This document shows positions 1 through 64,000 of a DNA stretch of 64,000 nt, piece by piece. The stretch lies in assembly GCF_024105665.1 (NCBI RefSeq), contig NZ_JAAAMK010000007.1, positions 124,001-188,000 on the forward strand, read 5' to 3'. The notes below the pieces were generated by a model. That model was not told the DNA's origin. It saw only the letters and a program-made list of their open reading frames with translations, and ran no database searches. Origin of the DNA: Aliihoeflea aestuarii. Its GTDB lineage: Bacteria > Pseudomonadota > Alphaproteobacteria > Rhizobiales > Rhizobiaceae. Within the stretch, counting starts at the first letter, position 1; each line of letters starts with the position of its first letter. Position numbers and translations under genes: made by a program.

Positions 1-355
1 TAGCGAGATCGCCAATGCGACGTTTGGCGCGGTCGTGCGCGCCGTGGACGAGGAAACGGCCCACCCGGACCGGCTTCAAGCCCTCCAGAGATTTCGCGAC
101 CCAATCGACATCATCGAGCGATTCGTCCGCAAGGGTTGCGGACGGGGCCGTCTGCGAGATGATGTCTTCGATCAGTTTTCGAAGCTCGGCATTTTCGGTT
201 TCGGCATAGACCGAGACCTCGTCGATGCCTGCATCTTCGTCGAGTTCGGAAATCGACAGCGGAAAGCCGTCATCCTCGAGCAGGGTTTCGAGCTTGCGGA
301 AGGCGGCCTCAGCCTCGCTCTTGGCGGCGCTGAAGAAAAGTCTGGTCTGGCCCAC
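1..355 (-). CDS. prmA: Ribosomal protein L11 methyltransferase, N-terminal part (cut by window edge)
   Basis: This is the first 118 codons of a gene that continues past the left edge on the minus strand. The translation starts VGQTRLFFSAAKSEAEAAF, and later has DWVAKSLEGLKPVRVGRF and HGAHDR, which match the N-terminal domain of alphaproteobacterial PrmA. PrmA trimethylates ribosomal protein L11 using S-adenosylmethionine. The catalytic SAM-binding domain lies outside the window and cannot be checked. The GTG start at 355 is chosen because AGGAAG lies 7 bases upstream and the family normally begins here. It follows the SCO gene by about 20 bases, so the two are probably cotranscribed. Confidence 0.85.
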   Translation of the reverse strand, partial: MGQTRLFFSAAKSEAEAAFRKLETLLEDDGFPLSISELDEDAGIDEVSVYAETENAELRKLIEDIISQTAPSATLADESLDDVDWVAKSLEGLKPVRVGRFLVHGAHDRAKRRIGDLA

Positions 356-375
356 CCGGTACTTCCTTTGAATGA

Positions 376-948
376 TCAGCTATTGGCGAGACGCTTCAAC
401 TTGGCGAGCGCCATCTCCGGGCTCTCGCCATAGGCGATGGTGCCAAGGAAGTCACCTGCGCTGTCGAGCAGAATGATCGACGCTGTGTGGTCCATCGTAT
501 AGTCGCCGCCTTCGAGCTCAACCTTCTTCATGTAGATGCCGAAGGACTTGGCCATCGCCTCGATCTTCGCCGGCTCGCCGGTGATGCCGGTGATGCGGTC
601 GGAGACGTTGCCGACATAGGCATTCATGATCTCCGGCGTGTCGCGTTCGGGATCGACCGTCACGAAGTAGGCGCGGATATCCTCGCCTTCCGAACCCATC
701 TGGTCGAGCCAGCCGTCGAGCTCATAGAGCGTCGTCGGGCAGATTTCGGGGCAATAGGTGAAGCCGAAGAAGACGGCCGACGGCTGGCCGCGAAAGGCAG
801 CTTCCGTGATCTCCTCGCCGCGCTGGTCGACCAGCGCGAACGGATCACCGAAAGCCTGGCCCGCATTGCGGCTGGAATACCAGTCGAAGCTGACCCAGCC
901 GACGACGGCTGCAACGACGATCACGCTGGCAAGGACGAGAATTCGCAT
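376..948 (-). CDS. SCO1/SenC family copper chaperone
   Basis: A 190-aa thioredoxin-fold protein with one N-terminal membrane anchor (about residues 3-20) and a periplasmic domain. It carries the family copper ligands: C66 and C70 in CPEICP, and H154 in MDHTA. Proteins of this family deliver copper to the CuA site of cytochrome c oxidase or act as thiol reductants for it. Length and motif spacing are normal. It lies 33 bases downstream of a 50-aa membrane-type ORF and directly before prmA on the same strand, a usual arrangement in rhizobia. The exact target oxidase cannot be named because no cytochrome oxidase gene is in the window. Confidence 0.93.
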   Translation of the reverse strand: MRILVLASVIVVAAVVGWVSFDWYSSRNAGQAFGDPFALVDQRGEEITEAAFRGQPSAVFFGFTYCPEICPTTLYELDGWLDQMGSEGEDIRAYFVTVDPERDTPEIMNAYVGNVSDRITGITGEPAKIEAMAKSFGIYMKKVELEGGDYTMDHTASIILLDSAGDFLGTIAYGESPEMALAKLKRLANS

Positions 949-981
949 ATCGGCAATTATCCGGTTCGATTGGTGGAGAGG

Positions 982-1134
982 TCAAAAGCACCAGGCAAGG
1001 CCGCTTTCGGCCATCGTCATGAAGATGCGCGCGCCGTTGTCGAGCCAGCCGGCGAAGGCAAGCCCGGTCGCACCGGACGCCAGGATCGCTCCGGCGGCTA
1101 GAAGAACAGGCACGGTGAACTGACCTTTGATCAT
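982..1134 (-). CDS. Small exported or membrane protein of 50 aa
   Basis: A short ORF beginning MIKGQFTVPVLLAAGAI and ending MTMAESGLAWCF. It has one hydrophobic N-terminal segment with an Ala-rich end (ASGATGLAFA) that could be a signal peptide or membrane anchor. The C-terminal pattern, a hydrophobic turn followed by ESGL(A/S)WC, resembles small conserved ORFs I recall upstream of SCO genes in Rhizobiales, but no function is known to me. It is on the same strand as the SCO gene and 33 bases upstream of it, which suggests an operon. The ribosome binding site is weak. Being real is supported mainly by position and by the family-like ending. Confidence 0.55.
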   Translation of the reverse strand: MIKGQFTVPVLLAAGAILASGATGLAFAGWLDNGARIFMTMAESGLAWCF

Positions 1135-1215
1135 GGAATTGATATAATCTGCCTGCGCGTTGCCCGAAAGATGTCATCTTGCCGCCATGCCCGGCGAACC
1201 TTACACGCTTTTGCG

Positions 1216-1842
1216 ATGACCCAGTTCCTGCCACACGATTCCGAGCCGAAAATCCATACAACCGCAGAACTCAAGGGCTGCAGGCTCGGACGGTTCGTTT
1301 CGGTCGGCGCGCGCGTCATCCTGCGCGATGTGGAGGTCGGCGATTTTTCCTATTTCGAGCGCCATGGCGAGGCGATCTACTGCTCGATCGGGAAGTTCTG
1401 CTCGATCGCAGCGAATGTGCGTCTCAACACGCTCGAGCATCCCATGGAGCGCGTGACGACGCACAAGATCACCTATCGGCCGAACGAGTATTTCCGCTTT
1501 CAAGGCGTCGATGCCGAGTTTCGCGAACGGCGCGGCAACGCCCGCGTCACCATAGGCAACGATGTGTGGATCGGGCATGGCGCGGTCGTCACGCCGGGCG
1601 TCACGATCGCGAACGGGGCGGTGATCGGCGCGAATGCGGTCGTGACGCGCGATGTCGAGCCTTACGAAGTCGTGGCCCGCGCGCCTGCGCGGCATCTGCG
1701 CCATCGGTTTTCGCCCGAAATGATCGCCGCCTTGCAGGAGATGGCCTGGTGGGACTGGCCGCATGAGCGGCTGGCAACCGCGATACCGGATATGCAGGCG
1801 CTGTCGATCGAGGATTTTGTTGGGAAATACAATGATCGCTAA
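1216..1842 (+). CDS. Hexapeptide-repeat acetyltransferase, phosphonate-associated type
   Basis: A left-handed beta-helix acyltransferase of about 208 aa. The hexapeptide repeats run from IHTTAELKGCRLGRFVSVG through IYCSIGKFCSIAANV to VTIGNDVWIGHGAVVTPGV and AVIGANAVVTRDV. The end, MAWWDWPHERL, matches the transferase family found in many phosphonate (phn) clusters (TIGR03308-like) and is related to xenobiotic acetyltransferases. Acetyl-CoA is the likely donor; the acceptor is unknown. No other phn gene is nearby, so a phosphonate role is only inferred from family resemblance. I use the ATG at 1216 because family alignment begins there; an in-frame ATG at 1171 would add 15 residues of unlikely sequence. 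Confidence 0.8.
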   Translation: MTQFLPHDSEPKIHTTAELKGCRLGRFVSVGARVILRDVEVGDFSYFERHGEAIYCSIGKFCSIAANVRLNTLEHPMERVTTHKITYRPNEYFRFQGVDAEFRERRGNARVTIGNDVWIGHGAVVTPGVTIANGAVIGANAVVTRDVEPYEVVARAPARHLRHRFSPEMIAALQEMAWWDWPHERLATAIPDMQALSIEDFVGKYNDR

Positions 1843-1931
1843 CAGTAAAAATTATCTCAAATCGTCTGCATTAAGGTGAAGCGGTAAAGTTAATCGTCTG
1901 TATATAGGTTGTATCGACGAATGAATGCAAT

Positions 1932-1946
1932 TTAAGATTGTGTTAA
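1932..1946. promoter_or_regulatory. CtrA-type box TTAA-N7-TTAA
   Basis: TTAA, seven bases (GATTGTG), TTAA, followed by C. This is a perfect match to the alphaproteobacterial CtrA cell-cycle regulator consensus TTAA-N7-TTAAC. It lies 70 bases upstream of the start of the Gly/Asn-rich exported protein gene, in an AT-rich stretch (1843-2016) that is otherwise free of genes. Binding is inferred, not shown. Confidence 0.55.
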
Positions 1947-2016
1947 CCCATCTGTTGTGGCTTTCTTCTTCTCGGAAGCAAACTGATCGAAGCGATTATC
2001 GAGAGGGAGAACTCAC

Positions 2017-2361
2017 ATGAAGACGTTCATTATCACTACGGTCACTGCTGCTACTCTGGCTCTTTCGGGTATGTCGGCTCATGCCGGCGGCTGGGGAGGC
2101 GGAAGCTGGGGCGGCCATAATTCCAGCGCCAATTCGAGCGGCCTGATCAATGTTTCGCCGACCGTGCGCACGGGCAACGTCAACCTGCTCAACGGATTGG
2201 GCATCCTGAACAACTCGCCCATCGCCTCGGGCAATGTCGTTTCGGGCATTCTCAACGGCAACAAGACCGGCAACGGCATTCTGGGCGGTGTCTTGAACGG
2301 CGCGACGCTCGGCATCCTGGGCGGCAACAGCCAGCGCTATTCGGTCAAGGGCCGTCGTTGA
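2017..2361 (+). CDS. Small Gly/Asn-rich exported protein, function unknown
   Basis: A 114-aa protein with a clear Sec signal peptide ending in the site AHA-GG (about residue 23). The mature part is low in charge and rich in Gly, Asn, Leu and Ile. It has a GGWGGGSWGG start and imperfect repeats of the type (L/I)NG or GILGG: LLNGLGILNNS, SGILNGNKTGNGILGG, LNGATLGILGG. Such composition is typical of surface or amyloid-like proteins, but I recognise no named family. The start is well supported by AGGGAGAA upstream. A CtrA-type box precedes it and a strong bidirectional hairpin follows. It is convergent with the beta-barrel gene. Confidence 0.75.
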   Translation: MKTFIITTVTAATLALSGMSAHAGGWGGGSWGGHNSSANSSGLINVSPTVRTGNVNLLNGLGILNNSPIASGNVVSGILNGNKTGNGILGGVLNGATLGILGGNSQRYSVKGRR

Positions 2362-2374
2362 GGCCGATCACGAT

Positions 2375-2406
2375 AAAACGGGCGGTCCGCATGGGTCGCC
2401 CGTTTT
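2375..2406. terminator. Bidirectional terminator between convergent genes
   Basis: A perfect 10-bp stem, AAAACGGGCG with CGCCCGTTTT, separated by 12 bases. It has A-runs on one side and T-runs on the other, so it can end transcription of both the exported-protein gene (plus) and the beta-barrel gene (minus). Confidence 0.85.
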
Positions 2407-2418
2407 GGCGTGCCGTGC

Positions 2419-3582
2419 TCAAAGCTGTGTCCGCAGCCCGAAGGATGCATCCAGTCGGGATTTCGCAAAGCCGATCTCGTCGGCATCGTGCCGATGGTAA
2501 TCAAGACGAAGCAGGAGCGTGACCCTTTCGCCCGCCTGCCAGCCGAGTTCGCCATAGATGCCGCGCCGCTCTTCGGCATAGGCGAGGACGAGATTGTCGC
2601 GCAATTCGCCGAAGATGCCGGTCTTGAACGCCAGCTTTTCGGCGAGCGGAACGAGAAGCTCGATCTCGCCGCGCCGCAGCCAGGACACCAGAAGATCGTC
2701 CGTATCGCCGGTGTCGAAGGCGGTGCTGATCGCTCCGCGCAGTTTCACGGTTCCGATCGGAACGATGGCGGTCGCCTCGATCGACGGACGGACGATATCG
2801 ACGAGATCGAAGGACGCACGAAGCCAGTCGGCGCCGGCCGCCAGCGCAAGTGCCAGACCGTCTTCCCGTTGCCAGCCCACTTCGCCGCGAAGTTGAAGCC
2901 GATCGAGTGCGACCGGCTCGTCGAAAACTTCCGATACGACCGTGCGCTCGACCGTGCCGCGCAGACCGATGGCGCGGCCTCCGTCCAGAGAACGGGTCAG
3001 ACCTTGCGAGACCGTGATGCGGTCACGGTCGGGTTCGAGCTGAAACGGTATCGCCAGATCGTCCTCGAAGCGCGTGTCGCCGGCGCGTTCGCGAAATCCC
3101 GTAATCGCGGTGGTGGAGACGAGTTCCGGCGTCAGCCGCAAGCCGAGGATGAGGCTCGCGCCGCCCAGAATCTTGTCCGTCGTCGTCCCGATCGCCAGAT
3201 CGTCGAGGACGATCGCGTCGCCCTTGCGCTGGCCGCGCAGGAACGCGCCGGCCTGGATCTCCGCCGACCCGGAGAGACGCATATTGGTCGTTCCCTCCAG
3301 GCCGATCGCGCCATCGTTCTCGATGGTGAACGTGTCGAAGCGGCGCAGTTCGCCGTCGAGCGTCAGCGTCGTTCGACCGAAATCGTGATCGAAATCGCCC
3401 GACAGAGACCCGCGCATCAGCGAGTACCAGTCGGAGACCGCAAGCGGATCATCGAGCGCGTTGTCGGTGTAATGACGGGAAACGGACATGTCGGCCCGGA
3501 ATGGAGCTGTTTGGGATTCTTCGGCGGCGGACGGCTGATGCCACGCAAGAAGAATGGATGCTGCAAGGGCGATAGCGCGCAT
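2419..3582 (-). CDS. Outer-membrane beta-barrel protein (BBP2-type)
   Basis: A 387-aa protein with an N-terminal signal peptide (MRAIALAASILLAWHQPSAA, cleavage near SAAE). The rest shows alternating hydrophobic and polar residues with many short strands and turns, for example VSDWYSLMRGSLSGDF, GYxE-type turns and a final strand LDASFGLRTQL ending in a hydrophobic residue. This pattern fits the putative outer-membrane beta-barrel families seen in Rhizobiales. Substrate or pore role is unknown. I use the ATG at 3582 because the signal peptide starts there and AGGGA lies about 10 bases upstream. A CtrA-type box lies about 150 bases upstream. Confidence 0.75.
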   Translation of the reverse strand: MRAIALAASILLAWHQPSAAEESQTAPFRADMSVSRHYTDNALDDPLAVSDWYSLMRGSLSGDFDHDFGRTTLTLDGELRRFDTFTIENDGAIGLEGTTNMRLSGSAEIQAGAFLRGQRKGDAIVLDDLAIGTTTDKILGGASLILGLRLTPELVSTTAITGFRERAGDTRFEDDLAIPFQLEPDRDRITVSQGLTRSLDGGRAIGLRGTVERTVVSEVFDEPVALDRLQLRGEVGWQREDGLALALAAGADWLRASFDLVDIVRPSIEATAIVPIGTVKLRGAISTAFDTGDTDDLLVSWLRRGEIELLVPLAEKLAFKTGIFGELRDNLVLAYAEERRGIYGELGWQAGERVTLLLRLDYHRHDADEIGFAKSRLDASFGLRTQL

Positions 3583-3729
3583 GGAACCCCGGTCCCTGCA
3601 TCGAAGCGGTCCGCGAAACCCCTTCCGCCGCGGGGGTGGTGTGACGGAAGAGGTCCCGGAAGCGAACCGCCCGAAAGCGGAGCTTTGCAAGGCACCATTG
3701 CCGTGCAGAGGCAAAATCGCATATACAAC

Positions 3730-3744
3730 TTAAAAGTGCATTAA
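3730..3744. promoter_or_regulatory. CtrA-type box TTAA-N7-TTAA
   Basis: TTAA, AAGTGCA, TTAA: a perfect CtrA-type half-site pair with the usual seven-base spacing. It lies in the region upstream of the minus-strand beta-barrel gene, whose start is at 3582, and just beyond the uvrD stop. It overlaps the inverted repeat at 3736-3757. Confidence 0.45.
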
Positions 3745-3757
3745 AATATAAATGCAC
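3736..3757. terminator. AT-rich inverted repeat after uvrD
   Basis: Arms GTGCATT and AATGCAC (7 bp, perfect) around an 8-base AT loop, followed on the minus strand by TTTTAAGTT. It lies 10 bases past the uvrD stop, so it could be a weak terminator for uvrD. The stem is not GC-rich, and the site could instead be an operator for the beta-barrel gene downstream. Confidence 0.4.
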
Positions 3758-3766
3758 GCAAAGGCG

Positions 3767-6442
3767 TTATGCCGCCGTGACGAACCCGTCCAGCACGCGC
3801 TTTTGCCCGGCCTTATCGAAATCGATGGTCAGCTTGTTGCCTTCGACGTTTCGGATGTTGCCATTGCCGAATTTCTGGTGGAACACGCGGTCGCCGACCG
3901 AGAAAGCAGACGGCGTTTCGGCGACCGATTTCGCCACAAGTTCGCCATCGATCGTGCGACCCTTGACCGAGCCGCGTCCGGCGCCGAAACCCGAATCTGG
4001 TTCGCCATAGCCGATGCGCTCGACCTGATGGCCGGAGCGCGAGCCCCAGTTGCGGTCAGTCGCGTCGGTGCGGTTCTTCTGCGCACGCTGCCAGCCGGGC
4101 GTGGCATAGGTGTTGGAGAAAGAGCCAGCATCGTCGAAGCGCGACGAGCCGTAAGGGTTGCGCCTGCCGCCGAAGCCGCCATCGTGACCGACGCCATAGC
4201 CGCCATATGTGTTGCCGGTTTCGGCGATCTCGATATGCGCCTCCGGCAGTTCTTCCAGGAAGCGCGAGGGGATCGTCGATTGCCACAGGCCATGAATACG
4301 CCGGTTCGACGTGAACCACAGATGCAGATTCTTCTTGGCGCGCGTCAACCCGACATAGGCAAGGCGGCGTTCTTCCTCCAGCCCCGAGCGCCCGCCTTCG
4401 TCGAGCGAACGCTGGTGCGGGAACAGCCCTTCCTCCCAGCCCGGCAGGAACACGGTGTCGAATTCCAGACCCTTGGCCGAATGAAGCGTCATGATGGAGA
4501 CGGCGTCCATCTCCTCTTTCTGCTCGGCATCCATGACGAGCGCGACATGCTCGAGGAACGAGCGCAGCGATTCGTAGTCCTCCATGGAGCGAATCAGCTC
4601 CTTGAGGTTGTCGAGCCGTCCGGGCGCTTCGGCAGAACGGTCGTTCTTCCACATGTCCGTATAGCCGCTTTCCTCGAAGATCATTTCCGCAAGTTCGGTA
4701 TGCGGCATCGTTTCGAGCGCGGCCTGCCAGCGGGCGAAGTTCGCGGCGACCTCGCGCAGGCCGGCGCGGGGCTTGGGCTTCAACTCGTCGCTTTCGGCAA
4801 GCTTCGCGGCAGCTTCCAGCATCGGAATGCGCAGGGCGCGCGCCGTGTCGTGAACGAGGCGGATCGTCGCTTCGCCAAGCCCGCGCTTGGGGACGTTGAC
4901 GATGCGCTCGAAGGCGAGATCGTCGGCCGGTTGCGCGACGACGCGGAAATACGCCATCGCGTCGCGGATCTCCTGCCGCTCGTAAAAGCGCGGGCCGCCG
5001 ATGACGCGATAGTTGAGGCCCAGCGTGACGAAACGGTCCTCGAACTCGCGCATCTGGAAGGACGCGCGCACGAGGATCGCCATGTCGTTGAGGTTGGTGC
5101 CCTTGCGCTGGAACGCCTCGATCTCGTCGCCGACCGCGCGGGCTTCCTCTTCCGAATCCCAGGCGGCGTGGACCATGACGCGCCCGTCGTCCGGGTCGGC
5201 CTGGTCGGTGAAGAGCGTCTTGCCGAGCCGGCCTTCATTGTGCGCGATCAGGTGCGAGGCCGCGCCGAGGATATGCGCCGTCGAACGGTAATTGCGCTCC
5301 AGCCGGATGATGGCCGCGCCGGGAAAATCCTTGTCGAAGCGCAGGATGTTGTCCACCTCCGCCCCGCGCCAGCCGTAGATCGACTGGTCGTCGTCGCCCA
5401 CGCAGCATATGTTTACGCTCGCGGCCGAGCGCTCGCTTCGCTCGCCGGCCTGCGCGGGCGCGCCCGAAAAGTCGAGCGGCAGCCGGTCGGCTGCTCGGCC
5501 TTCGGCCGTATACGACGCTGTTTCGCCAGATGAAGGATCGCGCACCTGTGTGTCTCTAGAGACCGTTGGCGAGCGTCCTCCCGGCACACCTCTAGGCCGC
5601 TGGGCGAGGAGGCGCAGCCACATATATTGGGCTGTGTTGGTGTCCTGATACTCGTCGACGAGGATGTATTTGAATCGACGGTGGTACTCGGCCAGAACGT
5701 CCGGGTGGCTTTTGAAGATGCGGATCGGGTGGCACAGGAGGTCGCCGAAGTCGCAGGCGTTCAGCGTCTGGAGCCGGTCCTGATAGGCGGCGTAGAGTTC
5801 GCGGCCCTTGCCGTTGGCGAAGGCGCGGGCGTCGCCTTCGGGGATTTCCTTCGGACCGAGGCCCTTGTTCTTCCAGCCGTCGACCATCTGCGCGAACTGG
5901 CGTGCGGGCCAGCGCTTGTCGTCCAGTCCCTCGGCCTGGATCAACTGCTTGATCAGGCGAATGACGTCGTCGGTGTCGAGAATGGTGAAGCCGCTCTTCA
6001 GGCCTGCGAGTTCGGCGTGGCGGCGCAGTATCTTGACACCGATCGAGTGGAAGGTACCGAGCCAAGGCATGCCTTCCACCTGCTCACCGACGAGGACACC
6101 GATGCGCGTCTTCATCTCGCGCGCCGCCTTGTTGGTGAAGGTGACGGCGAGAATCTGCGAGGGATAGGCAAGGCCGGACGACAATATATGCGCGATGCGC
6201 GTCGTCAGAACGCGCGTCTTGCCCGTGCCGGCGCCCGCAAGCACGAGAACCGGGCCTTCGGTGGTTTCCACGGCGCGCCGTTGCTCAGGGTTGAGCCCGC
6301 TCAGATAATCGATCGGCGGTGCGGCGGGGCGACGTGCGGCCATGGCGCGCGCGGCGATGCCGCCCTGCGCTGGCGCGGGGGAGGGGCGGCGGGGACGGTC
6401 GTCCTCGTCGAAGAAGGGAATATCGTCTGGAAATCCGGACAT
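3767..6442 (-). CDS. uvrD: DNA helicase II, UvrD/PcrA type, with in-frame insertion
   Basis: A superfamily 1 ATP-dependent 3'-5' helicase of 891 aa for nucleotide excision and mismatch repair. Visible motifs are the P-loop LAGAGTGKTRVL, motif Ia VTFTNKAAREM, the DEYQD box in LVDEYQDTNTAQ, motif III VGDDDQSIYGWRG, LERNYRSTAHIL, VSIMTLHSAKGLEFDTVF and YVGLTRAKK. The C-terminus has the tudor-like end GDRVFHQKFGNGNI and VEGNKLTIDFDKAG. Between LLAQRP and NICCVGDDDQ there are about 60 extra residues (bases roughly 5418-5598) of low-complexity, palindrome-rich coding sequence not seen in most homologues. The start at 6442 (MSGFPDDIPFFDEDD) is the family start. It is divergent from the PBP gene. Confidence 0.96.
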   Translation of the reverse strand: MSGFPDDIPFFDEDDRPRRPSPAPAQGGIAARAMAARRPAAPPIDYLSGLNPEQRRAVETTEGPVLVLAGAGTGKTRVLTTRIAHILSSGLAYPSQILAVTFTNKAAREMKTRIGVLVGEQVEGMPWLGTFHSIGVKILRRHAELAGLKSGFTILDTDDVIRLIKQLIQAEGLDDKRWPARQFAQMVDGWKNKGLGPKEIPEGDARAFANGKGRELYAAYQDRLQTLNACDFGDLLCHPIRIFKSHPDVLAEYHRRFKYILVDEYQDTNTAQYMWLRLLAQRPRGVPGGRSPTVSRDTQVRDPSSGETASYTAEGRAADRLPLDFSGAPAQAGERSERSAASVNICCVGDDDQSIYGWRGAEVDNILRFDKDFPGAAIIRLERNYRSTAHILGAASHLIAHNEGRLGKTLFTDQADPDDGRVMVHAAWDSEEEARAVGDEIEAFQRKGTNLNDMAILVRASFQMREFEDRFVTLGLNYRVIGGPRFYERQEIRDAMAYFRVVAQPADDLAFERIVNVPKRGLGEATIRLVHDTARALRIPMLEAAAKLAESDELKPKPRAGLREVAANFARWQAALETMPHTELAEMIFEESGYTDMWKNDRSAEAPGRLDNLKELIRSMEDYESLRSFLEHVALVMDAEQKEEMDAVSIMTLHSAKGLEFDTVFLPGWEEGLFPHQRSLDEGGRSGLEEERRLAYVGLTRAKKNLHLWFTSNRRIHGLWQSTIPSRFLEELPEAHIEIAETGNTYGGYGVGHDGGFGGRRNPYGSSRFDDAGSFSNTYATPGWQRAQKNRTDATDRNWGSRSGHQVERIGYGEPDSGFGAGRGSVKGRTIDGELVAKSVAETPSAFSVGDRVFHQKFGNGNIRNVEGNKLTIDFDKAGQKRVLDGFVTAA
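5418..5598 (-). repeat. Palindrome-rich in-frame insertion inside uvrD
   Basis: About 180 bases encoding residues such as RDPSSGETASYTAEGR and SGAPAQAGERSERSAAS, lying between helicase motifs II and III, where homologues have only a short linker. The DNA holds several short inverted repeats (GAGCG...CGCTC; CGGCTG and CGGCC...GGCCG). It keeps the reading frame and has no stop. It resembles mobile palindromic elements that insert in-frame in alphaproteobacterial genes. Edges are approximate. Confidence 0.55.
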
Positions 6443-6596
6443 GATGGCAGCAATGTAGTGATTCGGGACCGAAAGACCAGAACGCGAACATTTCGCGCGA
6501 CGGGACCAGCGTTCACGACGACGCGTTCGGGCATGGCTTGGCAAGCGACCATCATATGGCCTACTCGACAGAAATCGAGGGCCATCGAGAGTGGAT

Positions 6597-8564
6597 ATGG
6601 ACAGTAGTGGAACTGCCGAGCGGAACACCGGGAACTTTTCCGAGCCGCCGAAACCCGATGCGGCGCGGCGAAGCTGGCGGCGGCGTGTCCTGCTGGCTGT
6701 CGCCGTGCTCGGCCTTGCCGGATGCGTCGTCGTCGCGGGCGTTCTCTTCTGGGCCCTGCGCGGCGTTCCCTGGGACGAGATCGCCGACGGGTCGATCGCG
6801 CCGGTCGTCGTGCTCGAAAGCGCCGACGGCTCACCGCTTGTGCAGGAAGGGCCCTACCAAGGCGCGTACACGTCGCTGGACGCTTTCCCGCAGCATCTGA
6901 TCGATGCCGTGCTCAGCATCGAGGACCGGCGGTTCTATCAGCACTGGGGCGTCGACTGGCGCGGCATCGCACGGGCGTTCGTGCGCAATCTCGACGCGGG
7001 CGAGGTCGTGCAGGGCGGATCGACGATCACGCAGCAGCTCATCAAGATTTCCTATCTGGAGCGGGACCGGACCTATCGGCGCAAGATCCAGGAATTCGTG
7101 ATCGCGTTCTGGCTCGAAAGCCGCCTCGGCAAGGATCAGATCCTCACGCGCTACCTGAACAACATCTATCTGGGGGCGGGCGCGACGGGCGTGCCGGCGG
7201 CCGCCCGCATCTATTACGACAAGGAGCCGGGCGAGCTCGATCTGGCCGAATCGGCGACCATCGCCGGGCTGATCATCGCGCCGTCGGTCCTGAACCCCAT
7301 CGCGAATGCCGAGCGGGCGGCGGATCGCGCCCGCGTCGTGCTCGACGCGATGGCGGCCAACGGCAAGATCACCACCGAAGAGGCGCAGGCCGCCAAGGAC
7401 TCTTACGCGCAGTTGCAGCCGGCAAGGCCGGCCGCCCGTTCGGGAAGCTGGTTTGCCGACTGGGCGATGCGCGAGGCGCGCGAGATCGCCGCCGATTATC
7501 GCGGCACGATCAATGTTGCGACGACGCTGGAGCCGCAGTTGCAGACCGTGGCGGACCGGGCCGTGCGGGAAACGCTCGATGCGGCCGGTGAGCGGGCCGC
7601 CGGTTTGCAGGCCGCGCTCGTGGCGCTGGGACCGGACGGGGCGGTACTGGCGATGGTCGGCGGCCGCGACTATCAGGCGAGCACTTTCAACCGGGCCGTC
7701 GACGCGCGCCGCCAGCCGGGCTCGACCTTCAAGACATTCGTCCTCTTCGCCGCGCTTCAGGCCGGCATCGATCCGCGCGCGCTGGTGCCAGACGAGCCGA
7801 TCACCATAAACGGGTGGACGCCGGAGAATTTCGGCGGGCGCTATTATGGTCTCGTGCCGGTTTATGAAGCGTTCGTGCGTTCGCTGAACGCAGCGACGGT
7901 GGTGCTCGCGCAGGAAATCGGCCTTGCCCATGTCGCCGCCGCCGCTCATGATCTGGGCATCGATGCGGAACTGACCGAGACGCCCGCGCTGGCGCTCGGC
8001 GCATCCGAAGTCACCTTGCTCGACCTGACAGGGGCCTATGCGTCGATCCTTGCCGGCGTCGCGCCGGTGGAGCCATGGGGCATCGATGGGTTTCGCACCG
8101 ACGAGACGGGGCAGACATTCCGCATCGGCCCGGCGCGGCAGCCGGACATCGACATCTCACCCTTTCAGGACGAGATGATCCGGCTTTTGAGCATGGTGGT
8201 CGAGCAGGGCACGGGGCAGGCGGCACGGATCGACGGGTTCGCGGCCGGAAAGACCGGGACGAGCCAGAACTACCGCGACGCGTGGTTCGTGGGCTTCACC
8301 GAAAATATCGTTGCGGGCGTCTGGGTCGGCAATGACGACGACACGCCGATGCAGGGCGTCACCGGCGGCTCGCTGCCGGCGGAAATCTGGAAGGCGCTCG
8401 TCGAGGGAACGACCGCCGATGCCATCGCCCGCACGGAAGCAGGTGACGGCGCGGTGGCGCAGGCGTGCAACGTGCAGGCCTGTTCGCGCGCCTATCGCTC
8501 GTTCCGGGCGTCCGATTGCAGCTACCAGCCCTTTCGCGGACCCAGGCTTCTTTGCGAGCGCTGA
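6597..8564 (+). CDS. Class A penicillin-binding protein 1A family (transglycosylase/transpeptidase)
   Basis: A bifunctional peptidoglycan synthase of about 655 aa. It has one N-terminal transmembrane anchor (about residues 28-52). A GT51 transglycosylase domain follows, with catalytic E109 in SIEDRRFYQHWGVD and the GGSTITQQL motif. The transpeptidase domain has the three active-site motifs S376-TFK, SLN and KTGTSQ (K552), and ends at a short Cys-containing tail (CNVQACSRAYRSF). It polymerises lipid II and cross-links stem peptides in the periplasm. I prefer ATG 6597 with GAGAG upstream; an in-frame GTG at 6591 adds two residues. It is divergent from uvrD with about 150 bases between, and its TGA abuts the stop of the thioesterase gene. 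Confidence 0.93.
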   Translation: MDSSGTAERNTGNFSEPPKPDAARRSWRRRVLLAVAVLGLAGCVVVAGVLFWALRGVPWDEIADGSIAPVVVLESADGSPLVQEGPYQGAYTSLDAFPQHLIDAVLSIEDRRFYQHWGVDWRGIARAFVRNLDAGEVVQGGSTITQQLIKISYLERDRTYRRKIQEFVIAFWLESRLGKDQILTRYLNNIYLGAGATGVPAAARIYYDKEPGELDLAESATIAGLIIAPSVLNPIANAERAADRARVVLDAMAANGKITTEEAQAAKDSYAQLQPARPAARSGSWFADWAMREAREIAADYRGTINVATTLEPQLQTVADRAVRETLDAAGERAAGLQAALVALGPDGAVLAMVGGRDYQASTFNRAVDARRQPGSTFKTFVLFAALQAGIDPRALVPDEPITINGWTPENFGGRYYGLVPVYEAFVRSLNAATVVLAQEIGLAHVAAAAHDLGIDAELTETPALALGASEVTLLDLTGAYASILAGVAPVEPWGIDGFRTDETGQTFRIGPARQPDIDISPFQDEMIRLLSMVVEQGTGQAARIDGFAAGKTGTSQNYRDAWFVGFTENIVAGVWVGNDDDTPMQGVTGGSLPAEIWKALVEGTTADAIARTEAGDGAVAQACNVQACSRAYRSFRASDCSYQPFRGPRLLCER

Positions 8565-9047
8565 TCAGCTTTTCCGCTTGATGCCGATCGAGCGGCCCGC
8601 CCGTTCTGGCTTGGGCAAAGCCGCATGGGCGGCGTGCATGGCCTTCATGTTTGCCAGAACGTCGTCGGGGAAGGGCGCGACTTTCGGACCGGTCATGTCG
8701 ACATGCAAGGTCAAAACCTCCGACGTCGCGGCAAGCCAGCCATCGACGTGATGCAGTTCCTGAAAGACGTGAAAGCGCTTCTCGTCGAAATCGAGAAGCT
8801 GGAACGTCGCGTTGACCCGATTGCCCAGATGCAACTCGCGCACATAGCAGACATGGATTTCCGCCGTGTAGGTCGTCAGCTTGCGCTCTTCGGCATATAG
8901 CGGCCCCATGCCGAGCTTTTCGAAGGCTTCGTCGGCGCCGCGATCGAACAGCACGTTGTAATAGGCCATGTTGAGATGGCCGTTATAGTCGATCCAGTCC
9001 TTTTCGACTTCCATGGTTCGGGACATGAGCGGGGCCGGTATCGACAT
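8565..9047 (-). CDS. Hotdog-fold acyl-CoA thioesterase
   Basis: A 160-aa protein of the 4-hydroxybenzoyl-CoA thioesterase superfamily. The signature DYNGHLNMAYYNVLFDRGADEA carries the active-site region, and the later strands (YTAEIHVCYVRELHLGNRV, KRFHVFQELHHVDGWLAA) fit the hotdog core. The closest named relatives I can think of are thioesterases in carnitine/betaine breakdown clusters of rhizobia, but no such genes are near, so the substrate is open. The start at 9047 is fixed by AAGGAG 7 bases upstream; an upstream ATG at 9071 lacks this. It is convergent with the PBP gene, the two stops being directly adjacent (TGATCA). Confidence 0.85.
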   Translation of the reverse strand: MSIPAPLMSRTMEVEKDWIDYNGHLNMAYYNVLFDRGADEAFEKLGMGPLYAEERKLTTYTAEIHVCYVRELHLGNRVNATFQLLDFDEKRFHVFQELHHVDGWLAATSEVLTLHVDMTGPKVAPFPDDVLANMKAMHAAHAALPKPERAGRSIGIKRKS

Positions 9048-9141
9048 CGAAAACTCCTTGGTGATTTGCATGACGAGCCGATAGCGTTACAGAACCACCA
9101 CGCGGTGGTCCACTTTTGAGCGATAGCAGGCGGAGAACGAG

Positions 9142-10560
9142 ATGGGACTGGCGGAACTGGTCGGCGTCGAACGAAACGAGAGCGGGATCACCGTCGTCGC
9201 CGGCAAACTCGCCGCCCGCTTCGGCGAGCGGTTCCAGACCGGCGAGGCGATCCGCCGGCAGCACGCGCACACGACGAGCTACATTCCGTCCCAGTTGCCG
9301 GACGGCGTTTTCTTCGCGGCCAGCGAGGCTGACGTGCAGGAGGCCGTCGAGCTCTGCGCAATGCACCGCGTTCCGATCGTTCCGTTCGGGACGGGCACGT
9401 CGCTCGAAGGGCAGGTCAACGCGCCGGGCGGCGGCATCTCTGTCGATTTGTCGCGGATGAACCGTGTTGTCGCGGTCCATGCGGAGGATCTCGACTGCAC
9501 GATCGAGCCGGGCGTCACGCGCGAGGATCTCAATGCCTATCTGCGCGATACGGGCCTGTTCTTCCCGATCGATCCGGGCGCGAATGCAAGCCTCGGCGGC
9601 ATGGCGTCGACGCGCGCTTCGGGAACCAATGCGGTTCGCTACGGCACGATGCGCGACAATGTGATCTCGCTGCGCGCGGTCATGCCGGACGGGCGGGTGG
9701 TGCAGACCGCGCGGCGCGCGCGCAAATCGTCGGCCGGGTATGATTTGACACGGCTTCTGATCGGGGCAGAGGGCACGCTCGGCATCATCACCGAACTCAC
9801 CTTGAAGCTTTACGGCATTCCGCAGGCGATTTCGGGCGGCGTCTGTCAGTTTCCGAGCATCGAGGCGGCGTGCCAGACGGTGATCGCCACGATCCAGATG
9901 GGCATTCCGGTCGCCAGGATCGAACTGATCAACGCGCTCGGCATGCGTTCGATCAATGCTTATTCCAAGCTCGACTATGGCGAGAGCCCCTGCCTCTTCA
10001 TCGAATTCCACGGTTCGGAGAGCGGGGTGGCCGAACAAGCGCAAAGCTTCGGCGAGATCGCCGACGAGTTCGGCGGCGGACCGTTCCAGTGGACCAATGT
10101 CGCCGAGGACCGCGCGAAGCTCTGGAAAGCACGTCACAACGCCTATTGGGCTGGCATGGCGCTGCGGCCGGGCGCAAGCGCGCTGATTACCGATGTCTGC
10201 GTGCCGATCTCGCGCCTTGCCGAATGCATCACCGAAACGGAAAACGATATCGCCGCCAACGGCCTGATCGCGCCGATCGTGGGACATGTCGGCGACGGTA
10301 ATTTTCACGTTCAGGTGATGATCGATACGGAGGATCGCGGCGAGGTCGAACGCGCGGAAGCCTTCGTCGGACGGCTCAACATGCGGGCCATCGGCATGGA
10401 CGGAACCTGTACGGGCGAGCACGGCGTCGGTCAGGGCAAGAGCGGCTATCTCGTTCACGAGCTTGGATCGGGCATCGATTACATGCGCACGATCAAGGCT
10501 GCGCTCGACCCGCACAACATCATGAATCCGGGAAAAATACTTCCCCGCGCGCATTCGTGA
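9142..10560 (+). CDS. FAD-linked D-lactate/glycolate-type dehydrogenase
   Basis: A 472-aa flavoprotein of the GlcD / D-lactate dehydrogenase (cytochrome) family. The FAD-binding PCMH domain shows VPIVPFGTGTSLEGQ, NASLGGMASTRASGTNAVRYGTM and LLIGAEGTLGIITELTLK. The C-terminal oxidase domain has GHVGDGNFH and MDGTCTGEHGVGQGK, and ends NIMNPGKILP. It would oxidise a 2-hydroxyacid and pass electrons to a quinone or cytochrome c. No GlcE or GlcF partner is adjacent, which favours the single-subunit D-lactate dehydrogenase type. GGAG upstream of the ATG supports the start. Confidence 0.88.
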   Translation: MGLAELVGVERNESGITVVAGKLAARFGERFQTGEAIRRQHAHTTSYIPSQLPDGVFFAASEADVQEAVELCAMHRVPIVPFGTGTSLEGQVNAPGGGISVDLSRMNRVVAVHAEDLDCTIEPGVTREDLNAYLRDTGLFFPIDPGANASLGGMASTRASGTNAVRYGTMRDNVISLRAVMPDGRVVQTARRARKSSAGYDLTRLLIGAEGTLGIITELTLKLYGIPQAISGGVCQFPSIEAACQTVIATIQMGIPVARIELINALGMRSINAYSKLDYGESPCLFIEFHGSESGVAEQAQSFGEIADEFGGGPFQWTNVAEDRAKLWKARHNAYWAGMALRPGASALITDVCVPISRLAECITETENDIAANGLIAPIVGHVGDGNFHVQVMIDTEDRGEVERAEAFVGRLNMRAIGMDGTCTGEHGVGQGKSGYLVHELGSGIDYMRTIKAALDPHNIMNPGKILPRAHS

Positions 10561-10648
10561 AGCATTACGGGGATTTGCCCCTGTATCGACATGCGCCAGC
10601 GGGTAAGGTTATCCCGTGAATGCGAGATTATTGATCTGGAGTTGATCG

Positions 10649-13600
10649 CTGGCACGTCTCTTCGTTTTCATCGGTGGCTTGCTGGTTCTGGCGTTGTCCG
10701 TTGCGCTGGTCGCGCCGTACTTCGTCGACTGGACCTCCTACCGCGCCGATTTCGAGCGCGAGGCCAGCCGGATTCTAGGGCGCGAGGTCACCGTGGAAGG
10801 CGCGGCCAGCGCCCGTCTCCTGCCGTTTCCATCGGTGACGTTCGGCGATGTGACGGTGGCGGGCGGTCCCGATGGCGCGCCCGCGATCCATGTCGACACG
10901 TTCGAGATGGATGTCGAACTCGCGCCGTTCCTGCGCGGGGAAATCCTGATCTTCGACATGCGCCTCGAACGCCCCGTCGTCACGGTCGCGCTCGAGGAGG
11001 GCGGTCGTTTCGATTGGCCGACGAGAGCGGATAGCGGGTTTCCGGATGCACAGATCACGCTGGAGAATGTCGCCGTCGAGGATGGCGAAGTGCGGCTTTT
11101 GCACCGGCTGAGCGGGCGCGAGCACCGGATATCCAACATCGATGCGCGCGTCTCGGCCCAGACGCTCGCCGGCCCGTGGCGGCTCGACGGAACCGCTTCG
11201 ATCGACGGCGTCGCGACGACGCTGGCGCTTTCGACCGGCACCCTCACCGACGGCTCGATGCGGCTTCGCGTGCGCGCGTCGCCTTTCGGCTCATCCTTTC
11301 AGATCGAGACGGATGGCTCGGTGATCGTGGCGGATGAAAGATCGACCTATTCGGGCCAGTTTCGCGCCGAACTGGCCGCGCCTCAACCCGAAAGCGGGGA
11401 GGGGCAGCAGGCGGCGGGCAATCGCGTGGCCGGCCGTTTCGAGATGGATCATGGCGGGCTCGACATTCCGGAGTTCACCTATCAGACCGGCCCGGCAGAC
11501 GATCCCTATGTCGCGAGCGGACGCGGCTCGCTCGACTTCGGCGCCGAACCACGCTTTCTCATCGCTGCGGACGGTGCACAGATACGGCTCGACGAGACGG
11601 AAGAGACCGCCGGCACGGCCAGCCTCGAAACGCGGCTGGCGACGATCGAGCGCGTTCTGGGTGCGCTTCCCAAACCCGTCATTCCCGGCACGGTGGAGGT
11701 GAATCTTCCGGCGCTCGTGGCGGGCGATACGATGATCCGCAACCTGCAATTGAGCGCGGAGCCGAGCGATACGGGCTGGCGCGTCAACAATCTGCGGGCG
11801 GTTCTGCCCGGTCGTTCCACCATCGAGGCGAACGGGGATCTGGTCACACAGGGTAACCTCAGCTTCGACGGAGAACTGCTCGTTGCCGTCAACCAGCCAT
11901 CGGGCTTCGCTGCCTGGCTCGCCCGCGACGTGGACGATACCGTGCGCCGGCTGCCGCCGGGCGGCTTCAGCGCCGACGTGGCGTTGTCGCGCGAACGCCA
12001 GTCCTTCCGCGCGCTGGAACTGGCATTGGGCGGGGCTATTTTCCGTGGCGAGATAGACAGCGCAACACCCGCCGATGCGCCGGCGTCGCTGCGCGTCGCG
12101 CTCGACGGCGACCGGCTCGACCTTCCGGCCATGCGGGCATTCGCGTCGCTGTTCGTCGACGGACAGGGCGCGGCGCGGCTCGAGGAACGCGACGTCGATA
12201 TCGATCTCAAGGCCGGACCGGTGGAATTCGACGGTCTCGTCGCCGGCTCCCTCGACACGGCCGTGCGCCTTCGCGACGGTCAGGTCGAGGTGGACCGGCT
12301 GGCGATCACCGATCTGGCGGGCGCCAATATCAGCGCGACCGCGTCGCTGGCGGGACTTGGAACCGATCCGGCCGGCCATGTCGATGCGTCGGTGATTGCG
12401 GTCGATCTTGCGCCGCTCGTCGAGGAATTGTCGCGTCGGCTGCCGCAAAGCGCCGTTCTATCGGAGCTGTCCGAGCGCGCGAATGCCTATCCTGGCCTCC
12501 TCGAAGACACGCGGATCGACCTTGTCGCAAGCGCTTTGCCGAACGAGGGCGGAACGCTCACCGCTGAGGGCTCGTTCGGGGGATCGACATTCCTGGCAAG
12601 CCTTACCACGCCCTACACCAACCGGCCGCTTGCCGAACTGCCGCTCGAAGCGAACGTCTCGGTGCGCAATGACGAACCGGCGGCGCTCTACGGTCTTGCC
12701 GGATTGCCGGGGCTGCCGCTCGGTTTCGTCGGCCCGGCCGAGGTGACGGCGCGCCTGTCCGGCGAACTGGCGCGCGAAGCGGAGGCGAGCCTTCGCCTGC
12801 GCGGGGCGGGGCTGGATGCGGTGTTCGACGGCACAGTTCGGCTGGATGCCGCCGGCGCGGCGATCGCCGGCACCACGACGCTCGCCGCGGATGATCTGTC
12901 GGGCTGGCTGGCAACGGCCGGCGTGTCCTTGCCGGGCATGACGGCAGGCCTGCCGCTCGACCTTCGCGCGACACTCGACCTGCAAAACAAGCTGGCCGTT
13001 TTGTCCGACATCAGCGGATCGGCGCTCGACCAGACGCTCAGCGGCGACCTCAATGTCGAGATGCGCGAGGCGCGTCCGCATGTATCGGGATCGCTCGGCC
13101 TGCCGGATATCGATCTCGCATGGCTGGTGTCTCTTGTTCTGGGCGAGGAGGCGACCGCCGATCCGCAGCAGCCTTTCACTGCGGCTGGCAGCGATCTTTT
13201 CACCGCCAACATCGCGATGACCGCGCTTCGCGCATCGATCGGCCCGGAAATTCTGCGCGATCTGAACGGCGAGATCCGCTACGGCAGCGAAGGCTTGCGG
13301 TTCAACGACATGACCGCGCAACTTGCAGCAGGCACGCTCCGCGGGTTCGCCGAACTTGCAAACAATGCGGGCACGGGCCTCCTGTCGGCGCAGTTTTCAC
13401 TGTCGGACGCCTCGCTCTCCGATGCCTTGGGACAGCCGGCTCTCGACGGACGCTTCGATCTTTCAAGTGTCGTGACGGCGAGCGGCAGGACACTCGATTC
13501 CATGGTGCGCGCGCTTTCGGGCACCGCGAGCCTGACCGTGCCGGCGTTTGGCGTCGAGGGGCTGGATGGGAGCGCCTTTCCGGCGCTGATCGCCGAGGCC

Positions 13601-14392
13601 GACCGGATCGGCCGCGACATCGACGAGGCGCAGACCACCGGATTCGCACCGGGCATCATCTCTCGCGGACGTTACGAGGCTGCGCCGGGACAGGTCGCGC
13701 TTTCGATTGCCGGCGGCCAGGTGCGTGCGCCGCCGATCCGGCTTTCCGGCGACGGCGCGGATTTGACGGTCGATTTGCGCGGCGACCTTTCCCAAGGCAG
13801 CATCGCACTCGATGCGCTCATGGCCTTCGACGCCGGAGACGAGGAACTCGTCGGTTCTTCGCCTTCGATCCGCATCCTGCTCGACGGACCGCCGAGCGAT
13901 CCAGATGTGCGGTTCGACACGCAACCGCTTGCCCAGTTCCTGATCCAGCGCGCGCTGGAGATCGAGCAGGCGCGGGTCGAGGCGATGCAGGCGGGCCTGC
14001 TCGAGGGGCAGAGACTGCGCCGGGAAAACCGCTATTTCGCGGCGCTGGAAAGCGCACGGCTCGAACGCATCGAGGAACGACGCCGGGACGAGGCGGAAGC
14101 GTGGCTGCGGGCCGAGGCCGCGCGCGTCGCACGCGAGACGGCCGAAGCGGAGGCGCGTCGCGCCGCAGAAGAGGAACAGCGCCGAGCAGAAGAGGAGGCG
14201 TCGCGACCGACGCCAGAGCCGGCGCCGGACAGGCTGCGATTCGACGTGGAGGAGTTCCTGCGCCAATACCAGCCGAGCGACGACGGCGAGACGCAACCGG
14301 CCCCCGCGCCGGCCGATCCGTTCCAGCCTGAAAGCCTCACCATCGAAGGGTTGCTGGGCCGAAACGCCCCGCCCTTCCAGATGCAGCCCTGA
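10649..14392 (+). CDS. AsmA-like inner-membrane protein, probable CTG start
   Basis: A very large (1247 aa) AsmA-family protein of the bridge-like type thought to help lipid transport or outer-membrane assembly. It has one N-terminal membrane segment (LFVFIGGLLVLALSVALVAPYFVDW), then the AsmA start FERE(A)SRILGREVTVEGAA, and long beta-rich repeats with many short S/T-G-D strands. The C-terminus has a charged coiled coil (about residues 1100-1190, RLERIEERRRDEAEAW and following) and a Pro-rich tail. No ATG or GTG gives a full membrane segment. CTG at 10649 does, and it has GGAG 7 bases upstream and an in-frame TGA just before it; homologues begin MARLFVF. Its stop abuts that of the RHH gene. 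Confidence 0.85.
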   Translation: MARLFVFIGGLLVLALSVALVAPYFVDWTSYRADFEREASRILGREVTVEGAASARLLPFPSVTFGDVTVAGGPDGAPAIHVDTFEMDVELAPFLRGEILIFDMRLERPVVTVALEEGGRFDWPTRADSGFPDAQITLENVAVEDGEVRLLHRLSGREHRISNIDARVSAQTLAGPWRLDGTASIDGVATTLALSTGTLTDGSMRLRVRASPFGSSFQIETDGSVIVADERSTYSGQFRAELAAPQPESGEGQQAAGNRVAGRFEMDHGGLDIPEFTYQTGPADDPYVASGRGSLDFGAEPRFLIAADGAQIRLDETEETAGTASLETRLATIERVLGALPKPVIPGTVEVNLPALVAGDTMIRNLQLSAEPSDTGWRVNNLRAVLPGRSTIEANGDLVTQGNLSFDGELLVAVNQPSGFAAWLARDVDDTVRRLPPGGFSADVALSRERQSFRALELALGGAIFRGEIDSATPADAPASLRVALDGDRLDLPAMRAFASLFVDGQGAARLEERDVDIDLKAGPVEFDGLVAGSLDTAVRLRDGQVEVDRLAITDLAGANISATASLAGLGTDPAGHVDASVIAVDLAPLVEELSRRLPQSAVLSELSERANAYPGLLEDTRIDLVASALPNEGGTLTAEGSFGGSTFLASLTTPYTNRPLAELPLEANVSVRNDEPAALYGLAGLPGLPLGFVGPAEVTARLSGELAREAEASLRLRGAGLDAVFDGTVRLDAAGAAIAGTTTLAADDLSGWLATAGVSLPGMTAGLPLDLRATLDLQNKLAVLSDISGSALDQTLSGDLNVEMREARPHVSGSLGLPDIDLAWLVSLVLGEEATADPQQPFTAAGSDLFTANIAMTALRASIGPEILRDLNGEIRYGSEGLRFNDMTAQLAAGTLRGFAELANNAGTGLLSAQFSLSDASLSDALGQPALDGRFDLSSVVTASGRTLDSMVRALSGTASLTVPAFGVEGLDGSAFPALIAEADRIGRDIDEAQTTGFAPGIISRGRYEAAPGQVALSIAGGQVRAPPIRLSGDGADLTVDLRGDLSQGSIALDALMAFDAGDEELVGSSPSIRILLDGPPSDPDVRFDTQPLAQFLIQRALEIEQARVEAMQAGLLEGQRLRRENRYFAALESARLERIEERRRDEAEAWLRAEAARVARETAEAEARRAAEEEQRRAEEEASRPTPEPAPDRLRFDVEEFLRQYQPSDDGETQPAPAPADPFQPESLTIEGLLGRNAPPFQMQP

Positions 14393-14614
14393 TCACGCCC
14401 GTCGAGATTTCAGATCGTCCAGAACGTAAAGCCGCAAGGCGGATGACAGATTGGTTCGCCGGTCGCGCCGCTCGTCGATTTCGGCCACCAACGCTGCGAA
14501 GGACAGCGAGCGGTCACGGGCAATCCGCATCAGTTCGTCGAAAAATCCATCCTCGAGGGAAATGCTCGTGCTGTGGCCGCGAATGGACAACGAACGCTTC
14601 GTGACGCCGCTCAT
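14393..14614 (-). CDS. Ribbon-helix-helix DNA-binding protein (COG4321 type)
   Basis: A 73-aa protein with the RHH_4 pattern: beta strand KRSLSIRGHSTSISLED, then helices GFFDELMRIARDR and SLSFAALVAEIDERR, and the family end NLSSALRLYVLDDLK. These proteins bind DNA as dimers, but their target is not known to me. Its ATG overlaps the TGA of the DUF4169 gene (ATGA), so the two are translationally coupled. The trio RHH, DUF4169 and SspB in this order is standard in Rhizobiales. Confidence 0.85.
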   Translation of the reverse strand: MSGVTKRSLSIRGHSTSISLEDGFFDELMRIARDRSLSFAALVAEIDERRDRRTNLSSALRLYVLDDLKSRRA

Positions 14615-14799
14615 TTTTCGTCGTCGCGGCCAAGGCGGTGCGCATCGAGATGGCTTTGCCGTGCCTCGATCTCGCGGCGCTCCAGTTCCTTCTCGGCAAT
14701 TGTGCGACCGTGGCGACGGCGGTTCTCGTCGGCGCGGATTTCATCGTCCCTGCGCTTGAGACGCTTACGCGCCATGCGTAGGTTGACGATCTCGCCCAT
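14611..14799 (-). CDS. DUF4169 family protein
   Basis: A 62-aa, highly charged, helical protein. It starts MGEIVNLRMARKRLKRR and continues with a run of Arg/Glu/Asp (KELERREIEARQSHLD), matching the DUF4169 pattern (EIVNLR.ARK...R, N.R.HGR). The function is unknown. It overlaps the next gene by four bases and follows sspB by 15 bases, so all three likely form one operon. Confidence 0.85.
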   Translation of the reverse strand: MGEIVNLRMARKRLKRRDDEIRADENRRRHGRTIAEKELERREIEARQSHLDAHRLGRDDEK

Positions 14800-14814
14800 C
14801 GGTCTTCCGGCTCG

Positions 14815-15372
14815 CTATTTCTTGCGGAACGCGTCGAGGGAGACGACCTGTGCGCCGGCGGTCTCGGAGGACTTCTCGCCAGCCTCGTCGTCCTTCGACG
14901 CGAGTTCGATCTTTTCGGCCTTTTTCGCTGCCGGCTTCTTGGCAGGCGCGGGAACAGGTTTGAGATCGGTGACGGGCTCGATGGGAGGTACCGGCGCTTC
15001 CTCGCCGTCTTCCTCGGCCCGAACGTCGAACTCCAGTTCGAAATTGACCGAAGGATCGTAAAAACCGCGTACCGCCGAGAAGGGGATTTCGAGCTTTTCC
15101 GGCACGTCGGCGAAGGACAGACCGATCTCGAAGCCGCTATCGGTGACCTTCAGGTCCCAATACTGAAACTGGACCACGATGGTCATCTGGTCGGGATAGC
15201 GCTCGCGCAGGCGGCTTGAAATGCGCACGCCGGGCGCACGCGTCAGGAAGGTAATGAAGAAATGATGGTTGCCCGGCAGGCCAGTCTTCGACACTTCGCC
15301 AAGGACCTTGCGCATGACGCCGCGCAAGGCTTCCTGCGCAAGAATGTCGTAGCGTATCAAGTCTTCGGCCAT
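14815..15372 (-). CDS. sspB: SspB-alpha, ClpXP protease adaptor
   Basis: A 185-aa protein of the alphaproteobacterial SspB family. The N-terminal domain (RYDILAQEALRGVMRKVL, NHHFFITFLTRAPGVRIS, MTIVVQFQYWDLKV, LSFADVPEKLEIPFSAVRGFYDPSVNF) is the substrate-binding beta fold. A long acidic then Lys/Ala-rich linker leads to the C-terminal tail AQVVSLDAFRKK, which is the ClpX-binding peptide. SspB delivers ssrA-tagged proteins to ClpXP. The tmRNA gene that makes this tag lies only about 0.7 kb away on the same strand, so tag and adaptor are neighbours here. Confidence 0.93.
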   Translation of the reverse strand: MAEDLIRYDILAQEALRGVMRKVLGEVSKTGLPGNHHFFITFLTRAPGVRISSRLRERYPDQMTIVVQFQYWDLKVTDSGFEIGLSFADVPEKLEIPFSAVRGFYDPSVNFELEFDVRAEEDGEEAPVPPIEPVTDLKPVPAPAKKPAAKKAEKIELASKDDEAGEKSSETAGAQVVSLDAFRKK

Positions 15373-15441
15373 TGGTCGCCTGCGTGTCCTGAATCGTTTC
15401 GCTCATGGTGTAGTCAAGCTTGATGCGGACGTAAACCGGAT

Positions 15442-15990
15442 TCAGCGGATCGGCGCGGCGCCCGCGATCACATGCTGGACGAAGGCGGCGCGGGTTACAA
15501 CGTCGCAAAGCGGCAGTTCGACGGTTTCGTAGCCGAGTTCACGATAGGCGGCGGCGATGCAAAGGCAGGTCTCCAGCGCCTCGGCGGGGGACTGGTCGCG
15601 CTGGCTGTCCGTGGCGTAGATCTGCGGCCAGTGCGGGGCAAGAAATATGCGGCGATTGTAGCGGTGTCGCTTTGCCGCTTCGAAAAGACGGGTGGGAACG
15701 GCATATCCCATCAGGCGAAGATAGCCGATGAGATCGGGCATTCCGCGGTCGAAAAGCACCGGCCCGGCAAGGTGTCGCGCGGTTTCGAAATTCTCCAGAT
15801 CGAGCGCGAGCATCAAATCCGCGAAATGGGCGGGATCGTCTCCGCGCGGGGGCAAGCCGGTAGCCTGCCGTGCCGTCATGACCGTTCGGCCAGCCTCGGG
15901 CATGACGTGAAGGCCATTGCGTTCAAGGGCGTTCGCAAGCGTCGTCTTGCCCGATCCGGGACCGCCGGTCAGCACAAAAAATCTATTCAT
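15442..15990 (-). CDS. Small AAA_28-type ATPase or kinase
   Basis: A 182-aa P-loop protein: Walker A is GGPGSGKTTL, followed by LERNGLHVMPEAGRTVM, then LFDRGMPDLIGYL and a C-terminal ETCLCIAAAYRELGYETVELP. This matches the AAA_28 family of small single-domain ATPases, whose substrates are unknown; the fold is close to nucleotide and metabolite kinases. I place the start at the ATG of MNRFFVLTGG (15990) because family members begin just before the P-loop; another in-frame ATG at 16050 would add 20 residues. Neither has a good ribosome binding site. It sits between the tmRNA gene and sspB. Confidence 0.75.
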   Translation of the reverse strand: MNRFFVLTGGPGSGKTTLANALERNGLHVMPEAGRTVMTARQATGLPPRGDDPAHFADLMLALDLENFETARHLAGPVLFDRGMPDLIGYLRLMGYAVPTRLFEAAKRHRYNRRIFLAPHWPQIYATDSQRDQSPAEALETCLCIAAAYRELGYETVELPLCDVVTRAAFVQHVIAGAAPIR

Positions 15991-16084
15991 TGGAGGGGTT
16001 TGCCGTCTTTTTCGAAGGAAGAAAATCACGGGCGCGCAGGCATGTTTCATGCACGGTACGCGGCGTCGGGGAGGAGGAAGTGGA

Positions 16085-16410
16085 GGTTTCTGTTGCCAGG
16101 TACCTCCGAACCCCGCCTAGAAGTGCGAACCCCTAGGGCTTAATTTGAAGCGATCGCACAGCTTACGCTGCGAGACGTGCTTCCGCATAGTTGTCGTTTG
16201 CAACTACTATTGTAGCCCGATGACGGTGGTACCATGCCGGGTACAGCGTACTGTCTTTCAACGTCCGTCGATCCCATTTCACCCCCATCAGCAGCCCGTC
16301 GGATTTGACGAGCGGCCGGCGGGTTCCTGGTGGAGGTGGCGGTTTCGAAACCGCGTCCGGTCCATCTATTGCACAGTCGGTTTAGCACCATAGCCGCCTT
16401 GCGACGGCAG
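16085..16410 (-). ncRNA. ssrA: tmRNA, circularly permuted two-piece type; tag ANDNYAEARLAA
   Basis: Read on the minus strand, the acceptor piece comes first: a T-arm-like GCGGTTTCGAAACCGC followed by CACCTCCACCA, whose CCA end is at 16328. After an intervening segment of about 41 bases the coding piece starts at 16286 with GGGGGTGAAATGG. GGGGGTG pairs with CACCTCC, making the 7-bp acceptor stem. The tag reading frame is 16201 down to 16163: Ala-Asn-Asp-Asn-Tyr-Ala-Glu-Ala-Arg-Leu-Ala-Ala-stop. The molecule rescues stalled ribosomes and tags proteins for ClpXP. The outer ends (16085 and 16410) are estimates; the acceptor stem, CCA and tag are seen directly. Confidence 0.95.
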
Positions 16411-16513
16411 TTCACAAATAGGTGGTTTGCCGGCGATTGGCAAGGCTGCGGCGTCTTGACAGGAGGGCGGCGCGGCGTCAGTCAGCAGGCGGGGGCGCTG
16501 GCTACAGGGAGGG

Positions 16514-16828
16514 ATGATGGACGATCATCTCGCTGATATCCGCCGCTACGATCCGACGGCCGATGCCGAAGCAGTCGAGCGCATTGTGAAATATCTGGGC
16601 GTGGCGCTCAGGAATCCCCGCTCCGTTCACATCGATCCGCAGGAAAGCCGGCAAATCGCACGAGTGCGCGACAAATGGTGTTCCGGCAGACTTGGCTGCA
16701 GCGACGGCGAAAAATGCCACCTTGCGACGGAAATGGCGGCGCTGGCCATGGATGGCGACGGTGAAAAGCGGCGCGTGACGTTCTATTATCTGGTCGCCAA
16801 GCAACTGGGTCGGCTCGAAGCGCTTTAG
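16514..16828 (+). CDS. DUF2853 family protein
   Basis: A 104-aa protein matching DUF2853: start DDHLADIRRYDPTADAEAVERIVKYLGVAL, middle RQIARVRDKWCSGRLG, end RRVTFYYLVAKQLGRLEAL. Members are small helical proteins of unknown function. This copy has Cys residues in its middle part (KWCSGRLGCSDGEKCHL) whose spacing might bind a metal, but that is only a guess. It lies upstream of thyA on the same strand with about 165 bases between. Confidence 0.8.
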   Translation: MMDDHLADIRRYDPTADAEAVERIVKYLGVALRNPRSVHIDPQESRQIARVRDKWCSGRLGCSDGEKCHLATEMAALAMDGDGEKRRVTFYYLVAKQLGRLEAL

Positions 16829-16995
16829 CGGGCATGCACAGGCTGTCCACAGCTATCCACAGGCTTCGGAGGGCTTTTGCACAGGCGGAGCGGGGACAAC
16901 CGGGAGAAGGGTTTTCCGTTGCCGACGAAACCGGCGATCCATGGTCGTGACGGGCAGAATCGGATATCGACACGAGAAACGATCCGGAGAAATGG

Positions 16996-17826
16996 ATGTT
17001 GCAGCGAGCGGATGCCCCCGGGAACGATGTCGACCGGCAATATCTCGACCTTTTGCGCCATGTCCTTGAAAAAGGTGTGGACCGGGGTGACCGCACGGGC
17101 ACCGGCACGCGCGGCGTGTTCGGACATCAGATGCGGTTCGATCTGGAGCGCGGCTTTCCCGTCCTGACGACCAAAAAACTGCATCTGAAATCGATTATCC
17201 ACGAACTCTTGTGGTTCGTCGCGGGCGATACGAACATTCGCTATCTGAACGAAAACGGCGTGAAGATCTGGGACGAATGGGCCGATGAAAACGGCGAACT
17301 CGGACCGGTCTACGGCAAACAGTGGCGATCCTGGCCGAAGCCCGACGGCGGTTCGATCGATCAACTCGGCAATCTGGTCAACCAGATCAGGACCAACCCG
17401 GACTCGCGCAGGCTCATCGTGTCGGCCTGGAATCCGGCCGAGGTCGACCAGATGGCCTTGCCGCCCTGTCACTGCCTGTTCCAGTTCCATGTCGCGAACG
17501 GGCGGCTGTCGTGCCAGCTTTATCAGCGCTCGGCCGACATCTTCCTCGGCGTGCCGTTCAACATCTCGTCCTACGCGCTCCTGACGATGATGATCGCGCA
17601 GGTGACCGGACTGAAAGCCGGTGATTTTGTGCATACGCTGGGCGATGCGCATCTTTATTCGAACCATTTCGACCAGGCGCGCGAGCAATTGTCCCGGAAA
17701 TCCCACGCCCTGCCGGTCATGCATCTGAACCGCGAGGTGACGAGCCTCTACGATTTCCGGTTCGAGGATTTCCGGCTCGAAAATTATGTGGCGGAGCCGT
17801 CCATCAAGGCCCCGATCGCGGTCTGA
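16996..17826 (+). CDS. thyA: Thymidylate synthase (ThyA)
   Basis: A 276-aa enzyme that makes dTMP from dUMP with methylenetetrahydrofolate. It shows [34 protein letters not shown], the catalytic Cys158 in [20 protein letters not shown] and GDAHLYSNH. Length is normal for the long bacterial form, with about 13 extra N-terminal residues. The ATG at 16996 has GGAG six bases upstream. It overlaps folA by one base (TGATGG), so dTMP synthesis and the regeneration of its folate cofactor are translated together. Confidence 0.97.
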
Positions 17827-18356
17827 TGGCGGGCATGACGCATCCGCCGGTCGGCATCTATGTCGCTATGGCCGAAAACGGCGTCATCGGCCGCAACGGT
17901 GATCTGCCGTGGCGGCTGTCGAGCGACCTGAAGCGTTTCAAGGCGCTGACGCTCGGCAAGCCGATCGTGATGGGGCGCAAGACATGGGAAAGCTTTCCCA
18001 GGCGCCCGCTGCCGGGGCGCACGAATATCGTGATCACGAAAAGCCGGGATTTCGCCGATGAGGGAGCCGTTCGCGCAGGCTCTTTGGAAGAAGCGTTATC
18101 GATCGCGGCAGGCGAACATCCAGATGAAATCTGCGTGATCGGTGGAGGCCAGATCTTCGCCGAAGCGATCGAGATAGCGGATGTCCTTCATGTGACGCAT
18201 GTGCTGGACGCTATTGAGGGAGATACGTTCTTTCCCCTTATAGATCCGCACGTCTGGAGACGCGGTCATTCGGAAACGATTCCGGCCGCCGAACGGGATA
18301 GCCATGCCACCGAGTATGTGATCTATCACCGTCTGGCCGCGACCAAGGGCCGCTAA
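17826..18356 (+). CDS. folA: Dihydrofolate reductase
   Basis: A 176-aa enzyme reducing dihydrofolate to tetrahydrofolate with NADPH. Motifs: VAMAENGVIGRNGDLPWRLSSDLKRFK with the substrate-binding Asp of DLKRFK region, GKPIVMGRKTWESFP, LPGRTNIVIT, and the NADPH-binding ICVIGGGQIFAEAI. Its start codon overlaps the thyA stop codon, the common thyA-folA pair. No sign of truncation. Confidence 0.96.
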   Translation: MAGMTHPPVGIYVAMAENGVIGRNGDLPWRLSSDLKRFKALTLGKPIVMGRKTWESFPRRPLPGRTNIVITKSRDFADEGAVRAGSLEEALSIAAGEHPDEICVIGGGQIFAEAIEIADVLHVTHVLDAIEGDTFFPLIDPHVWRRGHSETIPAAERDSHATEYVIYHRLAATKGR

Positions 18357-18477
18357 AACAGCGTATCGTCCGTCAATGCGTTGAAACGGCACGGATGGCC
18401 CCTTATAACGATTTGTAACGTTGGTTCGCGTCGGAGGTTCCGCCGCAACGCTGAGAATTCAGAACAAGAGGAAGTTC

Positions 18478-19617
18478 ATGCCCTGGAACAATCAAAGCGG
18501 CGGCAATGGCGGCGGCCCATGGGGCGGCGGCGGTGGCAATAATGGCGGCGGCGGTCCATGGGGCCAGGGGCCGCGTGGTCCGGGCGGTCCGCAAGGCACG
18601 CCTCCCGATCTCGAAGACATCATTCGCCGCGGGCAGGACCGATTGAAACAGGCGTTTCCCGGTGGCGGTGGCGGCGGCGTGAGCCCGGCCATGATCGGCA
18701 TCGGCGCGGTCGTGATCGCGGGCCTGTGGCTGTTTCAGGCGGTCTATACCGTCCAGCCGGACGAGCTTGCGGTCGAATTGCGCTTCGGCAAGCCGAAGGA
18801 CGAGATTTCCGAGCCGGGCCTGCACTTCCACTGGTGGCCGGTCGAAACCGTCGAGCGAGCCACCGTTGCCGAGCAACTTGTCCAGATCGGCGACCCGCGC
18901 TCCGGCGGAACCTCGACGGGTCTTATGCTGTCGGGGGACCAGAACATCGTCGACGTCCGGTTTTCGGTCGCGTATCAGGTCGCCGAGCCGCGCGATTATC
19001 TTTTCAATGTGGCCGAGCCCAACGACATGCTGCGGCAGGTCGCGGAAAGCGCCATGCGCGAGGTGGTCGGCCGCCGGCCCGCGCAGGACATCTTTCGCGA
19101 CGATCGTCAGGGCATCGCGGAAGAAGTTCGCGAGATCATGGAAACGTCCGTGACCGATTACGGCGCGGGTCTGGCGATCAACGCGATCTCGATCGAGGAT
19201 GCGGCGCCGCCGCGTGAAGTGGCGGACGCGTTCGAGGAAGTTCAGCGTGCCGAGCAGGACGAGGACCGCTTCGTCGAGGAATCCAACCAGTACTCCAACC
19301 AGCAGCTCGGCGCTGCACGCGGTGAGGCCGCTCAGGTTCGCGAAGAGGCGGCCGCCTATCGCAACCGCGTCGTGCAGGAAGCGCGAGGCGAGGCGCAACG
19401 CTTCATTTCCGTCTATGATGAATACGCCAAGGCTCCCGAAGTGACGCGTCAGCGCCTGTTCATCGAAACGATGGAAGGCGTGCTGCGCACCTCCAACAAG
19501 GTGATCGTCGAGCAGGGCGCCAACGGCGCGCAGGGCGTCGTGCCCTATCTGCCGCTGCCCGAACTCGACGCACGCCGCAATCCAACGACCGCATCGACCC
19601 AGGGAGGGGCAAACTGA
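18478..19617 (+). CDS. hflK: HflK, FtsH protease modulator (SPFH/prohibitin family)
   Basis: A 379-aa inner-membrane protein. The N-terminus is cytoplasmic and Gly/Pro/Asn-rich (MPWNNQSGGNGGGPWGGG and following). One transmembrane segment (MIGIGAVVIAGLWLFQAVYTV) is followed by the SPFH domain (VQPDELAVELRFGKP, LMLSGDQNIVDVRFSVAYQV) and an Ala/Glu-rich coiled coil (RGEAAQVREEAAAYRN). With HflC it forms a large periplasmic cage around FtsH. ATG 18478 has AGGAAG upstream. Its stop overlaps the hflC start. Confidence 0.95.
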   Translation: MPWNNQSGGNGGGPWGGGGGNNGGGGPWGQGPRGPGGPQGTPPDLEDIIRRGQDRLKQAFPGGGGGGVSPAMIGIGAVVIAGLWLFQAVYTVQPDELAVELRFGKPKDEISEPGLHFHWWPVETVERATVAEQLVQIGDPRSGGTSTGLMLSGDQNIVDVRFSVAYQVAEPRDYLFNVAEPNDMLRQVAESAMREVVGRRPAQDIFRDDRQGIAEEVREIMETSVTDYGAGLAINAISIEDAAPPREVADAFEEVQRAEQDEDRFVEESNQYSNQQLGAARGEAAQVREEAAAYRNRVVQEARGEAQRFISVYDEYAKAPEVTRQRLFIETMEGVLRTSNKVIVEQGANGAQGVVPYLPLPELDARRNPTTASTQGGAN

Positions 19618-20582
19618 TGGCAAATCGTCTTCCCATCATCGCCATCGTCGTCCTGGCGCTTCTGATTCTCGCCTATTCCTCGTTCTTCGTGGTCAATGAG
19701 CGCCAACAGGCGATCGTGCTGCGCTTCGGCGAGATCGTGGACGTCAAGACGGAGCCGGGGCTCTATTTCAAGCTGCCGTTCGGCTTCGCCGAGGCCGACA
19801 GCGTCCAGATGATCGAGGATCGCGTGATGCGCTTCGATCTCGACGACATCCGCGTTCAGGTCTCGGGCGGCCGGTTCTATGAAGTCGACGCTTTCATCGC
19901 ATACCGCATCGCCGATGCGCGTCGTTTCCGCCAGGCGGTTTCGGGCAGTGTGCCGCTTGCCGAACAGCGGCTGCGCACTCGTCTCGACGCGTCGCTGCGC
20001 CGGGTCTACGGTCTGCGCGGTTTCGAAGCGGCACTCTCGGACGAGCGTTCCTCGATGATGCGCGAAGTTCGCGATCAACTTCGCCCGGACGCGACGTCGC
20101 TCGGTCTCGAGATCACCGATGTGCGCATTCGCCGCACGGACCTGACCGCGGAGGTCTCGCAACAGACCTATGAGCGCATGCGCGCTGAGCGTCTTGCCGA
20201 AGCCGAGCGTCTGCGCGCTCGCGGCCGTGAAGCTGCTCAGCGTATCCGCGCTCGCGCAGATCGTGAGGTCGTCGAGATCGTCGCGGACGCGCGTCGCGAA
20301 TCGGAAATCCTTCGAGGCGAGGGCGAGGCCGAGCGCAATTCGATCTTCGCCGACGCCTTCACGCGCGACCCGGAGTTTTTCGAATTCTACCGTTCGATGA
20401 CGGCCTACACGAATGCGCTGAACGGCGATGCGACGACGATGGTCCTGTCGCCGGATACGGAGTTCTTCCGCTTCTTCGGCAGTGCAGCCGGCCGCGCACC
20501 GCAAGGGGAGAGCCCGGCGCAGCCGCAACCGGCGCCGCCTGCCGCGGGTGCGGACCTGACGACCGGCGCAACACAGCCTTAA
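19617..20582 (+). CDS. hflC: HflC, FtsH protease modulator
   Basis: A 321-aa SPFH-family partner of HflK. The N-terminal membrane segment is LPIIAIVVLALLILAYSSFFVV, then NERQQAIVLRFGEIVDVKTEPGLYFKLPF. The coiled coil (RMRAERLAEAERLRARGREAAQ) and DREVVEIVADARRESEILRGEGEAE are typical. The C-terminal end is Pro/Ala-rich. It starts inside the hflK stop (TGATGG) and is followed by DUF2065 and a Do-type protease, giving the conserved order hflK-hflC-DUF2065-degP of membrane protein quality control. Confidence 0.95.
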   Translation: MANRLPIIAIVVLALLILAYSSFFVVNERQQAIVLRFGEIVDVKTEPGLYFKLPFGFAEADSVQMIEDRVMRFDLDDIRVQVSGGRFYEVDAFIAYRIADARRFRQAVSGSVPLAEQRLRTRLDASLRRVYGLRGFEAALSDERSSMMREVRDQLRPDATSLGLEITDVRIRRTDLTAEVSQQTYERMRAERLAEAERLRARGREAAQRIRARADREVVEIVADARRESEILRGEGEAERNSIFADAFTRDPEFFEFYRSMTAYTNALNGDATTMVLSPDTEFFRFFGSAAGRAPQGESPAQPQPAPPAAGADLTTGATQP

Positions 20583-20592
20583 AGCGTCGTTC

Positions 20593-20778
20593 GTGTCGGA
20601 ATTTTTGATAGCCCTCGGTCTCGTTTTCGTGATCGAGGGCTTTTTCTACGGCGGAATGCCGTCCGCGGTGAAACGTCTCGCTTCACAAGTCGTGGAGCTG
20701 CCCGAGAGCACCTTGCGCTCGGTCGGCCTCGTTGCGATGGTGGCCGGCGTTTGTCTCATCTGGTTCGTCAAGGGCTGA
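20593..20778 (+). CDS. DUF2065 small inner-membrane protein
   Basis: A 61-aa protein with two hydrophobic helices: MSEFLIALGLVFVIEGFFYGGMP and LRSVGLVAMVAGVCLIWFVKG, separated by a short amphipathic stretch (AVKRLASQVVELPEST). This is the DUF2065 pattern, regularly found between hflC and degP. Function unknown; probably part of the HflKC-FtsH membrane unit by context. The start is GTG. The first third of the gene also holds a hairpin followed by five T residues (20610-20645), which could act as a partial terminator after hflC. Confidence 0.85.
   Translation: MSEFLIALGLVFVIEGFFYGGMPSAVKRLASQVVELPESTLRSVGLVAMVAGVCLIWFVKG
20610..20645 (+). terminator. Terminator-like hairpin inside the DUF2065 gene
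   Basis: AGCCCTCG (20610-20617) pairs perfectly with CGAGGGCT (20634-20641) and is followed by TTTTT. It sits within coding sequence 28-60 bases after the hflC stop. It might reduce expression of the genes downstream of hflC. It could also be chance imposed by the coding sequence. Confidence 0.35.
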
Positions 20779-20848
20779 GAGGGTCGCAAACGCGCCGCAA
20801 TTGGCCGGATCAATGCGCAGCAGAACGCGCTCTGGGAGAAACTGCCTG

Positions 20849-22387
20849 ATGACCATCAAAATCTCGATCCGCCGGAAACTCACCGTCGGCGTATCCATCG
20901 CAGCGCTCGGATTGACGGGACTTGCCGCCCCCGCGACGCAGGCCCTCGCGCAGGCGCAACCGGAAGCCGGCAGCGCCCAGCCGAACCAGCAAGGACCGGC
21001 CTCCGTGGCCGACCTGGCCGAGGGACTTCTGGATGCCGTCGTCAACATCTCGACATCGCAAAGCGCACCCAGCACACGCGGGCAGCGCAATGTGCCGGTG
21101 CCGCAATTGCCGGAAGGTTCGCCTTTCCAGGAATTCTTCGACGAGTTCTTCAATCAGCAGCAGGAGGGCGGGCCGTCCGGCCGCCCCATGCAGTCGCTCG
21201 GCTCGGGCTTCGTGATCGATGCCGAGGAAGGCATCGTCATCACCAACAACCATGTCATCGCCGATGCCGACCAGATCGAAGTGAACTTCGCCGATGGCGG
21301 CACCTTGCCTGCCGAACTCGTCGGTGCGGACCCGGAGACGGATCTTGCCGTGCTCAAGGTCGATCCGTCCGCCCGCGAACTGACGGCGGTCGATTTCGGA
21401 GATTCGCAAGCGATCCGCATCGGCGATTGGGTCATGGCCGTGGGCAATCCGTTCGGGCTCGGCGGTTCCGTGACGGTCGGCATCGTCTCGGCGCGGGGGC
21501 GTGACATCAATGCCGGTCGCTACGACGATTTCATCCAGACGGACGCCGCCATCAACCGCGGCAATTCCGGCGGTCCGCTCTTCGACATGCATGGCAACGT
21601 CATCGGCATCAACACCGCCATCATCTCGCCGTCCGGCGGTTCGATCGGCATCGGTTTCGCGATCCCCTCGCAATTGGCGACGAACGTCATCAGCCAGTTG
21701 CGCGAGTTCGGGGAAACGCGGCGCGGCTGGCTCGGCGTGCGCATCCAGCCGGTCACCGACGACATCGCCGAAAGCCTCGGCATGGACAACACCGCCGGCG
21801 CGCTGGTCGCAGGCGTGATCGATGGCGGCCCGGTCGATGACGGGACCATCCAGCCCGGCGACGTGATCCTTTCCTTCAACGACCGGCCGATCCGTCAGAT
21901 GCGCGATCTGCCGCGCATCGTGGCGGAAAGTCCGGTGGGCGAGGAGGTCGATGTCGTGATCGTGCGGCGCGGCGAGGAGCAGACCGTGCGCGTGACGCTC
22001 GGTCGCCTCGAGGACAGCGAGCAGATGGCGGAAGGCGGCGTGGTGACGCCCGACGAAGATACCGATGACGGCGAGGCTACTGCCGAGACTGTCGAGGTCC
22101 TGGGCATGACGCTGGCCTCGCTCGATGACGGTTCGCGTGGCGAATTCGGCATCGCTGAGGGCATTTCCGGCGTCGTCGTCATGGATGTCTCGTCCGGTTC
22201 GCAGGCCGCCGAGCGCAACATCACCGCCGGCGAGGTCATCACGGAAATCGCGCAGGAAGCCGTTTCGACGCCCGAAGACGTTCAGGCGCGTATCGATGCA
22301 CTCGAACAGCAGGGGCGGCGCAACGCACTTTTGATGCTCGCCTCACCGACCGGCGAATTGCGCTTCGTCACGCTCCGGATCGATTGA
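20849..22387 (+). CDS. Do-type periplasmic serine protease (DegP/DegQ/MucD family)
   Basis: A 512-aa trypsin-like protease and chaperone with two PDZ domains. The signal peptide (MTIKISIRRKL... ending near ATQALAQA) sends it to the periplasm. The catalytic triad is H135 in TNNHVIAD, D165 in DPETDLAVLKVD and S240 in GNSGGPLFD. PDZ1 begins around RRGWLGVRIQPVTDDIAESLG and PDZ2 around LGMTLASLDDG. It degrades misfolded envelope proteins. ATG 20849 is chosen because it starts the signal peptide and has GGGAG upstream. Its last 20 bases overlap the end of the GNAT gene on the other strand. Confidence 0.94.
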   Translation: MTIKISIRRKLTVGVSIAALGLTGLAAPATQALAQAQPEAGSAQPNQQGPASVADLAEGLLDAVVNISTSQSAPSTRGQRNVPVPQLPEGSPFQEFFDEFFNQQQEGGPSGRPMQSLGSGFVIDAEEGIVITNNHVIADADQIEVNFADGGTLPAELVGADPETDLAVLKVDPSARELTAVDFGDSQAIRIGDWVMAVGNPFGLGGSVTVGIVSARGRDINAGRYDDFIQTDAAINRGNSGGPLFDMHGNVIGINTAIISPSGGSIGIGFAIPSQLATNVISQLREFGETRRGWLGVRIQPVTDDIAESLGMDNTAGALVAGVIDGGPVDDGTIQPGDVILSFNDRPIRQMRDLPRIVAESPVGEEVDVVIVRRGEEQTVRVTLGRLEDSEQMAEGGVVTPDEDTDDGEATAETVEVLGMTLASLDDGSRGEFGIAEGISGVVVMDVSSGSQAAERNITAGEVITEIAQEAVSTPEDVQARIDALEQQGRRNALLMLASPTGELRFVTLRID

Positions 22388-22928
22388 TCGCGTCCGGTTT
22401 GAGAGAATAGACGACATGCGGCCTGAGGGCCGCATGTTCGTTCGGAACCCGCGGATGATCGAAGTCGCGCGAAGGATCGGCGACCATGCCGAGCCGCTTC
22501 ATGACAGCGATAGACGGTGCGTTCTCGCGGACCGCGAAGGCCACGATCTCATCGGCACCGACCGTATCGAAACCGTGCGCCACCCAGGCGCGGGCCGCTT
22601 CAGTCACGTAACCTTGGCCCCAATGTTCGGGCAGAAGCCGCCAGCCGATCTCGACGCTGCCGTCGAGCGCAGGCGACAGGTCGGCAACGCGGTTCAGTCC
22701 GAGAAAGCCGATGGTTTCGCCGGTCGCCTTCAACTCGGCGGCGCCGAATCCGATACCGTTCCGCTCCATTTCCGTCCGCACACGGTCCATCACCGCGTCG
22801 GCTTCCGCGCGCGTGCGGCGGAAGGGGAAGAAGCGCATGATCCGCTCATCCGAATTCAGCCGATGGAACGCCGCGCGGTCTTCGTCCCGCCAGTTGCGTA
22901 AAAGCAGTCGCTGCGTCTCGAACATCAT
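22368..22928 (-). CDS. GNAT acetyltransferase, RimJ/RimL type
   Basis: A 186-aa acetyltransferase: start FETQRLLLRNWRDEDRAAFHRLNSD, middle IGWRLLPEHWGQGYVTEAARAWVAHGF with the acetyl-CoA loop, end VMKRLGMVADPSRDFDHPRVP. It is of the family that acetylates N-terminal or small-molecule amines; the substrate is unknown. The end overlaps degP by 20 bases (convergent). The start overlaps the serB stop region by four bases (22925-22928), so it is probably cotranscribed after serB. A 9-bp perfect hairpin (CATGCGGCC / GGCCGCATG, 22415-22436) in its last part may end transcription of the protease gene from the other side. Confidence 0.85.
   Translation of the reverse strand: MMFETQRLLLRNWRDEDRAAFHRLNSDERIMRFFPFRRTRAEADAVMDRVRTEMERNGIGFGAAELKATGETIGFLGLNRVADLSPALDGSVEIGWRLLPEHWGQGYVTEAARAWVAHGFDTVGADEIVAFAVRENAPSIAVMKRLGMVADPSRDFDHPRVPNEHAALRPHVVYSLKPDAINRSGA
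22415..22436 (+). terminator. Hairpin downstream of the Do-type protease gene
   Basis: CATGCGGCC, loop TGAG, GGCCGCATG: a perfect 9-bp stem 28 bases past the protease stop. It lacks a T-run, so it is only a possible terminator. It lies within the GNAT coding region of the other strand. Confidence 0.4.
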
Positions 22929-23815
22929 GCGGCGAACTCGGCCTGCCGGTATCCCTGAAGGTAGAGGAGGGCGGTCAGGTCGCCATGGTCGATGCGGATG
23001 CCGGCTTCAGCGGCCACAGATGGCTTGGCATGAAGCGCCACGCCCATGCCCGCGATGCGGATCATGTCGAGATCGTTGGCGCCGTCGCCGACCGCGAGGA
23101 CATCGTTCGAGGTGACGTTCCTACGTGAAACGAGGTCGCGCAACGCGTCGGCCTTGGCTTCCTTGCCGAGGATCGGCTCTGCGACCTGTCCGGTCAGCCT
23201 GCCATCGGCGACGAGAAGAGTGTTTGCGCGATGTTCGTGAAACCCGAGATTGGCGGCGACGCGGCTGGTGAAGCTTTCGAAGCCGCCGGAAACGAGCGCC
23301 GTTGCCGCTCCATTCGCGTTCATGGTTGCAACCAGTTCTCGTGCGCCCGACGCCAGAGTGATGCGCTCGGCGATGACCTTGTCGATGACCGCCGCGTCGA
23401 GATCGCGCAAGAGTGCGACACGCTCGCGCAAAGCGGGTTCGAACGCGATCTCGCCATTCATGGCGCGCGCGGTGATGGCGGCGACATGCGCCTTGATGCC
23501 GATCACGTCGGCCAGTTCGTCGATGCATTCCTGATCGATCATGGTCGAATCCATGTCCGCGATCAGGATCGATTTGCGACGGTGAAAGGTATCGACGACG
23601 GCGACGTCGACGGGGCTCGGCACCGCCAGCGAACGTAAGGCGATCAGCGCCGCAGCCGCGGCCATGCCTGCCGGCAGATCGATCTCGCAGGCGATGCCTT
23701 CGCTGAGCCAGCGCGGTGAAGCGCTTGCGTTGAGGGTGGCTGCCGCCGTATTGGCCAGTTCGACAGTTACCGCCGGGCGAGCCGGGTGTGAGATCAGGAC
23801 GGCAACGAACGGCAT
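22925..23815 (-). CDS. serB: Phosphoserine phosphatase
   Basis: A 296-aa HAD-superfamily enzyme for the last step of serine synthesis. The HAD motifs are ILIADMDSTMIDQECIDELAD (nucleophile Asp of DMDST), ATALVSGGFESFTS (motif II Ser), and VLAVGDGANDLDMIRIAGMGVA (motif IV). The N-terminal about 80 residues form the small regulatory part common in alphaproteobacterial SerB. ATG 23815 (MPFVAVL) has GGAAAG about 9 bases upstream; longer upstream reading frame has no family sequence. It is divergent from miaA with 30 bases between the starts. Confidence 0.95.
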   Translation of the reverse strand: MPFVAVLISHPARPAVTVELANTAAATLNASASPRWLSEGIACEIDLPAGMAAAAALIALRSLAVPSPVDVAVVDTFHRRKSILIADMDSTMIDQECIDELADVIGIKAHVAAITARAMNGEIAFEPALRERVALLRDLDAAVIDKVIAERITLASGARELVATMNANGAATALVSGGFESFTSRVAANLGFHEHRANTLLVADGRLTGQVAEPILGKEAKADALRDLVSRRNVTSNDVLAVGDGANDLDMIRIAGMGVALHAKPSVAAEAGIRIDHGDLTALLYLQGYRQAEFAA

Positions 23816-23845
23816 GGCGAACTTTCCAGAACAGGCAGGACACAG

Positions 23846-24709
23846 GTGAAGGATGCGGTTCTGATAGCGGGGCCGACCGCCAGCGGCAAGTCGCGCCTGG
23901 CGATGGAGATCGCAGGGCAGATCGGCGGCGTCATCGTCAATGCCGATTCCATGCAGGTCTACTCCGTCCTGCGCATTCTCACCGCCAGACCGGGCGAAGC
24001 CGACGAAGCGGCCGTTCCGCATCGGCTTTTCGGGCATGTCGATCCGTCGTCGGCCTATTCGGTGGCGCAATGGGTGCGGGATGTGAGGGAGGTCGACACG
24101 GAAAGCCGGCCATGCGTTTTCGTGGGCGGAACGGGTCTTTATTTCCGCGCGCTGACGCAGGGCCTGTCCGAGATGCCGGATATCCCCGCGCCGATCCGGG
24201 AAAAATGGCGCGGTGCCTTGAGGGAGGAGGGCGCAGAAGCGCTTCACCGCGGGCTCAAGGAGTGCGATCCGATCGCAGCAGAACGGCTACGTCCCGGTGA
24301 CGGCCAGCGAATCGTCCGCGCGCTGGAGGTTTTCGACGTATCCGGCCGCTCGATCATCGACTGGCAGAGTGATCGCTCCGTGCCGATCATCGACGCCGAC
24401 CGTGCCCGCAAGATCGTCCTCCAGCCCGACCGGGACCGACTGCGCGCCAATATCGATCGGCGTTTCGACCAGATGATTGAGGCAGGTGCGCTGGACGAGG
24501 TTCGGGATATTCTCGCCATGGAATTATCGCCGACGCTGCCGGCCATGAAGGCGATCGGCGTGCGCGAGCTTGGCGACGTTCTGGGCGGACGGTCGCAACT
24601 TTCGGCTGCGATCGAGCGCGCGAAGGCGGCGACGCGGCAATATGCCAAGCGCCAGGATACCTGGTTCCGCAATCAGTTGACACCGGATTGGGACCGGACC
24701 GCAACCTGA
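23846..24709 (+). CDS. miaA: tRNA dimethylallyltransferase
   Basis: A 287-aa enzyme that adds a dimethylallyl group to A37 of tRNAs reading codons that start with U. The P-loop is GPTASGKSRLAMEIA; next are VNADSMQVYSVLRILTARP, FVGGTGLYFRALTQGL, GDGQRIVRALEVFDVSGRSI and the C-terminal MKAIGVRELGDVLGG and ATRQYAKRQDTWFRNQL. The start is GTG (MKDAVLIAG) with AGGA six bases upstream. The gene is divergent from serB. It is followed by overlapping palindromes that may end transcription. Confidence 0.95.
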   Translation: MKDAVLIAGPTASGKSRLAMEIAGQIGGVIVNADSMQVYSVLRILTARPGEADEAAVPHRLFGHVDPSSAYSVAQWVRDVREVDTESRPCVFVGGTGLYFRALTQGLSEMPDIPAPIREKWRGALREEGAEALHRGLKECDPIAAERLRPGDGQRIVRALEVFDVSGRSIIDWQSDRSVPIIDADRARKIVLQPDRDRLRANIDRRFDQMIEAGALDEVRDILAMELSPTLPAMKAIGVRELGDVLGGRSQLSAAIERAKAATRQYAKRQDTWFRNQLTPDWDRTAT

Positions 24710-24721
24710 CTGCTAATCGCT

Positions 24722-24748
24722 CGCGTTAAACGCGAAAATTAATTTTCG
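24722..24748 (+). terminator. Overlapping palindromes after miaA
   Basis: CGCGTTAAACGCG (24722-24734) is followed by and overlaps the perfect 16-base palindrome CGAAAATTAATTTTCG (24733-24748). Position just after the miaA stop suggests a terminator, though no long T-run follows. The remaining bases to 24896 are AT-rich leader of the GGDEF gene with no other feature I can support. Confidence 0.4.
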
Positions 24749-24896
24749 TCCAATCCTCGATTTTTCTAAATCCCTTTTTAATTCAGTGTTTTGAAATCAT
24801 TTTGCCATATTTCGAACTGCCAGATGATACTGCCGATGTTAACCTGGGATAAGGACTGATACGTCAGTCTGGTTGCCTTCGTGGGTCGAGGACTGC

Positions 24897-25679
24897 ATGC
24901 GGTTCCATCAAGCCGAACTGGCCTTTTTCGTCTTTATAACCGTCGTCATCGCCGCCAGCGTGACGACGTTCCACACCTATGGAGTGTTGCAGTCACTCAA
25001 TGAGACGACGATCGACGGGACGCAGATCACCCATCTTGCCAGACTGCTTTTCGCGATCAGCGTGCTTTTGGCCACGGCCATCTTCTTCGGCGCCTTCTTC
25101 ATCTATCCGCTGATCCGTCAACAGGTGCAGGAAGAGGGTAAATTGCGTGCGATGACCGAAAAGCTGAGCGCGCGTTCCGAAACGCTCGAACATGCCGCGC
25201 TGACCGACGGGCTGACGGGTATGCAGAACAGGCGGTTTTTCGACGAGGCCCTGCGTGAATATCTCCTGGCCTTCGGCCGGATCGACCGTCCCGTCGGGCT
25301 GATGATCATCGATCTCGACCACTTCAAGGGCGTCAACGACACGCATGGCCACGACATCGGCGACAAGGTGTTGAAGGAGGTGGCCGGGTGCCTGCGCGAA
25401 CTGACGCGCTATCATGACGTGGTGGCGCGGCTGGGCGGCGAGGAATTCGCCATTCTGGCCGCCGATCTGGACGATGCGCGCCTGATCGCCTTTGCCGAAA
25501 GGGTGCGAAAGGCGATTTCTTCGCTGACCGTCTCCAACGGCAATATCAGACTGAAAGTGACCGCCAGCGTGGGCCTTGCCGTCTGGGACGGCGAGGAAAA
25601 AGGCGATGCGCTTTACCGGCGTGCGGACAAGCGACTTTATCAGGCGAAGGGCCTCGGTCGAAATCGCGTCTGCGCCTGA
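24897..25679 (+). CDS. Membrane-bound diguanylate cyclase (GGDEF)
   Basis: A 260-aa protein with two transmembrane helices (FFVFITVVIAASVTTFH and LLFAISVLLATAIFFGAFFIYPL) enclosing a periplasmic loop of about 30 residues. A short linker helix is followed by the GGDEF domain (DGLTGMQNRRFFDEAL, IDLDHFKGVNDTHGHDIGD). The active-site loop is GGEEF and the inhibitory site RYHD stands five residues before it, so product feedback is expected. It makes cyclic-di-GMP. ATG 24897 has GAGGA upstream. The nearby PilZ gene and the exopolysaccharide locus could be targets of this signal, but that is inference. Confidence 0.92.
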   Translation: MRFHQAELAFFVFITVVIAASVTTFHTYGVLQSLNETTIDGTQITHLARLLFAISVLLATAIFFGAFFIYPLIRQQVQEEGKLRAMTEKLSARSETLEHAALTDGLTGMQNRRFFDEALREYLLAFGRIDRPVGLMIIDLDHFKGVNDTHGHDIGDKVLKEVAGCLRELTRYHDVVARLGGEEFAILAADLDDARLIAFAERVRKAISSLTVSNGNIRLKVTASVGLAVWDGEEKGDALYRRADKRLYQAKGLGRNRVCA

Positions 25680-25699
25680 CGATGGGGCGCTAAGGCCAT

Positions 25700-27523
25700 T
25701 CAATCCTCGTAAAGACGCCGCAGGGAATCGTCTTTCGGATAGCGACGCGTGGCGGATAGCGGGCCGGACCGGGCCAGGGCGGGCGGCGGTGCGTCGAGGG
25801 CGGCGGCCAGGCGCTCGAACGGATCGAATCCTACCGGATCGACATCATCGGGCACCAGAACGGGCGTATCCCCGCGCAATCCCTTGACCAGCGCATGCAG
25901 GTCTATTTCGTCCGCACCGGCATCGAAATCTGCCGCATCCAACGCGCGGCCGGGCAATTCGTCCGGTTTCAGCGTCTCGAATTTCATGCGCATCGTGGTT
26001 GCGACGCCTTCGCCGAACGCGATCGCCTCGCGCTGGCCCATCGAGGACAGGAAGGCGAGGGTGGAAGCCGAGGAGTCGGCGATCGCCGAGCGGATGATCT
26101 CCTGATCGCGCTCGTTGGCGAGCCGCATGGCGAAAATCGTCGAGCATTGTGAAAGCACGGTCGGATCGAGCTCGCCGGGACGCTGCGTGACCACGCCGAG
26201 ATAGGCTCCGTATTTACGCCCCTCCTTGGCGATCCGCGACAGCGCGTGGCGGGTGGGCGCGAAGCCCAGCCGATGGTCGGCGGGCATGTAGCGATGCGCT
26301 TCCTCGCACAGGACGAGAAGCTTGAGCTTGCCCTGCGAGCCGGCGGCCAGATCGAAGGCGAGCCGCGCGAGGACCGAACAGACCGAATTGACCACTTCGG
26401 AGGGAAGGCCGGCCAGTTCGAAGCAGGTGATCGTCTTGCCGTGATGAGGGATGCGGAAAATCTTGCCGATCGCCTCGTGGATCGTATCCTCGATCAAGCG
26501 GGACGCGAACATGAAGCGATACCGCGGATCGGCAAGGGCGGATTCGATCCGCGCCCTCAGCGCGCGGCAGTAAGGCCGGTCGGCCTTGGATTCCAGCATG
26601 CCCGTGCGCTCGTCGATGAGCTTGATGAGATCGACCATGCGGTAGGGAACGGGCGTGTCGGCGGTGACCGACATGGTATCGGCACCGCGCCGAAGAAGGC
26701 CCGCGGCGCCGGACGGGCGATTGTAGCGGTTCTTGGCGAGTGGAATGAGGTCCCGCAGGAGGTCGATTTCCTCGGCAACCGGTTCGCGACCCCGGAAAAG
26801 CACCTCGCTCAGTTCTTCAAGGCGAAAGACCCAGAAGGGCAGGTCGAGCGAATTGGGATCGATGCGGATCGATTGATGGGGGAAGGCGGAATGGAATTCG
26901 TTATGCGGATCGAGGATCAGAACGCGCAGATTGGGATTAGCCTCGATCGCCTTGCGCAATACGAGCGCCACCGCGCTCGACTTGCCGACGCCTGTCGTTC
27001 CCAATACCGCGAAATGGCGGCTGAGCGTCGTATCCATCGCGATGCGGGCGAAAATCTGCTCGTCCTGCGAAAGCCGCCCGATCGAGACGGCCGCGCGGCC
27101 CGCCAGATCATAAACCGCCTCCAGATCGCGCGAGCGGATGCGGTGCGCGATGGCGCCGACATGCGGGTAGAGCGTGATACCGCGATCGAAGGTCGGCTTG
27201 CCCGCCGCGTCACGGACTTCGCCGACAAGTTCGACGCGCACGATGAGTGCATTGTCGGCGCTCTCGTTCCACTCGGCATGCGGCGTCTCGATCTCGTAAA
27301 CGAGGCCGACGGTGCGGGCGACGCCCAGATTGATCGAGATCATGCGCCCGACGGCCCAAAGTCCATCCGTTTCCGACTGGGTTCCGTCCGCAATCGCGGC
27401 AATCGTGGCTCGTGCGCCGTCGCACTGGACGACGCGGCCGAGAACGCGCGACTGGGGCTGAAGCGCATCTCGACGCTCCTGACTGATCGTGTCGCCTTGC
27501 GGCCCCGTTCGTTCCACATACAT
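25700..27523 (-). CDS. HerA-like DNA-translocase ATPase (DUF87)
   Basis: A 607-aa protein of the HerA/DUF87 hexameric ATPase class. The N-terminal HAS-barrel-like part (SRVLGRVVQCDGARATIAAI) is followed by the RecA-like core with P-loop LGTTGVGKSSAVALVL, RVLILDPHNEFHSAF, the Walker B KLLVLCEEAHRYMP, and the sensor region LGVVTQRPGELDPTVLSQCSTIFAMRLANE. HerA enzymes move DNA during end resection or plasmid/phage processes. No NurA nuclease gene is adjacent, so its partner is unknown. ATG 27523 is preferred, with GGGGA 9 bases upstream; ATG 27532 is possible. It is common as a stand-alone gene in rhizobia. Confidence 0.88.
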   Translation of the reverse strand: MYVERTGPQGDTISQERRDALQPQSRVLGRVVQCDGARATIAAIADGTQSETDGLWAVGRMISINLGVARTVGLVYEIETPHAEWNESADNALIVRVELVGEVRDAAGKPTFDRGITLYPHVGAIAHRIRSRDLEAVYDLAGRAAVSIGRLSQDEQIFARIAMDTTLSRHFAVLGTTGVGKSSAVALVLRKAIEANPNLRVLILDPHNEFHSAFPHQSIRIDPNSLDLPFWVFRLEELSEVLFRGREPVAEEIDLLRDLIPLAKNRYNRPSGAAGLLRRGADTMSVTADTPVPYRMVDLIKLIDERTGMLESKADRPYCRALRARIESALADPRYRFMFASRLIEDTIHEAIGKIFRIPHHGKTITCFELAGLPSEVVNSVCSVLARLAFDLAAGSQGKLKLLVLCEEAHRYMPADHRLGFAPTRHALSRIAKEGRKYGAYLGVVTQRPGELDPTVLSQCSTIFAMRLANERDQEIIRSAIADSSASTLAFLSSMGQREAIAFGEGVATTMRMKFETLKPDELPGRALDAADFDAGADEIDLHALVKGLRGDTPVLVPDDVDPVGFDPFERLAAALDAPPPALARSGPLSATRRYPKDDSLRRLYED

Positions 27524-27645
27524 TGCGCGCATTCCCCGATTGCCGGCACATATTAGCCCCTTCGGGTTAAGTACGGGTTGGGGTGGATGGTTCATCGCGG
27601 GTTAATCGAGGGCCAGGGCGCAATGAAATTGCGTTGCGCAAGGCA

Positions 27646-27675
27646 TTGACAGTCGTTTCGTGCTGCGCCTAATGT
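27646..27675 (+). promoter_or_regulatory. Sigma-70-type promoter of the ilvBN leader
   Basis: A perfect -35 box TTGACA (27646-27651) and a -10-like TAATGT (27670-27675) with an 18-base spacer. The expected transcription start, about 6-8 bases later, coincides with the ATG of the leader peptide at 27683. This implies that the leader peptide is translated from a leaderless or near-leaderless mRNA. Confidence 0.65.
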
Positions 27676-27682
27676 GCGCGCC

Positions 27683-27739
27683 ATGATCAATGCAGCACTC
27701 ATTCTCGTAGTAGGAAGGCGCGTGGGCAAGGCGGTGTAA
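27683..27739 (+). CDS. ilvBN leader peptide (attenuator)
   Basis: An 18-aa ORF: MINAALILVVGRRVGKAV. It is rich in the codons of the regulating amino acids Leu, Ile and Val (I, L, I, L, V, V, V, V). It sits just before a rho-independent terminator and upstream of ilvB. When branched-chain aminoacyl-tRNA is scarce, ribosomes stall on these codons and the terminator does not form, so ilvBN is expressed. When supply is good, transcription stops at 27771-27797. The peptide and its order of features are seen directly; the mechanism is the established one for such leaders. Confidence 0.85.
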   Translation: MINAALILVVGRRVGKAV

Positions 27740-27770
27740 CCGCCGGGCGAAAGCACCCCATGCGCGATGC

Positions 27771-27797
27771 AGGCTCCCACAAGGGGGCCTTTTTTGT
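27771..27797 (+). terminator. Attenuator terminator of ilvBN
   Basis: AGGCTCCC, loop ACAA, GGGGGCCT: an 8-bp stem (one G-T pair) followed by TTTTTTGTTTT. It lies between the leader peptide and ilvB and is the conditional stop of the attenuator. Upstream GC-rich segments (27740-27770) can form the alternative structures. Confidence 0.85.
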
Positions 27798-27834
27798 TTT
27801 CAGAAGCCAAAACATCAGATGACGGACCAGAACG

Positions 27835-29622
27835 ATGAACAGCGCCAGGCACGATAGCGGACGACGGGAAATGACCGGAGCGGAGATGGTCGTCCAGGCG
27901 CTGCGCGACAACGGGGTCGAGCATCTCTTCGGCTATCCGGGCGGCGCCGTCCTTCCGATCTACGACGAACTTTTCCAGCAGGAAGATATCCAACACATCC
28001 TTGTGCGACACGAACAAGGGGCGGGGCATGCAGCCGAAGGCTATGCGCGCTCGACCGGCAAGGCGGGCGTGATGCTGGTCACCTCCGGGCCGGGCGCGAC
28101 GAATGCCGTCACCCCGCTTCAGGACGCACTGATGGATTCCATTCCCCTGGTGTGCATCAGCGGGCAGGTTCCGACGCCGCTGATCGGCTCCGATGCGTTC
28201 CAGGAATGCGACACCGTCGGCATCACGCGCCCCTGCACCAAGCACAACTGGCTGGTTAAGGACGTCAACAAGCTTTCGGCAATCCTGCACGAGGCGTTTC
28301 ACGTCGCCACTACCGGCCGTCCCGGTCCCGTCGTGGTCGATATCCCGAAGGACGTCCAGTTCGCAAAAGGCGTCTACACGCCGCCCCAGACGGCACCGCG
28401 CACGAGCTATCACCCCAATGTTCAAGGTGACATGGAGGCGATCAAGGCCGCCGTCGAGATGATGGCAAACGCCAAGCGCCCCGTCATCTATTCAGGCGGC
28501 GGGGTGATCAATTCGGGAGCGGAAGCGAGCCATCTGCTGCGCGAACTCGTCGAACTGACCAATTTCCCCATCACGTCCACATTGATGGGGCTCGGCGCCT
28601 ATCCGGCATCGGGCAAGAACTGGCTCGGCATGCTGGGCATGCATGGCACCTACGAAGCCAACATGACCATGCACGATTGCGACGTGATGCTGTGCATCGG
28701 CGCGCGCTTCGACGACCGCATCACCGGGCGGCTCGACGCGTTCTCGCCGAATTCGAAGAAAATCCACATCGATATCGACCCATCCTCGATCAACAAGAAC
28801 GTGCCTGCCGACGTGCCCATCATCGGCGATGTCGGCCGCGTGATGGAAGATATGGTGCGGCTGTGGCGCGCGACGGCGCGTGCGGACAAGGCGCGCCTGT
28901 CGCCGTGGTGGGAGCAGATCGAGAAATGGCGCGCGCGCGAGTCGCTCGCCTACCGGCCGAACGACGATGTCATCATGCCCCAATATGCGATCCAGCGGCT
29001 CTACGAACTGACGAAGGGCCGCGAAACCTACATCACGACCGAGGTCGGCCAGCACCAGATGTGGGCTGCCCAGCATTTCGGGTTCGAGCAGCCCAATCGC
29101 TGGATGACGTCGGGCGGTCTCGGTACGATGGGTTATGGTCTGCCGGCCGCTCTGGGTGTCCAGATCGCGCATCCCGACGCGCTCGTGATCGACATCGCGG
29201 GTGACGCTTCGGTGCAGATGACGATGCAGGAAATGTCGGCGGCGGTGCAGTATGAAGCGCCGATCAAGATCTTTATCCTGAACAATCAGTATATGGGCAT
29301 GGTACGCCAGTGGCAGCAGCTTCTCCACGGCAACCGCCTGTCGCACTCCTATACCGAGGCGATGCCGGATTTCGTCCTGATGGCGCAGGCTTTCGGCGCA
29401 CACGGCATTCGCTGCGAAAAGCCGGGCCAGCTCGACGATGCGATCCAGGAGATGATCGATGTGAAGAAACCGGTGATCTTCGATTGCCGGGTCGCGAATC
29501 TCGCCAATTGCTTCCCGATGATCCCCTCCGGCAAGGCGCATAACGAGATGCTCCTGCCCGACGAGGCGACCGACGAGGCCGTGGCGAACGCAATCGATGC
29601 GAAGGGACGAGCGCTGGTTTGA
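27835..29622 (+). CDS. ilvB: Acetolactate synthase, large subunit
   Basis: A 595-aa thiamine-diphosphate enzyme that starts valine, leucine and isoleucine synthesis. It shows the TPP glutamate in ILVRHEQGAGHAAEGYAR, the FAD-binding middle domain (RFDDRITGRLDAF), and the C-terminal TPP/Mg motif DIAGDASVQMTMQEM...NNQYMGMV. The chain length is normal. It is controlled by the leader peptide and attenuator directly upstream, and followed 57 bases later by the regulatory subunit gene. Confidence 0.96.
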   Translation: MNSARHDSGRREMTGAEMVVQALRDNGVEHLFGYPGGAVLPIYDELFQQEDIQHILVRHEQGAGHAAEGYARSTGKAGVMLVTSGPGATNAVTPLQDALMDSIPLVCISGQVPTPLIGSDAFQECDTVGITRPCTKHNWLVKDVNKLSAILHEAFHVATTGRPGPVVVDIPKDVQFAKGVYTPPQTAPRTSYHPNVQGDMEAIKAAVEMMANAKRPVIYSGGGVINSGAEASHLLRELVELTNFPITSTLMGLGAYPASGKNWLGMLGMHGTYEANMTMHDCDVMLCIGARFDDRITGRLDAFSPNSKKIHIDIDPSSINKNVPADVPIIGDVGRVMEDMVRLWRATARADKARLSPWWEQIEKWRARESLAYRPNDDVIMPQYAIQRLYELTKGRETYITTEVGQHQMWAAQHFGFEQPNRWMTSGGLGTMGYGLPAALGVQIAHPDALVIDIAGDASVQMTMQEMSAAVQYEAPIKIFILNNQYMGMVRQWQQLLHGNRLSHSYTEAMPDFVLMAQAFGAHGIRCEKPGQLDDAIQEMIDVKKPVIFDCRVANLANCFPMIPSGKAHNEMLLPDEATDEAVANAIDAKGRALV

Positions 29623-29679
29623 CAGAAGACGTGTCAAACCAGCCGATTGACCAGATTTCCTGACAAAGAGATTCAGACA

Positions 29680-30252
29680 ATGAACGCCCATCTTCAACCG
29701 ACCGGTTCCGCCTATTTCATCGCCAAGGAAACCGAACAGCCCGTCACCCACACACTTTCCGTGCTCGTCGACAACGAACCGGGCGTGCTCGCCCGCGTGA
29801 TCGGCCTGTTTTCAGGACGCGGCTACAATATCGACAGCCTGACGGTGTCGGAGACCGAGCATGAACGGCATTTGTCGCGCATCACGATCGTGACGCGCGG
29901 CACGCCGCACGTCCTCCAGCAGATCAAGCACCAGCTCGAACGCATCGTGCCGGTCCACCGTGTCAACGACCTCAGCGTGATCGCCGCCGAGCGCGGACAT
30001 GAGCGTCCGCTCGAGCGCGAACTGGCGCTGGTCAAGGTCGCCGGAACGGGCAATGACCGGGTCGAGGCGTTGCGCCTTGCCGAGGCGTTCAACGCCAAGG
30101 TTTCGGACGCGACGACCGAGCATTTCATTTTCGAGATGACGGGCAAGAGCAACAAGGTGGATCAGTTTATCTCCATCATGCAGCCGCTCGGCCTCGTCGA
30201 GATCTGCCGAACCGGCGTCGCGGCGATGAACCGCGGCCCCGAAGGCATGTAG
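29680..30252 (+). CDS. ilvN: Acetolactate synthase, small regulatory subunit
   Basis: A 190-aa protein with an ACT domain: TLSVLVDNEPGVLARVIGLFSGRGYNIDSLTV, then RITIVTRGT and a C-terminal ALS_ss_C domain (RELALVKVAG, EMTGKSNKVDQFI, VEICRTGVAAMNRG). It binds valine and gives feedback inhibition of IlvB. ATG 29680 begins the family sequence after a short N-terminal extension (MNAHLQPTGSAYFIAKE). Same operon as ilvB. The symbol ilvH is also used for this gene. Confidence 0.95.
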   Translation: MNAHLQPTGSAYFIAKETEQPVTHTLSVLVDNEPGVLARVIGLFSGRGYNIDSLTVSETEHERHLSRITIVTRGTPHVLQQIKHQLERIVPVHRVNDLSVIAAERGHERPLERELALVKVAGTGNDRVEALRLAEAFNAKVSDATTEHFIFEMTGKSNKVDQFISIMQPLGLVEICRTGVAAMNRGPEGM

Positions 30253-30256
30253 GACG

Positions 30257-30952
30257 GTGCTGCGCCGCCTCGTCCTTTGCGCCGCACTGGCATTTGCCGC
30301 AGGATCCGCGCTCGCCCAGACGGACGAGGCGGGGACGCTCGAAGAGCGACTGGAGCAAGTCTATGAGACGATGGACGCCGATGCGACCTTCGTCGGGCAG
30401 TATGCCCAGTGCCCGGCCGACATCCATGCCACGCAGCGCTCATTGTGGCGCTTCATCGTGCCGGACGAGAGCCTGTCCGACGCGGTATGCGAGGAGGCGA
30501 CGATGTCCTGCTACGAGCGCTGCACGCAAAGCGCGGCGGGCGGCGCCTGCTTCAGTCTGGCGCGCGTTATTCAGCGGCGCGGCGGAGAGGACGGGTCACC
30601 GTATCACCAGCAGCTTTTCGCTCGTTCCTGCGCGAACGGTTTTGCCGCGGGCTGCACCAATCGCGGCGCGGGCATCCGTAACGGCGATCATCGGGGCGAC
30701 CCTTTCGCCGATCTGGAGCGTGGAACGGTCGAAGCCTGCCTCTACCGCAGCTTCAAGGTCGCCTGTGAAGGTGATGATCCCTGGGGGTGCACGATGCATG
30801 GCAGGTCGTATCAAAGCGGCGAAGGCGTCGCGCAGGACGGCGAGCAGGCGGCCCGTCATTTCCGGCGTGCATGTAACTTGAGCCCGAACGGCGAAGCTTG
30901 CCGAAACGCGCGGGTCGGTCTCGACGATCTGGGTGTAGCGAACTCCGACTGA
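30257..30952 (+). CDS. Cys-rich exported protein with Sel1/Hcp-like repeats
   Basis: A 231-aa protein with a signal peptide (MLRRLVLCAALAFAAGSALAQ). The mature part has many Cys in pairs with Gly and Ala, for example ESCxxG-type units GGACFSLARVIQRRGG, ARSCANGFAAGCTNRG, KVACEGDDPWGCTMHGRSYQSGEGV and RRACNLSPNGEACRN. This spacing resembles Sel1-like or Helicobacter cysteine-rich (Hcp) repeats, where Cys pairs bridge helix-turn-helix units. A periplasmic role is likely; function unknown. GTG start 30257, only four bases after ilvN, so it may be cotranscribed. Confidence 0.7.
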   Translation: MLRRLVLCAALAFAAGSALAQTDEAGTLEERLEQVYETMDADATFVGQYAQCPADIHATQRSLWRFIVPDESLSDAVCEEATMSCYERCTQSAAGGACFSLARVIQRRGGEDGSPYHQQLFARSCANGFAAGCTNRGAGIRNGDHRGDPFADLERGTVEACLYRSFKVACEGDDPWGCTMHGRSYQSGEGVAQDGEQAARHFRRACNLSPNGEACRNARVGLDDLGVANSD

Positions 30953-30987
30953 GAGCCGATCGCTTTTCTCTTTTTCTTGAGACTCCA

Positions 30988-31584
30988 ATGTCGCCTGAAA
31001 CGTTATTTGCCATCATCGTCTTCGCCTTCGTGTCGTCGATCACGCCCGGCCCGAACAATTTCATGCTTCTGGCGTCCGGCGTGAATTTCGGATTCCGCCG
31101 TACGATCCCGCATATGTGCGGTATCGGTGCCGGCTTCTTCACGCTTCTTATGGGCGTCGGCTTCGGACTTGGCGCGCTGTTCACGACCTTTCCGCAATTG
31201 CATATCGTGCTGAAGATCGTCGGCGGGCTCTACCTGCTTTGGCTGGCCTGGAAGATCGCGACAGCACGATCGCTGTCGTCCGAAAAGGGCGCCAAAGCCC
31301 GGCCCATGACCTTCATGGAAGCCGCCGCCTTCCAATGGGTCAATCCAAAGGCATGGATCATGGCTGTGACGGGCATGGCGCTGTTCACGCGGCCTGACGC
31401 GCCTTATCTCTCGGTCTTCTTCGTCGCCGCAGCCTTTGCGCTGGTGAACTTCCCGAGTGTTTCGACATGGGCCGGGTTCGGAACGGCCTTGCGCGGTTTT
31501 CTTGCCGATCCCGTGCGGCTGAAGTGGTTCAACGTCACCATGGGCGTGCTGCTCGCGGCGTCGGTGGTGCCGATGTTGTGGTGA
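30988..31584 (+). CDS. LysE/RhtB family exporter
   Basis: A 198-aa inner-membrane protein with about six hydrophobic helices. The family signature is FVSSITPGPNNFMLLASGVNFG near the N-terminus; later GGLYLLWLAWKIA and FQWVNPKAWIMAVTGMAL are typical. Family members export amino acids or related compounds. The substrate cannot be told from sequence. ATG 30988 is chosen at the family start; there is a longer upstream frame without family sequence. The place after ilvN makes an amino-acid substrate plausible but unproven. Confidence 0.88.
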   Translation: MSPETLFAIIVFAFVSSITPGPNNFMLLASGVNFGFRRTIPHMCGIGAGFFTLLMGVGFGLGALFTTFPQLHIVLKIVGGLYLLWLAWKIATARSLSSEKGAKARPMTFMEAAAFQWVNPKAWIMAVTGMALFTRPDAPYLSVFFVAAAFALVNFPSVSTWAGFGTALRGFLADPVRLKWFNVTMGVLLAASVVPMLW

Positions 31585-31680
31585 ATGTGGAATTCACTTG
31601 ATCGATGTTCCTGATGCGTTCTAATTAAGCGACTGTTTTTCGGCGTTGCATCTCAACGACGAATCCTGCGAAGGAACCGC

Positions 31681-32808
31681 ATGAATTTTTCTCCCCAGCA
31701 GGACGAAGCGCTTCAGGCTGTCGCCAAATGGCTCAAGAGCGGGCGACCGCAGGTCTTTCGCCTGTTCGGCTATGCGGGCACCGGCAAGACGACGCTGGCG
31801 CGCCATTTTGCCGATCATGTCGACGGGCAGGTTCAGTTCGCTGCATTTACGGGCAAAGCGGCACAGGTGCTTCGTTCGAAAGGTGCATTGAACGCACGCA
31901 CGATCCACTCGCTGATCTACCGGCCGCGCGGCGAGGAAGCGGTCGCGGACGAGACGACGGGCAAGACCTCGATCAACCCGACATTCTCGCTGAACCGGCA
32001 AAGCCCGATCGCGAAGGCGAAGCTCGTCGTGATCGACGAATGCTCAATGGTCGACGAGGCGCTCGGCGGGGATTTGATGACGTTCGGCACGCCCATTCTC
32101 GTTCTGGGCGATCCCGCGCAGCTTCCGCCGATTTCGGGCGGCGGGTTCTTCACCGAGCATGAGCCCGACTACCTCCTGACCGAAATTCACCGGCAGGCGC
32201 AGGACAATCCGATCATCCGGCTGGCGATGGACGTGCGCGAGGGGCGCGAATTCGTCAATGGCGACTACGGCCGCGCGCAGGTGATCGGCCGCGACGAGGT
32301 CAATCAGGACCTCGTGCTGGAAGCCGACCAGGTTCTGGTAGGCACCAACCGCACGCGCCGACGCTACAACCAGCGCCTGCGGCAGTTGAAGGGCTTCGAG
32401 GCGTCCTATCCGCAAGCCGGCGACAAGCTGGTTTGCCTTCGCAACGATCCGGCGAAAGGGCTTCTCAACGGCTCGCTCTGGAAGGTGATGACGTCATCGC
32501 GTGAGACGGTGAAGCCCGGCATCAATCTGCTCGTCTCTCCGGAGGAAGACGATCCCGATCGCGGCGTGGCGAAGATCAAGCTGCTCAAAGCTGCCTTCGA
32601 CGATCCGGACGCCGATATTCCCTGGCAGCAGAAGAAGCGCTTCGACGATTTCGATTTCGGCTATGCGTTGACCGTCCATAAGGCGCAGGGCTCGCAATGG
32701 GACAAGGTCGTCCTCTTCGACGAAAGCTATGCCTTCAAGGATACAAGGCAGCGCTGGCTCTATACGGCGATTACGCGCGCGGCCGAAAATCTGACCATCG
32801 TGCGGTAG
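31681..32808 (+). CDS. Dda/RecD-like superfamily 1 DNA helicase
   Basis: A 375-aa helicase. P-loop: FGYAGTGKTTLARHFA; motif Ia: AAFTGKAAQVLRSKG; Walker B: KLVVIDECSMVDEAL; motif III: PILVLGDPAQLPPI; C-terminal motif V/VI: FGYALTVHKAQGSQWDKVV and RQRWLYTAITRAAENL. Compact size and motif set place it with phage T4 Dda and stand-alone RecD2-like 5'-3' helicases. It lacks the N-terminal domains of RecD and has no recBC nearby. The physiological role in rhizobia is not established as far as I know. Confidence 0.88.
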   Translation: MNFSPQQDEALQAVAKWLKSGRPQVFRLFGYAGTGKTTLARHFADHVDGQVQFAAFTGKAAQVLRSKGALNARTIHSLIYRPRGEEAVADETTGKTSINPTFSLNRQSPIAKAKLVVIDECSMVDEALGGDLMTFGTPILVLGDPAQLPPISGGGFFTEHEPDYLLTEIHRQAQDNPIIRLAMDVREGREFVNGDYGRAQVIGRDEVNQDLVLEADQVLVGTNRTRRRYNQRLRQLKGFEASYPQAGDKLVCLRNDPAKGLLNGSLWKVMTSSRETVKPGINLLVSPEEDDPDRGVAKIKLLKAAFDDPDADIPWQQKKRFDDFDFGYALTVHKAQGSQWDKVVLFDESYAFKDTRQRWLYTAITRAAENLTIVR

Positions 32809-32812
32809 GCGG

Positions 32813-33220
32813 TCAGATTTTCTGCGGGATTTCCCGTGCGCCGATCCATTCCCAGGCGTCGGCTTCGTCCTTGATGTCGAAATGCCTGAGCTCGACGGGA
32901 AGTTCGGGTTCGAAGAAGCCCGCGACGCGCCCGGTCCAGTCAGGATCGCCAATAGCGGCGCAGCGCCGCACATGCTGGACGGCATGGAGCCGGCCTTCAT
33001 CCGTCGTCTCACCGGAGACGTTATCCCATTCGATGCCTTCGTAATTTTTCAGGCGTACAACCACGTCGAGCTTGTCGTGCAGGGCATAGGCACCTTCCAT
33101 CAGCCCGTAGAGATTTTCCACGTCCGCGCCCGTCACATAGCCGATGATTTCGATAGCAAAGACGTCTGTGCGGTCGGTTTCAATGCGGCGAATGGCGGGC
33201 ACGCGGTCGAGGGATTGCAT
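32813..33220 (-). CDS. SpoIIAA-like (STAS superfamily) protein
   Basis: A 135-aa protein matching the SpoIIAA-like family (PF11964): IRRIETDRTDVFAIEIIGYVTGADVENLYGLMEGAYA, VVVRLKNYEGIEWDN, and near the end AIGDPDWTGRVAGFFEPELPVELRHFD, DEADAWEWI. The fold is a STAS-like alpha/beta unit; the role is unknown. ATG 33220 has GGAG five bases upstream. It is divergent from pdxJ and convergent with the helicase gene. Confidence 0.85.
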   Translation of the reverse strand: MQSLDRVPAIRRIETDRTDVFAIEIIGYVTGADVENLYGLMEGAYALHDKLDVVVRLKNYEGIEWDNVSGETTDEGRLHAVQHVRRCAAIGDPDWTGRVAGFFEPELPVELRHFDIKDEADAWEWIGAREIPQKI

Positions 33221-33331
33221 CAGGACTCCGATTGCTGGACCAAAAATCTCATCGGGTTGAACACGTTTCGGGGCCTGTTCGTTCCGCAAAAGGGCCATTA
33301 GAACGGGTGGAGAACCAAGGAGGGCACACGC

Positions 33332-34072
33332 GTGGCGACACAACTTTCGGTCAATTTGAATGCCGTCGCCATGCTGCGCAACCGGCGCGATCTGCCGTGG
33401 CCGAGCGTGGTGGATCTCGGTCGCATCGCACTGGCGTCGGGCGCGCATGGCCTGACGGTGCATCCGCGTCCCGACCAGCGCCATACGCGCTTTTCCGATT
33501 TGCCCGAGTTGCGGGCACTGATCGACGACGAATTTCCAAAGGCGGAGTTCAATATCGAGGGCTATCCCAATTCGCAGTTTCTCGATCTGGTCGAAGAGAA
33601 CGCGCCGGAGCAGGTGACGCTGGTGCCTGACGACCCGTCGCAGCCGACATCCGACCATGGCTGGAATTTCGTCGAACACGCGGAATTCCTGACGCCGATC
33701 GTCAAGCGGCTGAAGGCATCGGGCATGCGCGTGTCGCTGTTCGCCGATCCCGATCCGGCCGGCCTTGACGCCGCGCGGGCAACGGGCGCCGACCGTGTCG
33801 AGCTTTACACCGGGCCTTACGGTGCTTCACATCAAGATTCCGGGCAAGCCGCCAAGGAACTGGAAAGACTGGCGAAAACCGCCGAGGCTGCTATCGCGCT
33901 CGGTCTTGATGTGAATGCCGGTCACGACCTCACAGTTGCCAATCTCAAGCCATTGGTGGGGCGTATACCGGCAATTGCGGAAGTTTCGATCGGACATGGG
34001 CTGACGGCCGACGCTCTGGAATACGGGATGGCCGAAACGGTGCGCCGGTTCCTGCGTTCCTGCAAAGGATAA
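33332..34072 (+). CDS. pdxJ: Pyridoxine 5'-phosphate synthase
   Basis: A 246-aa TIM-barrel enzyme that joins 3-amino-2-oxopropyl phosphate and deoxyxylulose 5-phosphate to make pyridoxine 5'-phosphate. Motifs: [72 protein letters not shown] and [12 protein letters not shown]. The start is GTG at 33332. Slightly divergent type ([11 protein letters not shown] rather than VNIDHVATLRN), which is normal for rhizobial PdxJ. Confidence 0.94.
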
Positions 34073-34171
34073 CGCCGCGACGCGCATCGACCTATGCGGT
34101 TCACGAAAAATCCGCGATTGTGCTTGCGGGCAGCGGACATATAGCCGCCGTCCTTCGAGAAAGGACCCGGC

Positions 34172-36073
34172 ATGCAGGCGTCGGTCGAAACGTCTCCTCA
34201 GACATCGCCGCTCAGAAAGCGGCAGGGCACCGGTGCGCTGGCGCTGGCCGCGATAGGTGTCGTTTACGGCGATATCGGAACAAGCCCGATCTATGCCCTG
34301 CGTGAGGCTATGCGCGCCACTGCAAGTCCGGAACGTTCGACCGATGTCGAAGTGATGGGCGTTCTGTCGATCATCGTCTGGTCGTTGACGCTTATCGTCA
34401 CGATCAAATATGTGCTGATCGTGCTGCGGGCGGACAATAACGGCGAGGGCGGCACGCTTTCGCTGATGGCGCTCGCCCGGCAGAATGCCGGCCGGTTTTC
34501 GCCCGGCGTGATGCTGCTCGGCATGATCGGGGCGGGTCTTTTTCTAGGTGATGCGCTGATTACGCCTGCGATATCCGTCCTGTCCGCGGTGGAGGGTCTG
34601 GAAGTCGCGACGCCGACATTCGCGCCCTACGTTATTCCGATCACGGTTGTGATTCTCGTCGCGCTGTTCATCGTTCAAAAGCGCGGAACGGCATCGGTCG
34701 CCAGCGTCTTCGGTCCGATCACGGCGTGCTGGTTTCTGGTGCTGGGCGGATTGGGGCTTTGGCATATCATCGCTGCGCCTCAAGTGCTGGCCGCGCTCAA
34801 TCCTTCCTACGCGGTCGGGTTCCTTTTCAGCCACTCAGCAGTTGCTTTCGCGGTGATCGGCGCAGCTTTTCTGGCTGTGACGGGTGCCGAGGCGATCTAC
34901 GCCGATCTTGGCCATTTTGGGCGCAAGCCGATCGTTCTCGCCTGGTTCGGGCTCGTCTTCCCGGCACTGTTGCTCAATTATTTCGGGCAGGGGGCCTTCA
35001 TACTTACCCATGACGAGGTGGCGGAGCAGCCCTTGTTCCAGATGGTGCCCGAGTGGGGTGTACTGCCGCTGGTCGTTCTGGCTACCGTTGCAACGATCAT
35101 CGCAAGCCAGGCCGTCATCACCGGTACGTTTTCGCTGGCGAGTCAGGCGATCCAACTCGGCATTCTTCCCCGGTTCGCCATTTTTCACACGTCGGACACA
35201 CAGTCCGGCCAGATTTTCATGCCGCAAATCAACGGGCTTCTTCTGATCGGCGTCGTGATTCTGGTTCTCGAATTCGGCTCGTCAAGCGCGCTGGCGGGGG
35301 CTTACGGCATTTCGGTTACCGGTGAGATGGTGGTGACGGCGCTGCTGCTCATGGTCGTGCTGCGCAAATCATGGAAGTGGCCGCTTGTCGCTGTCGTGGC
35401 TCTGGTCGTGCCGTTTCTTCTGCTGGACCTGGTCTTCCTTGCAGCCAATTCGCTCAAGTTTCTGGAAGGCGGCTGGGTGTCCGTCGGTGTCGCGCTCGCG
35501 GCGATGGTCGTCATGATGACGTGGCGGCGCGGCAGCGCCCTGCTTTTTCGCAAGACCCGCAAGAGCGAGGTTCCGCTGGATGTCCTGACGAACAATCTTG
35601 CCAAAAACCGTCCCACCATTGTGTCGGGAACGGCTGTGTTCCTGACCAGCGATCCCGAAAGCGCACCGACAGCGCTGATGCACAGTCTCAAGCACTACAA
35701 GGTGCTTCACGAGCGCAACATCATCCTGACGGTCGCGACGGTGGAAACGCCGCGCGTGAGCCGGGAGGAGCGGATCAAGGTCGAATCGATCAACGATCTG
35801 TTCGTGCGCGTCGTGCTGTATTTCGGCTATGCCGAGCGGCCCAACGTGCCGAAAGGACTGGCGCGCTGTCAGATCCCCGGCTGGCAGTTCGATATCATGA
35901 CCACGTCGTTCTTTCTGTCCCGCCGCACGCTCAAGGCGTCCAGCCAGTCGGCGATGCCGAAATGGCAGGACCGGCTCTACATCGCGCTTGCGCGCAATGC
36001 GTCCGATGCCACGGCCTATTTCCAGATCCCGAGCGGGCGCGTCGTGGAAATCGGAACGCAATTGGTGATCTGA
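34172..36073 (+). CDS. kup: Kup-type potassium uptake permease
   Basis: A 633-aa KUP/HAK/KT family transporter with about 12 transmembrane helices in the first 440 residues and a soluble C-terminal domain. Motifs: [78 protein letters not shown] and the C-terminal NFxG-less end. It carries K+ with protons. ATG 34172 has AAGGA six bases upstream. Its stop lies two bases from the end of the broken VWA gene (convergent). Confidence 0.94.
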
Positions 36074-36074
36074 T

Positions 36075-37178
36075 CTAGTCGTTCATGGTGTCTTCGGCGC
36101 CTTCGAGATCGGCATCGACCGTGGCAATGAAGGCGTCAAGCTCCGTCTGGCGCTCGACAAGCCTTTCGCGGACAAAAGCGACCGCTTCATTGTCGGTCAG
36201 GCCCCTGCGAAGGAGGCTGTTGGAAATCGTCGTGAAATTGATGTTTTCGTTGCTGCCGGCACGTCTGACACATGCCGACGCCTGGTTCTTGGCCGTATCG
36301 GATTGAATCCTGTTCATATTCCTGACGGTCATCGTGCCGAGCTCGAACTGGGTCTGTCTTAACTGGTTTCCCAGTTCGATTCTGAGCCGCTCGCGTAGTT
36401 GGGCGGCGTTCGATGCGGCCGCGAACATGCCGCCACCGGCCGATGCTACGTCCTCAAGGGCGCGCCGATCCCGTTCCGACACGTCGAAGCCGATGATGTT
36501 GACGACCGCATTGATGTCGGATCCGCGCAGCAAGCGAGCGGCCTCGACGGATCGCCGCCACAGGTTTCCAGCCCGTCCGAAACCACGAAAACCACCTGCT
36601 CCCCTTCGCTTGCAGCGGGCACAAGCGCTTCACCCGCCGCCGGGATGGCCGCGGCGAGGGGTGTTCCTCCCGGTCGCGTCGGACGCGTCGAGCGCCGACC
36701 TCAATGCTTTGCGATCCAGCGTCGCCGTCTCGTGGACCATCTCCACGCCACGGCAGGATTCCTGCCTGCCGCTATTCTGATTATTTCCGGTATGACCGAA
36801 AGCAAGGATGCCAATCTCGGCATCCTCCGGCACACCATCCAGAAAGCGCGAGACTGCGTTCTTGGCCGCATCCATCTTGCGGCCCCCGCCGACCCGTCCG
36901 GCCATCGAGCCGGATGCATCGAGTGCGATCACGGCGCGGATCCATCGTTCTGCGGGGATTTCCTGCTGGTCGGGGCCTTCCGGTCCGTCGCGCATCACGT
37001 AGTCGGAATAGCATTCGCGAGTGTCCCGGCCGAACTGCGCGACATAGTCCTCATGCAACGCTTCACCATTCCAGAACTCGCGCTCGGTGGACAGTGACTG
37101 TGCGCTGGACGGCGAATGCGCGACTGTTGCGGTGACGAGAAGGGCGCTCGCGGCGGCAAGGCGGATCGAATGCTGCAT
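36075..37178 (-). pseudogene. Exported von Willebrand factor A protein, broken by two opposite frameshifts
   Basis: The 5' part (start 37178) has a signal peptide (MQHSIRLAAASALLVTATVAHS) and the VWA start VIALDASGSMAGRVGG with the MIDAS motif DASGS. It runs in one frame to DASDATG, then reaches a stop at 36630. The next part, PLAAAIPAAGEALVPAA and VVFVVSDGLETCGGDP, is in another frame. The end, LLRGSDINAVVNIIGFDV to the stop at 36075, is again in the first frame. So there is one extra base near 36663 (GGGAGG) and one missing base near 36542 (between ETCGGDP and EAARLL). The net frame is restored, but the protein cannot be made as read. True pseudogene or two sequencing errors are both possible. 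Confidence 0.8.
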
Positions 37179-37278
37179 CCTGATGCGTCTCTTTTTACAA
37201 CCGTGAGTTGTTATGTCGCGAATGTGGCCATAGCTCGTCACCCGATTGACAGGAGCAGGTGAACTCATTATCAGAACC

Positions 37279-37292
37279 GTACCGTACGGTAC
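37279..37292. promoter_or_regulatory. Perfect palindrome, probable TetR operator
   Basis: GTACCGTACGGTAC is a perfect 14-base palindrome, 22 bases before the start of the TetR gene. Such ACCGTACGGT-type palindromes are typical of sites bound by TetR-family repressors, so autoregulation is likely. Confidence 0.65.
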
Positions 37293-37313
37293 TTAAGCGG
37301 ATGGCAATCGGGC

Positions 37314-39004
<1,691 letters not shown>

Positions 39005-39025
39005 GCTTGCTTCCGAAGCTCATAG

Positions 39026-39053
39026 AAAAGGCCGCCCCAGGGCGGCCTTTTTG
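39026..39053. terminator. Terminator after ilvC
   Basis: AAAAGGCCGCC, loop CCAG, GGCGGCCTTTTT: a perfect GC-rich stem flanked by A and T runs, able to stop transcription of ilvC and of the convergent PilZ gene. Confidence 0.9.
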
Positions 39054-39076
39054 CTGAGCGGTCGATCTGGACCGAA

Positions 39077-39361
39077 CTATCCGTAATGCCAGTGCGGCTT
39101 TGGTTCTTCCGCAAGGAATTCGACGCCCATTCTGTTTCCGGCACGCCAGCGGACCACCGAGCGATAGCCCTTTGCGTCGGTCGGGATGTAAAGAAGAAAA
39201 TTGTCCGGGACTTGCACTTCGGCCGGAATGCGAAGCTCCGCACCTCTGGAGTGTATGTTGCGCACCGTACAGGCGATTTCGGATGTGTTGATGTCAATGA
39301 TGATGGACGCGCCCTTTAAGGCGCGCTGGCGGTGCTCCGCCCGTAGATTGTCATCGTTCAC
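39077..39361 (-). CDS. PilZ-domain protein
   Basis: A 94-aa single PilZ domain: RQRALKGASIIID near the N-terminus, CTVRNIHSRGAELRIP (equivalent of the DxSxxG strand, here NIHSRGA), NFLLYIPTDAKGYRSVVRWRAGNRMGVEFLAEE. The classical RxxxR/DxSxxG c-di-GMP motifs are changed, as in many rhizobial PilZ proteins, so ligand binding is uncertain. GTG 39361 is preferred because AGGAAG lies six bases upstream; an in-frame GTG at 39367 is an alternative. Confidence 0.85.
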   Translation of the reverse strand: MNDDNLRAEHRQRALKGASIIIDINTSEIACTVRNIHSRGAELRIPAEVQVPDNFLLYIPTDAKGYRSVVRWRAGNRMGVEFLAEEPKPHWHYG

Positions 39362-39430
39362 AATCACCTTCCTTGCCGATGGCGCAACCTGTTCGTCAGC
39401 TTAGCAGCCCGCAAACGCTCGGACAAAGCC

Positions 39431-39844
39431 TCACTGGTAGGGTGAGACGCAGACCCGGCGCTGGCCACGCGGCGGCAGGAATGAATTGTCCGACGCGCGA
39501 TAGGACGCGTAGCGGGTCTGACACCATTGGACATGGGCGAAGGGCAGCGTAGGCATTGTGACGGGACCGGAAACGACGCGGCGTCCGCCATAGGCATAGG
39601 GTGCGGCGGGCAGAATGGCTGCCGGATGCGGCGGGTAGAACCAGCTCGCATCGTCCAACGGATATTCGAATCCCTTGTAGGGGAGGGGCGGACTGCCGAG
39701 TTCCTCGACGATCGTGACTTGCGGTGCGATCGCCACCGGTGGCGGCGCAATGACCGGCGCGCTGCGGGATTGCAGCATATCGGCGGCATGGCCAGCGCCT
39801 GCCATCATCGATAGGGCGATTGCCGTCGAAAGAATCCGCGTCAC
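39431..39844 (-). CDS. BA14K-like exported protein
   Basis: A 137-aa protein with signal peptide MTRILSTAIALSMMAGAGHA and a Pro-rich middle (PVIAPPPVAIAP, YPPHPAAILPAAPYAYGG). The last 35 residues, HVQWCQTRYASYRASDNSFLPPRGQRRVCVSPY, follow the BA14K pattern W-C-x-x-R-Y-x-S-Y...C, best known from the immunoreactive 14-kDa protein of Brucella. A cell envelope location is likely; the function is unknown. GTG 39844 is used because GGAG is six bases upstream and the signal peptide starts there. The region 39845-40063 upstream shows no further gene. Confidence 0.75.
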   Translation of the reverse strand: MTRILSTAIALSMMAGAGHAADMLQSRSAPVIAPPPVAIAPQVTIVEELGSPPLPYKGFEYPLDDASWFYPPHPAAILPAAPYAYGGRRVVSGPVTMPTLPFAHVQWCQTRYASYRASDNSFLPPRGQRRVCVSPYQ

Positions 39845-40063
39845 GTCATGCTCCAAATCAGATCGTCGCCAAGATTAGCGCTGCGATCTTGTACGAAGCT
39901 TGAGGCTGGCAGCGGTTCGCACTGGGAACGTGCTGATTTGCTCCGACAAGGTGCCCAAAGGGCATTCGTTGGAGACGAAAAACTTTGGCGCAGGTGCTGG
40001 ACAGGCCAAAGATGAGTGGCTATAGACGCGGCTTCTTCGAAGCGCCCCGGCGCCTCGATGGCC

Positions 40064-40139
<76 letters not shown>

Positions 40140-40282
40140 TTTCACTTTCCCGCATTTGCGCAAGCGTCGCGAACTCGTCCAGTGCGAGTCCAGAATAGCT
40201 ACTATTTGCTACTTGATTTCATCCTGATCCGAAAAGACGGTTCCGGTCCGCAATTCGTTTGCTCAGACCGTCTGCCGATGAA

Positions 40283-41443
40283 ATGAAGAGAGTTTTCAGA
40301 TACGCATATTGGAGATGGCGAGGGGTTCGGGAGCGCTATGTCGAGCCGTTCGCGACGACGCTTTGGCATCGCTTGTACGGCCGGCGCAAGATCAGGACCA
40401 TGCCGGGGTACAGGAAGCCGGGAAGCAAAGTCGCGATCTACCTGATCTATCCGAAATGGACCGTCCAGCCCTCCCACATACGGTCGATGGCATACTTGGC
40501 CGAAAAGGGCTTTTCGGTAATCGTCGTCTCCAATCTGGCTTTGTCTCCAAACGATATCGACCTGCTCCGACCGCACAGCACGAGCATTATCGAACGACCC
40601 AATATCGGGTATGACTTCGGCGGGTATCAGGATGGAGTCCGCAGCATCCGAAGCTGTCGCGATGCGCTCGATCAACTGATCCTTGTCAACGATTCCACCT
40701 GGTTTCCGCTTGCGGGCAGTCGGGACTGGATCGAGGATGTATCTGCGTTGGGCGTGGATTTTGCGGGTGCTGCGTCCAATCTTGGGCTCGCACCTCTCGC
40801 CCCTGAAGAATTCCGGTCCTTCGAATGGTCCTATGAGACCGGACGGCCGCAATTTCATTATGGTTCCTACGCGTTGAGCTTTGGGAAAAAAATCCTGCGC
40901 GATGGCGCATTCTGGTCTTTCTGGGACCGGTTCCAGATTACGAACGACAAAATTCAAACGGTCCGGCGCGGAGAGGTCGGGCTTTCGCAACTCCTGATCG
41001 GTCGCGGACATAGTCATGGCTGCACGCTGGCGATGGATGATCTCGGCTCCTACGTCGCAAGCTTGTCGGACGAGCGTCTCGGGCAACTCGTCCGTGCGCT
41101 GATCATTCCTCAGGAGCGGGAACTCAGCGTAGCAAAAGCTGCCTTTCTGGCCCATGAACCGGCGTCTGCCGAATGGCGCGGTGACGCCGTCAGATTCATC
41201 TTGAATGCCATCGCCCGAACCGGAATCAGCTACGCACTGCCGGAACTGACGGTGCGGGAACTGGGATTTCCGTTTCTTAAAAAATCGCCGCTCTTTCTGG
41301 ATTCCGAGGGTTGCCGGGAAACGCTTCGTATCCTGAAAATGCAGCCCGATCCGATCGGGACGGAGCTTCTGGCCGAGGCTCGGCACATGATGGGCACCGA
41401 CGAGCCTGAAAGAAAGCGCCTCGTTTCAACGAAGGCGGCGTAG
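40283..41443 (+). CDS. RgpF-like (rhamnan synthesis F) glycan protein
   Basis: A 386-aa protein of the rhamnan synthesis protein F family (PF05045). The core is KVAIYLIYPKWTVQPSHIRSMAYL, IIERPNIGYDFGGYQDGV and LDQLILVNDSTWFPL, and the end is GFPFLKKSPLFLDSEGCRETL. This family is found in clusters for rhamnose-containing or other surface polysaccharides and is probably glycosyltransferase-related, but its reaction is not settled. I use ATG 40283; a TTG at 40259 is possible. It is convergent with a paralogue at 41493-42389, which shares GYDF, NDS and FLKKS. Confidence 0.8.
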   Translation: MKRVFRYAYWRWRGVRERYVEPFATTLWHRLYGRRKIRTMPGYRKPGSKVAIYLIYPKWTVQPSHIRSMAYLAEKGFSVIVVSNLALSPNDIDLLRPHSTSIIERPNIGYDFGGYQDGVRSIRSCRDALDQLILVNDSTWFPLAGSRDWIEDVSALGVDFAGAASNLGLAPLAPEEFRSFEWSYETGRPQFHYGSYALSFGKKILRDGAFWSFWDRFQITNDKIQTVRRGEVGLSQLLIGRGHSHGCTLAMDDLGSYVASLSDERLGQLVRALIIPQERELSVAKAAFLAHEPASAEWRGDAVRFILNAIARTGISYALPELTVRELGFPFLKKSPLFLDSEGCRETLRILKMQPDPIGTELLAEARHMMGTDEPERKRLVSTKAA

Positions 41444-41484
41444 CGGCGACATTTTTGCCGGCCATGTTTCGGAACTGTTCCAAA

Positions 41485-41512
41485 CCTCACAATCAAAGCG
41501 CGGATTGTGGGG
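41485..41512. terminator. Hairpin between the two RgpF-like genes
   Basis: CCTCACAATC pairs with GATTGTGGGG (10 bp, one G-T pair) around an 8-base loop. It overlaps the stop of the minus-strand gene and may stop both convergent transcripts. There is no T-run. Confidence 0.35.
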
Positions 41513-42389
41513 GATGTCCAAGCTCGATCAATTTCCGCTGAATGACTTCGCTGTCCTGAAACGACCGCATCTTCCCGAAGAGCGATTTCTTCAGGAACGG
41601 CATGCCGGCATCGATCAGTTCGAGCGGCATGTTCAGCATCGGGTCGAGATCCGACCGGGCAGCGCCGTGCCAGAAACTTCCGACGGTGACATGGCGCGCC
41701 GCGATGCGTGCGAGTTGAACTTCCTGGCACAAGATGACGTCGGCTGCGCGATCGAACGCATGGTGAGGAAGCAAGACGGGGCTTAAATTCTCAAGCAGTT
41801 CCGCGTCGAACGATTTCATGATGAACGCATAGGACTGGATGTGATTTTCGATCACCGCCGACGACGTGAAGCCGGCAAGCCTCCAGGGCGTAGCGGCGAC
41901 GAGCCTTTCGATGTCGCCGAAAGGCCCGAACACGGAATCGTTCATCATCAGGACGTCCGCCCCCGGTGACAATTCCGCGATCTGCTCCAGCCCGATCCGG
42001 TATGCGGAAAAGTCGTACCCCGACAGACCTTTCCAGATGAGGGCGTCGCTCAATTTCGTCAGATCCGGCGGGATCGTCAGAGGATCCTTCGTCGCGACGA
42101 TCACCAGCAATGGAACGCCTGCCGATCGCAAGGCGTGCAGGGAATAAAGTTGCGATGCGGAAAGATCACCCTGCGGGGAGAATAGGAAACAGATGTTCCA
42201 TCGCGGCGCTTGAAATACAGGCTTCAGGACGTGGTGCGTGGGCCGGGCGCGTCGTCTGCGGGAAAACCGCCAGATACGCCGCAGCTTCCAGAGAAGCGAC
42301 GCGTCGCTCGGCGTAAAGGTCCACAAACGTTCAAGTTTATTGACCGGTCGGACGAGACGGGTCAAATCATCCGAAACCGATGCATCCAT
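41493..42389 (-). CDS. RgpF-like glycan protein, paralogue of the convergent neighbour
   Basis: A 298-aa protein with the same core as the preceding gene: WNICFLFSPQGDLSASQLYSLHALRSAG, LSGYDFSAYRIGLEQIAEL, VLMMNDSVFGPFGDI and MPFLKKSLFGKMRSFQD near the C-terminus. It is shorter by about 90 residues. The two copies lie tail to tail with 49 bases between, suggesting an old inverted duplication. ATG 42389 starts the conserved reading (MDASVSDDLTRLV). It is divergent from the NRPS gene with about 217 bases between, so a shared control region is possible. Confidence 0.75.
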   Translation of the reverse strand: MDASVSDDLTRLVRPVNKLERLWTFTPSDASLLWKLRRIWRFSRRRRARPTHHVLKPVFQAPRWNICFLFSPQGDLSASQLYSLHALRSAGVPLLVIVATKDPLTIPPDLTKLSDALIWKGLSGYDFSAYRIGLEQIAELSPGADVLMMNDSVFGPFGDIERLVAATPWRLAGFTSSAVIENHIQSYAFIMKSFDAELLENLSPVLLPHHAFDRAADVILCQEVQLARIAARHVTVGSFWHGAARSDLDPMLNMPLELIDAGMPFLKKSLFGKMRSFQDSEVIQRKLIELGHPPQSAL

Positions 42390-42606
42390 TCTTTCAGTCC
42401 TGCCGCCTGGTTCCGCGCGATGGTAGCCGATGCCCGTGGCGTTCACCAGTTCCGGCGTGTGCGCACACTATCGCATGGCTTCCCGTCCGGCTCATTGATC
42501 ATGCAGAGTAAATCTTACGATTAATGGTAATGGATGCTTGCCTCCGACATAAATGTTCGCAGCTTTTCTTGAGCATGATTTTGACTATAGCGTCGGGGCG
42601 TGAGAC

Positions 42607-45600
42607 ATGAGGGAAATCGCGGTCGTTCTCGCAGGCGAGGAATCGCTTCTTGCCCAATGCGGCGAAATTCTGCTTCAGCGCGGACATCGCATCGCGCTCG
42701 TGATGACGGACGCGCCTGCCATCCGCGACTGGGCGCAAAGCCAAAACCTGGATGTGCGTGACTGGGGGGAGGGGCTTGGCGAGCAGCTTCGCGGGGTTTC
42801 GTTCGACTGGTTCTTCAGCATCGCCAATCTGCGCGTAATCCCGCAGGACATTCTGCGGCAGGCGCGTTCAGGTGCGGTGAATTTCCATGACGGCCCGTTG
42901 CCGCGCTATGCGGGCCTCAACACGCCGTCCTGGGCGATCATGGAGGGCGCGCAGACCTATGGCGTCACCTGGCACGACATGGAGGGCGGCATCGATATGG
43001 GTGACATTCTTGCGTCACTCGAATTTTCGATCGCGCCGGACGAAACGGTTCTGACGCTGAATGCCAAGTGCTTCGAGGCGGGAATTTCGAGCTTCACCGA
43101 TCTGATTTCCGGCATCGAAACGGATATGTCGACAGCCCGGCCGCAGCCGGAAGGTGCGCGGGTTACCTATCGCAAGACGGCTCGGCCAGTCGCTGCGGGC
43201 CTCATCGATTTCAGCCGCAGCGCGGTGGAGCTTTCGCGGCTTTCGCGGGCACTCGATTTTGGATCGCGCTACGCGAATCCGCTGGTGATGCCGAAGATCG
43301 CCGCGGCCGACACCATCTACGCCTTGACTGAACTGACCGTGCTCGATCAGCCGAGCGATCAGCCCCCTGGCACCGTGGTTGCCGTCGATGCCGACGGCGT
43401 CATCGTGGCGGCAGCCGACCGGCTGCTGCGCGTCGAGGGGCAGGCGATCGACGGCAGCGGAAGTCTCGCTTCCGTGGCCGGTTCCTTGCGGACGCTGCCG
43501 GTTCCGAGCGGTGAATTCCTGCGAGCCGTCGATGATGTCGTCGCTCGCGTTGTACCCCATGAAGCCTATTGGCTGTCGTCGCTTGCGGGCGCTGCCGATA
43601 TCGACGCGCAATGGGCGGGCGCAGGTTCCGGGACGCCGGCGGTGATCGAACTGGCGATGCCGGACGGCATGACGCCGCCCGATATGCTGGCATCGACCGT
43701 CGCGTTCTTTGCCCGATATTTCGCGGCTTCCCGTTTTGCGGTTGCTTATTCCAGCGACGAACTGACCGCCATGGCGGCACCCTTAAGGGGGCTTGTCGCG
43801 AGGTCGGTGCCCGTCTGTCTCGACATCGATCTCGATGGCGACGCTGCATCTCTGCGCGCTGCACTCGCGCGGACATTCGACGAGGCGCGACGAAAGTCGA
43901 CGTTTCTGAGCGACATTTTTCTTCGGCATCCGGGCCTGCGGCAGCCGGACTTGTCCATCGGCATCGTCGAGACCGCAGACGCCGCCCGCTCGGTGGGATT
44001 GCCCGGATGCGCGGTGACCTTCGCCATCGATCGCAAGGGACGCATGGTCGCCATTTGCGATCCTGGACGCATTTCTCCCGGCAAGGCTCGCGAACTTGCC
44101 GATCGTCTGACCGTTTTCGCCGCTGCCTTCGCTGCGGGCGGAATGTGCGTCGGTGACATGCCGACGGCCAGCGAGGAGGAGATGCGCCGCCTTCTCGTCG
44201 AGTTCAACGATACGGACGGCGATTACGACCGAGATGCCTGCGTGCACGATTTGATCGAACGACAGGTGCTACTGACCCCCGATGCCGTTGCAGTCGCGTT
44301 CGATGACCGGTCGATCACGTATCGCGAACTCGATCTTGCCGCCGACACGGTGGCCGCCGCGCTTCGTGAGAAAGGCGTCGGGCCGGACATGCCCGTCGGC
44401 CTCCATGTCAGGCGCTCGGCAGAACTCGTCATCGGCGCGCTCGGCATTTTGAAGGCGGGCGGCGCCTATGTGCCGCTCGATCCGGATTTTCCGACCGACC
44501 GGCTCGCGATGATGGTCGAGGACAGCGAGACGGCCTTCATTCTCACCGAACGGGATCTGACGCCGGTGACGACGAAGCAGGGCGTCGCCTTGCTGGATAT
44601 TCACGAACTCGTCGCGACGAAGCGTCCCAAGCCCGATGGTGTGCCCGTTCGGCCGGAAAATCTCGCTTACGTCATCTATACGTCGGGTTCGACCGGACGG
44701 CCCAAAGGCGTGATGATCGAGCACCGGAACGTGGTCAACTTCTTCGCCGGGATGGACCAGCGCGTGCCCTTGGGCACGGAGCGCCAGCCCGTGTGGTTGG
44801 CGGTGACGAGCCTTTCGTTCGACATATCCGTGCTCGAACTTTTCTGGACGCTGTCACGCGGCTTCAAGGTCGTGATCCATACAAGCGATGTCCATCGCGC
44901 GCACCGCTTGGCGGCCGTGCCGGCAACCGCTTCGGTGCCGGTGCACGGGTCGATGGATTTCGGCCTGTTCTACTGGGGCAATGACGATGGCGCGGGGCCG
45001 GCGAAATATCGGCTGCTTCTGGAAGGGGCGAAATTCGCCGACGCGCACGGGTTCACAGCGATCTGGACGCCGGAAAGGCATTTTCATGCCTTCGGTGGCC
45101 CGTATCCGAACCCTGCCGTGACCGGTGCGGCGGTCGCTGCCGTGACATCCAATCTCGAAATTCGCGCGGGAAGCTGCGTTTTGCCCCTGCATCACCCGGC
45201 GCGGGTGGTCGAGGAATGGGCCGTCGTCGACAATCTATCGAACGGGCGGGTCGCGCTTGCCTTCGCGTCCGGCTGGATGCCGGAGGACTTCGTGCTGCGG
45301 CCGGAAAACGCACCGCCCGCCAACAAGGCGGCGCTCAGCCGTGACATCGAAACCGTGCGCCGGCTGTGGCGGGGCGAATCGGTCGAGTTTCCGATGGGCG
45401 ACAAGGTCGTTTCGGTCATCACGCAGCCGCGCCCGGTTCAGCGCGACCTGCCGGTCTGGCTGACGACGGCCGGCAATCCGGAAAGCTACCGCGAAGCGGC
45501 GAATCTGGGCGCCAACGTTCTGACCCATCTGCTCGGACAGTCGATCGAGGAACTGGGCGAGAAGATCGCGATCTATCGCACGGCGCTGGCCGCACAGGGG

Positions 45601-47232
45601 CGCGATCCGGCCGCTCACAAGGTCACGCTCATGCTGCACACGCTCATGGGCGAGGATCGCGAAGAAGTCCGCGAACTCGCGCGCGAGCCGATGAAGGACT
45701 ATCTGCGCAGCGCCGCCGCGCTCATCAAGCAATATGCATGGGCATTCCCGGCCTTCAAGAAACCTGTCGGCGTGGCTCAGGCGATGGATATCGATCTGCG
45801 CGATCTGGCTGAGGACGAGATGGACGCGATCCTCGACTTCGCGTTCCATCGCTATTTCGAGGATAGCGGCCTGTTCGGCACGGTCGAGGATTGCCGCGAG
45901 CGCATTGCGCAGCTCAAGGCCATCGGGGTGGACGAAGTGGCGTGCCTGATCGATTTCGGCGTCGCGACGGATGCGATCCTTCCGCGCCTCGAACCGCTTG
46001 CCCGCCTCGTCGCCGAATGCGGCAAGGGCGCTTTGCGGTTGAATGGCGTTGCTTCACGGGTGGAAGAGCCGATCGGCTTTGCAGGGGAAGTCGCACGCCA
46101 TCGGGTCACGCATCTGCAATGCACGCCATCAATGGCGCGCATGTTTCTGGCGGATGAGGACAACCGCCGGGCGATGGGCACCATCGACCATCTCATGATC
46201 GGCGGGGAACCGCTGTCCGGTGCGCTGCTGGCGGAACTGCGAACGATCACCGACGCGACCATCGAGAACATGTACGGCCCGACGGAAACGACGATCTGGT
46301 CGTCGACCATGCACGCGGAGGCAACCGATGGCGTCGTGCCGCTCGGAACGCCTATTTTGAACACGCAGTTCTACGTGCTCGACCGGAGGGGCAAGCCGGT
46401 GCCGGCGGACATGCCGGGCGAGTTGTGCATCGGCGGCGACGGCGTCGCGCGGGGCTATCTCGGCCGGCCGGAACTGACGCGCGAGCGCTTCATGAACAAT
46501 CCGTTCGCGGATGGACGCATCTATCGGACTGGCGACCTCGTTCGCTTCGATCCAGATGGCCAGACCTTGCGCTTCATCGGCCGCACCGACCATCAGGTCA
46601 AAGTGCGCGGCTACCGGATCGAGCTTGGCGAGATCGAGGCGCGGATGCAGTCGTTTTCCGGCGTTCTCGAAGCCGTTGCCGTGGCACGGGACGACGCCCG
46701 AGGCAATGCGCGCATCATTGGTTATCTTCGGGCGTCCGCGCCGGTCGATCAGGCGCAATTGCGTGCGCATGTCGCTGCCGCGCTGCCGGAATACATGGTG
46801 CCGTCGCGCTTCATCGAACTCGACCGGTTCCCGCTTACACCCAACGCGAAAGTCGATCGTGCCCGGTTGCCGGAAGTGGAAGAGCGCTCACTGGCCACAG
46901 TCGAACCTATTTTGCTTTTGCCGTCCGGCGACCGCGAGAAGGCGATCGCGCAGGCATTCGCGCGCGTGCTGGGCCTTGAGCGGATCGGGCTCGCCGACAA
47001 TTTCTTCGCACTCGGTGGTCACTCGCTTCTCGCCGTGCATCTTCATCGGGATATCAAAGCCTCGATCGCGCCGGAAATCACGATCACGGATATCTTCCGC
47101 TTTCCGACGGTTGCTGCGCTTGCCGGGCATCTGGCGAACCGCTCCGCATCGAGCGAGCGGCTGAGTTCGGTCGCCGACCGCGCGGCCATGAGGCGCGCGC
47201 GCATGCAGCAGACGGCCGGGGCGCGGCACTGA
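42607..47232 (+). CDS. NRPS: formyltransferase - degenerate C-like - adenylation interrupted by luciferase-like monooxygenase - PCP
   Basis: A 1541-aa assembly-line protein. Residues 1-275: formyltransferase with N92, H94 and D130 (FHDGPLPRYAGLN, GGIDMGD) spaced as in methionyl-tRNA formyltransferase. About 300-545: segment like the end of a condensation domain, without HHxxxDG. From 548: adenylation domain with AYVIYTSGSTGRPKG and A4 FDISVLELFW. About 783-1130: flavin-dependent luciferase-like monooxygenase of the MupA/Atu3615 kind (MDFGLFYWGNDDG, TPERHFHAFGG, ASGWMPEDF) inserted between A4 and A5. The A domain then resumes (NMYGPTETT, YRTGDLVR, NAKVDR). PCP: S1473 in LGGHSLLA. No thioesterase. 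Plausibly an initiation module loading a formylated, oxidised amino acid. PPTase follows four bases later. Confidence 0.92.
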   Translation: MREIAVVLAGEESLLAQCGEILLQRGHRIALVMTDAPAIRDWAQSQNLDVRDWGEGLGEQLRGVSFDWFFSIANLRVIPQDILRQARSGAVNFHDGPLPRYAGLNTPSWAIMEGAQTYGVTWHDMEGGIDMGDILASLEFSIAPDETVLTLNAKCFEAGISSFTDLISGIETDMSTARPQPEGARVTYRKTARPVAAGLIDFSRSAVELSRLSRALDFGSRYANPLVMPKIAAADTIYALTELTVLDQPSDQPPGTVVAVDADGVIVAAADRLLRVEGQAIDGSGSLASVAGSLRTLPVPSGEFLRAVDDVVARVVPHEAYWLSSLAGAADIDAQWAGAGSGTPAVIELAMPDGMTPPDMLASTVAFFARYFAASRFAVAYSSDELTAMAAPLRGLVARSVPVCLDIDLDGDAASLRAALARTFDEARRKSTFLSDIFLRHPGLRQPDLSIGIVETADAARSVGLPGCAVTFAIDRKGRMVAICDPGRISPGKARELADRLTVFAAAFAAGGMCVGDMPTASEEEMRRLLVEFNDTDGDYDRDACVHDLIERQVLLTPDAVAVAFDDRSITYRELDLAADTVAAALREKGVGPDMPVGLHVRRSAELVIGALGILKAGGAYVPLDPDFPTDRLAMMVEDSETAFILTERDLTPVTTKQGVALLDIHELVATKRPKPDGVPVRPENLAYVIYTSGSTGRPKGVMIEHRNVVNFFAGMDQRVPLGTERQPVWLAVTSLSFDISVLELFWTLSRGFKVVIHTSDVHRAHRLAAVPATASVPVHGSMDFGLFYWGNDDGAGPAKYRLLLEGAKFADAHGFTAIWTPERHFHAFGGPYPNPAVTGAAVAAVTSNLEIRAGSCVLPLHHPARVVEEWAVVDNLSNGRVALAFASGWMPEDFVLRPENAPPANKAALSRDIETVRRLWRGESVEFPMGDKVVSVITQPRPVQRDLPVWLTTAGNPESYREAANLGANVLTHLLGQSIEELGEKIAIYRTALAAQGRDPAAHKVTLMLHTLMGEDREEVRELAREPMKDYLRSAAALIKQYAWAFPAFKKPVGVAQAMDIDLRDLAEDEMDAILDFAFHRYFEDSGLFGTVEDCRERIAQLKAIGVDEVACLIDFGVATDAILPRLEPLARLVAECGKGALRLNGVASRVEEPIGFAGEVARHRVTHLQCTPSMARMFLADEDNRRAMGTIDHLMIGGEPLSGALLAELRTITDATIENMYGPTETTIWSSTMHAEATDGVVPLGTPILNTQFYVLDRRGKPVPADMPGELCIGGDGVARGYLGRPELTRERFMNNPFADGRIYRTGDLVRFDPDGQTLRFIGRTDHQVKVRGYRIELGEIEARMQSFSGVLEAVAVARDDARGNARIIGYLRASAPVDQAQLRAHVAAALPEYMVPSRFIELDRFPLTPNAKVDRARLPEVEERSLATVEPILLLPSGDREKAIAQAFARVLGLERIGLADNFFALGGHSLLAVHLHRDIKASIAPEITITDIFRFPTVAALAGHLANRSASSERLSSVADRAAMRRARMQQTAGARH

Positions 47233-47235
47233 GCG

Positions 47236-47934
47236 ATGGACACGGCAGGATTGTTCGACGCGGACGTCGCCGTTGCAGCGGCCTTGGTCGACATGTGCGA
47301 TCAGCCATTGTTTCCGGTCGAGCGTGCCGCGATCGCCAATGCCTGCCCGTCTCGGATCGCCGAATTTCGCGCGGGACGCCAATGCGCGCATCTTGCTCTT
47401 GAACGGTTGGGACTAACGGCGACCGCGATTGCAGCGAGCAGCGCGCGCGCGCCATGCTGGCCGGCGGGCGTCGTCGGCTCCATCAGCCATACGGACGAAT
47501 TCGCCATCTCGGCGGTCGCGCGCTCGCAAAGCTATGCCGGGGTTGGTGTCGATGTCGAAGCGGCGGGCGAACTCGACGCATCGCTTGTCGATCTCATATG
47601 CGGACCGGTCGAGCGGGCAGGCATGCGGATGATGTCGCCCGGTCAGGCGCGGCTTCAAGCCAAGACGATCTTCAGCATCAAGGAAAGCGTCTTCAAGTGT
47701 CAGTTCCCGCTCACCGGAGTCTGGCTCGAATTTACCGATATCGAGGTCGCCATCGCCTTCGACCGCACCAGCTTCGAAGCCGTTTTGCTGCGGGACGCAG
47801 GGCCGTTGCGGCGGGGACGCATCGTTTGCGGACGGTTGCGGGAAACTGAGGATTACGTTCTGAGTTCGGCGTGGTTGCGCGATCTCAATATGCCTTGCTG
47901 CGGTCGGAGAGCGCAACAAGCGTCAGCAGCATGA
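47236..47934 (+). CDS. 4'-Phosphopantetheinyl transferase (EntD/Sfp type)
   Basis: A 232-aa enzyme that moves phosphopantetheine from CoA to carrier-protein serines. Motifs: RIAEFRAGRQCAHLALERLG, VVGSISHTDEFAISAV, GVGVDVEAAG with the Mg-binding Asp and Glu, and TIFSIKESVFKCQFP. It begins four bases after the NRPS stop, so the NRPS and its activating enzyme are coexpressed. It should also serve the PKS at the right edge. The last 50 bases overlap the end of the sugar transferase gene on the other strand. Confidence 0.92.
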   Translation: MDTAGLFDADVAVAAALVDMCDQPLFPVERAAIANACPSRIAEFRAGRQCAHLALERLGLTATAIAASSARAPCWPAGVVGSISHTDEFAISAVARSQSYAGVGVDVEAAGELDASLVDLICGPVERAGMRMMSPGQARLQAKTIFSIKESVFKCQFPLTGVWLEFTDIEVAIAFDRTSFEAVLLRDAGPLRRGRIVCGRLRETEDYVLSSAWLRDLNMPCCGRRAQQASAA

Positions 47935-49321
47935 TCTTGATGTCGAGCCAAAGCGACCAGTTGTGAATGTACCACAGGTCGTGTTCGACGCGCGCCTTCA
48001 TGCTGTCGATGGTCGGTGTCTCGCCGCGCAGGCCGTTGATCTGCGCCCATCCGGTGATCCCTGGTTTCACGTTGCGGCGAAAGGCATATTGCGCAATCAG
48101 CGCATCGTAGCTGTCGTCGTGCGAGACGGCGTGCGGACGTGGTCCGACCACGGACATGTCGCCGAGCAGGACGTTCCACAGTTGCGGAATCTCGTCGATG
48201 CTTGTGGAGCGTATGAACGCGCCCACGCGGGTGACGCGGGCATCGTTGCGCCTGGCCTGAATGATCGCGTCGCCGTCTTCCAGAACTTTCATGCTTCGAA
48301 ACTTGACGATGGGAAACGTCACGTCGTTGCAGCCGCGCCGCCTTTGCACGAAGAAGACCGGGCCACGGCTTTCCAGCTTGATGGCGAACGCCGTTATGAT
48401 GAAGATCGGGAAGAGCGAAACGAGCGCGCACAGGGCAAATGCGATGTCGAAGCTGCGCTTCAGGAAATGCTCGACGCCGCTCAGCGGCGCATGCTGCACT
48501 TCGACAGCGGGAAGGCGGCCGATTCTCGTCGCGGGCTGGCGGATGATGTCGGCGATCATCGGCTCCAGCGCGAGCTTCACGGGCATCGGCATGGTACGCA
48601 ATTCCGCCAGCAACTCGCCAATGGACGTCAGGTCGGAACTGTCGCACGCGACGAGCACCTCGTCGGCGCTTCGGGCGATCATGGTATTGGTCGTCGACAT
48701 CCATTGTGCCGCCGACTGATTTTCCGGCAGGGTCAGCACACCGGTCAGGATGACGCCGCTGTCGGCGATCTGTTCGCGCAGGCGGGTGATGGAATAGCCC
48801 GCCTTGCACACGAGCACGATGCGACGCGGCTGGACCAGTCCCCGCGCGGTGGCCCTGGGTATCCAGTGCGCCCAGAACAGTCGCGTCGAGATGAGCAGGG
48901 CCGGGCAAAGCACAACGAACATGAGCGCGGTGCCGCGCGAGAATTGATCGCTGATCTTGAACAGGAAGCTCAGGAGGGCGAGAAATCCGATCGATGTGGA
49001 TCCATAGACAGCAATACGCAGGAACTGTTTGCGAACGCGCATAAGTTCGATGGGCCGATAAGCGCCTTTCGCCATGGCCTGAGCGACGAAACCTGCCGCC
49101 AGAAGTATGCCGGCTCCAATATACTTGGAAAGCTCGGGGGTGTTGTGAAGCTCTGCGAAATAGCTGTAGAGCGCATAGCAGGCCACGGTTGCCAGGACGA
49201 TCACCATCGCGTCGGCGGTCGCAGCCAGATAGAATATCGATCCTACGCGCGGCTTGCCGATCTCGTCGGCCGCATGAAGTCGAACTACGCCGCCGGTCTG
49301 AGCCGCATATTCGTTTCTCAT
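47885..49321 (-). CDS. Polyprenyl-phosphate sugar-1-phosphate transferase (WcaJ/ExoY family, long form)
   Basis: A 478-aa initiating enzyme of exopolysaccharide assembly. The N-terminal half has four to five membrane helices ([36 protein letters not shown]) and a CoA-binding-like domain ([21 protein letters not shown]). The C-terminal catalytic domain has [35 protein letters not shown] and [27 protein letters not shown], with the DE and PRP residues of the family. It links the first sugar, often glucose or galactose, to undecaprenyl phosphate. ATG 49321 has AGG about 8 bases upstream. It is divergent from the GT2 gene at 49567. Confidence 0.92.
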
Positions 49322-49406
49322 CTGTACTACCTGCCCAAACGCTACGCGCGATTACGTCCCAGAGGGATATTCGTTCACGCGGTCACATCCGGGTAAGAGA
49401 GAAAAA

Positions 49407-49508
49407 CGGTCTATACTGACTATCGATATGTCTATATTTTTCCATCTTAGGTTTTTTCGCTTAAATCTCCGTCTTTGTGACGTGCATAATATAGATCGTG
49501 CGGTCTAT
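49407..49508. promoter_or_regulatory. Divergent promoter region with repeated CGGTCTAT / ATAGATCG sites
   Basis: The 245-base gap between the sugar transferase (minus) and GT2 (plus) genes is AT-rich. It contains CGGTCTAT at 49407-49414, ATAGATCG at 49491-49498 and CGGTCTAT at 49501-49508. The last two form an imperfect palindrome. The same half-sites recur upstream of other genes in this locus (53446-53457, 61801-61807). A shared regulator is inferred. Confidence 0.4.
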
Positions 49509-49566
49509 TTCGGAAAGAATTTCGCATAGATAAAGTCGACTTGTCAGGTGGTCGGGGAACGCGGAG

Positions 49567-50430
49567 ATGAAGCCTGCCGGGCGGGCGCGTGGATTGAGCG
49601 TCATCATTCCTGCAAGCAACGAAGCGGCGTTGATCGGCAACGCCCTTTCCGCACTCTTGTCGTCGCGGACCGGGGGCGGGGTGCCGTTTACCGTCCAGAT
49701 CGTTGTCGTGGCGAATGGATGCGGCGACGATACGAGCGGCGTGGCGCGCAGCTTTGCGGAGCAGGCACGAGCGCGGGACTGGTCGCTGATCAGCCTCGAT
49801 ATCGCCGAGGGCGGTAAGCTGAACGCACTCAACGTGGGCGACGAAAACGCGTCCTATGACAACCGCATCTATCTCGACGCCGATGTCGTGGTCGCTCCGG
49901 GCCTTCTGGAAGCGCTGGCGGATGTGCTGGACAGTCCCGAACCCGTCTATGCGAGCGGCATGCTGCGAATTTCCAAAGCGCGCAGCTTCGTAACGCGCCG
50001 GTATGCGCGTTTTTGGGAAAAGCTTCCTTTCGTTTCGGAAGGTGTTCCCGGCTGTGGGTTGTTCGCGGTCAATGCCGCCGGCCGCGCTCAGTGGGGGAGG
50101 TTTCCCGACATCGTCTCGGACGATACGTTCGTCCGGCTGCAATTTTCACCGCCGCAACGTCTTGCGGTTCGCGAATATTTCGACTGGCCGATGGTTGAGG
50201 GATTCCGAAATCTCGTTCGGGTGCGGCGACGTCAGGACCGAGGCGTTCGTGAGGTGACGAGGCTCTTTCCCGAACTGCGCCGAAACGACGAAAAAAAGAA
50301 ACCCGGACTTCGAAAGCTTGCACGGCTTGCCCTGCGCGACCCTTTGGGATTCATCATCTACTCAAGCGTTGCGGCCGTCGTTCGCATGCCGGCTGGAGAC
50401 GTCGGGCTCGCCTGGGAAAGAGGACGTTAG
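49567..50430 (+). CDS. Family 2 glycosyltransferase
   Basis: A 287-aa GT-A enzyme: LSVIIPASNEAALIGNALSAL, IVVVANGCGDDTSG, GGKLNALNVGDE and the donor-binding DxD-like IYLDADVVVAPGLLEAL, then GVPGCGLFAVNAAGRAQWGRFPDIVSDDTFV with the catalytic acidic pair. It has no obvious membrane anchor except a hydrophobic C-terminal stretch (LGFIIYSSVAAVVRM). It adds a sugar during repeat-unit assembly; donor and acceptor are unknown. ATG 49567 has GGGGA eight bases upstream. Confidence 0.88.
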   Translation: MKPAGRARGLSVIIPASNEAALIGNALSALLSSRTGGGVPFTVQIVVVANGCGDDTSGVARSFAEQARARDWSLISLDIAEGGKLNALNVGDENASYDNRIYLDADVVVAPGLLEALADVLDSPEPVYASGMLRISKARSFVTRRYARFWEKLPFVSEGVPGCGLFAVNAAGRAQWGRFPDIVSDDTFVRLQFSPPQRLAVREYFDWPMVEGFRNLVRVRRRQDRGVREVTRLFPELRRNDEKKKPGLRKLARLALRDPLGFIIYSSVAAVVRMPAGDVGLAWERGR

Positions 50431-50550
50431 TTTATTCGTCGCCAGATTTAGATTGAACGATATAGACGTAGGAAGATTTGATACCTTAACATTTCGTATC
50501 TTCAACGGCGATGCTTCGGGGACTTTCTCTCTGTTCCCGGATACATCGAA

Positions 50551-51345
50551 ATGGTGCTGGCTGACGATTTGTCTGGATTCGATCGTGAACCAAATCGGTC
50601 ACGACGTTCGCAATTCCTCGGCATGCCGTTCGATCAGGTCAGTTTTGCGCATGTTCTCGATGAGCTGCGCGCCAGCGGGACCGATCAGCCCGCGCGTTAT
50701 GTAGTGACGCCCAATGCCGATCATGTCGTGAAGCTCTCGCGCAACAGCAAGCTGGCCTTCATATATGACGATGCGTGGCTGTCTTTGTGCGACAGCAAGC
50801 CGGTATGGGCGATGTCGCGGTATCTGAACGGCGGACTGGACCATGTCACCGGTTCGGACCTGACCGCTCACATTTTCAAGAGCGTACTTCGTGCCCGCGA
50901 CCCGGTGGCGCTGGTCGTCGCAAATCAGGAGCTCGCGGATGCGATGATCCTGAACTACCCGGATCTGAGATTTCGTATCCATGTCCCGCCGGCGCGGCTT
51001 GCCGACCAGCGCGACGCGTTCGAAGCGTGCGTCGACTTTCTTGCGGCAGAGCCGGCGCGCTTCGCCTTCGTCGCAATCGGCGCGCCCCAATCGGAACGGA
51101 TCGCGCATGCGTGGTCGCGTCGTCCGGGCACCACAGGAACCGCGCTATGCGTCGGCGCCTCTCTCGAGTTCATCGTGGGATTGAAGACGCGCGCACCGCG
51201 CTGGATGCGGGCGGCGGGGCTGGAATGGCTGCATCGGCTGATGAGCGAACCGCGACGCCTGTGGCGGCGCTACACCCTCGCCGTCGTTCCGCTGTTCCAG
51301 CTCCTCGTCGGCCAGATACGGCGCAGCCGAATGAAGCGGATCTGA
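50551..51345 (+). CDS. WecG/TagA/CpsF family glycosyltransferase
   Basis: A 264-aa GT26 enzyme: QPARYVVTPNADHVVKLSRNSKLAFIYDDAWLSLCDSKPVW, VTGSDLTAHIFKS, and AFVAIGAPQSERIAHAWSRRPGTTGTALCVGASLEFIVGLKTRAPRWMRAAGLEWLHRLMSEPRRLWRRY. These match the ManNAc/N-acetylhexosamine transferase family closely, with the C-terminal RAP..(G)LEW..RL..EPRR signature. It acts on lipid-linked sugar at the inner face of the membrane. The start is uncertain: ATG 50551 is used, while ATG 50623 (MPFDQVSF) gives the usual family start. Confidence 0.9.
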   Translation: MVLADDLSGFDREPNRSRRSQFLGMPFDQVSFAHVLDELRASGTDQPARYVVTPNADHVVKLSRNSKLAFIYDDAWLSLCDSKPVWAMSRYLNGGLDHVTGSDLTAHIFKSVLRARDPVALVVANQELADAMILNYPDLRFRIHVPPARLADQRDAFEACVDFLAAEPARFAFVAIGAPQSERIAHAWSRRPGTTGTALCVGASLEFIVGLKTRAPRWMRAAGLEWLHRLMSEPRRLWRRYTLAVVPLFQLLVGQIRRSRMKRI

Positions 51346-51358
51346 CGTTCGCTCCGCC

Positions 51359-52378
51359 TCATTTATATTCGATCAGGAGTGGATCGCGGCGGCGTAACGC
51401 CGACAGGTGAAATGTCGCAATGCCTTGCAGTTCGGCAAGCTTGCCGATGACGAGCAAACCGGCGCTTGCGAGTCCGAAGCGTGAAAAATCGCGTCTTCGA
51501 AAGACCAGCCGTGCCCACTGAAGCGGATAGGCGAGCAGGCCCAGCAGCGCCCACCCGCCGGCAATCGGCGCCAATGCGAGGAGGGCCGGTGCAAGCCCGC
51601 CCCAAAAGAAAGCCCGAAACACGTTGCGCCGCCAAAGGCGTTGCGGAGATGCCCGGTGCATGGCCTCGATCTGTGCGAAGGCATGGCCGCCACGCACGGT
51701 CCGTCGCCACCATTGGGAGAAATGAAGAATGTCGGCGTCGTGACGGGTCATTTCCTCGGCGATCCGGAATATGCGCCAGCCTCTTTCACGAAGCCGAATG
51801 CAAAGTTCGGGTTCCTCGCCTGCGATAAGGCCGTCATTGAAGCCGCCGACCTGACGAAAGGCGTCCACACGCGCCAGAAAGTCGCCGCCGCATTCATCGA
51901 TCTCGCCTAGCGGACCGTTCCATTCCTGATCGCAAAGCGCATTATATACGGTGCGTTCGGGCCAGCGCTCACGGCGCCGTCCGCAGACGAGCGCGACCTT
52001 GGGATTGCGAGTGAGAAACGTCGCCGCCGCGGAAATCCAGTCCGGCTGAAGCTGGCAATCGCCGTCAAGGAACTGGACGAAGGAAGTTTCGGGCGCTTCG
52101 TGCATCAACTGCCGAAACCCGAGATTGCGAGCGCGGGCGGCTGAAAACTGCGAGCCGCGTTCCATGATGACGACCGTCGCGCCCATTCGCACGGCCGTTG
52201 CGACGCTGCCATCCGTGGAGCCGGAATCGACATATATCGTCGTCTTCCCCTTGCCGAGAATCGACGCGAGGCAGTCGACCAGCCGTTGACCCTCATTGCG
52301 GCCGATCACGACGATCCCGATTTGACCTGTCGCGGCGGTGACGTCCGCAGGGCTGATATTCATCGACATCGTGATCAA
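51359..52378 (-). CDS. Family 2 glycosyltransferase with C-terminal membrane part
   Basis: A 339-aa enzyme: QIGIVVIGRNEGQRLVDCLASIL, TTIYVDSGSTDGSVATA, ARNLGFRQL, VQFLDGDCQLQPDWI and GEEPELCIRLRERGWRIFRI. The last 100 residues have two or three hydrophobic helices (FFWGGLAPALLALAPIAGGWALLGLLAY, FGLASAGLLVIGKLAEL). This layout fits inner-membrane transferases extending lipid-linked repeat units. It overlaps the upstream GT2 gene by four bases (ATGA), so the pair is translationally coupled. Confidence 0.88.
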   Translation of the reverse strand: MITMSMNISPADVTAATGQIGIVVIGRNEGQRLVDCLASILGKGKTTIYVDSGSTDGSVATAVRMGATVVIMERGSQFSAARARNLGFRQLMHEAPETSFVQFLDGDCQLQPDWISAAATFLTRNPKVALVCGRRRERWPERTVYNALCDQEWNGPLGEIDECGGDFLARVDAFRQVGGFNDGLIAGEEPELCIRLRERGWRIFRIAEEMTRHDADILHFSQWWRRTVRGGHAFAQIEAMHRASPQRLWRRNVFRAFFWGGLAPALLALAPIAGGWALLGLLAYPLQWARLVFRRRDFSRFGLASAGLLVIGKLAELQGIATFHLSALRRRDPLLIEYK

Positions 52379-53325
52379 ACCTTCAGCCAGCTATGTCTCA
52401 TGAAGTCGGTCAGCAATCGTGGCTCGGATCGGGAGCGGGACGATGCGAGTTGCCGCAGACGAAAGCCGGCCTGTCCCGCAAGCCATGCGAGGTCCGCGAG
52501 AAGCGCATAGAATTGTCCGTGATGCTTGACGAAATAGCGCCGGCGCGAGTGAAACCAGTAGGCCGGACGGCGTCTTGCGGCCGCGTCGCGTTTCGTCACG
52601 TTGGTCGATTGCCCGACGAGATGCACGACGCGACTTTCGGGAACATGCCAGCATTCGAAGCCGGCCTTGGATGCACGCAGGCAAAAATCGAGTTCCTCGT
52701 AATAGAGGAAATAGGCCTCGTCGAGCAAGCCGACCGCCTCCACGACCTCGCGTTTCACCATCAGGCTCGCGCCGGAGACCCAGTCGATCCGGCTCGGCCG
52801 GTCGGGCATATCCGGGGCGACACGCCAGTTTTCGAGCAAGCGGGTGAAAGGACCTACGCGTATGGTCGATTCCAGTTCGCTGGCGACGCCCGGAAACCTG
52901 AAGGCGCATGCCTGGGGTGTCCCATCCGGGTCCTCCAGCCGCGATCCGGCAATTCCCGCATTCGGGTTTTCGTCCAGAAACGTAGCCAGTCGCGCCACAG
53001 CGCCGGTTCGCACGCGCGTGTCGGGATTGAGAAGCAGATAAAGACGCGAAGGCCCGAACAACGCATCCGCGACCTCGATCGCCCCGTTGTTCCCGGCCGA
53101 GAAGCCACGATTTTCGGAATGTTCAACCAAAGTGACGCGATCGCCCCAGTCACGCTCGATCGCGGCTTCGCGCAGGCTTTTCATGTCCTGCGACGGAGAC
53201 GCATTGTCGGCGACGACGATTCGCGTGTCTTTGGGCAGAAGAGAATCTTCGATCAGCGAATCGACGCAGTCGATCGTCAGATCGAGCGCGTCGTAGTTCA
53301 AGATGATGACGGCGATACCGGTCAC
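52375..53325 (-). CDS. Family 2 glycosyltransferase, rhamnosyltransferase-like (WbbL type)
   Basis: A 316-aa enzyme: GIAVIILNYDALDLTIDCVDSL, RIVVADNASPS, VEHSENRGFSAGNNGAIEVA, LYLLLNPDTRVRTGAV and WVSGASLMVKREVVEAVGLLDEAYFLYYEELDFCLRASKAGFECWHVPESRVVHLVGQST. The NRGF(S/A)xGNN and EE/EDxDFCxR patterns are those of dTDP-rhamnosyl transferases such as WbbL, though the sugar donor cannot be fixed from sequence. It leads the minus-strand GT2 pair and is divergent from the SGNH gene at 53551. Confidence 0.88.
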   Translation of the reverse strand: MTGIAVIILNYDALDLTIDCVDSLIEDSLLPKDTRIVVADNASPSQDMKSLREAAIERDWGDRVTLVEHSENRGFSAGNNGAIEVADALFGPSRLYLLLNPDTRVRTGAVARLATFLDENPNAGIAGSRLEDPDGTPQACAFRFPGVASELESTIRVGPFTRLLENWRVAPDMPDRPSRIDWVSGASLMVKREVVEAVGLLDEAYFLYYEELDFCLRASKAGFECWHVPESRVVHLVGQSTNVTKRDAAARRRPAYWFHSRRRYFVKHHGQFYALLADLAWLAGQAGFRLRQLASSRSRSEPRLLTDFMRHSWLKV

Positions 53326-53445
53326 GAGGCTGCTCCTCCTTTTCGACTTGTGCCGGCGTTCGGAAGACCCCAGGCCGCAATGGAAATACTATTGCTATTA
53401 TATTTGATAGGGGGATTTCATAAATGCACCTAAGTATAACCTAAT

Positions 53446-53457
53446 CGGTCTAGATCG
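53446..53457. promoter_or_regulatory. CGGTCTAGATCG site in the divergent promoter
   Basis: CGGTCTAGATCG is a near-palindrome combining the half-sites CGGTCTA and TAGATCG seen at 49407-49508 and 61801. It lies in the 225-base AT-rich gap between the GT2 gene and the first SGNH gene. Confidence 0.4.
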
Positions 53458-53550
53458 AATTGAATGTTGTGTTGTTAGCGAGCTTTGCTTCAATTTCTTC
53501 CAGGGAGCATGTCACAATGCTGCGTGGCGCTGGGAAGAAGGTGGGCGCGA

Positions 53551-54465
53551 ATGTACAGGCTATTCAGCCCCGCTGCCGTCGGCCTGCTTGTCGTGGCCGC
53601 GTTCGGTCTCAGCGGAAGCAAGACGGGGTCGGCGGATACCGACGCACTTTACGCGCGTCCGGTCGAAGCGCCGTCGGCGCCGCTGCGCGTATTCCACCTC
53701 GGACACAGTCTCGTCGGGCGCGACATGCCCGCCATGCTCGCCCAGCTTGCGGGAGCGGGCCATACATATGAAAGCCAGCTCGGCTGGGGCACGACGATGA
53801 AAGCCCATTGGGAGCCCGGTCACGAGATCGAAGGATTCGATGTCGAAAACGACCATCCCCGATACCGGCCCGCACGCGAAGCGGTCGACAGCGCAGACTA
53901 CGACGCGCTGGTTCTGACCGAAATGGTCGAGATCAAGGACGCGATCCGCTATTTCGACAGTGCGACCTATACGAGACGCTGGGCCGAGGCCGGCTGGACA
54001 GCCAATCCCGACATCCGCGTCTATCTCTATGAGACCTGGCACCCTTTGAACGACCGGGAAGGGTGGCTGGCGCGCATCGACCGCGACATCGGTCTTTACT
54101 GGGAAGGTCAGGTTCTCGTACCGGCCCTTCGCGACCGTCCGATCCACGTCATTCCGGCAGGCCAGGTTCTCGGCGCCTTCGTCCGCGAGGTGGAGGCGCG
54201 GGGCGGGGTCGGCAACGTGGCGGACCGCACATCGCTTTTCAGCGATGATATCCACCTCAACGACCTTGGAGCATATCTCGTCGCGCTCACGCATTATGCG
54301 GTGCTCTACGGTCGTGATCCGCAGGGGCTTCCCCGCACGCTGATGCGTGCCGACGGCAGCGCGGCGCAGGCTCCCGACGAAGAGGCGGCACGGCTGATGC
54401 AGGAAATCGTGTGGACCGTCGTTTCGACCTACCCGAAGACGGGGGTGGCGTCGCATGGCCTCTAG
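53551..54465 (+). CDS. SGNH-hydrolase-like protein, exported copy
   Basis: A 304-aa protein. The N-terminus is a signal peptide or anchor (MYRLFSPAAVGLLVVAAFGLSGS). The rest has SGNH-type blocks: block I LGHSLVGRDMP (S53), a middle DALVLTEMVEI and VYLYETWHPLND, and block V SDDIHLNDLGAYL (D232, H235). These could form a Ser-His-Asp catalytic triad, which in polysaccharide loci often removes or transfers acetyl groups. I know no named family with exactly these blocks. ATG 53551 has GAAGG about 9 bases upstream. The next gene is a paralogue, with 11 bases of overlap. Confidence 0.7.
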   Translation: MYRLFSPAAVGLLVVAAFGLSGSKTGSADTDALYARPVEAPSAPLRVFHLGHSLVGRDMPAMLAQLAGAGHTYESQLGWGTTMKAHWEPGHEIEGFDVENDHPRYRPAREAVDSADYDALVLTEMVEIKDAIRYFDSATYTRRWAEAGWTANPDIRVYLYETWHPLNDREGWLARIDRDIGLYWEGQVLVPALRDRPIHVIPAGQVLGAFVREVEARGGVGNVADRTSLFSDDIHLNDLGAYLVALTHYAVLYGRDPQGLPRTLMRADGSAAQAPDEEAARLMQEIVWTVVSTYPKTGVASHGL

Positions 54466-55378
54466 CCTCATCAACATTCTCCTGATCGGGCACAGCCTGA
54501 TCGGAACCACGATGCCCCTGATGCTGCAGGACGTCGTCGGGGCTCGGCATGCGGGCGACAAGGTGAACTTCCAGATTATCAACGGTGCGCCGCTGGTCTG
54601 GAACTGGGACCATTCGGCTGAAGCGCAGGGCGTCGACGCGCGGGCGGTGCTGCCGGGCGGCGACGTCGACGTGGTGGTGATGACCGAGGCCGTTCCGCTG
54701 CTCAGCCATACGACGTGGAGCGCGTCCGGGGAAAACGCATTCAAGTTCTACGACCTCGCCGTCACTGCGAATCCGGATGCCCGGGTCTATCTCTTCGAAA
54801 CATGGCACAGCCTCAACAGCGGAACCGGCGTGCGCATCGAGAACAATGGCAATGACGATATCCCGTGGCGGGTGCGGATTGATCAGGACCTCCCGCTTTG
54901 GGAGAGCATCGTGGATTTCGTCAATGACGAGCGCGCGCCCGGTCAGCCCGAAATGCTCATCGTTCCGGGCGGTCAGGCCATGGCTCTGCTTCATGACGAG
55001 ATCGCAGACGGCACGGTACCGGGAACGAAGCGGCTGAACGACGTTTTCGGCGACGACATCCACCCGAACGATATCGGCGCCTACTTCATCGCCATGGTGC
55101 AATACGCAACCATCTACGGCGAAAGCCCGGTCGGCCTGCCCACCAGCTTGCGGAACGAATGGGGGCAGGTGTTTTTCACCGCCCAGCCCGACCTTGCAGA
55201 ACGGCTTCAGGAAATCGCGTGGGAGGCGGTCCGATCCTATCCCCGTTCCGGGGTCGCGAGCGACGGGCGGCGCAGCGAACGGGCGTCGCCGACAGCGCTG
55301 GCTTCGCGTGATCCGGTGGTCGTTGAACCTGCCCATTTCAAGAACAACGGCGCAACTATGCACGGTGAACTGCAATGA
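54455..55378 (+). CDS. SGNH-hydrolase-like protein, paralogue without signal peptide
   Basis: A 307-aa protein related along its whole length to the gene before it: LIGHSLIGTTMP (S14), DVVVMTEAVPL, VYLFETWHSLNSG, WRVRIDQDLPLWE and GDDIHPNDIGAYFIAMVQYATIYG (D200, H203). The conserved block I begins at residue 11, so there is no room for a signal peptide; it should act in the cytoplasm, or be carried by another route. A C-terminal tail of about 50 residues is unique to it. The stop overlaps the start of the export protein gene (ATGA), so it is coupled to the export genes. Confidence 0.7.
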   Translation: MASSLINILLIGHSLIGTTMPLMLQDVVGARHAGDKVNFQIINGAPLVWNWDHSAEAQGVDARAVLPGGDVDVVVMTEAVPLLSHTTWSASGENAFKFYDLAVTANPDARVYLFETWHSLNSGTGVRIENNGNDDIPWRVRIDQDLPLWESIVDFVNDERAPGQPEMLIVPGGQAMALLHDEIADGTVPGTKRLNDVFGDDIHPNDIGAYFIAMVQYATIYGESPVGLPTSLRNEWGQVFFTAQPDLAERLQEIAWEAVRSYPRSGVASDGRRSERASPTALASRDPVVVEPAHFKNNGATMHGELQ

Positions 55379-56628
55379 ATATCGCGAACCGCTTTTCGAC
55401 GACGTGCCGGAGCGTAGCAAATCGCGCAATCGCCCTGCTCGTTCTGCTATGTGTCGCGGCGGCACAAGTGAACGCGCAGGAGGCATACACGCTTCGACCG
55501 GGAGACGTTCTGGAGTTCTGGGTCGCGCAGGACGAACAGCTCAATCGCAGTGTGACTATCGGCCCCGATGGACGGCTCTCACTGCCTCTGGTCGGCCATT
55601 TGACCGTGGAGGGGAAAACCGTCGACGAAGTGGAGGCGGACGTTATCGATCGCCTGCGTCCTTACTATACGGACAGTCTCGATATCGCGGTCATGCTACA
55701 GCCGCATCCCTCGCATCTGCCGTCGGTATTCGTGGCGGGTGAGGTCGAGGAACCCGGCGTCTTTCCGTATCGTCCGGGCATGACGGTGCTCCATGCGATA
55801 ACATTGGCGGGCGGTCCTTATCGCACACCGCTGGTCGCGCGAGACGTCGATCGCTCGATCCTTCTGAAAAGCGAAATCGACGCAGCGCAGAAGTCGGGCG
55901 CCGAAATCAGCTTTGCGATCGCGCGACTGGAAGCCGAACTTGCCGGATCCGATCGGGTCGTGGCTCCCAGCAATCTCGCGTTCGAGCTTTCCGAAGCCCA
56001 GCTCGCCGAAATCGGGGAGCGTGAACAACGGCTTCTGGACCTTCGCATCGCCGCACGCACCTCCGCGTCGAATGTGTCGAGCGAGGTGAGGGAGATGACC
56101 ACGCGCGGCATCGAAGCGGTGCGCCAGCAGCGCGGGATCATCGACCGCCGCCGGGAGCTTCAGGCGGAACGCGTCGCCTCGGCCACCACGCTGGTTGAGC
56201 GAGGCCACATGCAGCGCTCGCAACTGCTGGAGCAACAAGGCGGTTTGGCCGCGATCGACGGCGAGGCCGGTGAACTCGAGGCGCAGATCGCCGCAGCGGA
56301 GGCGTCGGCCATCGAGGAAGCCAACCGCGACGGCGTGCTGTCCGGCGAACGGCAGGTCGAGCTCATGACCGAGCTCAACGATGCGCGGCGGCAATTGGAG
56401 GCATTGAACGCAAGGCTGGGCGATAATCGCCGAGCGCTGGCGGTCTATGAACGCGACAGTGCAGGCAACAGCCAGGAAGCGCCGTTCGCCTATCGGATCA
56501 TGCGGACGATCGAGGGAACCAGCACGCAAATCGATGCCTCGACGCTGACGGCCCTGCTGCCGGGCGATCTGGTGGAAGTCATGAAGATTTCGAGCGCGAC
56601 GCCGATGGCGAGCGCGACGGTGAACTGA
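55375..56628 (+). CDS. Polysaccharide export protein (OPX/Wza-like, ExoF type)
   Basis: A 417-aa periplasmic/outer-membrane export protein. A signal peptide (AIALLVLLCVAAAQVNAQ) is followed by the poly-export domain (YTLRPGDVLEFWVAQDEQLNRSVTIGPDGRLSLPLVG) and an SLBB domain (SVFVAGEVEEPGVFPYRPGMTVLHAITLAGG). About residues 190-360 form a long coiled coil with Glu, Arg and Ala (RREL..ERVASATTLVERGHM). This layout is that of rhizobial ExoF rather than of E. coli Wza, and lacks a lipobox Cys. It forms or feeds the outer-membrane channel for the exopolysaccharide, with the Wzz-like protein encoded next. Confidence 0.9.
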   Translation: MNIANRFSTTCRSVANRAIALLVLLCVAAAQVNAQEAYTLRPGDVLEFWVAQDEQLNRSVTIGPDGRLSLPLVGHLTVEGKTVDEVEADVIDRLRPYYTDSLDIAVMLQPHPSHLPSVFVAGEVEEPGVFPYRPGMTVLHAITLAGGPYRTPLVARDVDRSILLKSEIDAAQKSGAEISFAIARLEAELAGSDRVVAPSNLAFELSEAQLAEIGEREQRLLDLRIAARTSASNVSSEVREMTTRGIEAVRQQRGIIDRRRELQAERVASATTLVERGHMQRSQLLEQQGGLAAIDGEAGELEAQIAAAEASAIEEANRDGVLSGERQVELMTELNDARRQLEALNARLGDNRRALAVYERDSAGNSQEAPFAYRIMRTIEGTSTQIDASTLTALLPGDLVEVMKISSATPMASATVN

Positions 56629-56677
56629 AGCGACGCAGGCTGGCGAAGGCCCGAGAACGGGCGGGGTAGGGCGTTCA

Positions 56678-58261
56678 ATGAGTGATTTTCGACTTGTCTA
56701 TTACTATCTGGATCTGGCGATCCGCCGTCCATTGGTCTGGATCGTACCCGCGCTCATCGCGCTTGCGCTCGGCGCGGTCTATATAGTCAACATCCCGCGA
56801 AGCTACTATTCGGAGGCGGTGATCGTCGTCAGTTCGCAGGCGATACCGTCGACGCTGGTCCAGTCCACCGTCACCAACGAGCGCCTTCAATTCATTGAGC
56901 AACGCGTTCTGGCCCGCGAGAACCTGCTCAAGCTGGTACGCAAATTCGACCTGTTGCCGGAACTGAAGGGGCAGGTCTCCAACACGCAACTGGCGCATAT
57001 CGTACGCGGTCACATTGTCATCACCATGAGGGCGACGGAAGCGTCGGAGCAGTTCGCCGCAAGTTCCGTCTTCGGCATCGGCGTCAACGCCTCGACACCC
57101 GACCTTGCCGCCGACATGGCAAGCGAGATCGCGGCCATGATCACCGAGGAGAACCGGAGGGCGCGCATGTCGCGCGCAACGGAAGCCAGCACGTTCCTGG
57201 AGCGTGAGGTTTCGGTGCTGACCAGTCGTGCGAATGAACTGGGCGCACGCTTGTCCCAATTCACGCAGGACAATGAAAATCGGCTGCCGAGCCGTCTCAC
57301 GCTGCATCTGAGCGATATTCGCGAAGGGCAGAGCGAACTGGCGGAAATTGCTCGGGAACTGGCCGAAGCACGCTCGAACCTCGACGTGCTGCGCGCGGAA
57401 CTTTTCGTGCACGAAACATCCGGAGATGCTTCGCTTCGGGAACGACGCGACGAGTTGCGCACGCTGCGCGCCGATCTCGTTGCGCGCTCGACGGTGCTCT
57501 CACCGCAGCATCACGAGATCAGGTCGATAAAATCGCGGATCGCCGCACTGGAATCGAATTTGGCGCAAGCCGCGCCCGAAGATGGCCAGGAAGTGGTTTC
57601 CGTGAATATGTCGCCGGAAGTCATGCTTGTCGGACAACGCATTAAGTTTGCCGAGCAGCAGGTCGAGGCGCTTGAAGCGCAGCAGGTGGCGCTGACGGGG
57701 AACCTCGAAGAAATCCGCAACATCGTCGCCGACATGCCGAATGTCGAGGCGCAACTCAACCTCCTCGTGGCGGAGCGCGACGCGGTGCAGCGGAACCTGG
57801 ACGACATGTCCGGCAAGCTGAACGTCGCGCGGCTTGGCGAGCGGCTCGAGACGGATCAGCAGGACGAGCAGATCAGGATTCTCGAAACGCCGGAGGCCCC
57901 GCTTTATCCGAGCGGCACATCGCGCACCAATTACATGCTCGCCATGCTGGGCGCCTCGCTCGCCCTTGGAATGGGGTGTCTTTACGTCGCCGATACGTTC
58001 GATCCCAAAATACGCGGTGCGTTCGATGTCGAGCCGGTCATCGGCGAAAGTCCGCTGGTCATCATCGATTACTGGCAGACCTCGGCGCAGAAGCGCCGGA
58101 ATATCGCACTTGCGGCGATTGCCTTGCTTCTCCTTGCGCTTGTCGGCGGCTCCGCCCTTTTGGGCCTTTACGGCTGGCCGCCGAACCTCATGGCCTCGAA
58201 CGACAGCCCCAACCTTTTTGCAATTGCCGACATGTCGAGGACCGATCCATGGAAAGCGTAA
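56678..58261 (+). CDS. Polysaccharide copolymerase, Wzz/GumC family
   Basis: A 527-aa inner-membrane protein controlling chain length and export. First transmembrane helix about residues 18-38 (RPLVWIVPALIALALGAVYIV), then the Wzz domain (YYSEAVIVVSSQAIPST, ERLQFIEQRVLARENLLKLV). A long periplasmic coiled coil follows (residues 165-400), then a second helix (YMLAMLGASLALGMGCLYVADTFD). An extra third helix lies near the C-terminus (IALAAIALLLLALVGGSALL). There is no fused kinase domain; a separate BY-kinase-like gene starts 13 bases before its end. Confidence 0.9.
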   Translation: MSDFRLVYYYLDLAIRRPLVWIVPALIALALGAVYIVNIPRSYYSEAVIVVSSQAIPSTLVQSTVTNERLQFIEQRVLARENLLKLVRKFDLLPELKGQVSNTQLAHIVRGHIVITMRATEASEQFAASSVFGIGVNASTPDLAADMASEIAAMITEENRRARMSRATEASTFLEREVSVLTSRANELGARLSQFTQDNENRLPSRLTLHLSDIREGQSELAEIARELAEARSNLDVLRAELFVHETSGDASLRERRDELRTLRADLVARSTVLSPQHHEIRSIKSRIAALESNLAQAAPEDGQEVVSVNMSPEVMLVGQRIKFAEQQVEALEAQQVALTGNLEEIRNIVADMPNVEAQLNLLVAERDAVQRNLDDMSGKLNVARLGERLETDQQDEQIRILETPEAPLYPSGTSRTNYMLAMLGASLALGMGCLYVADTFDPKIRGAFDVEPVIGESPLVIIDYWQTSAQKRRNIALAAIALLLLALVGGSALLGLYGWPPNLMASNDSPNLFAIADMSRTDPWKA

Positions 58262-59037
58262 TCGAAGCCCTCAATCGGGCTCGCATCCTCTCCATCGAGG
58301 AGTTGAGGGCAAAAGCTGGCGCACCGGCGGAAGGTTTTCACGCAGACCAGTTGCATGCCGATCCATTTCGCGCGGCGAATCTGCCGGCCCATACACCATC
58401 GTCGCTCGATCTCAAAAACAAGCGGATCGTCGCATTCGACGCGAGAGATCGCCAGACGAGGATATTCGACCTTCTGCGCAACGGGCTGCTTGGAACGGTT
58501 GGAGACCACGACACACGCGTGATCGCGGTGGTGGCGCCCGCACATGGCTGCGGAGTGTCTACACTCGCTGCCAATCTGGCGTTCAGCACCGCGCGAAAGC
58601 GGCAGTGGCAGGTCGTGCTTGCCACGCTCGACCCGTCGCAGACATTCGAACGCCTCGGACTTCGCGCCACCGTAGCGGATTCAGGCAGTGTGGCGGGAGC
58701 CGAGACGATCAGGGTTCAGGTCGATGGTTCTGCGCTTTATCTGGCAAACCTGGCTACTCTTGGCGAACTGAGCGGGCAAACCGTTGCACGGCACACGCTT
58801 CTCCGCGACTGGATCGATCATGTCAAAAGAGAATGCGGACCGACCGTCCTGATCCTCGACCTGCCGCCGCTACCGATCAGCGATGACAGCGCAACGGTCG
58901 CGATGATGTCGAATACGGCGCTGCTCGTCGTGGGTGTCGGATCATCGACCGTCGCGGACATCGAGGCATGCCGAAGTTCGCTTGCGCAGACACCTCATTA
59001 CGTTGTCCTCAACAAGGCGCGCCCTCACGGTCTTTAA
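58249..59037 (+). CDS. BY-kinase/CpsD-like protein with defective P-loop
   Basis: A 262-aa protein in the position and fold of bacterial tyrosine kinases or ParA-like ATPases of polysaccharide loci. The P-loop segment is VAPAHGCGVSTLAANLA. Its key lysine is replaced by Val103 (GCGVST instead of GxGKST), and the Walker A' region (VVLATLDPSQ) lacks the usual D-x-R. Walker B is present (TVLILDLPPLPISDD). No Tyr cluster is found at the C-terminus (VLNKARPHGL). It probably binds or positions the copolymerase rather than acting as a normal kinase. It overlaps the copolymerase gene by 13 bases. Confidence 0.8.
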   Translation: MESVIEALNRARILSIEELRAKAGAPAEGFHADQLHADPFRAANLPAHTPSSLDLKNKRIVAFDARDRQTRIFDLLRNGLLGTVGDHDTRVIAVVAPAHGCGVSTLAANLAFSTARKRQWQVVLATLDPSQTFERLGLRATVADSGSVAGAETIRVQVDGSALYLANLATLGELSGQTVARHTLLRDWIDHVKRECGPTVLILDLPPLPISDDSATVAMMSNTALLVVGVGSSTVADIEACRSSLAQTPHYVVLNKARPHGL

Positions 59038-59159
59038 CGGCATCGTTTTCCTGCTTGCCGACGCTCCCGTCGCTGGGGCAGGGTGGCACGGCGCGCCCGC
59101 GCTTGCGGTCGGGCGCAGGTTCGGGCGCCGTTCTCAAGGTACGATCAGGATTTCGATCC

Positions 59160-59993
59160 ATGTATGAATCGCATTTCGGACTTCGGGAAAAACCGTTTTC
59201 CATCCTTCCAAACCCGAAGTTCCTCTATTTGGGCAATCGCCATCGGATGGCCTATTCGATGCTTGAGTACGGCGTGGCGGACAATGCCGGTTTCACGGTC
59301 ATCACCGGCAATATCGGGTCGGGCAAGACGTCGCTCGTGCGCAAGCTGGTGGGCGAGATTCCCGAAAACGTGACGACGGCGCTTATCAGCAACACATCGG
59401 ACCAGTCCGGCCGGCTGCTCGACTGGATCATGATGGCTTTCGGCCAGCCTTTCGAGGACCGCTCTTATCCAAGGCTGTATCAGGAATTCCAGCGGTTTCT
59501 GGTCGAGCAGCGTCAGGGCGGCCGCCGGTCGGTCGTGATCATCGACGAGGCGCAGAATCTCGATGCGGCGCGTCTGGAAGAATTGCGGATGCTGTCGAAC
59601 GTCAATGTCGACGAAATGCTGCTTCAACTGGTCGTCGTGGGCCAGCCGGAACTTCGCGATCTGCTCAGGATGCCGGGCATGAAGCAGTTCGCGCAGCGCG
59701 TTTCGTCCGACTTCAATCTGCTACCGCTATCGGTGCCTGAAGCGGTGCCATATTTCGCGCACCGGCTCACCGTCGCCGGGGGAAGCCCGCGTCTCTTCAC
59801 GCGGCCGGCGACCGGCTTGATATACGATCATGCGGCAGGCATTCCGCGGGTCATGAACATCGTTGCGGACCGTTGCCTGCTTTATGCCTTCGCCGAACGA
59901 AAGGGCTTCGTCGGCCAGCGGATCGTCAACAAGGTGACGGACGACATGAACAAATACGGCTCTTTCGCGGCGGCCGGAAACCTCGAAGCCTGA
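59160..59993 (+). CDS. ExeA-like AAA ATPase (exosortase/PEP-CTERM-associated ATPase type)
   Basis: A 277-aa ATPase: YESHFGLREKPFSILPNPKFLYLG, P-loop ITGNIGSGKTSLVRKLVG (K56), Walker B SVVIIDEAQNLDAARLEELRMLSN, and GQPELRDLLRMP...FAQRVSSDFNLLPL. This matches ATPases related to general secretion ExeA/GspA, and the type found beside the export genes of exosortase-linked polysaccharide loci. Order here (OPX, Wzz, kinase-like, ATPase) is the same as in those loci. No peptidoglycan-binding domain is attached. ATG 59160 has AGGA upstream. A terminator follows. Confidence 0.88.
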   Translation: MYESHFGLREKPFSILPNPKFLYLGNRHRMAYSMLEYGVADNAGFTVITGNIGSGKTSLVRKLVGEIPENVTTALISNTSDQSGRLLDWIMMAFGQPFEDRSYPRLYQEFQRFLVEQRQGGRRSVVIIDEAQNLDAARLEELRMLSNVNVDEMLLQLVVVGQPELRDLLRMPGMKQFAQRVSSDFNLLPLSVPEAVPYFAHRLTVAGGSPRLFTRPATGLIYDHAAGIPRVMNIVADRCLLYAFAERKGFVGQRIVNKVTDDMNKYGSFAAAGNLEA

Positions 59994-60064
59994 CGATATC
60001 TTCTGCCGGGACGTGCCGAAATTAGCGATGCGTAAACCGGTTTGCGGCAGTCTGCCTGTTCGGA

Positions 60065-60096
60065 AAGGCCGCGATTCGCTCGGGCGGCCTTCTTTT
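60065..60096 (+). terminator. Terminator after the export gene operon
   Basis: AAGGCCGC (60065-60072) pairs perfectly with GCGGCCTT (60084-60091) and is followed by CTTTT. It ends the operon that began at the SGNH genes. Confidence 0.7.
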
Positions 60097-60115
60097 GGCG
60101 AGGCGCAATCCGATC

Positions 60116-60391
60116 ATGCGATCGGGTCAGGATATCACATTGATGATGCTGATCCTTTTTGCAGCGGGGCTGATCCTGGGAACGCGGTTCACCGTCTTCG
60201 TGCTCGTTCCCTTCGGCGTCGCCATCACCATCGCGTGCCTAGCATGGGGATTGGTGTCGCCGGGATCCGTGACGCTTCTTGCATGGGCGGCCTATATCGC
60301 CGCCCTCAACTTCGGCTTTCTGCTCGGCGGCGTGTTTCGCAGATGCCTGCAAAGGTGCCGGACGGACGATAAGTACGCGTCGCATTCCTAA
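60116..60391 (+). CDS. Small membrane protein, three helices
   Basis: A 91-aa protein with three hydrophobic helices: ITLMMLILFAAGLILGTRF, VFVLVPFGVAITIACLAWGLV and VTLLAWAAYIAALNFGFLLGG, and a basic Cys-containing tail (RRCLQRCRTDD). I recognise no family. It lies between a terminator and the intergenic repeat, so it may have its own promoter. ATG 60116 is used; a TTG at 60095 is possible. A role in the exopolysaccharide locus is suggested only by position. Confidence 0.5.
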   Translation: MRSGQDITLMMLILFAAGLILGTRFTVFVLVPFGVAITIACLAWGLVSPGSVTLLAWAAYIAALNFGFLLGGVFRRCLQRCRTDDKYASHS

Positions 60392-60590
60392 AGCGCGTCG
60401 CGATCTTTCAGACTCTCTCCGTGCGCTTTAGGCTCTTGTTCTTGCGCATGCCTTTATCCCGAAACCGGTGCCCACTTTCGGGAGACATGCGCTAGCCCAA
60501 GCGTTACCGCCGGATAGCTGCATTTATCTAATGGCGCGATGAGCAATCCTCGCGCATGATCCGGCAAAAGTGGACTTGCGGCGTCCTCTT
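60392..60590. repeat. Rhizobiales-type intergenic repeat
   Basis: The sequence AAAGCGCGTCGCGATCTTTC, then GCGCTTTAGGCTCTTG, GCGCATGC, CCGAAACCGGTGCCCACTTT and GACATGCGCTAG follows a pattern I know from many rhizobial intergenic regions (GCGCATG...CCGAAACCGG...CACTTT...GACATGC). A second piece, CGCATGATCCGGCAAAAGTG, at about 60550-60575 is related to the same repeat class. No gene is present from 60392 to 60624. Confidence 0.55.
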
Positions 60591-60624
60591 CTAGGGTTGG
60601 GCCTTGGTCGCGGCGAGGATCGCC

Positions 60625-61785
60625 ATGGTGAAAATTGGCATCGTCGGCACAGGCTATGTCGCTGACCTTTACATGCGCTCATTCGCGAGCTTTCCGGGGC
60701 TCGACATCGTGGGCGTTACGGACATCGCAATCGATCGAAGCGAACGGTTCGCGCGACATTGGGGGCTGGTCGCGCTTCCCGATCTCGCGGCCCTTGCCGA
60801 AGCTATCGGGCCGGGCGGCCTCGTTCTCAATTTGACCAACCCGGCCGCACACTATCAGATCAGCCGGCAATGCCTCGAGGCGGGGCTTAACGTCTATTCC
60901 GAAAAACCGCTTGCGCTCGAACTCGAACAGGCAAGGCACCTATGCGATCTGGCAAAGGAACGCGGCCTGCTGCTTGCTTCCGCGCCGTGCAGCGTGCTCG
61001 GCGAAGCCGCGCAACTGATGGCGGCAGCGGTGCGGGCGGATGTCGCGGGTCGCGTCAGGCTCGTCTACGCCGAACTCGACGACGATTACATATCGAAAGC
61101 GCCTTACAGCCTGTGGACCAGCAATTCGGGAGCGCCATGGCCTTCGAAGGACGAATTCGAGGTCGGCTGCACGATCGAACATGCCGGATATTACCTGACA
61201 TGGCTGATCGCCATGTTCGGCAGTGTCCAGAGCATCGTCGCCGTATCGGCCTGCCTGGCGCCCGATCAGATGGAAGTCGATCAGCCGGCTCCCGACTTCT
61301 CGGTCGCGACACTGTTCTTCGAATCCAACGTGGTCGCGCGTCTGACCTGTTCCATACTGGCGCCGCACAATCACAAGCTCGTCGTCGTCGGCGACAACGG
61401 CATTTTGCAGGTGGACGATTGCTGGGACAATTCTGCGCGGGTCCGCTTTCGCCGGCGTTTTCCGTTTCGCCGCCGCCTCATCACGTCGCCCATTCCACAA
61501 AGACTGAAGTTCTCGGCTGAAACGCATGCCAAACCGCGCAGGTTCGGGGCGGCATCGATGAACTTCGCGCTTGGGCCGCTCGATCTCGTCGAAGCGATCC
61601 GAGACAAGCGCGCGCCGCGTCTGACGGCGGATTTCGCACTGCACGTTACCGAGGTAACCCTCGCGATTCACACCGCCGGCAATTCCTCGGGAATCAGGAC
61701 GATCGAGACCAGATGCGCGCCTCTTATGCCGATGCCCTGGGCGTCGCAGTTGCGAAGCCCCGCTCGCTGGCGCAAGGCTGTTTAA
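60625..61785 (+). CDS. Gfo/Idh/MocA family sugar oxidoreductase
   Basis: A 386-aa NAD(P)-dependent dehydrogenase. The Rossmann N-terminus is KIGIVGTGYVADLYMRSF, followed by NLTNPAAHYQISRQCLEAGLNVYSEKPLALELEQA, where EKP holds the family catalytic lysine. The C-terminal beta-sheet domain includes CTIEHAGYYLTWLIAMFG with a His in the active-site region. In glycan loci such enzymes oxidise nucleotide sugars (for example at C3) for amino- or keto-sugar synthesis. No partner aminotransferase is seen in the window. ATG 60625 has GAGGA six bases upstream. Confidence 0.88.
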   Translation: MVKIGIVGTGYVADLYMRSFASFPGLDIVGVTDIAIDRSERFARHWGLVALPDLAALAEAIGPGGLVLNLTNPAAHYQISRQCLEAGLNVYSEKPLALELEQARHLCDLAKERGLLLASAPCSVLGEAAQLMAAAVRADVAGRVRLVYAELDDDYISKAPYSLWTSNSGAPWPSKDEFEVGCTIEHAGYYLTWLIAMFGSVQSIVAVSACLAPDQMEVDQPAPDFSVATLFFESNVVARLTCSILAPHNHKLVVVGDNGILQVDDCWDNSARVRFRRRFPFRRRLITSPIPQRLKFSAETHAKPRRFGAASMNFALGPLDLVEAIRDKRAPRLTADFALHVTEVTLAIHTAGNSSGIRTIETRCAPLMPMPWASQLRSPARWRKAV

Positions 61786-61800
61786 GAGATACTTGATATA

Positions 61801-61807
61801 TAGATCG
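61801..61807. promoter_or_regulatory. TAGATCG half-site upstream of the GT4 gene
   Basis: TAGATCG within TATATAGATCGAATT, about 90 bases upstream of the GT4 start, in an AT-rich gap. It repeats the half-site seen at 49491-49498 and 53451-53457. Confidence 0.3.
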
Positions 61808-61896
61808 AATTTGCTAGGCGTATTCGGTCAAGACATCCTGCATTGTATTATTTTCAGGGCGCTATTTCAGGTCTTTGAAATAGAGCGGGGGTCGAT

Positions 61897-63195
61897 GTGA
61901 ATATTTGTTATTTCATAAACACGTATCCGCTGGGCAGTTCGACTTTCATTCGTCGCGAACTCCAGGCGGTCGAGCGCGCCGGCATCAATGTCAACCGGAT
62001 CGCCGTGCGCGTCGGCGCCCCCCTCATCGAGCCGGCCGATATCGAGGAACGGGCGAAGACCGAGTATATTCTGGGGCAATCCTGGTGGCGGCTGATCTGG
62101 ATCGCATTGAGCACGATCGCTCAGTTTCCGGTCCGGACGCTGCGTGCATTCGGCCTTGCCATGCAGATGGCGGGCCGGTCGCGGGAAGGATACGTGCGAC
62201 ATGTCGCATATCTCGTCGAGGCCTGTTATCTCGCGCGGCGTTGCCGGGAGCTTCGCATCCAGCACGTCCATACGCATTTTGGAACGAATTCCGCGGCGAT
62301 CGCGATGCTGGCGAACATGCTCGGCGGTCCGGCCTACAGTTTCACCGTCCATGGCCCGGAAGAGTTCGACATGCCGATTTCGCTGTCGCTTGGTGACAAG
62401 ATCGCTCGCGCCGCCTTCGTTGTGGGCGTGAGTTCGTTCGGCCGCAGCCAGCTTTACAGGTGGAGCGAGGCCACGCACTGGCATCGGATCAAGGTCGTCC
62501 ATTGCGGTCTCGACACGACGATGTTTCCGGATCCTTCACCGCCGGCCGGGCGCCGACGGCTCGTCACGATCGGACGTCTGGTCGAGCAGAAGGGACAGTT
62601 GCTACTTATCGAGGCGATGGCGCAGGCATCGAAAACCTTTCCCGATCTCCACTTGACCATCATCGGCGACGGCGTCCTGCGCGGCGAGATCGAACGCGCC
62701 ATCCGTCACGCCAGGCTGGAGCGGAACGTCACGATGCCCGGATGGCTGGACGAGCAGGCTGTCAGGCGGGAACTGGCGGACGCGGACGCGCTCGTTCTGC
62801 CGAGCTTTGCCGAGGGCTTGCCGGTCGTGCTCATGGAAGCCATGGCGTCGGCGCGACCGGTGATCACAACCCGGATCGCCGGCATACCTGAACTCGTATC
62901 CGACGGCGTTCACGGCTGGCTCGTGACGGCGGGCGATGTAACGTCGCTTGTGGCTGCAATCGAACGGTTTGCCGTGACGCCCGCCGAGGAACTCGGCGCA
63001 ATGGGCCGCGCATGCCGCGAACGATCCCTCGACCGGCACGACGTCGACCGCTGCGCGGCGCAACTCGCCGAGATGTTCGCGGCGGACGTCGAACCTGCCC
63101 GGCTTTCCGAGAACCGGACGCCGGTTACCACAACGCGGCTTTCGGGCAACCGAAAGCTCGGCTGGATCGGGAAAGGCGCGGAGGATGTGCGCTGA
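61897..63195 (+). CDS. Family 4 glycosyltransferase (WcaL-like)
   Basis: A 432-aa GT-B enzyme. The acceptor half starts NICYFINTYPLGSSTFIRRELQAVERAGI and has HVHTHFGTNSAAIAML and FTVHGPEEFDMP. The donor half has VHCGLDTTMF, RLVTIGRLVEQKGQLLLIEAMA, PGWLDEQAVRRELADAD and LPSFAEGLPVVLMEAMASARPVI with the EX7E motif. It resembles the colanic acid galactosyltransferase WcaL and similar transferases. The start is GTG at 61897 (MNICYFINTY). The sugar donor is unknown. The PKS gene follows on the same strand after 130 bases. Confidence 0.9.
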   Translation: MNICYFINTYPLGSSTFIRRELQAVERAGINVNRIAVRVGAPLIEPADIEERAKTEYILGQSWWRLIWIALSTIAQFPVRTLRAFGLAMQMAGRSREGYVRHVAYLVEACYLARRCRELRIQHVHTHFGTNSAAIAMLANMLGGPAYSFTVHGPEEFDMPISLSLGDKIARAAFVVGVSSFGRSQLYRWSEATHWHRIKVVHCGLDTTMFPDPSPPAGRRRLVTIGRLVEQKGQLLLIEAMAQASKTFPDLHLTIIGDGVLRGEIERAIRHARLERNVTMPGWLDEQAVRRELADADALVLPSFAEGLPVVLMEAMASARPVITTRIAGIPELVSDGVHGWLVTAGDVTSLVAAIERFAVTPAEELGAMGRACRERSLDRHDVDRCAAQLAEMFAADVEPARLSENRTPVTTTRLSGNRKLGWIGKGAEDVR

Positions 63196-63231
63196 AGCGC
63201 CGCTTCGTGATTTTCACAAGCACAGGTGCCT

Positions 63232-63279
63232 GTCGTGCAAGCACAATCGAATGATTGATTGAAGACGCACTTGCACGAC
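63232..63279. repeat. 10-bp inverted repeat before the PKS gene
   Basis: GTCGTGCAAG (63232-63241) and CTTGCACGAC (63270-63279) are perfect inverted copies 28 bases apart, ending 46 bases before the PKS start. They could be a regulator binding pair, or a stem-loop ending the GT4 transcript; no T-run follows. Confidence 0.5.
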
Positions 63280-63325
63280 CGGTAAATTCGAGCCCCGCAG
63301 GGTCTGTCATTGGGTGCGTGATTTC

Positions 63326-64000
63326 ATGAACGACTGTTCGCCGCTGGCTGCTGTATCGCCGAACGACATCGCCGTCGTCGGCATGTCGTTGCGCGTTCCG
63401 GGCGCCAGGAACGTCGCGCAGTTCTGGGCCAATATCAGAAACGGCGTGGAATCGGTCCGCGACCTGACGGCCGAGGAAATGGCGGCGGCGGCCGCCGACG
63501 GCGACCCGCTGGACGGCGCAAACTATGTGCCGCGCACGGCCGATCTGGCGGATATGGAGATGTTCGATGCGGATTTCTTCGGTCTCAGCCCGAAGGAAGC
63601 GGCGATCATGGACCCGCAGCATCGCCACTTCCTCGAATGCGCCTGGGAGGCGATGGAGGATGCGGGGCGAACGCCGGATACGGCGTCCGGGCCGGTCGGC
63701 GTTTTCGCCGGCTGCGGCATGGGCAGCTACTTCTATTTCAATGTGTGCAGCAATAGGCAGCTTGTCGATCAGGTTGGCATGTTCCTGCTTCGGCACAACG
63801 GCAACGACAAGGATTTCCTCGCCACCCGCGTTTCGTTCAGTTTCGATCTGCGCGGGCCGAGCGTCAACGTGCAGACCGCGTGCTCGACCTCGCTGGTCGC
63901 TACCCACTATGCCTGTCAGAGCCTCATCAGCGGCGAGTGCGACATGGCGCTTGCCGGCGGCGTGACGATCGAGTTTCCGCATCGGCGCGGCTATATGTTT
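63326..64000 (+). CDS. Type I polyketide synthase, ketosynthase domain (cut by window edge)
   Basis: The first 225 codons of a modular synthase. After 12 residues the ketosynthase begins: DIAVVGMSLRVPGARNVAQFWANI, ANYVPRTADLADMEMFDADFFGLSPKEAAIMDPQHRHFLECAWEAMEDAG, GVFAGCGMGSYFYFN and NDKDFLATRVSFSFDLRGPSVNVQTACSTSLVATHYACQSL. The active-site cysteine is C186 in TACSTSLVA. The downstream His residues and further domains lie outside. It would need the phosphopantetheinyl transferase encoded at 47236 for any carrier domain. It could extend the aminoacyl product of the NRPS at 42607, but that is inference. Confidence 0.95.
   Translation, partial: MNDCSPLAAVSPNDIAVVGMSLRVPGARNVAQFWANIRNGVESVRDLTAEEMAAAAADGDPLDGANYVPRTADLADMEMFDADFFGLSPKEAAIMDPQHRHFLECAWEAMEDAGRTPDTASGPVGVFAGCGMGSYFYFNVCSNRQLVDQVGMFLLRHNGNDKDFLATRVSFSFDLRGPSVNVQTACSTSLVATHYACQSLISGECDMALAGGVTIEFPHRRGYMF

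Follow-up and report, generated by a model that had tools for sequence, protein, structure and literature searches.

What does a nonribosomal peptide synthetase (NRPS) protein that carries both a formyltransferase (FT) and an inserted monooxygenase (MOX) make, and what is its product for? In the window (the whole 64,000-nucleotide stretch of Aliihoeflea aestuarii DNA analysed here), positions 42607-47232 of the forward strand form a single open reading frame of 1541 amino acids, uninterrupted from ATG to stop. Pfam and NCBIfam matches and alignment agree with the original prediction of one chain that combines a formyltransferase, an adenylation (A) domain split by the MOX between motifs A4 and A5, and a carrier domain, and the observation of an NRPS with these two additions is confirmed. 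Its parts are as follows.

42607..47232, forward: F-halfC-A(MOX)-PCP NRPS loading protein, 1541 aa (open reading frame, Pfam/NCBIfam, alignment)
42607..43503, forward: formyltransferase domain (N- and C-domains), residues 1-299 (Pfam, alignment, AlphaFold model, fold search)
43546..44238, forward: C-terminal half of a condensation (C) domain, residues ~314-544 (profile comparison)
44239..44889, forward: A domain part 1, to motif A4 and the insertion point, residues 545-761 (Pfam, alignment)
44959..46011, forward: inserted FMN luciferase-like MOX, TIGR04020, residues 785-1135 (NCBIfam, alignment)
46063..46929, forward: A domain part 2, A5-A10, residues 1153-1441 (alignment)
46942..47133, forward: peptidyl carrier (PCP) domain, Ser1473 (Pfam, alignment)

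In the Pfam/NCBIfam searches, Formyl_trans_N covers residues 58-159 and Formyl_trans_C 198-277; AMP-binding starts at 551 and resumes at about 1156 past the insert, and AMP-binding_C (1342-1415) and PP-binding (1446-1509) follow. Motifs A4 (FD739ISVLE) and A5 (1222-1231) flank the insert, whose match to TIGR04020 (MupA/Atu3671 LLM) at 785-1134 scores 480 bits, against a curated cut-off of 244.45.

All 80 orthologues kept from one scan are the same protein as the window's, and counts of 81 below refer to the window protein or locus plus these 80 relatives. Seventy-nine of the 80 reach from the formyltransferase to the carrier domain; the exception, L036, is truncated at a contig end. The FT residues named in the original prediction, N92, H94 and D130, are correct and are invariant in 81/81 aligned orthologues despite a median identity to the window protein of 50%. 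The carrier Ser is kept in 80 of 80 aligned orthologues, one further row being cut. Conservation is highest in the MOX, with 128 of 351 positions (36%) kept in at least 80 of the 81 sequences, compared with 11% of positions in the FT, and lowest in the half C domain. Since the FT triad is invariant in 81 sequences and the MOX is so strongly conserved, the protein is neither degenerate, nor a chance assembly, nor rare. Chance or degenerate domains were rejected on the same grounds and on the Pfam/NCBIfam matches. The combination had been thought uncommon, and a rare architecture was likewise rejected: apart from the 80 orthologues, 9 of the 12 above-cut-off TIGR04020 domains in 200 Pseudomonadota genomes sit in this full-length protein. 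Judged by sequence, the NRPS and its partner PKS span Alphaproteobacteria, Hydrogenophaga and Myxococcota, including many soil and marine bacteria. Carriers of the NRPS include the culturable soil strains Aminobacter niigataensis DSM 7050 and Devosia limi DSM 17137. Literature searches, with subscription journals mostly outside their scope, found no description of the whole architecture and no paper that already characterises it, and we know of no product, enzyme assay or mutant for the protein.

In the AlphaFold model of residues 1-545 (mean pLDDT 95.1), residues 1-299 are predicted to be a formyltransferase fold. Formyltransferases took up the listed matches of a fold search with residues 1-545, with no condensation domain among them; the search was therefore uninformative on the half C domain, and profile comparison was used instead. 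Set against condensation domains in HHalign, residues ~314-544 match their C-terminal half (probability 98.9, E 2.9e-17; 14 sequences, L109 and L111 left out), and the formyltransferase half, run as a control, gave 0.1. The condensation-like remnant of the original prediction is thus real and corresponds to a C-terminal half. The HHxxxD motif, looked for in the 1541-aa protein, is absent, and the N-terminal condensation half is missing. In the myxococcal relative L144, a full condensation domain occupies the place where the window protein has FT and half C, and it is accompanied by A(MOX)-PCP and by a PKS with the same domain order as the window pair's. The complete condensation domain at that place in L144 suggests that a terminal MOX module of the MtaG type was turned into a starter: the formyltransferase would have displaced the condensation domain's N-terminal half, and formyl would have replaced the peptidyl/acyl donor. 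In the tree the outgroup branches are long and the placement of L144 is unsure.

The linear gramicidin synthetase LgrA, the best-scoring PDB sequence with the whole protein, also has an N-terminal FT with Asn-His-Asp followed by A and PCP, but it runs straight from F to A (LgrA residue 198 aligns with residue 537 of the window protein) and has neither MOX nor half condensation domain. LgrA loads valine and passes its product on to further NRPS modules, not to a PKS. FT-A starter modules of the rhizopodin/tolytoxin type do hand a formylated glycine-type starter to a PKS; they are not known to carry a MOX, and they belong to large macrolide lines not known to be linked to polysaccharide genes.

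Read from adenylation parts 1 and 2, the window pocket is DILQMGMIWK, a glycine code. Among the 81 sequences this form occurs 33 times, DILQFGMIWK 30 times, DILQLGMIWK 14 times and DILQYGMIWK twice, giving DILQ[M/F/L/Y]GMIWK in 79/81, which matches the Gly-MOX code (a pocket code being a prediction). The remaining two are F-type: one lacks the last position, where the sequence is cut, and the other has L in place of the second M. We infer that the A domain activates glycine. MtaG and MelG have the order C-A(MOX)-PCP-TE. In the available passages of PMC10204066, the MOX lies between A4 and A5, as in the window protein, and hydroxylates the glycyl alpha carbon in myxothiazol/melithiazol (MtaG/MelG), in a chain-ending module that yields a terminal amide and is followed by the thioesterase (TE). 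The window module, in contrast, would be chain-starting, with the FT replacing the acyl donor, a half C only and the TE on the partner PKS. The 2025 survey PMC12283262, in the sections available, lists DILQLGMIWK as the code of the four MOX domains that activate Gly, a pocket kind shared with MtaG/MelG-type modules (those sections do not identify the four proteins), and locates all surveyed MOX modules in Gly domains; its discussion names the MOX step beta-hydroxylation, which counts against our reading. MupA, as far as the excerpts describe it, hydroxylates a carrier-bound chain at its alpha position, with Fre as the flavin reductase chosen for it, and is a separate protein acting in trans, whereas the window MOX is embedded. 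The FMO of SolF (solanimycin) sits between A8 and A9 instead of A4 and A5 (PMC10204066, same passages). The PuwE domain (PDB 6ket) matches the window MOX over nearly its full length, but lies between PKS and NRPS modules. The chemistry is likely to be N-formylation and alpha-carbon hydroxylation of glycine, not N-hydroxylation or iron chelation.

The partner PKS begins near the end of the window.

63314..64000, forward, continuing to 69799 beyond the window (L089:2314-8799): start of the partner PKS (KS-AT-KR-DH-ACP-TE, 2161 aa; domain search, alignment)

A one-module PKS or PKS fragment is found near the NRPS in 75 of the 81 loci, and a PKS relative in 8/8 Myxococcota loci. None was seen within the DNA examined in the other six, three of which adjoin a contig end (L021, L033, L059) and three of which do not (L009, L014, L028). 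Among the 72 members of the PKS cluster, 66 are at least 1900 aa long; none of these varies at the KS, AT, KR Tyr/Asn, DH, ACP or TE Ser residues, and the TE His is present in 65, with one gap. NRPS and PKS distances are correlated over 66 loci (r 0.945; best of 999 shuffles 0.092), compared with correlations against the NRPS of 0.70 for the PPTase, 0.63 for SGNH, 0.78 for Wzx and 0.93 for Bac_transf, and the correlation partly reflects shared descent. Gene order in the 81 loci is mostly PKS-first (44) or divergent (28), unlike the proposed chain order. In L145 and L146 the NRPS lies upstream of the PKS with a 4-bp overlap, and in L145 the PKS has no TE and is followed by a C-A-PCP protein. 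Collinearity from NRPS to PKS is supported by comparison. A motif defined after viewing the NRPS tails occurs in 36 of 93 tails, against 1 match in 138,237 body residues; a role as docking tails is suggestive only.

With moderate confidence, we propose a two-protein NRPS-PKS line in which a formylated, alpha-hydroxylated glycine starter undergoes one PKS extension to give a C4 acyl unit with a polysaccharide-linked role. The window NRPS would be the loading module, its A domain activating glycine and loading the carrier, as the pocket suggests. The FT would then formylate the glycyl nitrogen to give the smallest possible N-acylglycyl thioester, in keeping with its fold, its intact catalytic residues and the LgrA precedent, and the embedded MOX would hydroxylate the alpha carbon of N-formylglycyl-S-PCP; the substrate of the MOX in MtaG/MelG is a glycyl residue attached to an upstream chain. 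The product passed on would be N-formyl-alpha-hydroxyglycyl, or glyoxylyl plus formamide if the carbinolamide collapses. The PKS would perform one extension, ketoreduction, dehydration and thioesterase release of the C4 acyl unit. The best reading is still the one originally predicted, a starter module that formylates and oxidises its amino acid on the carrier; the active sites are intact. The predicted starter unit is, to our knowledge, in no described product.

A live but lesser possibility is that the MOX step is cleaving: N-formyl-alpha-hydroxyglycyl-S-PCP would fall into a glyoxylyl starter and formamide, a 4-oxo-2-butenoyl-type unit would come from the PKS, and the formyl group would be only a sacrificial handle. 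The MtaG/MelG carbinolamide is split into an amide and a glyoxyl thioester according to the available passages of PMC10204066, and the stronger conservation of the MOX than of the FT (36% against 11% of positions) also fits cleavage. Yet in those passages solanimycin B keeps its hydroxyl, Pfam/NCBIfam revealed no lyase domain in the NRPS protein, and a general family scan, not directed at formamidases, found no formamidase among the own-locus genes scanned.

The proposed polysaccharide-linked role of the C4 acyl unit concerns the genes around the pair, which in the window are the following.

40259..41443, forward: rhamnan-synthesis-F-like protein (PF05045; family search)
47236..47934, forward: 4'-phosphopantetheinyl transferase (PPTase; family search)
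47885..49321, reverse: undecaprenyl-phosphate sugar transferase type protein (Bac_transf; family search)
49567..50430, forward: GT2 glycosyltransferase (family search)
50551..51345, forward: WecG/TagA/CpsF glycosyltransferase (family search)
51359..52378, reverse: GT2 glycosyltransferase (family search)
52375..53325, reverse: second member of the 51359..52378 GT2 cluster (sequence clustering only)
53485..54465, forward: SGNH-hydrolase-fold protein, G73-H-S75-L and D254xxH257 (motifs invariant in 38 aligned; no Pfam match)
54455..55378, forward: second SGNH-like protein of the same family (clustering, alignment)
55375..56628, forward: polysaccharide export protein (Wza-like, Poly_export/SLBB; family search)
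56678..58261, forward: possible chain-length determinant (weak Wzz match, E 0.016, below cut-off)
58968..59993, forward: AAA ATPase resembling the XrtA/PEP-CTERM-associated ATPase (TIGR03015, 257 bits, below the cut-off of 324.5)
60604..61785, forward: Gfo/Idh/MocA sugar oxidoreductase (family search)
61897..63195, forward: GT1 glycosyltransferase (family search)

On the window's own contig, Bac_transf, WecG, glycosyltransferase, Poly_export, Polysacc_synt_3 and rmlABCD-like genes make up a Wzx/Wzy-type cluster set (the rml genes being Pfam-confirmed in this contig only), together with a Wzy_C match of 28.6 bits, below the cut-off of 31.7. Recurrent polysaccharide gene families occur near 78 of the 81 loci, several Myxococcota loci included, and assembly/export families near 66; in these neighbour counts, clusters 34, 36, 39 and 40 were named by reading sequences, without family search. 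A PPTase-cluster gene is present in 56/81. The NRPS-PKS pair usually sits among Wzx/Wzy-type polysaccharide genes, and the link with PKS and glycan genes that the original prediction proposed to look for is real and conserved. Since polysaccharide clusters harbour the pair in two phyla, its acyl product would most likely decorate or condition a polysaccharide, release as a free molecule being the main alternative. Against decoration, no acyltransferase able to place the acyl unit on a sugar came to light, and an esterase function would suit the SGNH proteins equally well. More tentatively, these loci may represent a widespread, undescribed class of polysaccharide cluster with its own NRPS-PKS line. 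An FT in place of half a C domain would have made a chain-starting module out of a chain-ending, amide-forming Gly-MOX one, and the C4 acyl attached to the glycan, possibly a reactive enal acid, would be started by N-formyl-hydroxyglycine or glyoxylyl. This would be nonribosomal/polyketide decoration of an extracellular glycan, with assembly-line biosynthesis linked to polysaccharide assembly and conserved across Alphaproteobacteria, Hydrogenophaga and Myxococcota, and it would mean that a terminal oxidative module could become a starter through supply of the smallest N-acyl group.

The pair could instead make a diffusible small molecule (a signal, an antibiotic or a reactive aldehyde acid) that is not glycan-bound, co-location then reflecting joint regulation with biofilm or surface growth; we hold this to be a live but lesser possibility. 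The PKS thioesterase is intact, and such domains usually release a free acid or a ring. An outer-membrane efflux protein (PF02321) adjoins the PKS in L010, L011, L013 and L075, and would suit export of a free molecule. In L145 the pair feeds the further C-A-PCP protein, and the few flanking genes scanned include no assembly/export genes and one PMT_2 glycosyltransferase-type match. This reading is opposed by the recurrence of polysaccharide families near 78/81 loci and in several Myxococcota loci, and by the efflux protein being the sole exporter of that sort among the recurrent neighbour families scanned, in 4/81 loci.

It is improbable that the FT is a structural leftover in a module that simply loads and oxidises glycine. 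Its score against the LgrA FT is only 24.6 bits, and the triad is altered in L148 (D to N) and L159 (H to F), and some lineages may therefore do without formylation. These are, however, only 2 of 12 further FT-bearing relatives, so active sites are not degenerate in all homologues, and N92, H94 and D130 stay invariant in the 81 orthologues in spite of their divergence. Free alpha-hydroxyglycine, moreover, would fall apart.

N-formyl-N-hydroxy groups occur in siderophores, and FbnE of fabrubactin belongs to the MupA/Atu3671 LLM family. The N-hydroxy-N-formyl, iron-chelating siderophore starter of the original prediction is nevertheless very hard to credit: the excerpts available propose FbnE, a flavin monooxygenase, as a maker of alpha-hydroxycarboxylate chelators, but this kind of MOX is reported or proposed to act on alpha carbons and not on nitrogen (MupA; MtaG/MelG and solanimycin in PMC10204066, available passages), the pocket is a glycine pocket (code from the sections of PMC12283262 cited above), siderophore or chelator genes are absent among the own-locus genes scanned (40259 to ~78329, except 52375-53325), and, in the part available of an eLife 2026 survey, FbnE matches missed by fabrubactin-type markers seemed to be false positives for metallophores.

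Amino-acid/acyl carrier chemistry beside polysaccharide genes is also found in exosortase/PEP-CTERM carrier-protein genes (TIGR03098 ligase, TIGR03099 decarboxylase), whose relatives, below curated cut-offs, occur in 9/81 loci; those carrier proteins, however, are small and separate and come without an NRPS-PKS pair. In Phaeobacter inhibens T5, the PKS Inhi_1972 and the NRPS Inhi_1974 are two numbers apart, and the passages available from PMC4062626 give no domain order, product, function or polysaccharide link for them. They may be this NRPS-PKS pair, and the gene order PKS-GT2-NRPS of the Rhodobacterales loci would fit. For Tritonibacter mobilis AK171, the text available reports PKS and NRPS-like clusters dissimilar to known ones and gives no function. 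The GC content at the window locus is 59-66% per 4 kb, with no sharp island.

Computation bears out the domain architecture of the original prediction and its conservation, including the insertion point of the flavin monooxygenase (MOX) in the adenylation (A) domain and the half condensation domain. The same architecture is encoded in all 80 relatives kept, the best of 471 stretches encoding one in a single scan of a genome collection of 84,980 species, with one (L036) cut by a contig end. The closest relative among the matches kept shows 71% identity in its best segment. In the alignment of 81 sequences (the window protein and these relatives), the formyltransferase (FT) residues N92, H94 and D130 are invariant, the key motif residues of the A domain vary little or not at all, and every row that covers the carrier serine has it (80 of 80, one row being cut). 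Thus, the active sites are intact rather than degenerate in the 81 aligned sequences. Of a further 12 relatives that carry an FT, 10 have an intact triad and two (L148 and L159) an altered one. By the share of positions conserved in 80 or more of the 81 sequences, the MOX is the most conserved domain (128 of 351 positions, 36%), followed by the two A-domain parts (22% and 21%), the PCP (18%), the formyltransferase (33 of 290, 11%) and the half condensation domain (5 of 241, 2%).

The pocket positions, which we assigned from the motifs and the usual A-domain numbering, are D739, I740, L743, Q1171, 1197, G1199, M1222, I1230, W1231 and K1415. The codes they spell across the 81 sequences are DILQMGMIWK (33), DILQFGMIWK (30), DILQLGMIWK (14) and DILQYGMIWK (2), and two further codes differ at one position or are cut. 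A survey published in 2025 and covering 2051 A domains reports that four glycine-activating A domains with a MOX all read DILQLGMIWK and that all MOX modules surveyed sit in glycine domains, and its discussion terms the MOX step beta-hydroxylation (PMC12283262). For myxothiazol and melithiazol, a flavin monooxygenase inserted between a4 and a5 is described to hydroxylate the glycyl alpha carbon, the carbinolamide then being cleaved into amide and glyoxyl thioester; for solanimycin B, the hydroxyl is described as retained (PMC10204066). MupA, the namesake of the family, is described as serving alpha-hydroxylation of a carrier-bound chain (PMC10953402). No support for N-hydroxylation was found, and the possible iron-chelating N-hydroxy starter proposed earlier gives way to a glycine-derived, N-formylated and alpha-oxidised one. 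We infer that glycine is the substrate and that it is N-formylated and alpha-hydroxylated.

The NRPS is also partnered with a PKS.

63314-69799 in window numbering (the gene extends past the window's end): partner PKS, 2161 aa, KS-AT-KR-DH-ACP-TE

The PKS is found near the NRPS in 72 of the 81 loci by its main cluster, or 75 with three fragments added, and a relative of it lies near the NRPS in 8 of 8 Myxococcota loci. Among the 72, 66 relatives are 1900 aa or longer, and in these the catalytic residues of KS, AT, KR (Tyr/Asn), DH and ACP are invariant. Pairwise NRPS and PKS distances correlate (0.945 over 66 loci), for part of which shared descent accounts. The PKS gene lies upstream on the same strand in 44 loci, divergently in 28, downstream in one and otherwise in two, and six loci show none in the DNA covered; since the upstream and divergent arrangements are the commonest, gene order by itself is no proof of an NRPS-to-PKS direction. 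In the loci L145 and L146 the NRPS gene overlaps the following PKS gene by 4 bp, and in L145 the PKS lacks a TE and a C-A-PCP protein comes next, so that the order is collinear with the formyltransferase protein first. This myxococcal three-protein line of FT-A(MOX)-PCP, TE-less PKS and C-A-PCP (L145:2617-16000, and also L160) is a possible small natural-product cluster. With its KR and DH, the PKS is predicted to give a C4 unit, e.g., a 4-formamido-4-hydroxycrotonyl group, which after cleavage would instead be a 4-oxocrotonyl group. One extension round, the fate of the hydroxyl and attachment to the polysaccharide are likewise what we infer.

One relative in Myxococcota (L144:203-11082) begins with a full-length condensation domain (PF00668, 267 bits; motif PHIVLDG versus HHxxxDG) where the FT-bearing forms have the formyltransferase and the half condensation domain. 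It has an A(MOX)-PCP of the same kind and a TE-bearing PKS with the domain order of the partner PKS. In the MOX tree it splits off near the base, where the fork is open and the outgroup branch long, so that its placement is unsure. In the FT-bearing forms, the half condensation domain was recognized with a profile of 60 and, in further relatives, by spacing, a few having direct BLAST matches. Since these forms retain it, the simplest history suggested by the sequences would be that a formyltransferase replaced the N-terminal half of a condensation domain. The constant feature of L144 and the FT-bearing forms is an N-acyl donor ahead of Gly-MOX, which raises the possibility that formyl is the minimal N-acyl group allowing the MOX to act at a chain start.

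The NRPS protein occurs in 2 of 61 genomes of relatives and, at the level of the class, in 7 of 385 (the window's own genome counted in both), and its occurrence is therefore patchy. The MOX family TIGR04020 is above cut-off in 12 of 200 genomes of the phylum (own counted): nine of these matches are the NRPS protein (full-length matches, ORFs of 1540-1630 aa), two are stand-alone proteins and one is at the end of a PKS protein. In Myxococcota, the phylum of locus L049, 8 of 112 genomes (that of L049 counted) are above cut-off; each of the eight matches lies in an ORF of 1504-1663 aa, and seven have a formyltransferase. The combination once called uncommon is patchy but widespread; the earlier observation stands, with its chemistry and rarity revised. 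The ingredients are already known separately, F-A-PCP in LgrA and Gly-MOX in MtaG/MelG. Our literature search found no description of the FT-halfC-A(MOX)-PCP combination, of the terminal-to-starter conversion or of a conserved place in polysaccharide clusters. A gene listing in a Phaeobacter genome paper includes PKS and NRPS genes with no function given there (PMC4062626), which may be the same pair.

The NRPS-PKS pair lies in a polysaccharide context. Further features of the window and its contig are as follows.

53485-55378 in the window, 17670-18617 in locus L088, and others: SGNH family members, no Pfam match
71043-72458 in window numbering, beyond the window's end, reverse strand: cluster 14 protein, weak O-antigen ligase match below cut-off
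16072-16419 in the window, reverse strand: tmRNA, tag ANDNYAEARLAA, ARAGORN prediction
40064-40139 in the window, forward strand: tRNA-Lys(CTT), ARAGORN prediction

The SGNH hydrolases (300-380 aa) recur near the pair in 37 of the 81 loci, with GHSL and DxxH invariant (38 aligned). Cluster 13, a neighbouring family in 18 loci, comprises proteins of ~600-850 aa (e.g., L071:51-2465, L080:18345-20849 and L083:18423-20978), some of which have an SGNH-like GHSL-type start fused to a longer conserved part with YSNEVWN; its members in L071 and L083 have no Pfam match. Cluster 14, also in 18 loci, is a membrane protein family, whose L080 member (2948-4429) gave no match in the family search. The tRNA-Lys(CTT) directly precedes the polysaccharide cluster, and the GC profile is without a sharp step; tRNA genes are a common boundary of acquired islands. 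Nine Rhizobiales loci have a TIGR03098-like ligase and a TIGR03099-like decarboxylase beside the pair, below cut-offs (e.g., L018:20201-23306), accompanied in five of the nine by a small carrier protein (e.g., L012:22198-22431); these genes may provide for a second carrier-based modification within that polysaccharide cluster. An outer-membrane efflux protein (PF02321 for the L010 member) adjoins the PKS in four loci (L010:1683-3140, L011:1753-3186, L013:1887-3284 and L075:1624-3168). Three Hydrogenophaga loci (L040, L041 and L045) have a ~2000-aa protein near the pair (cluster 44, e.g., L041:18900-24905), the N-terminus of which resembles fatty acyl-AMP ligases by eye.
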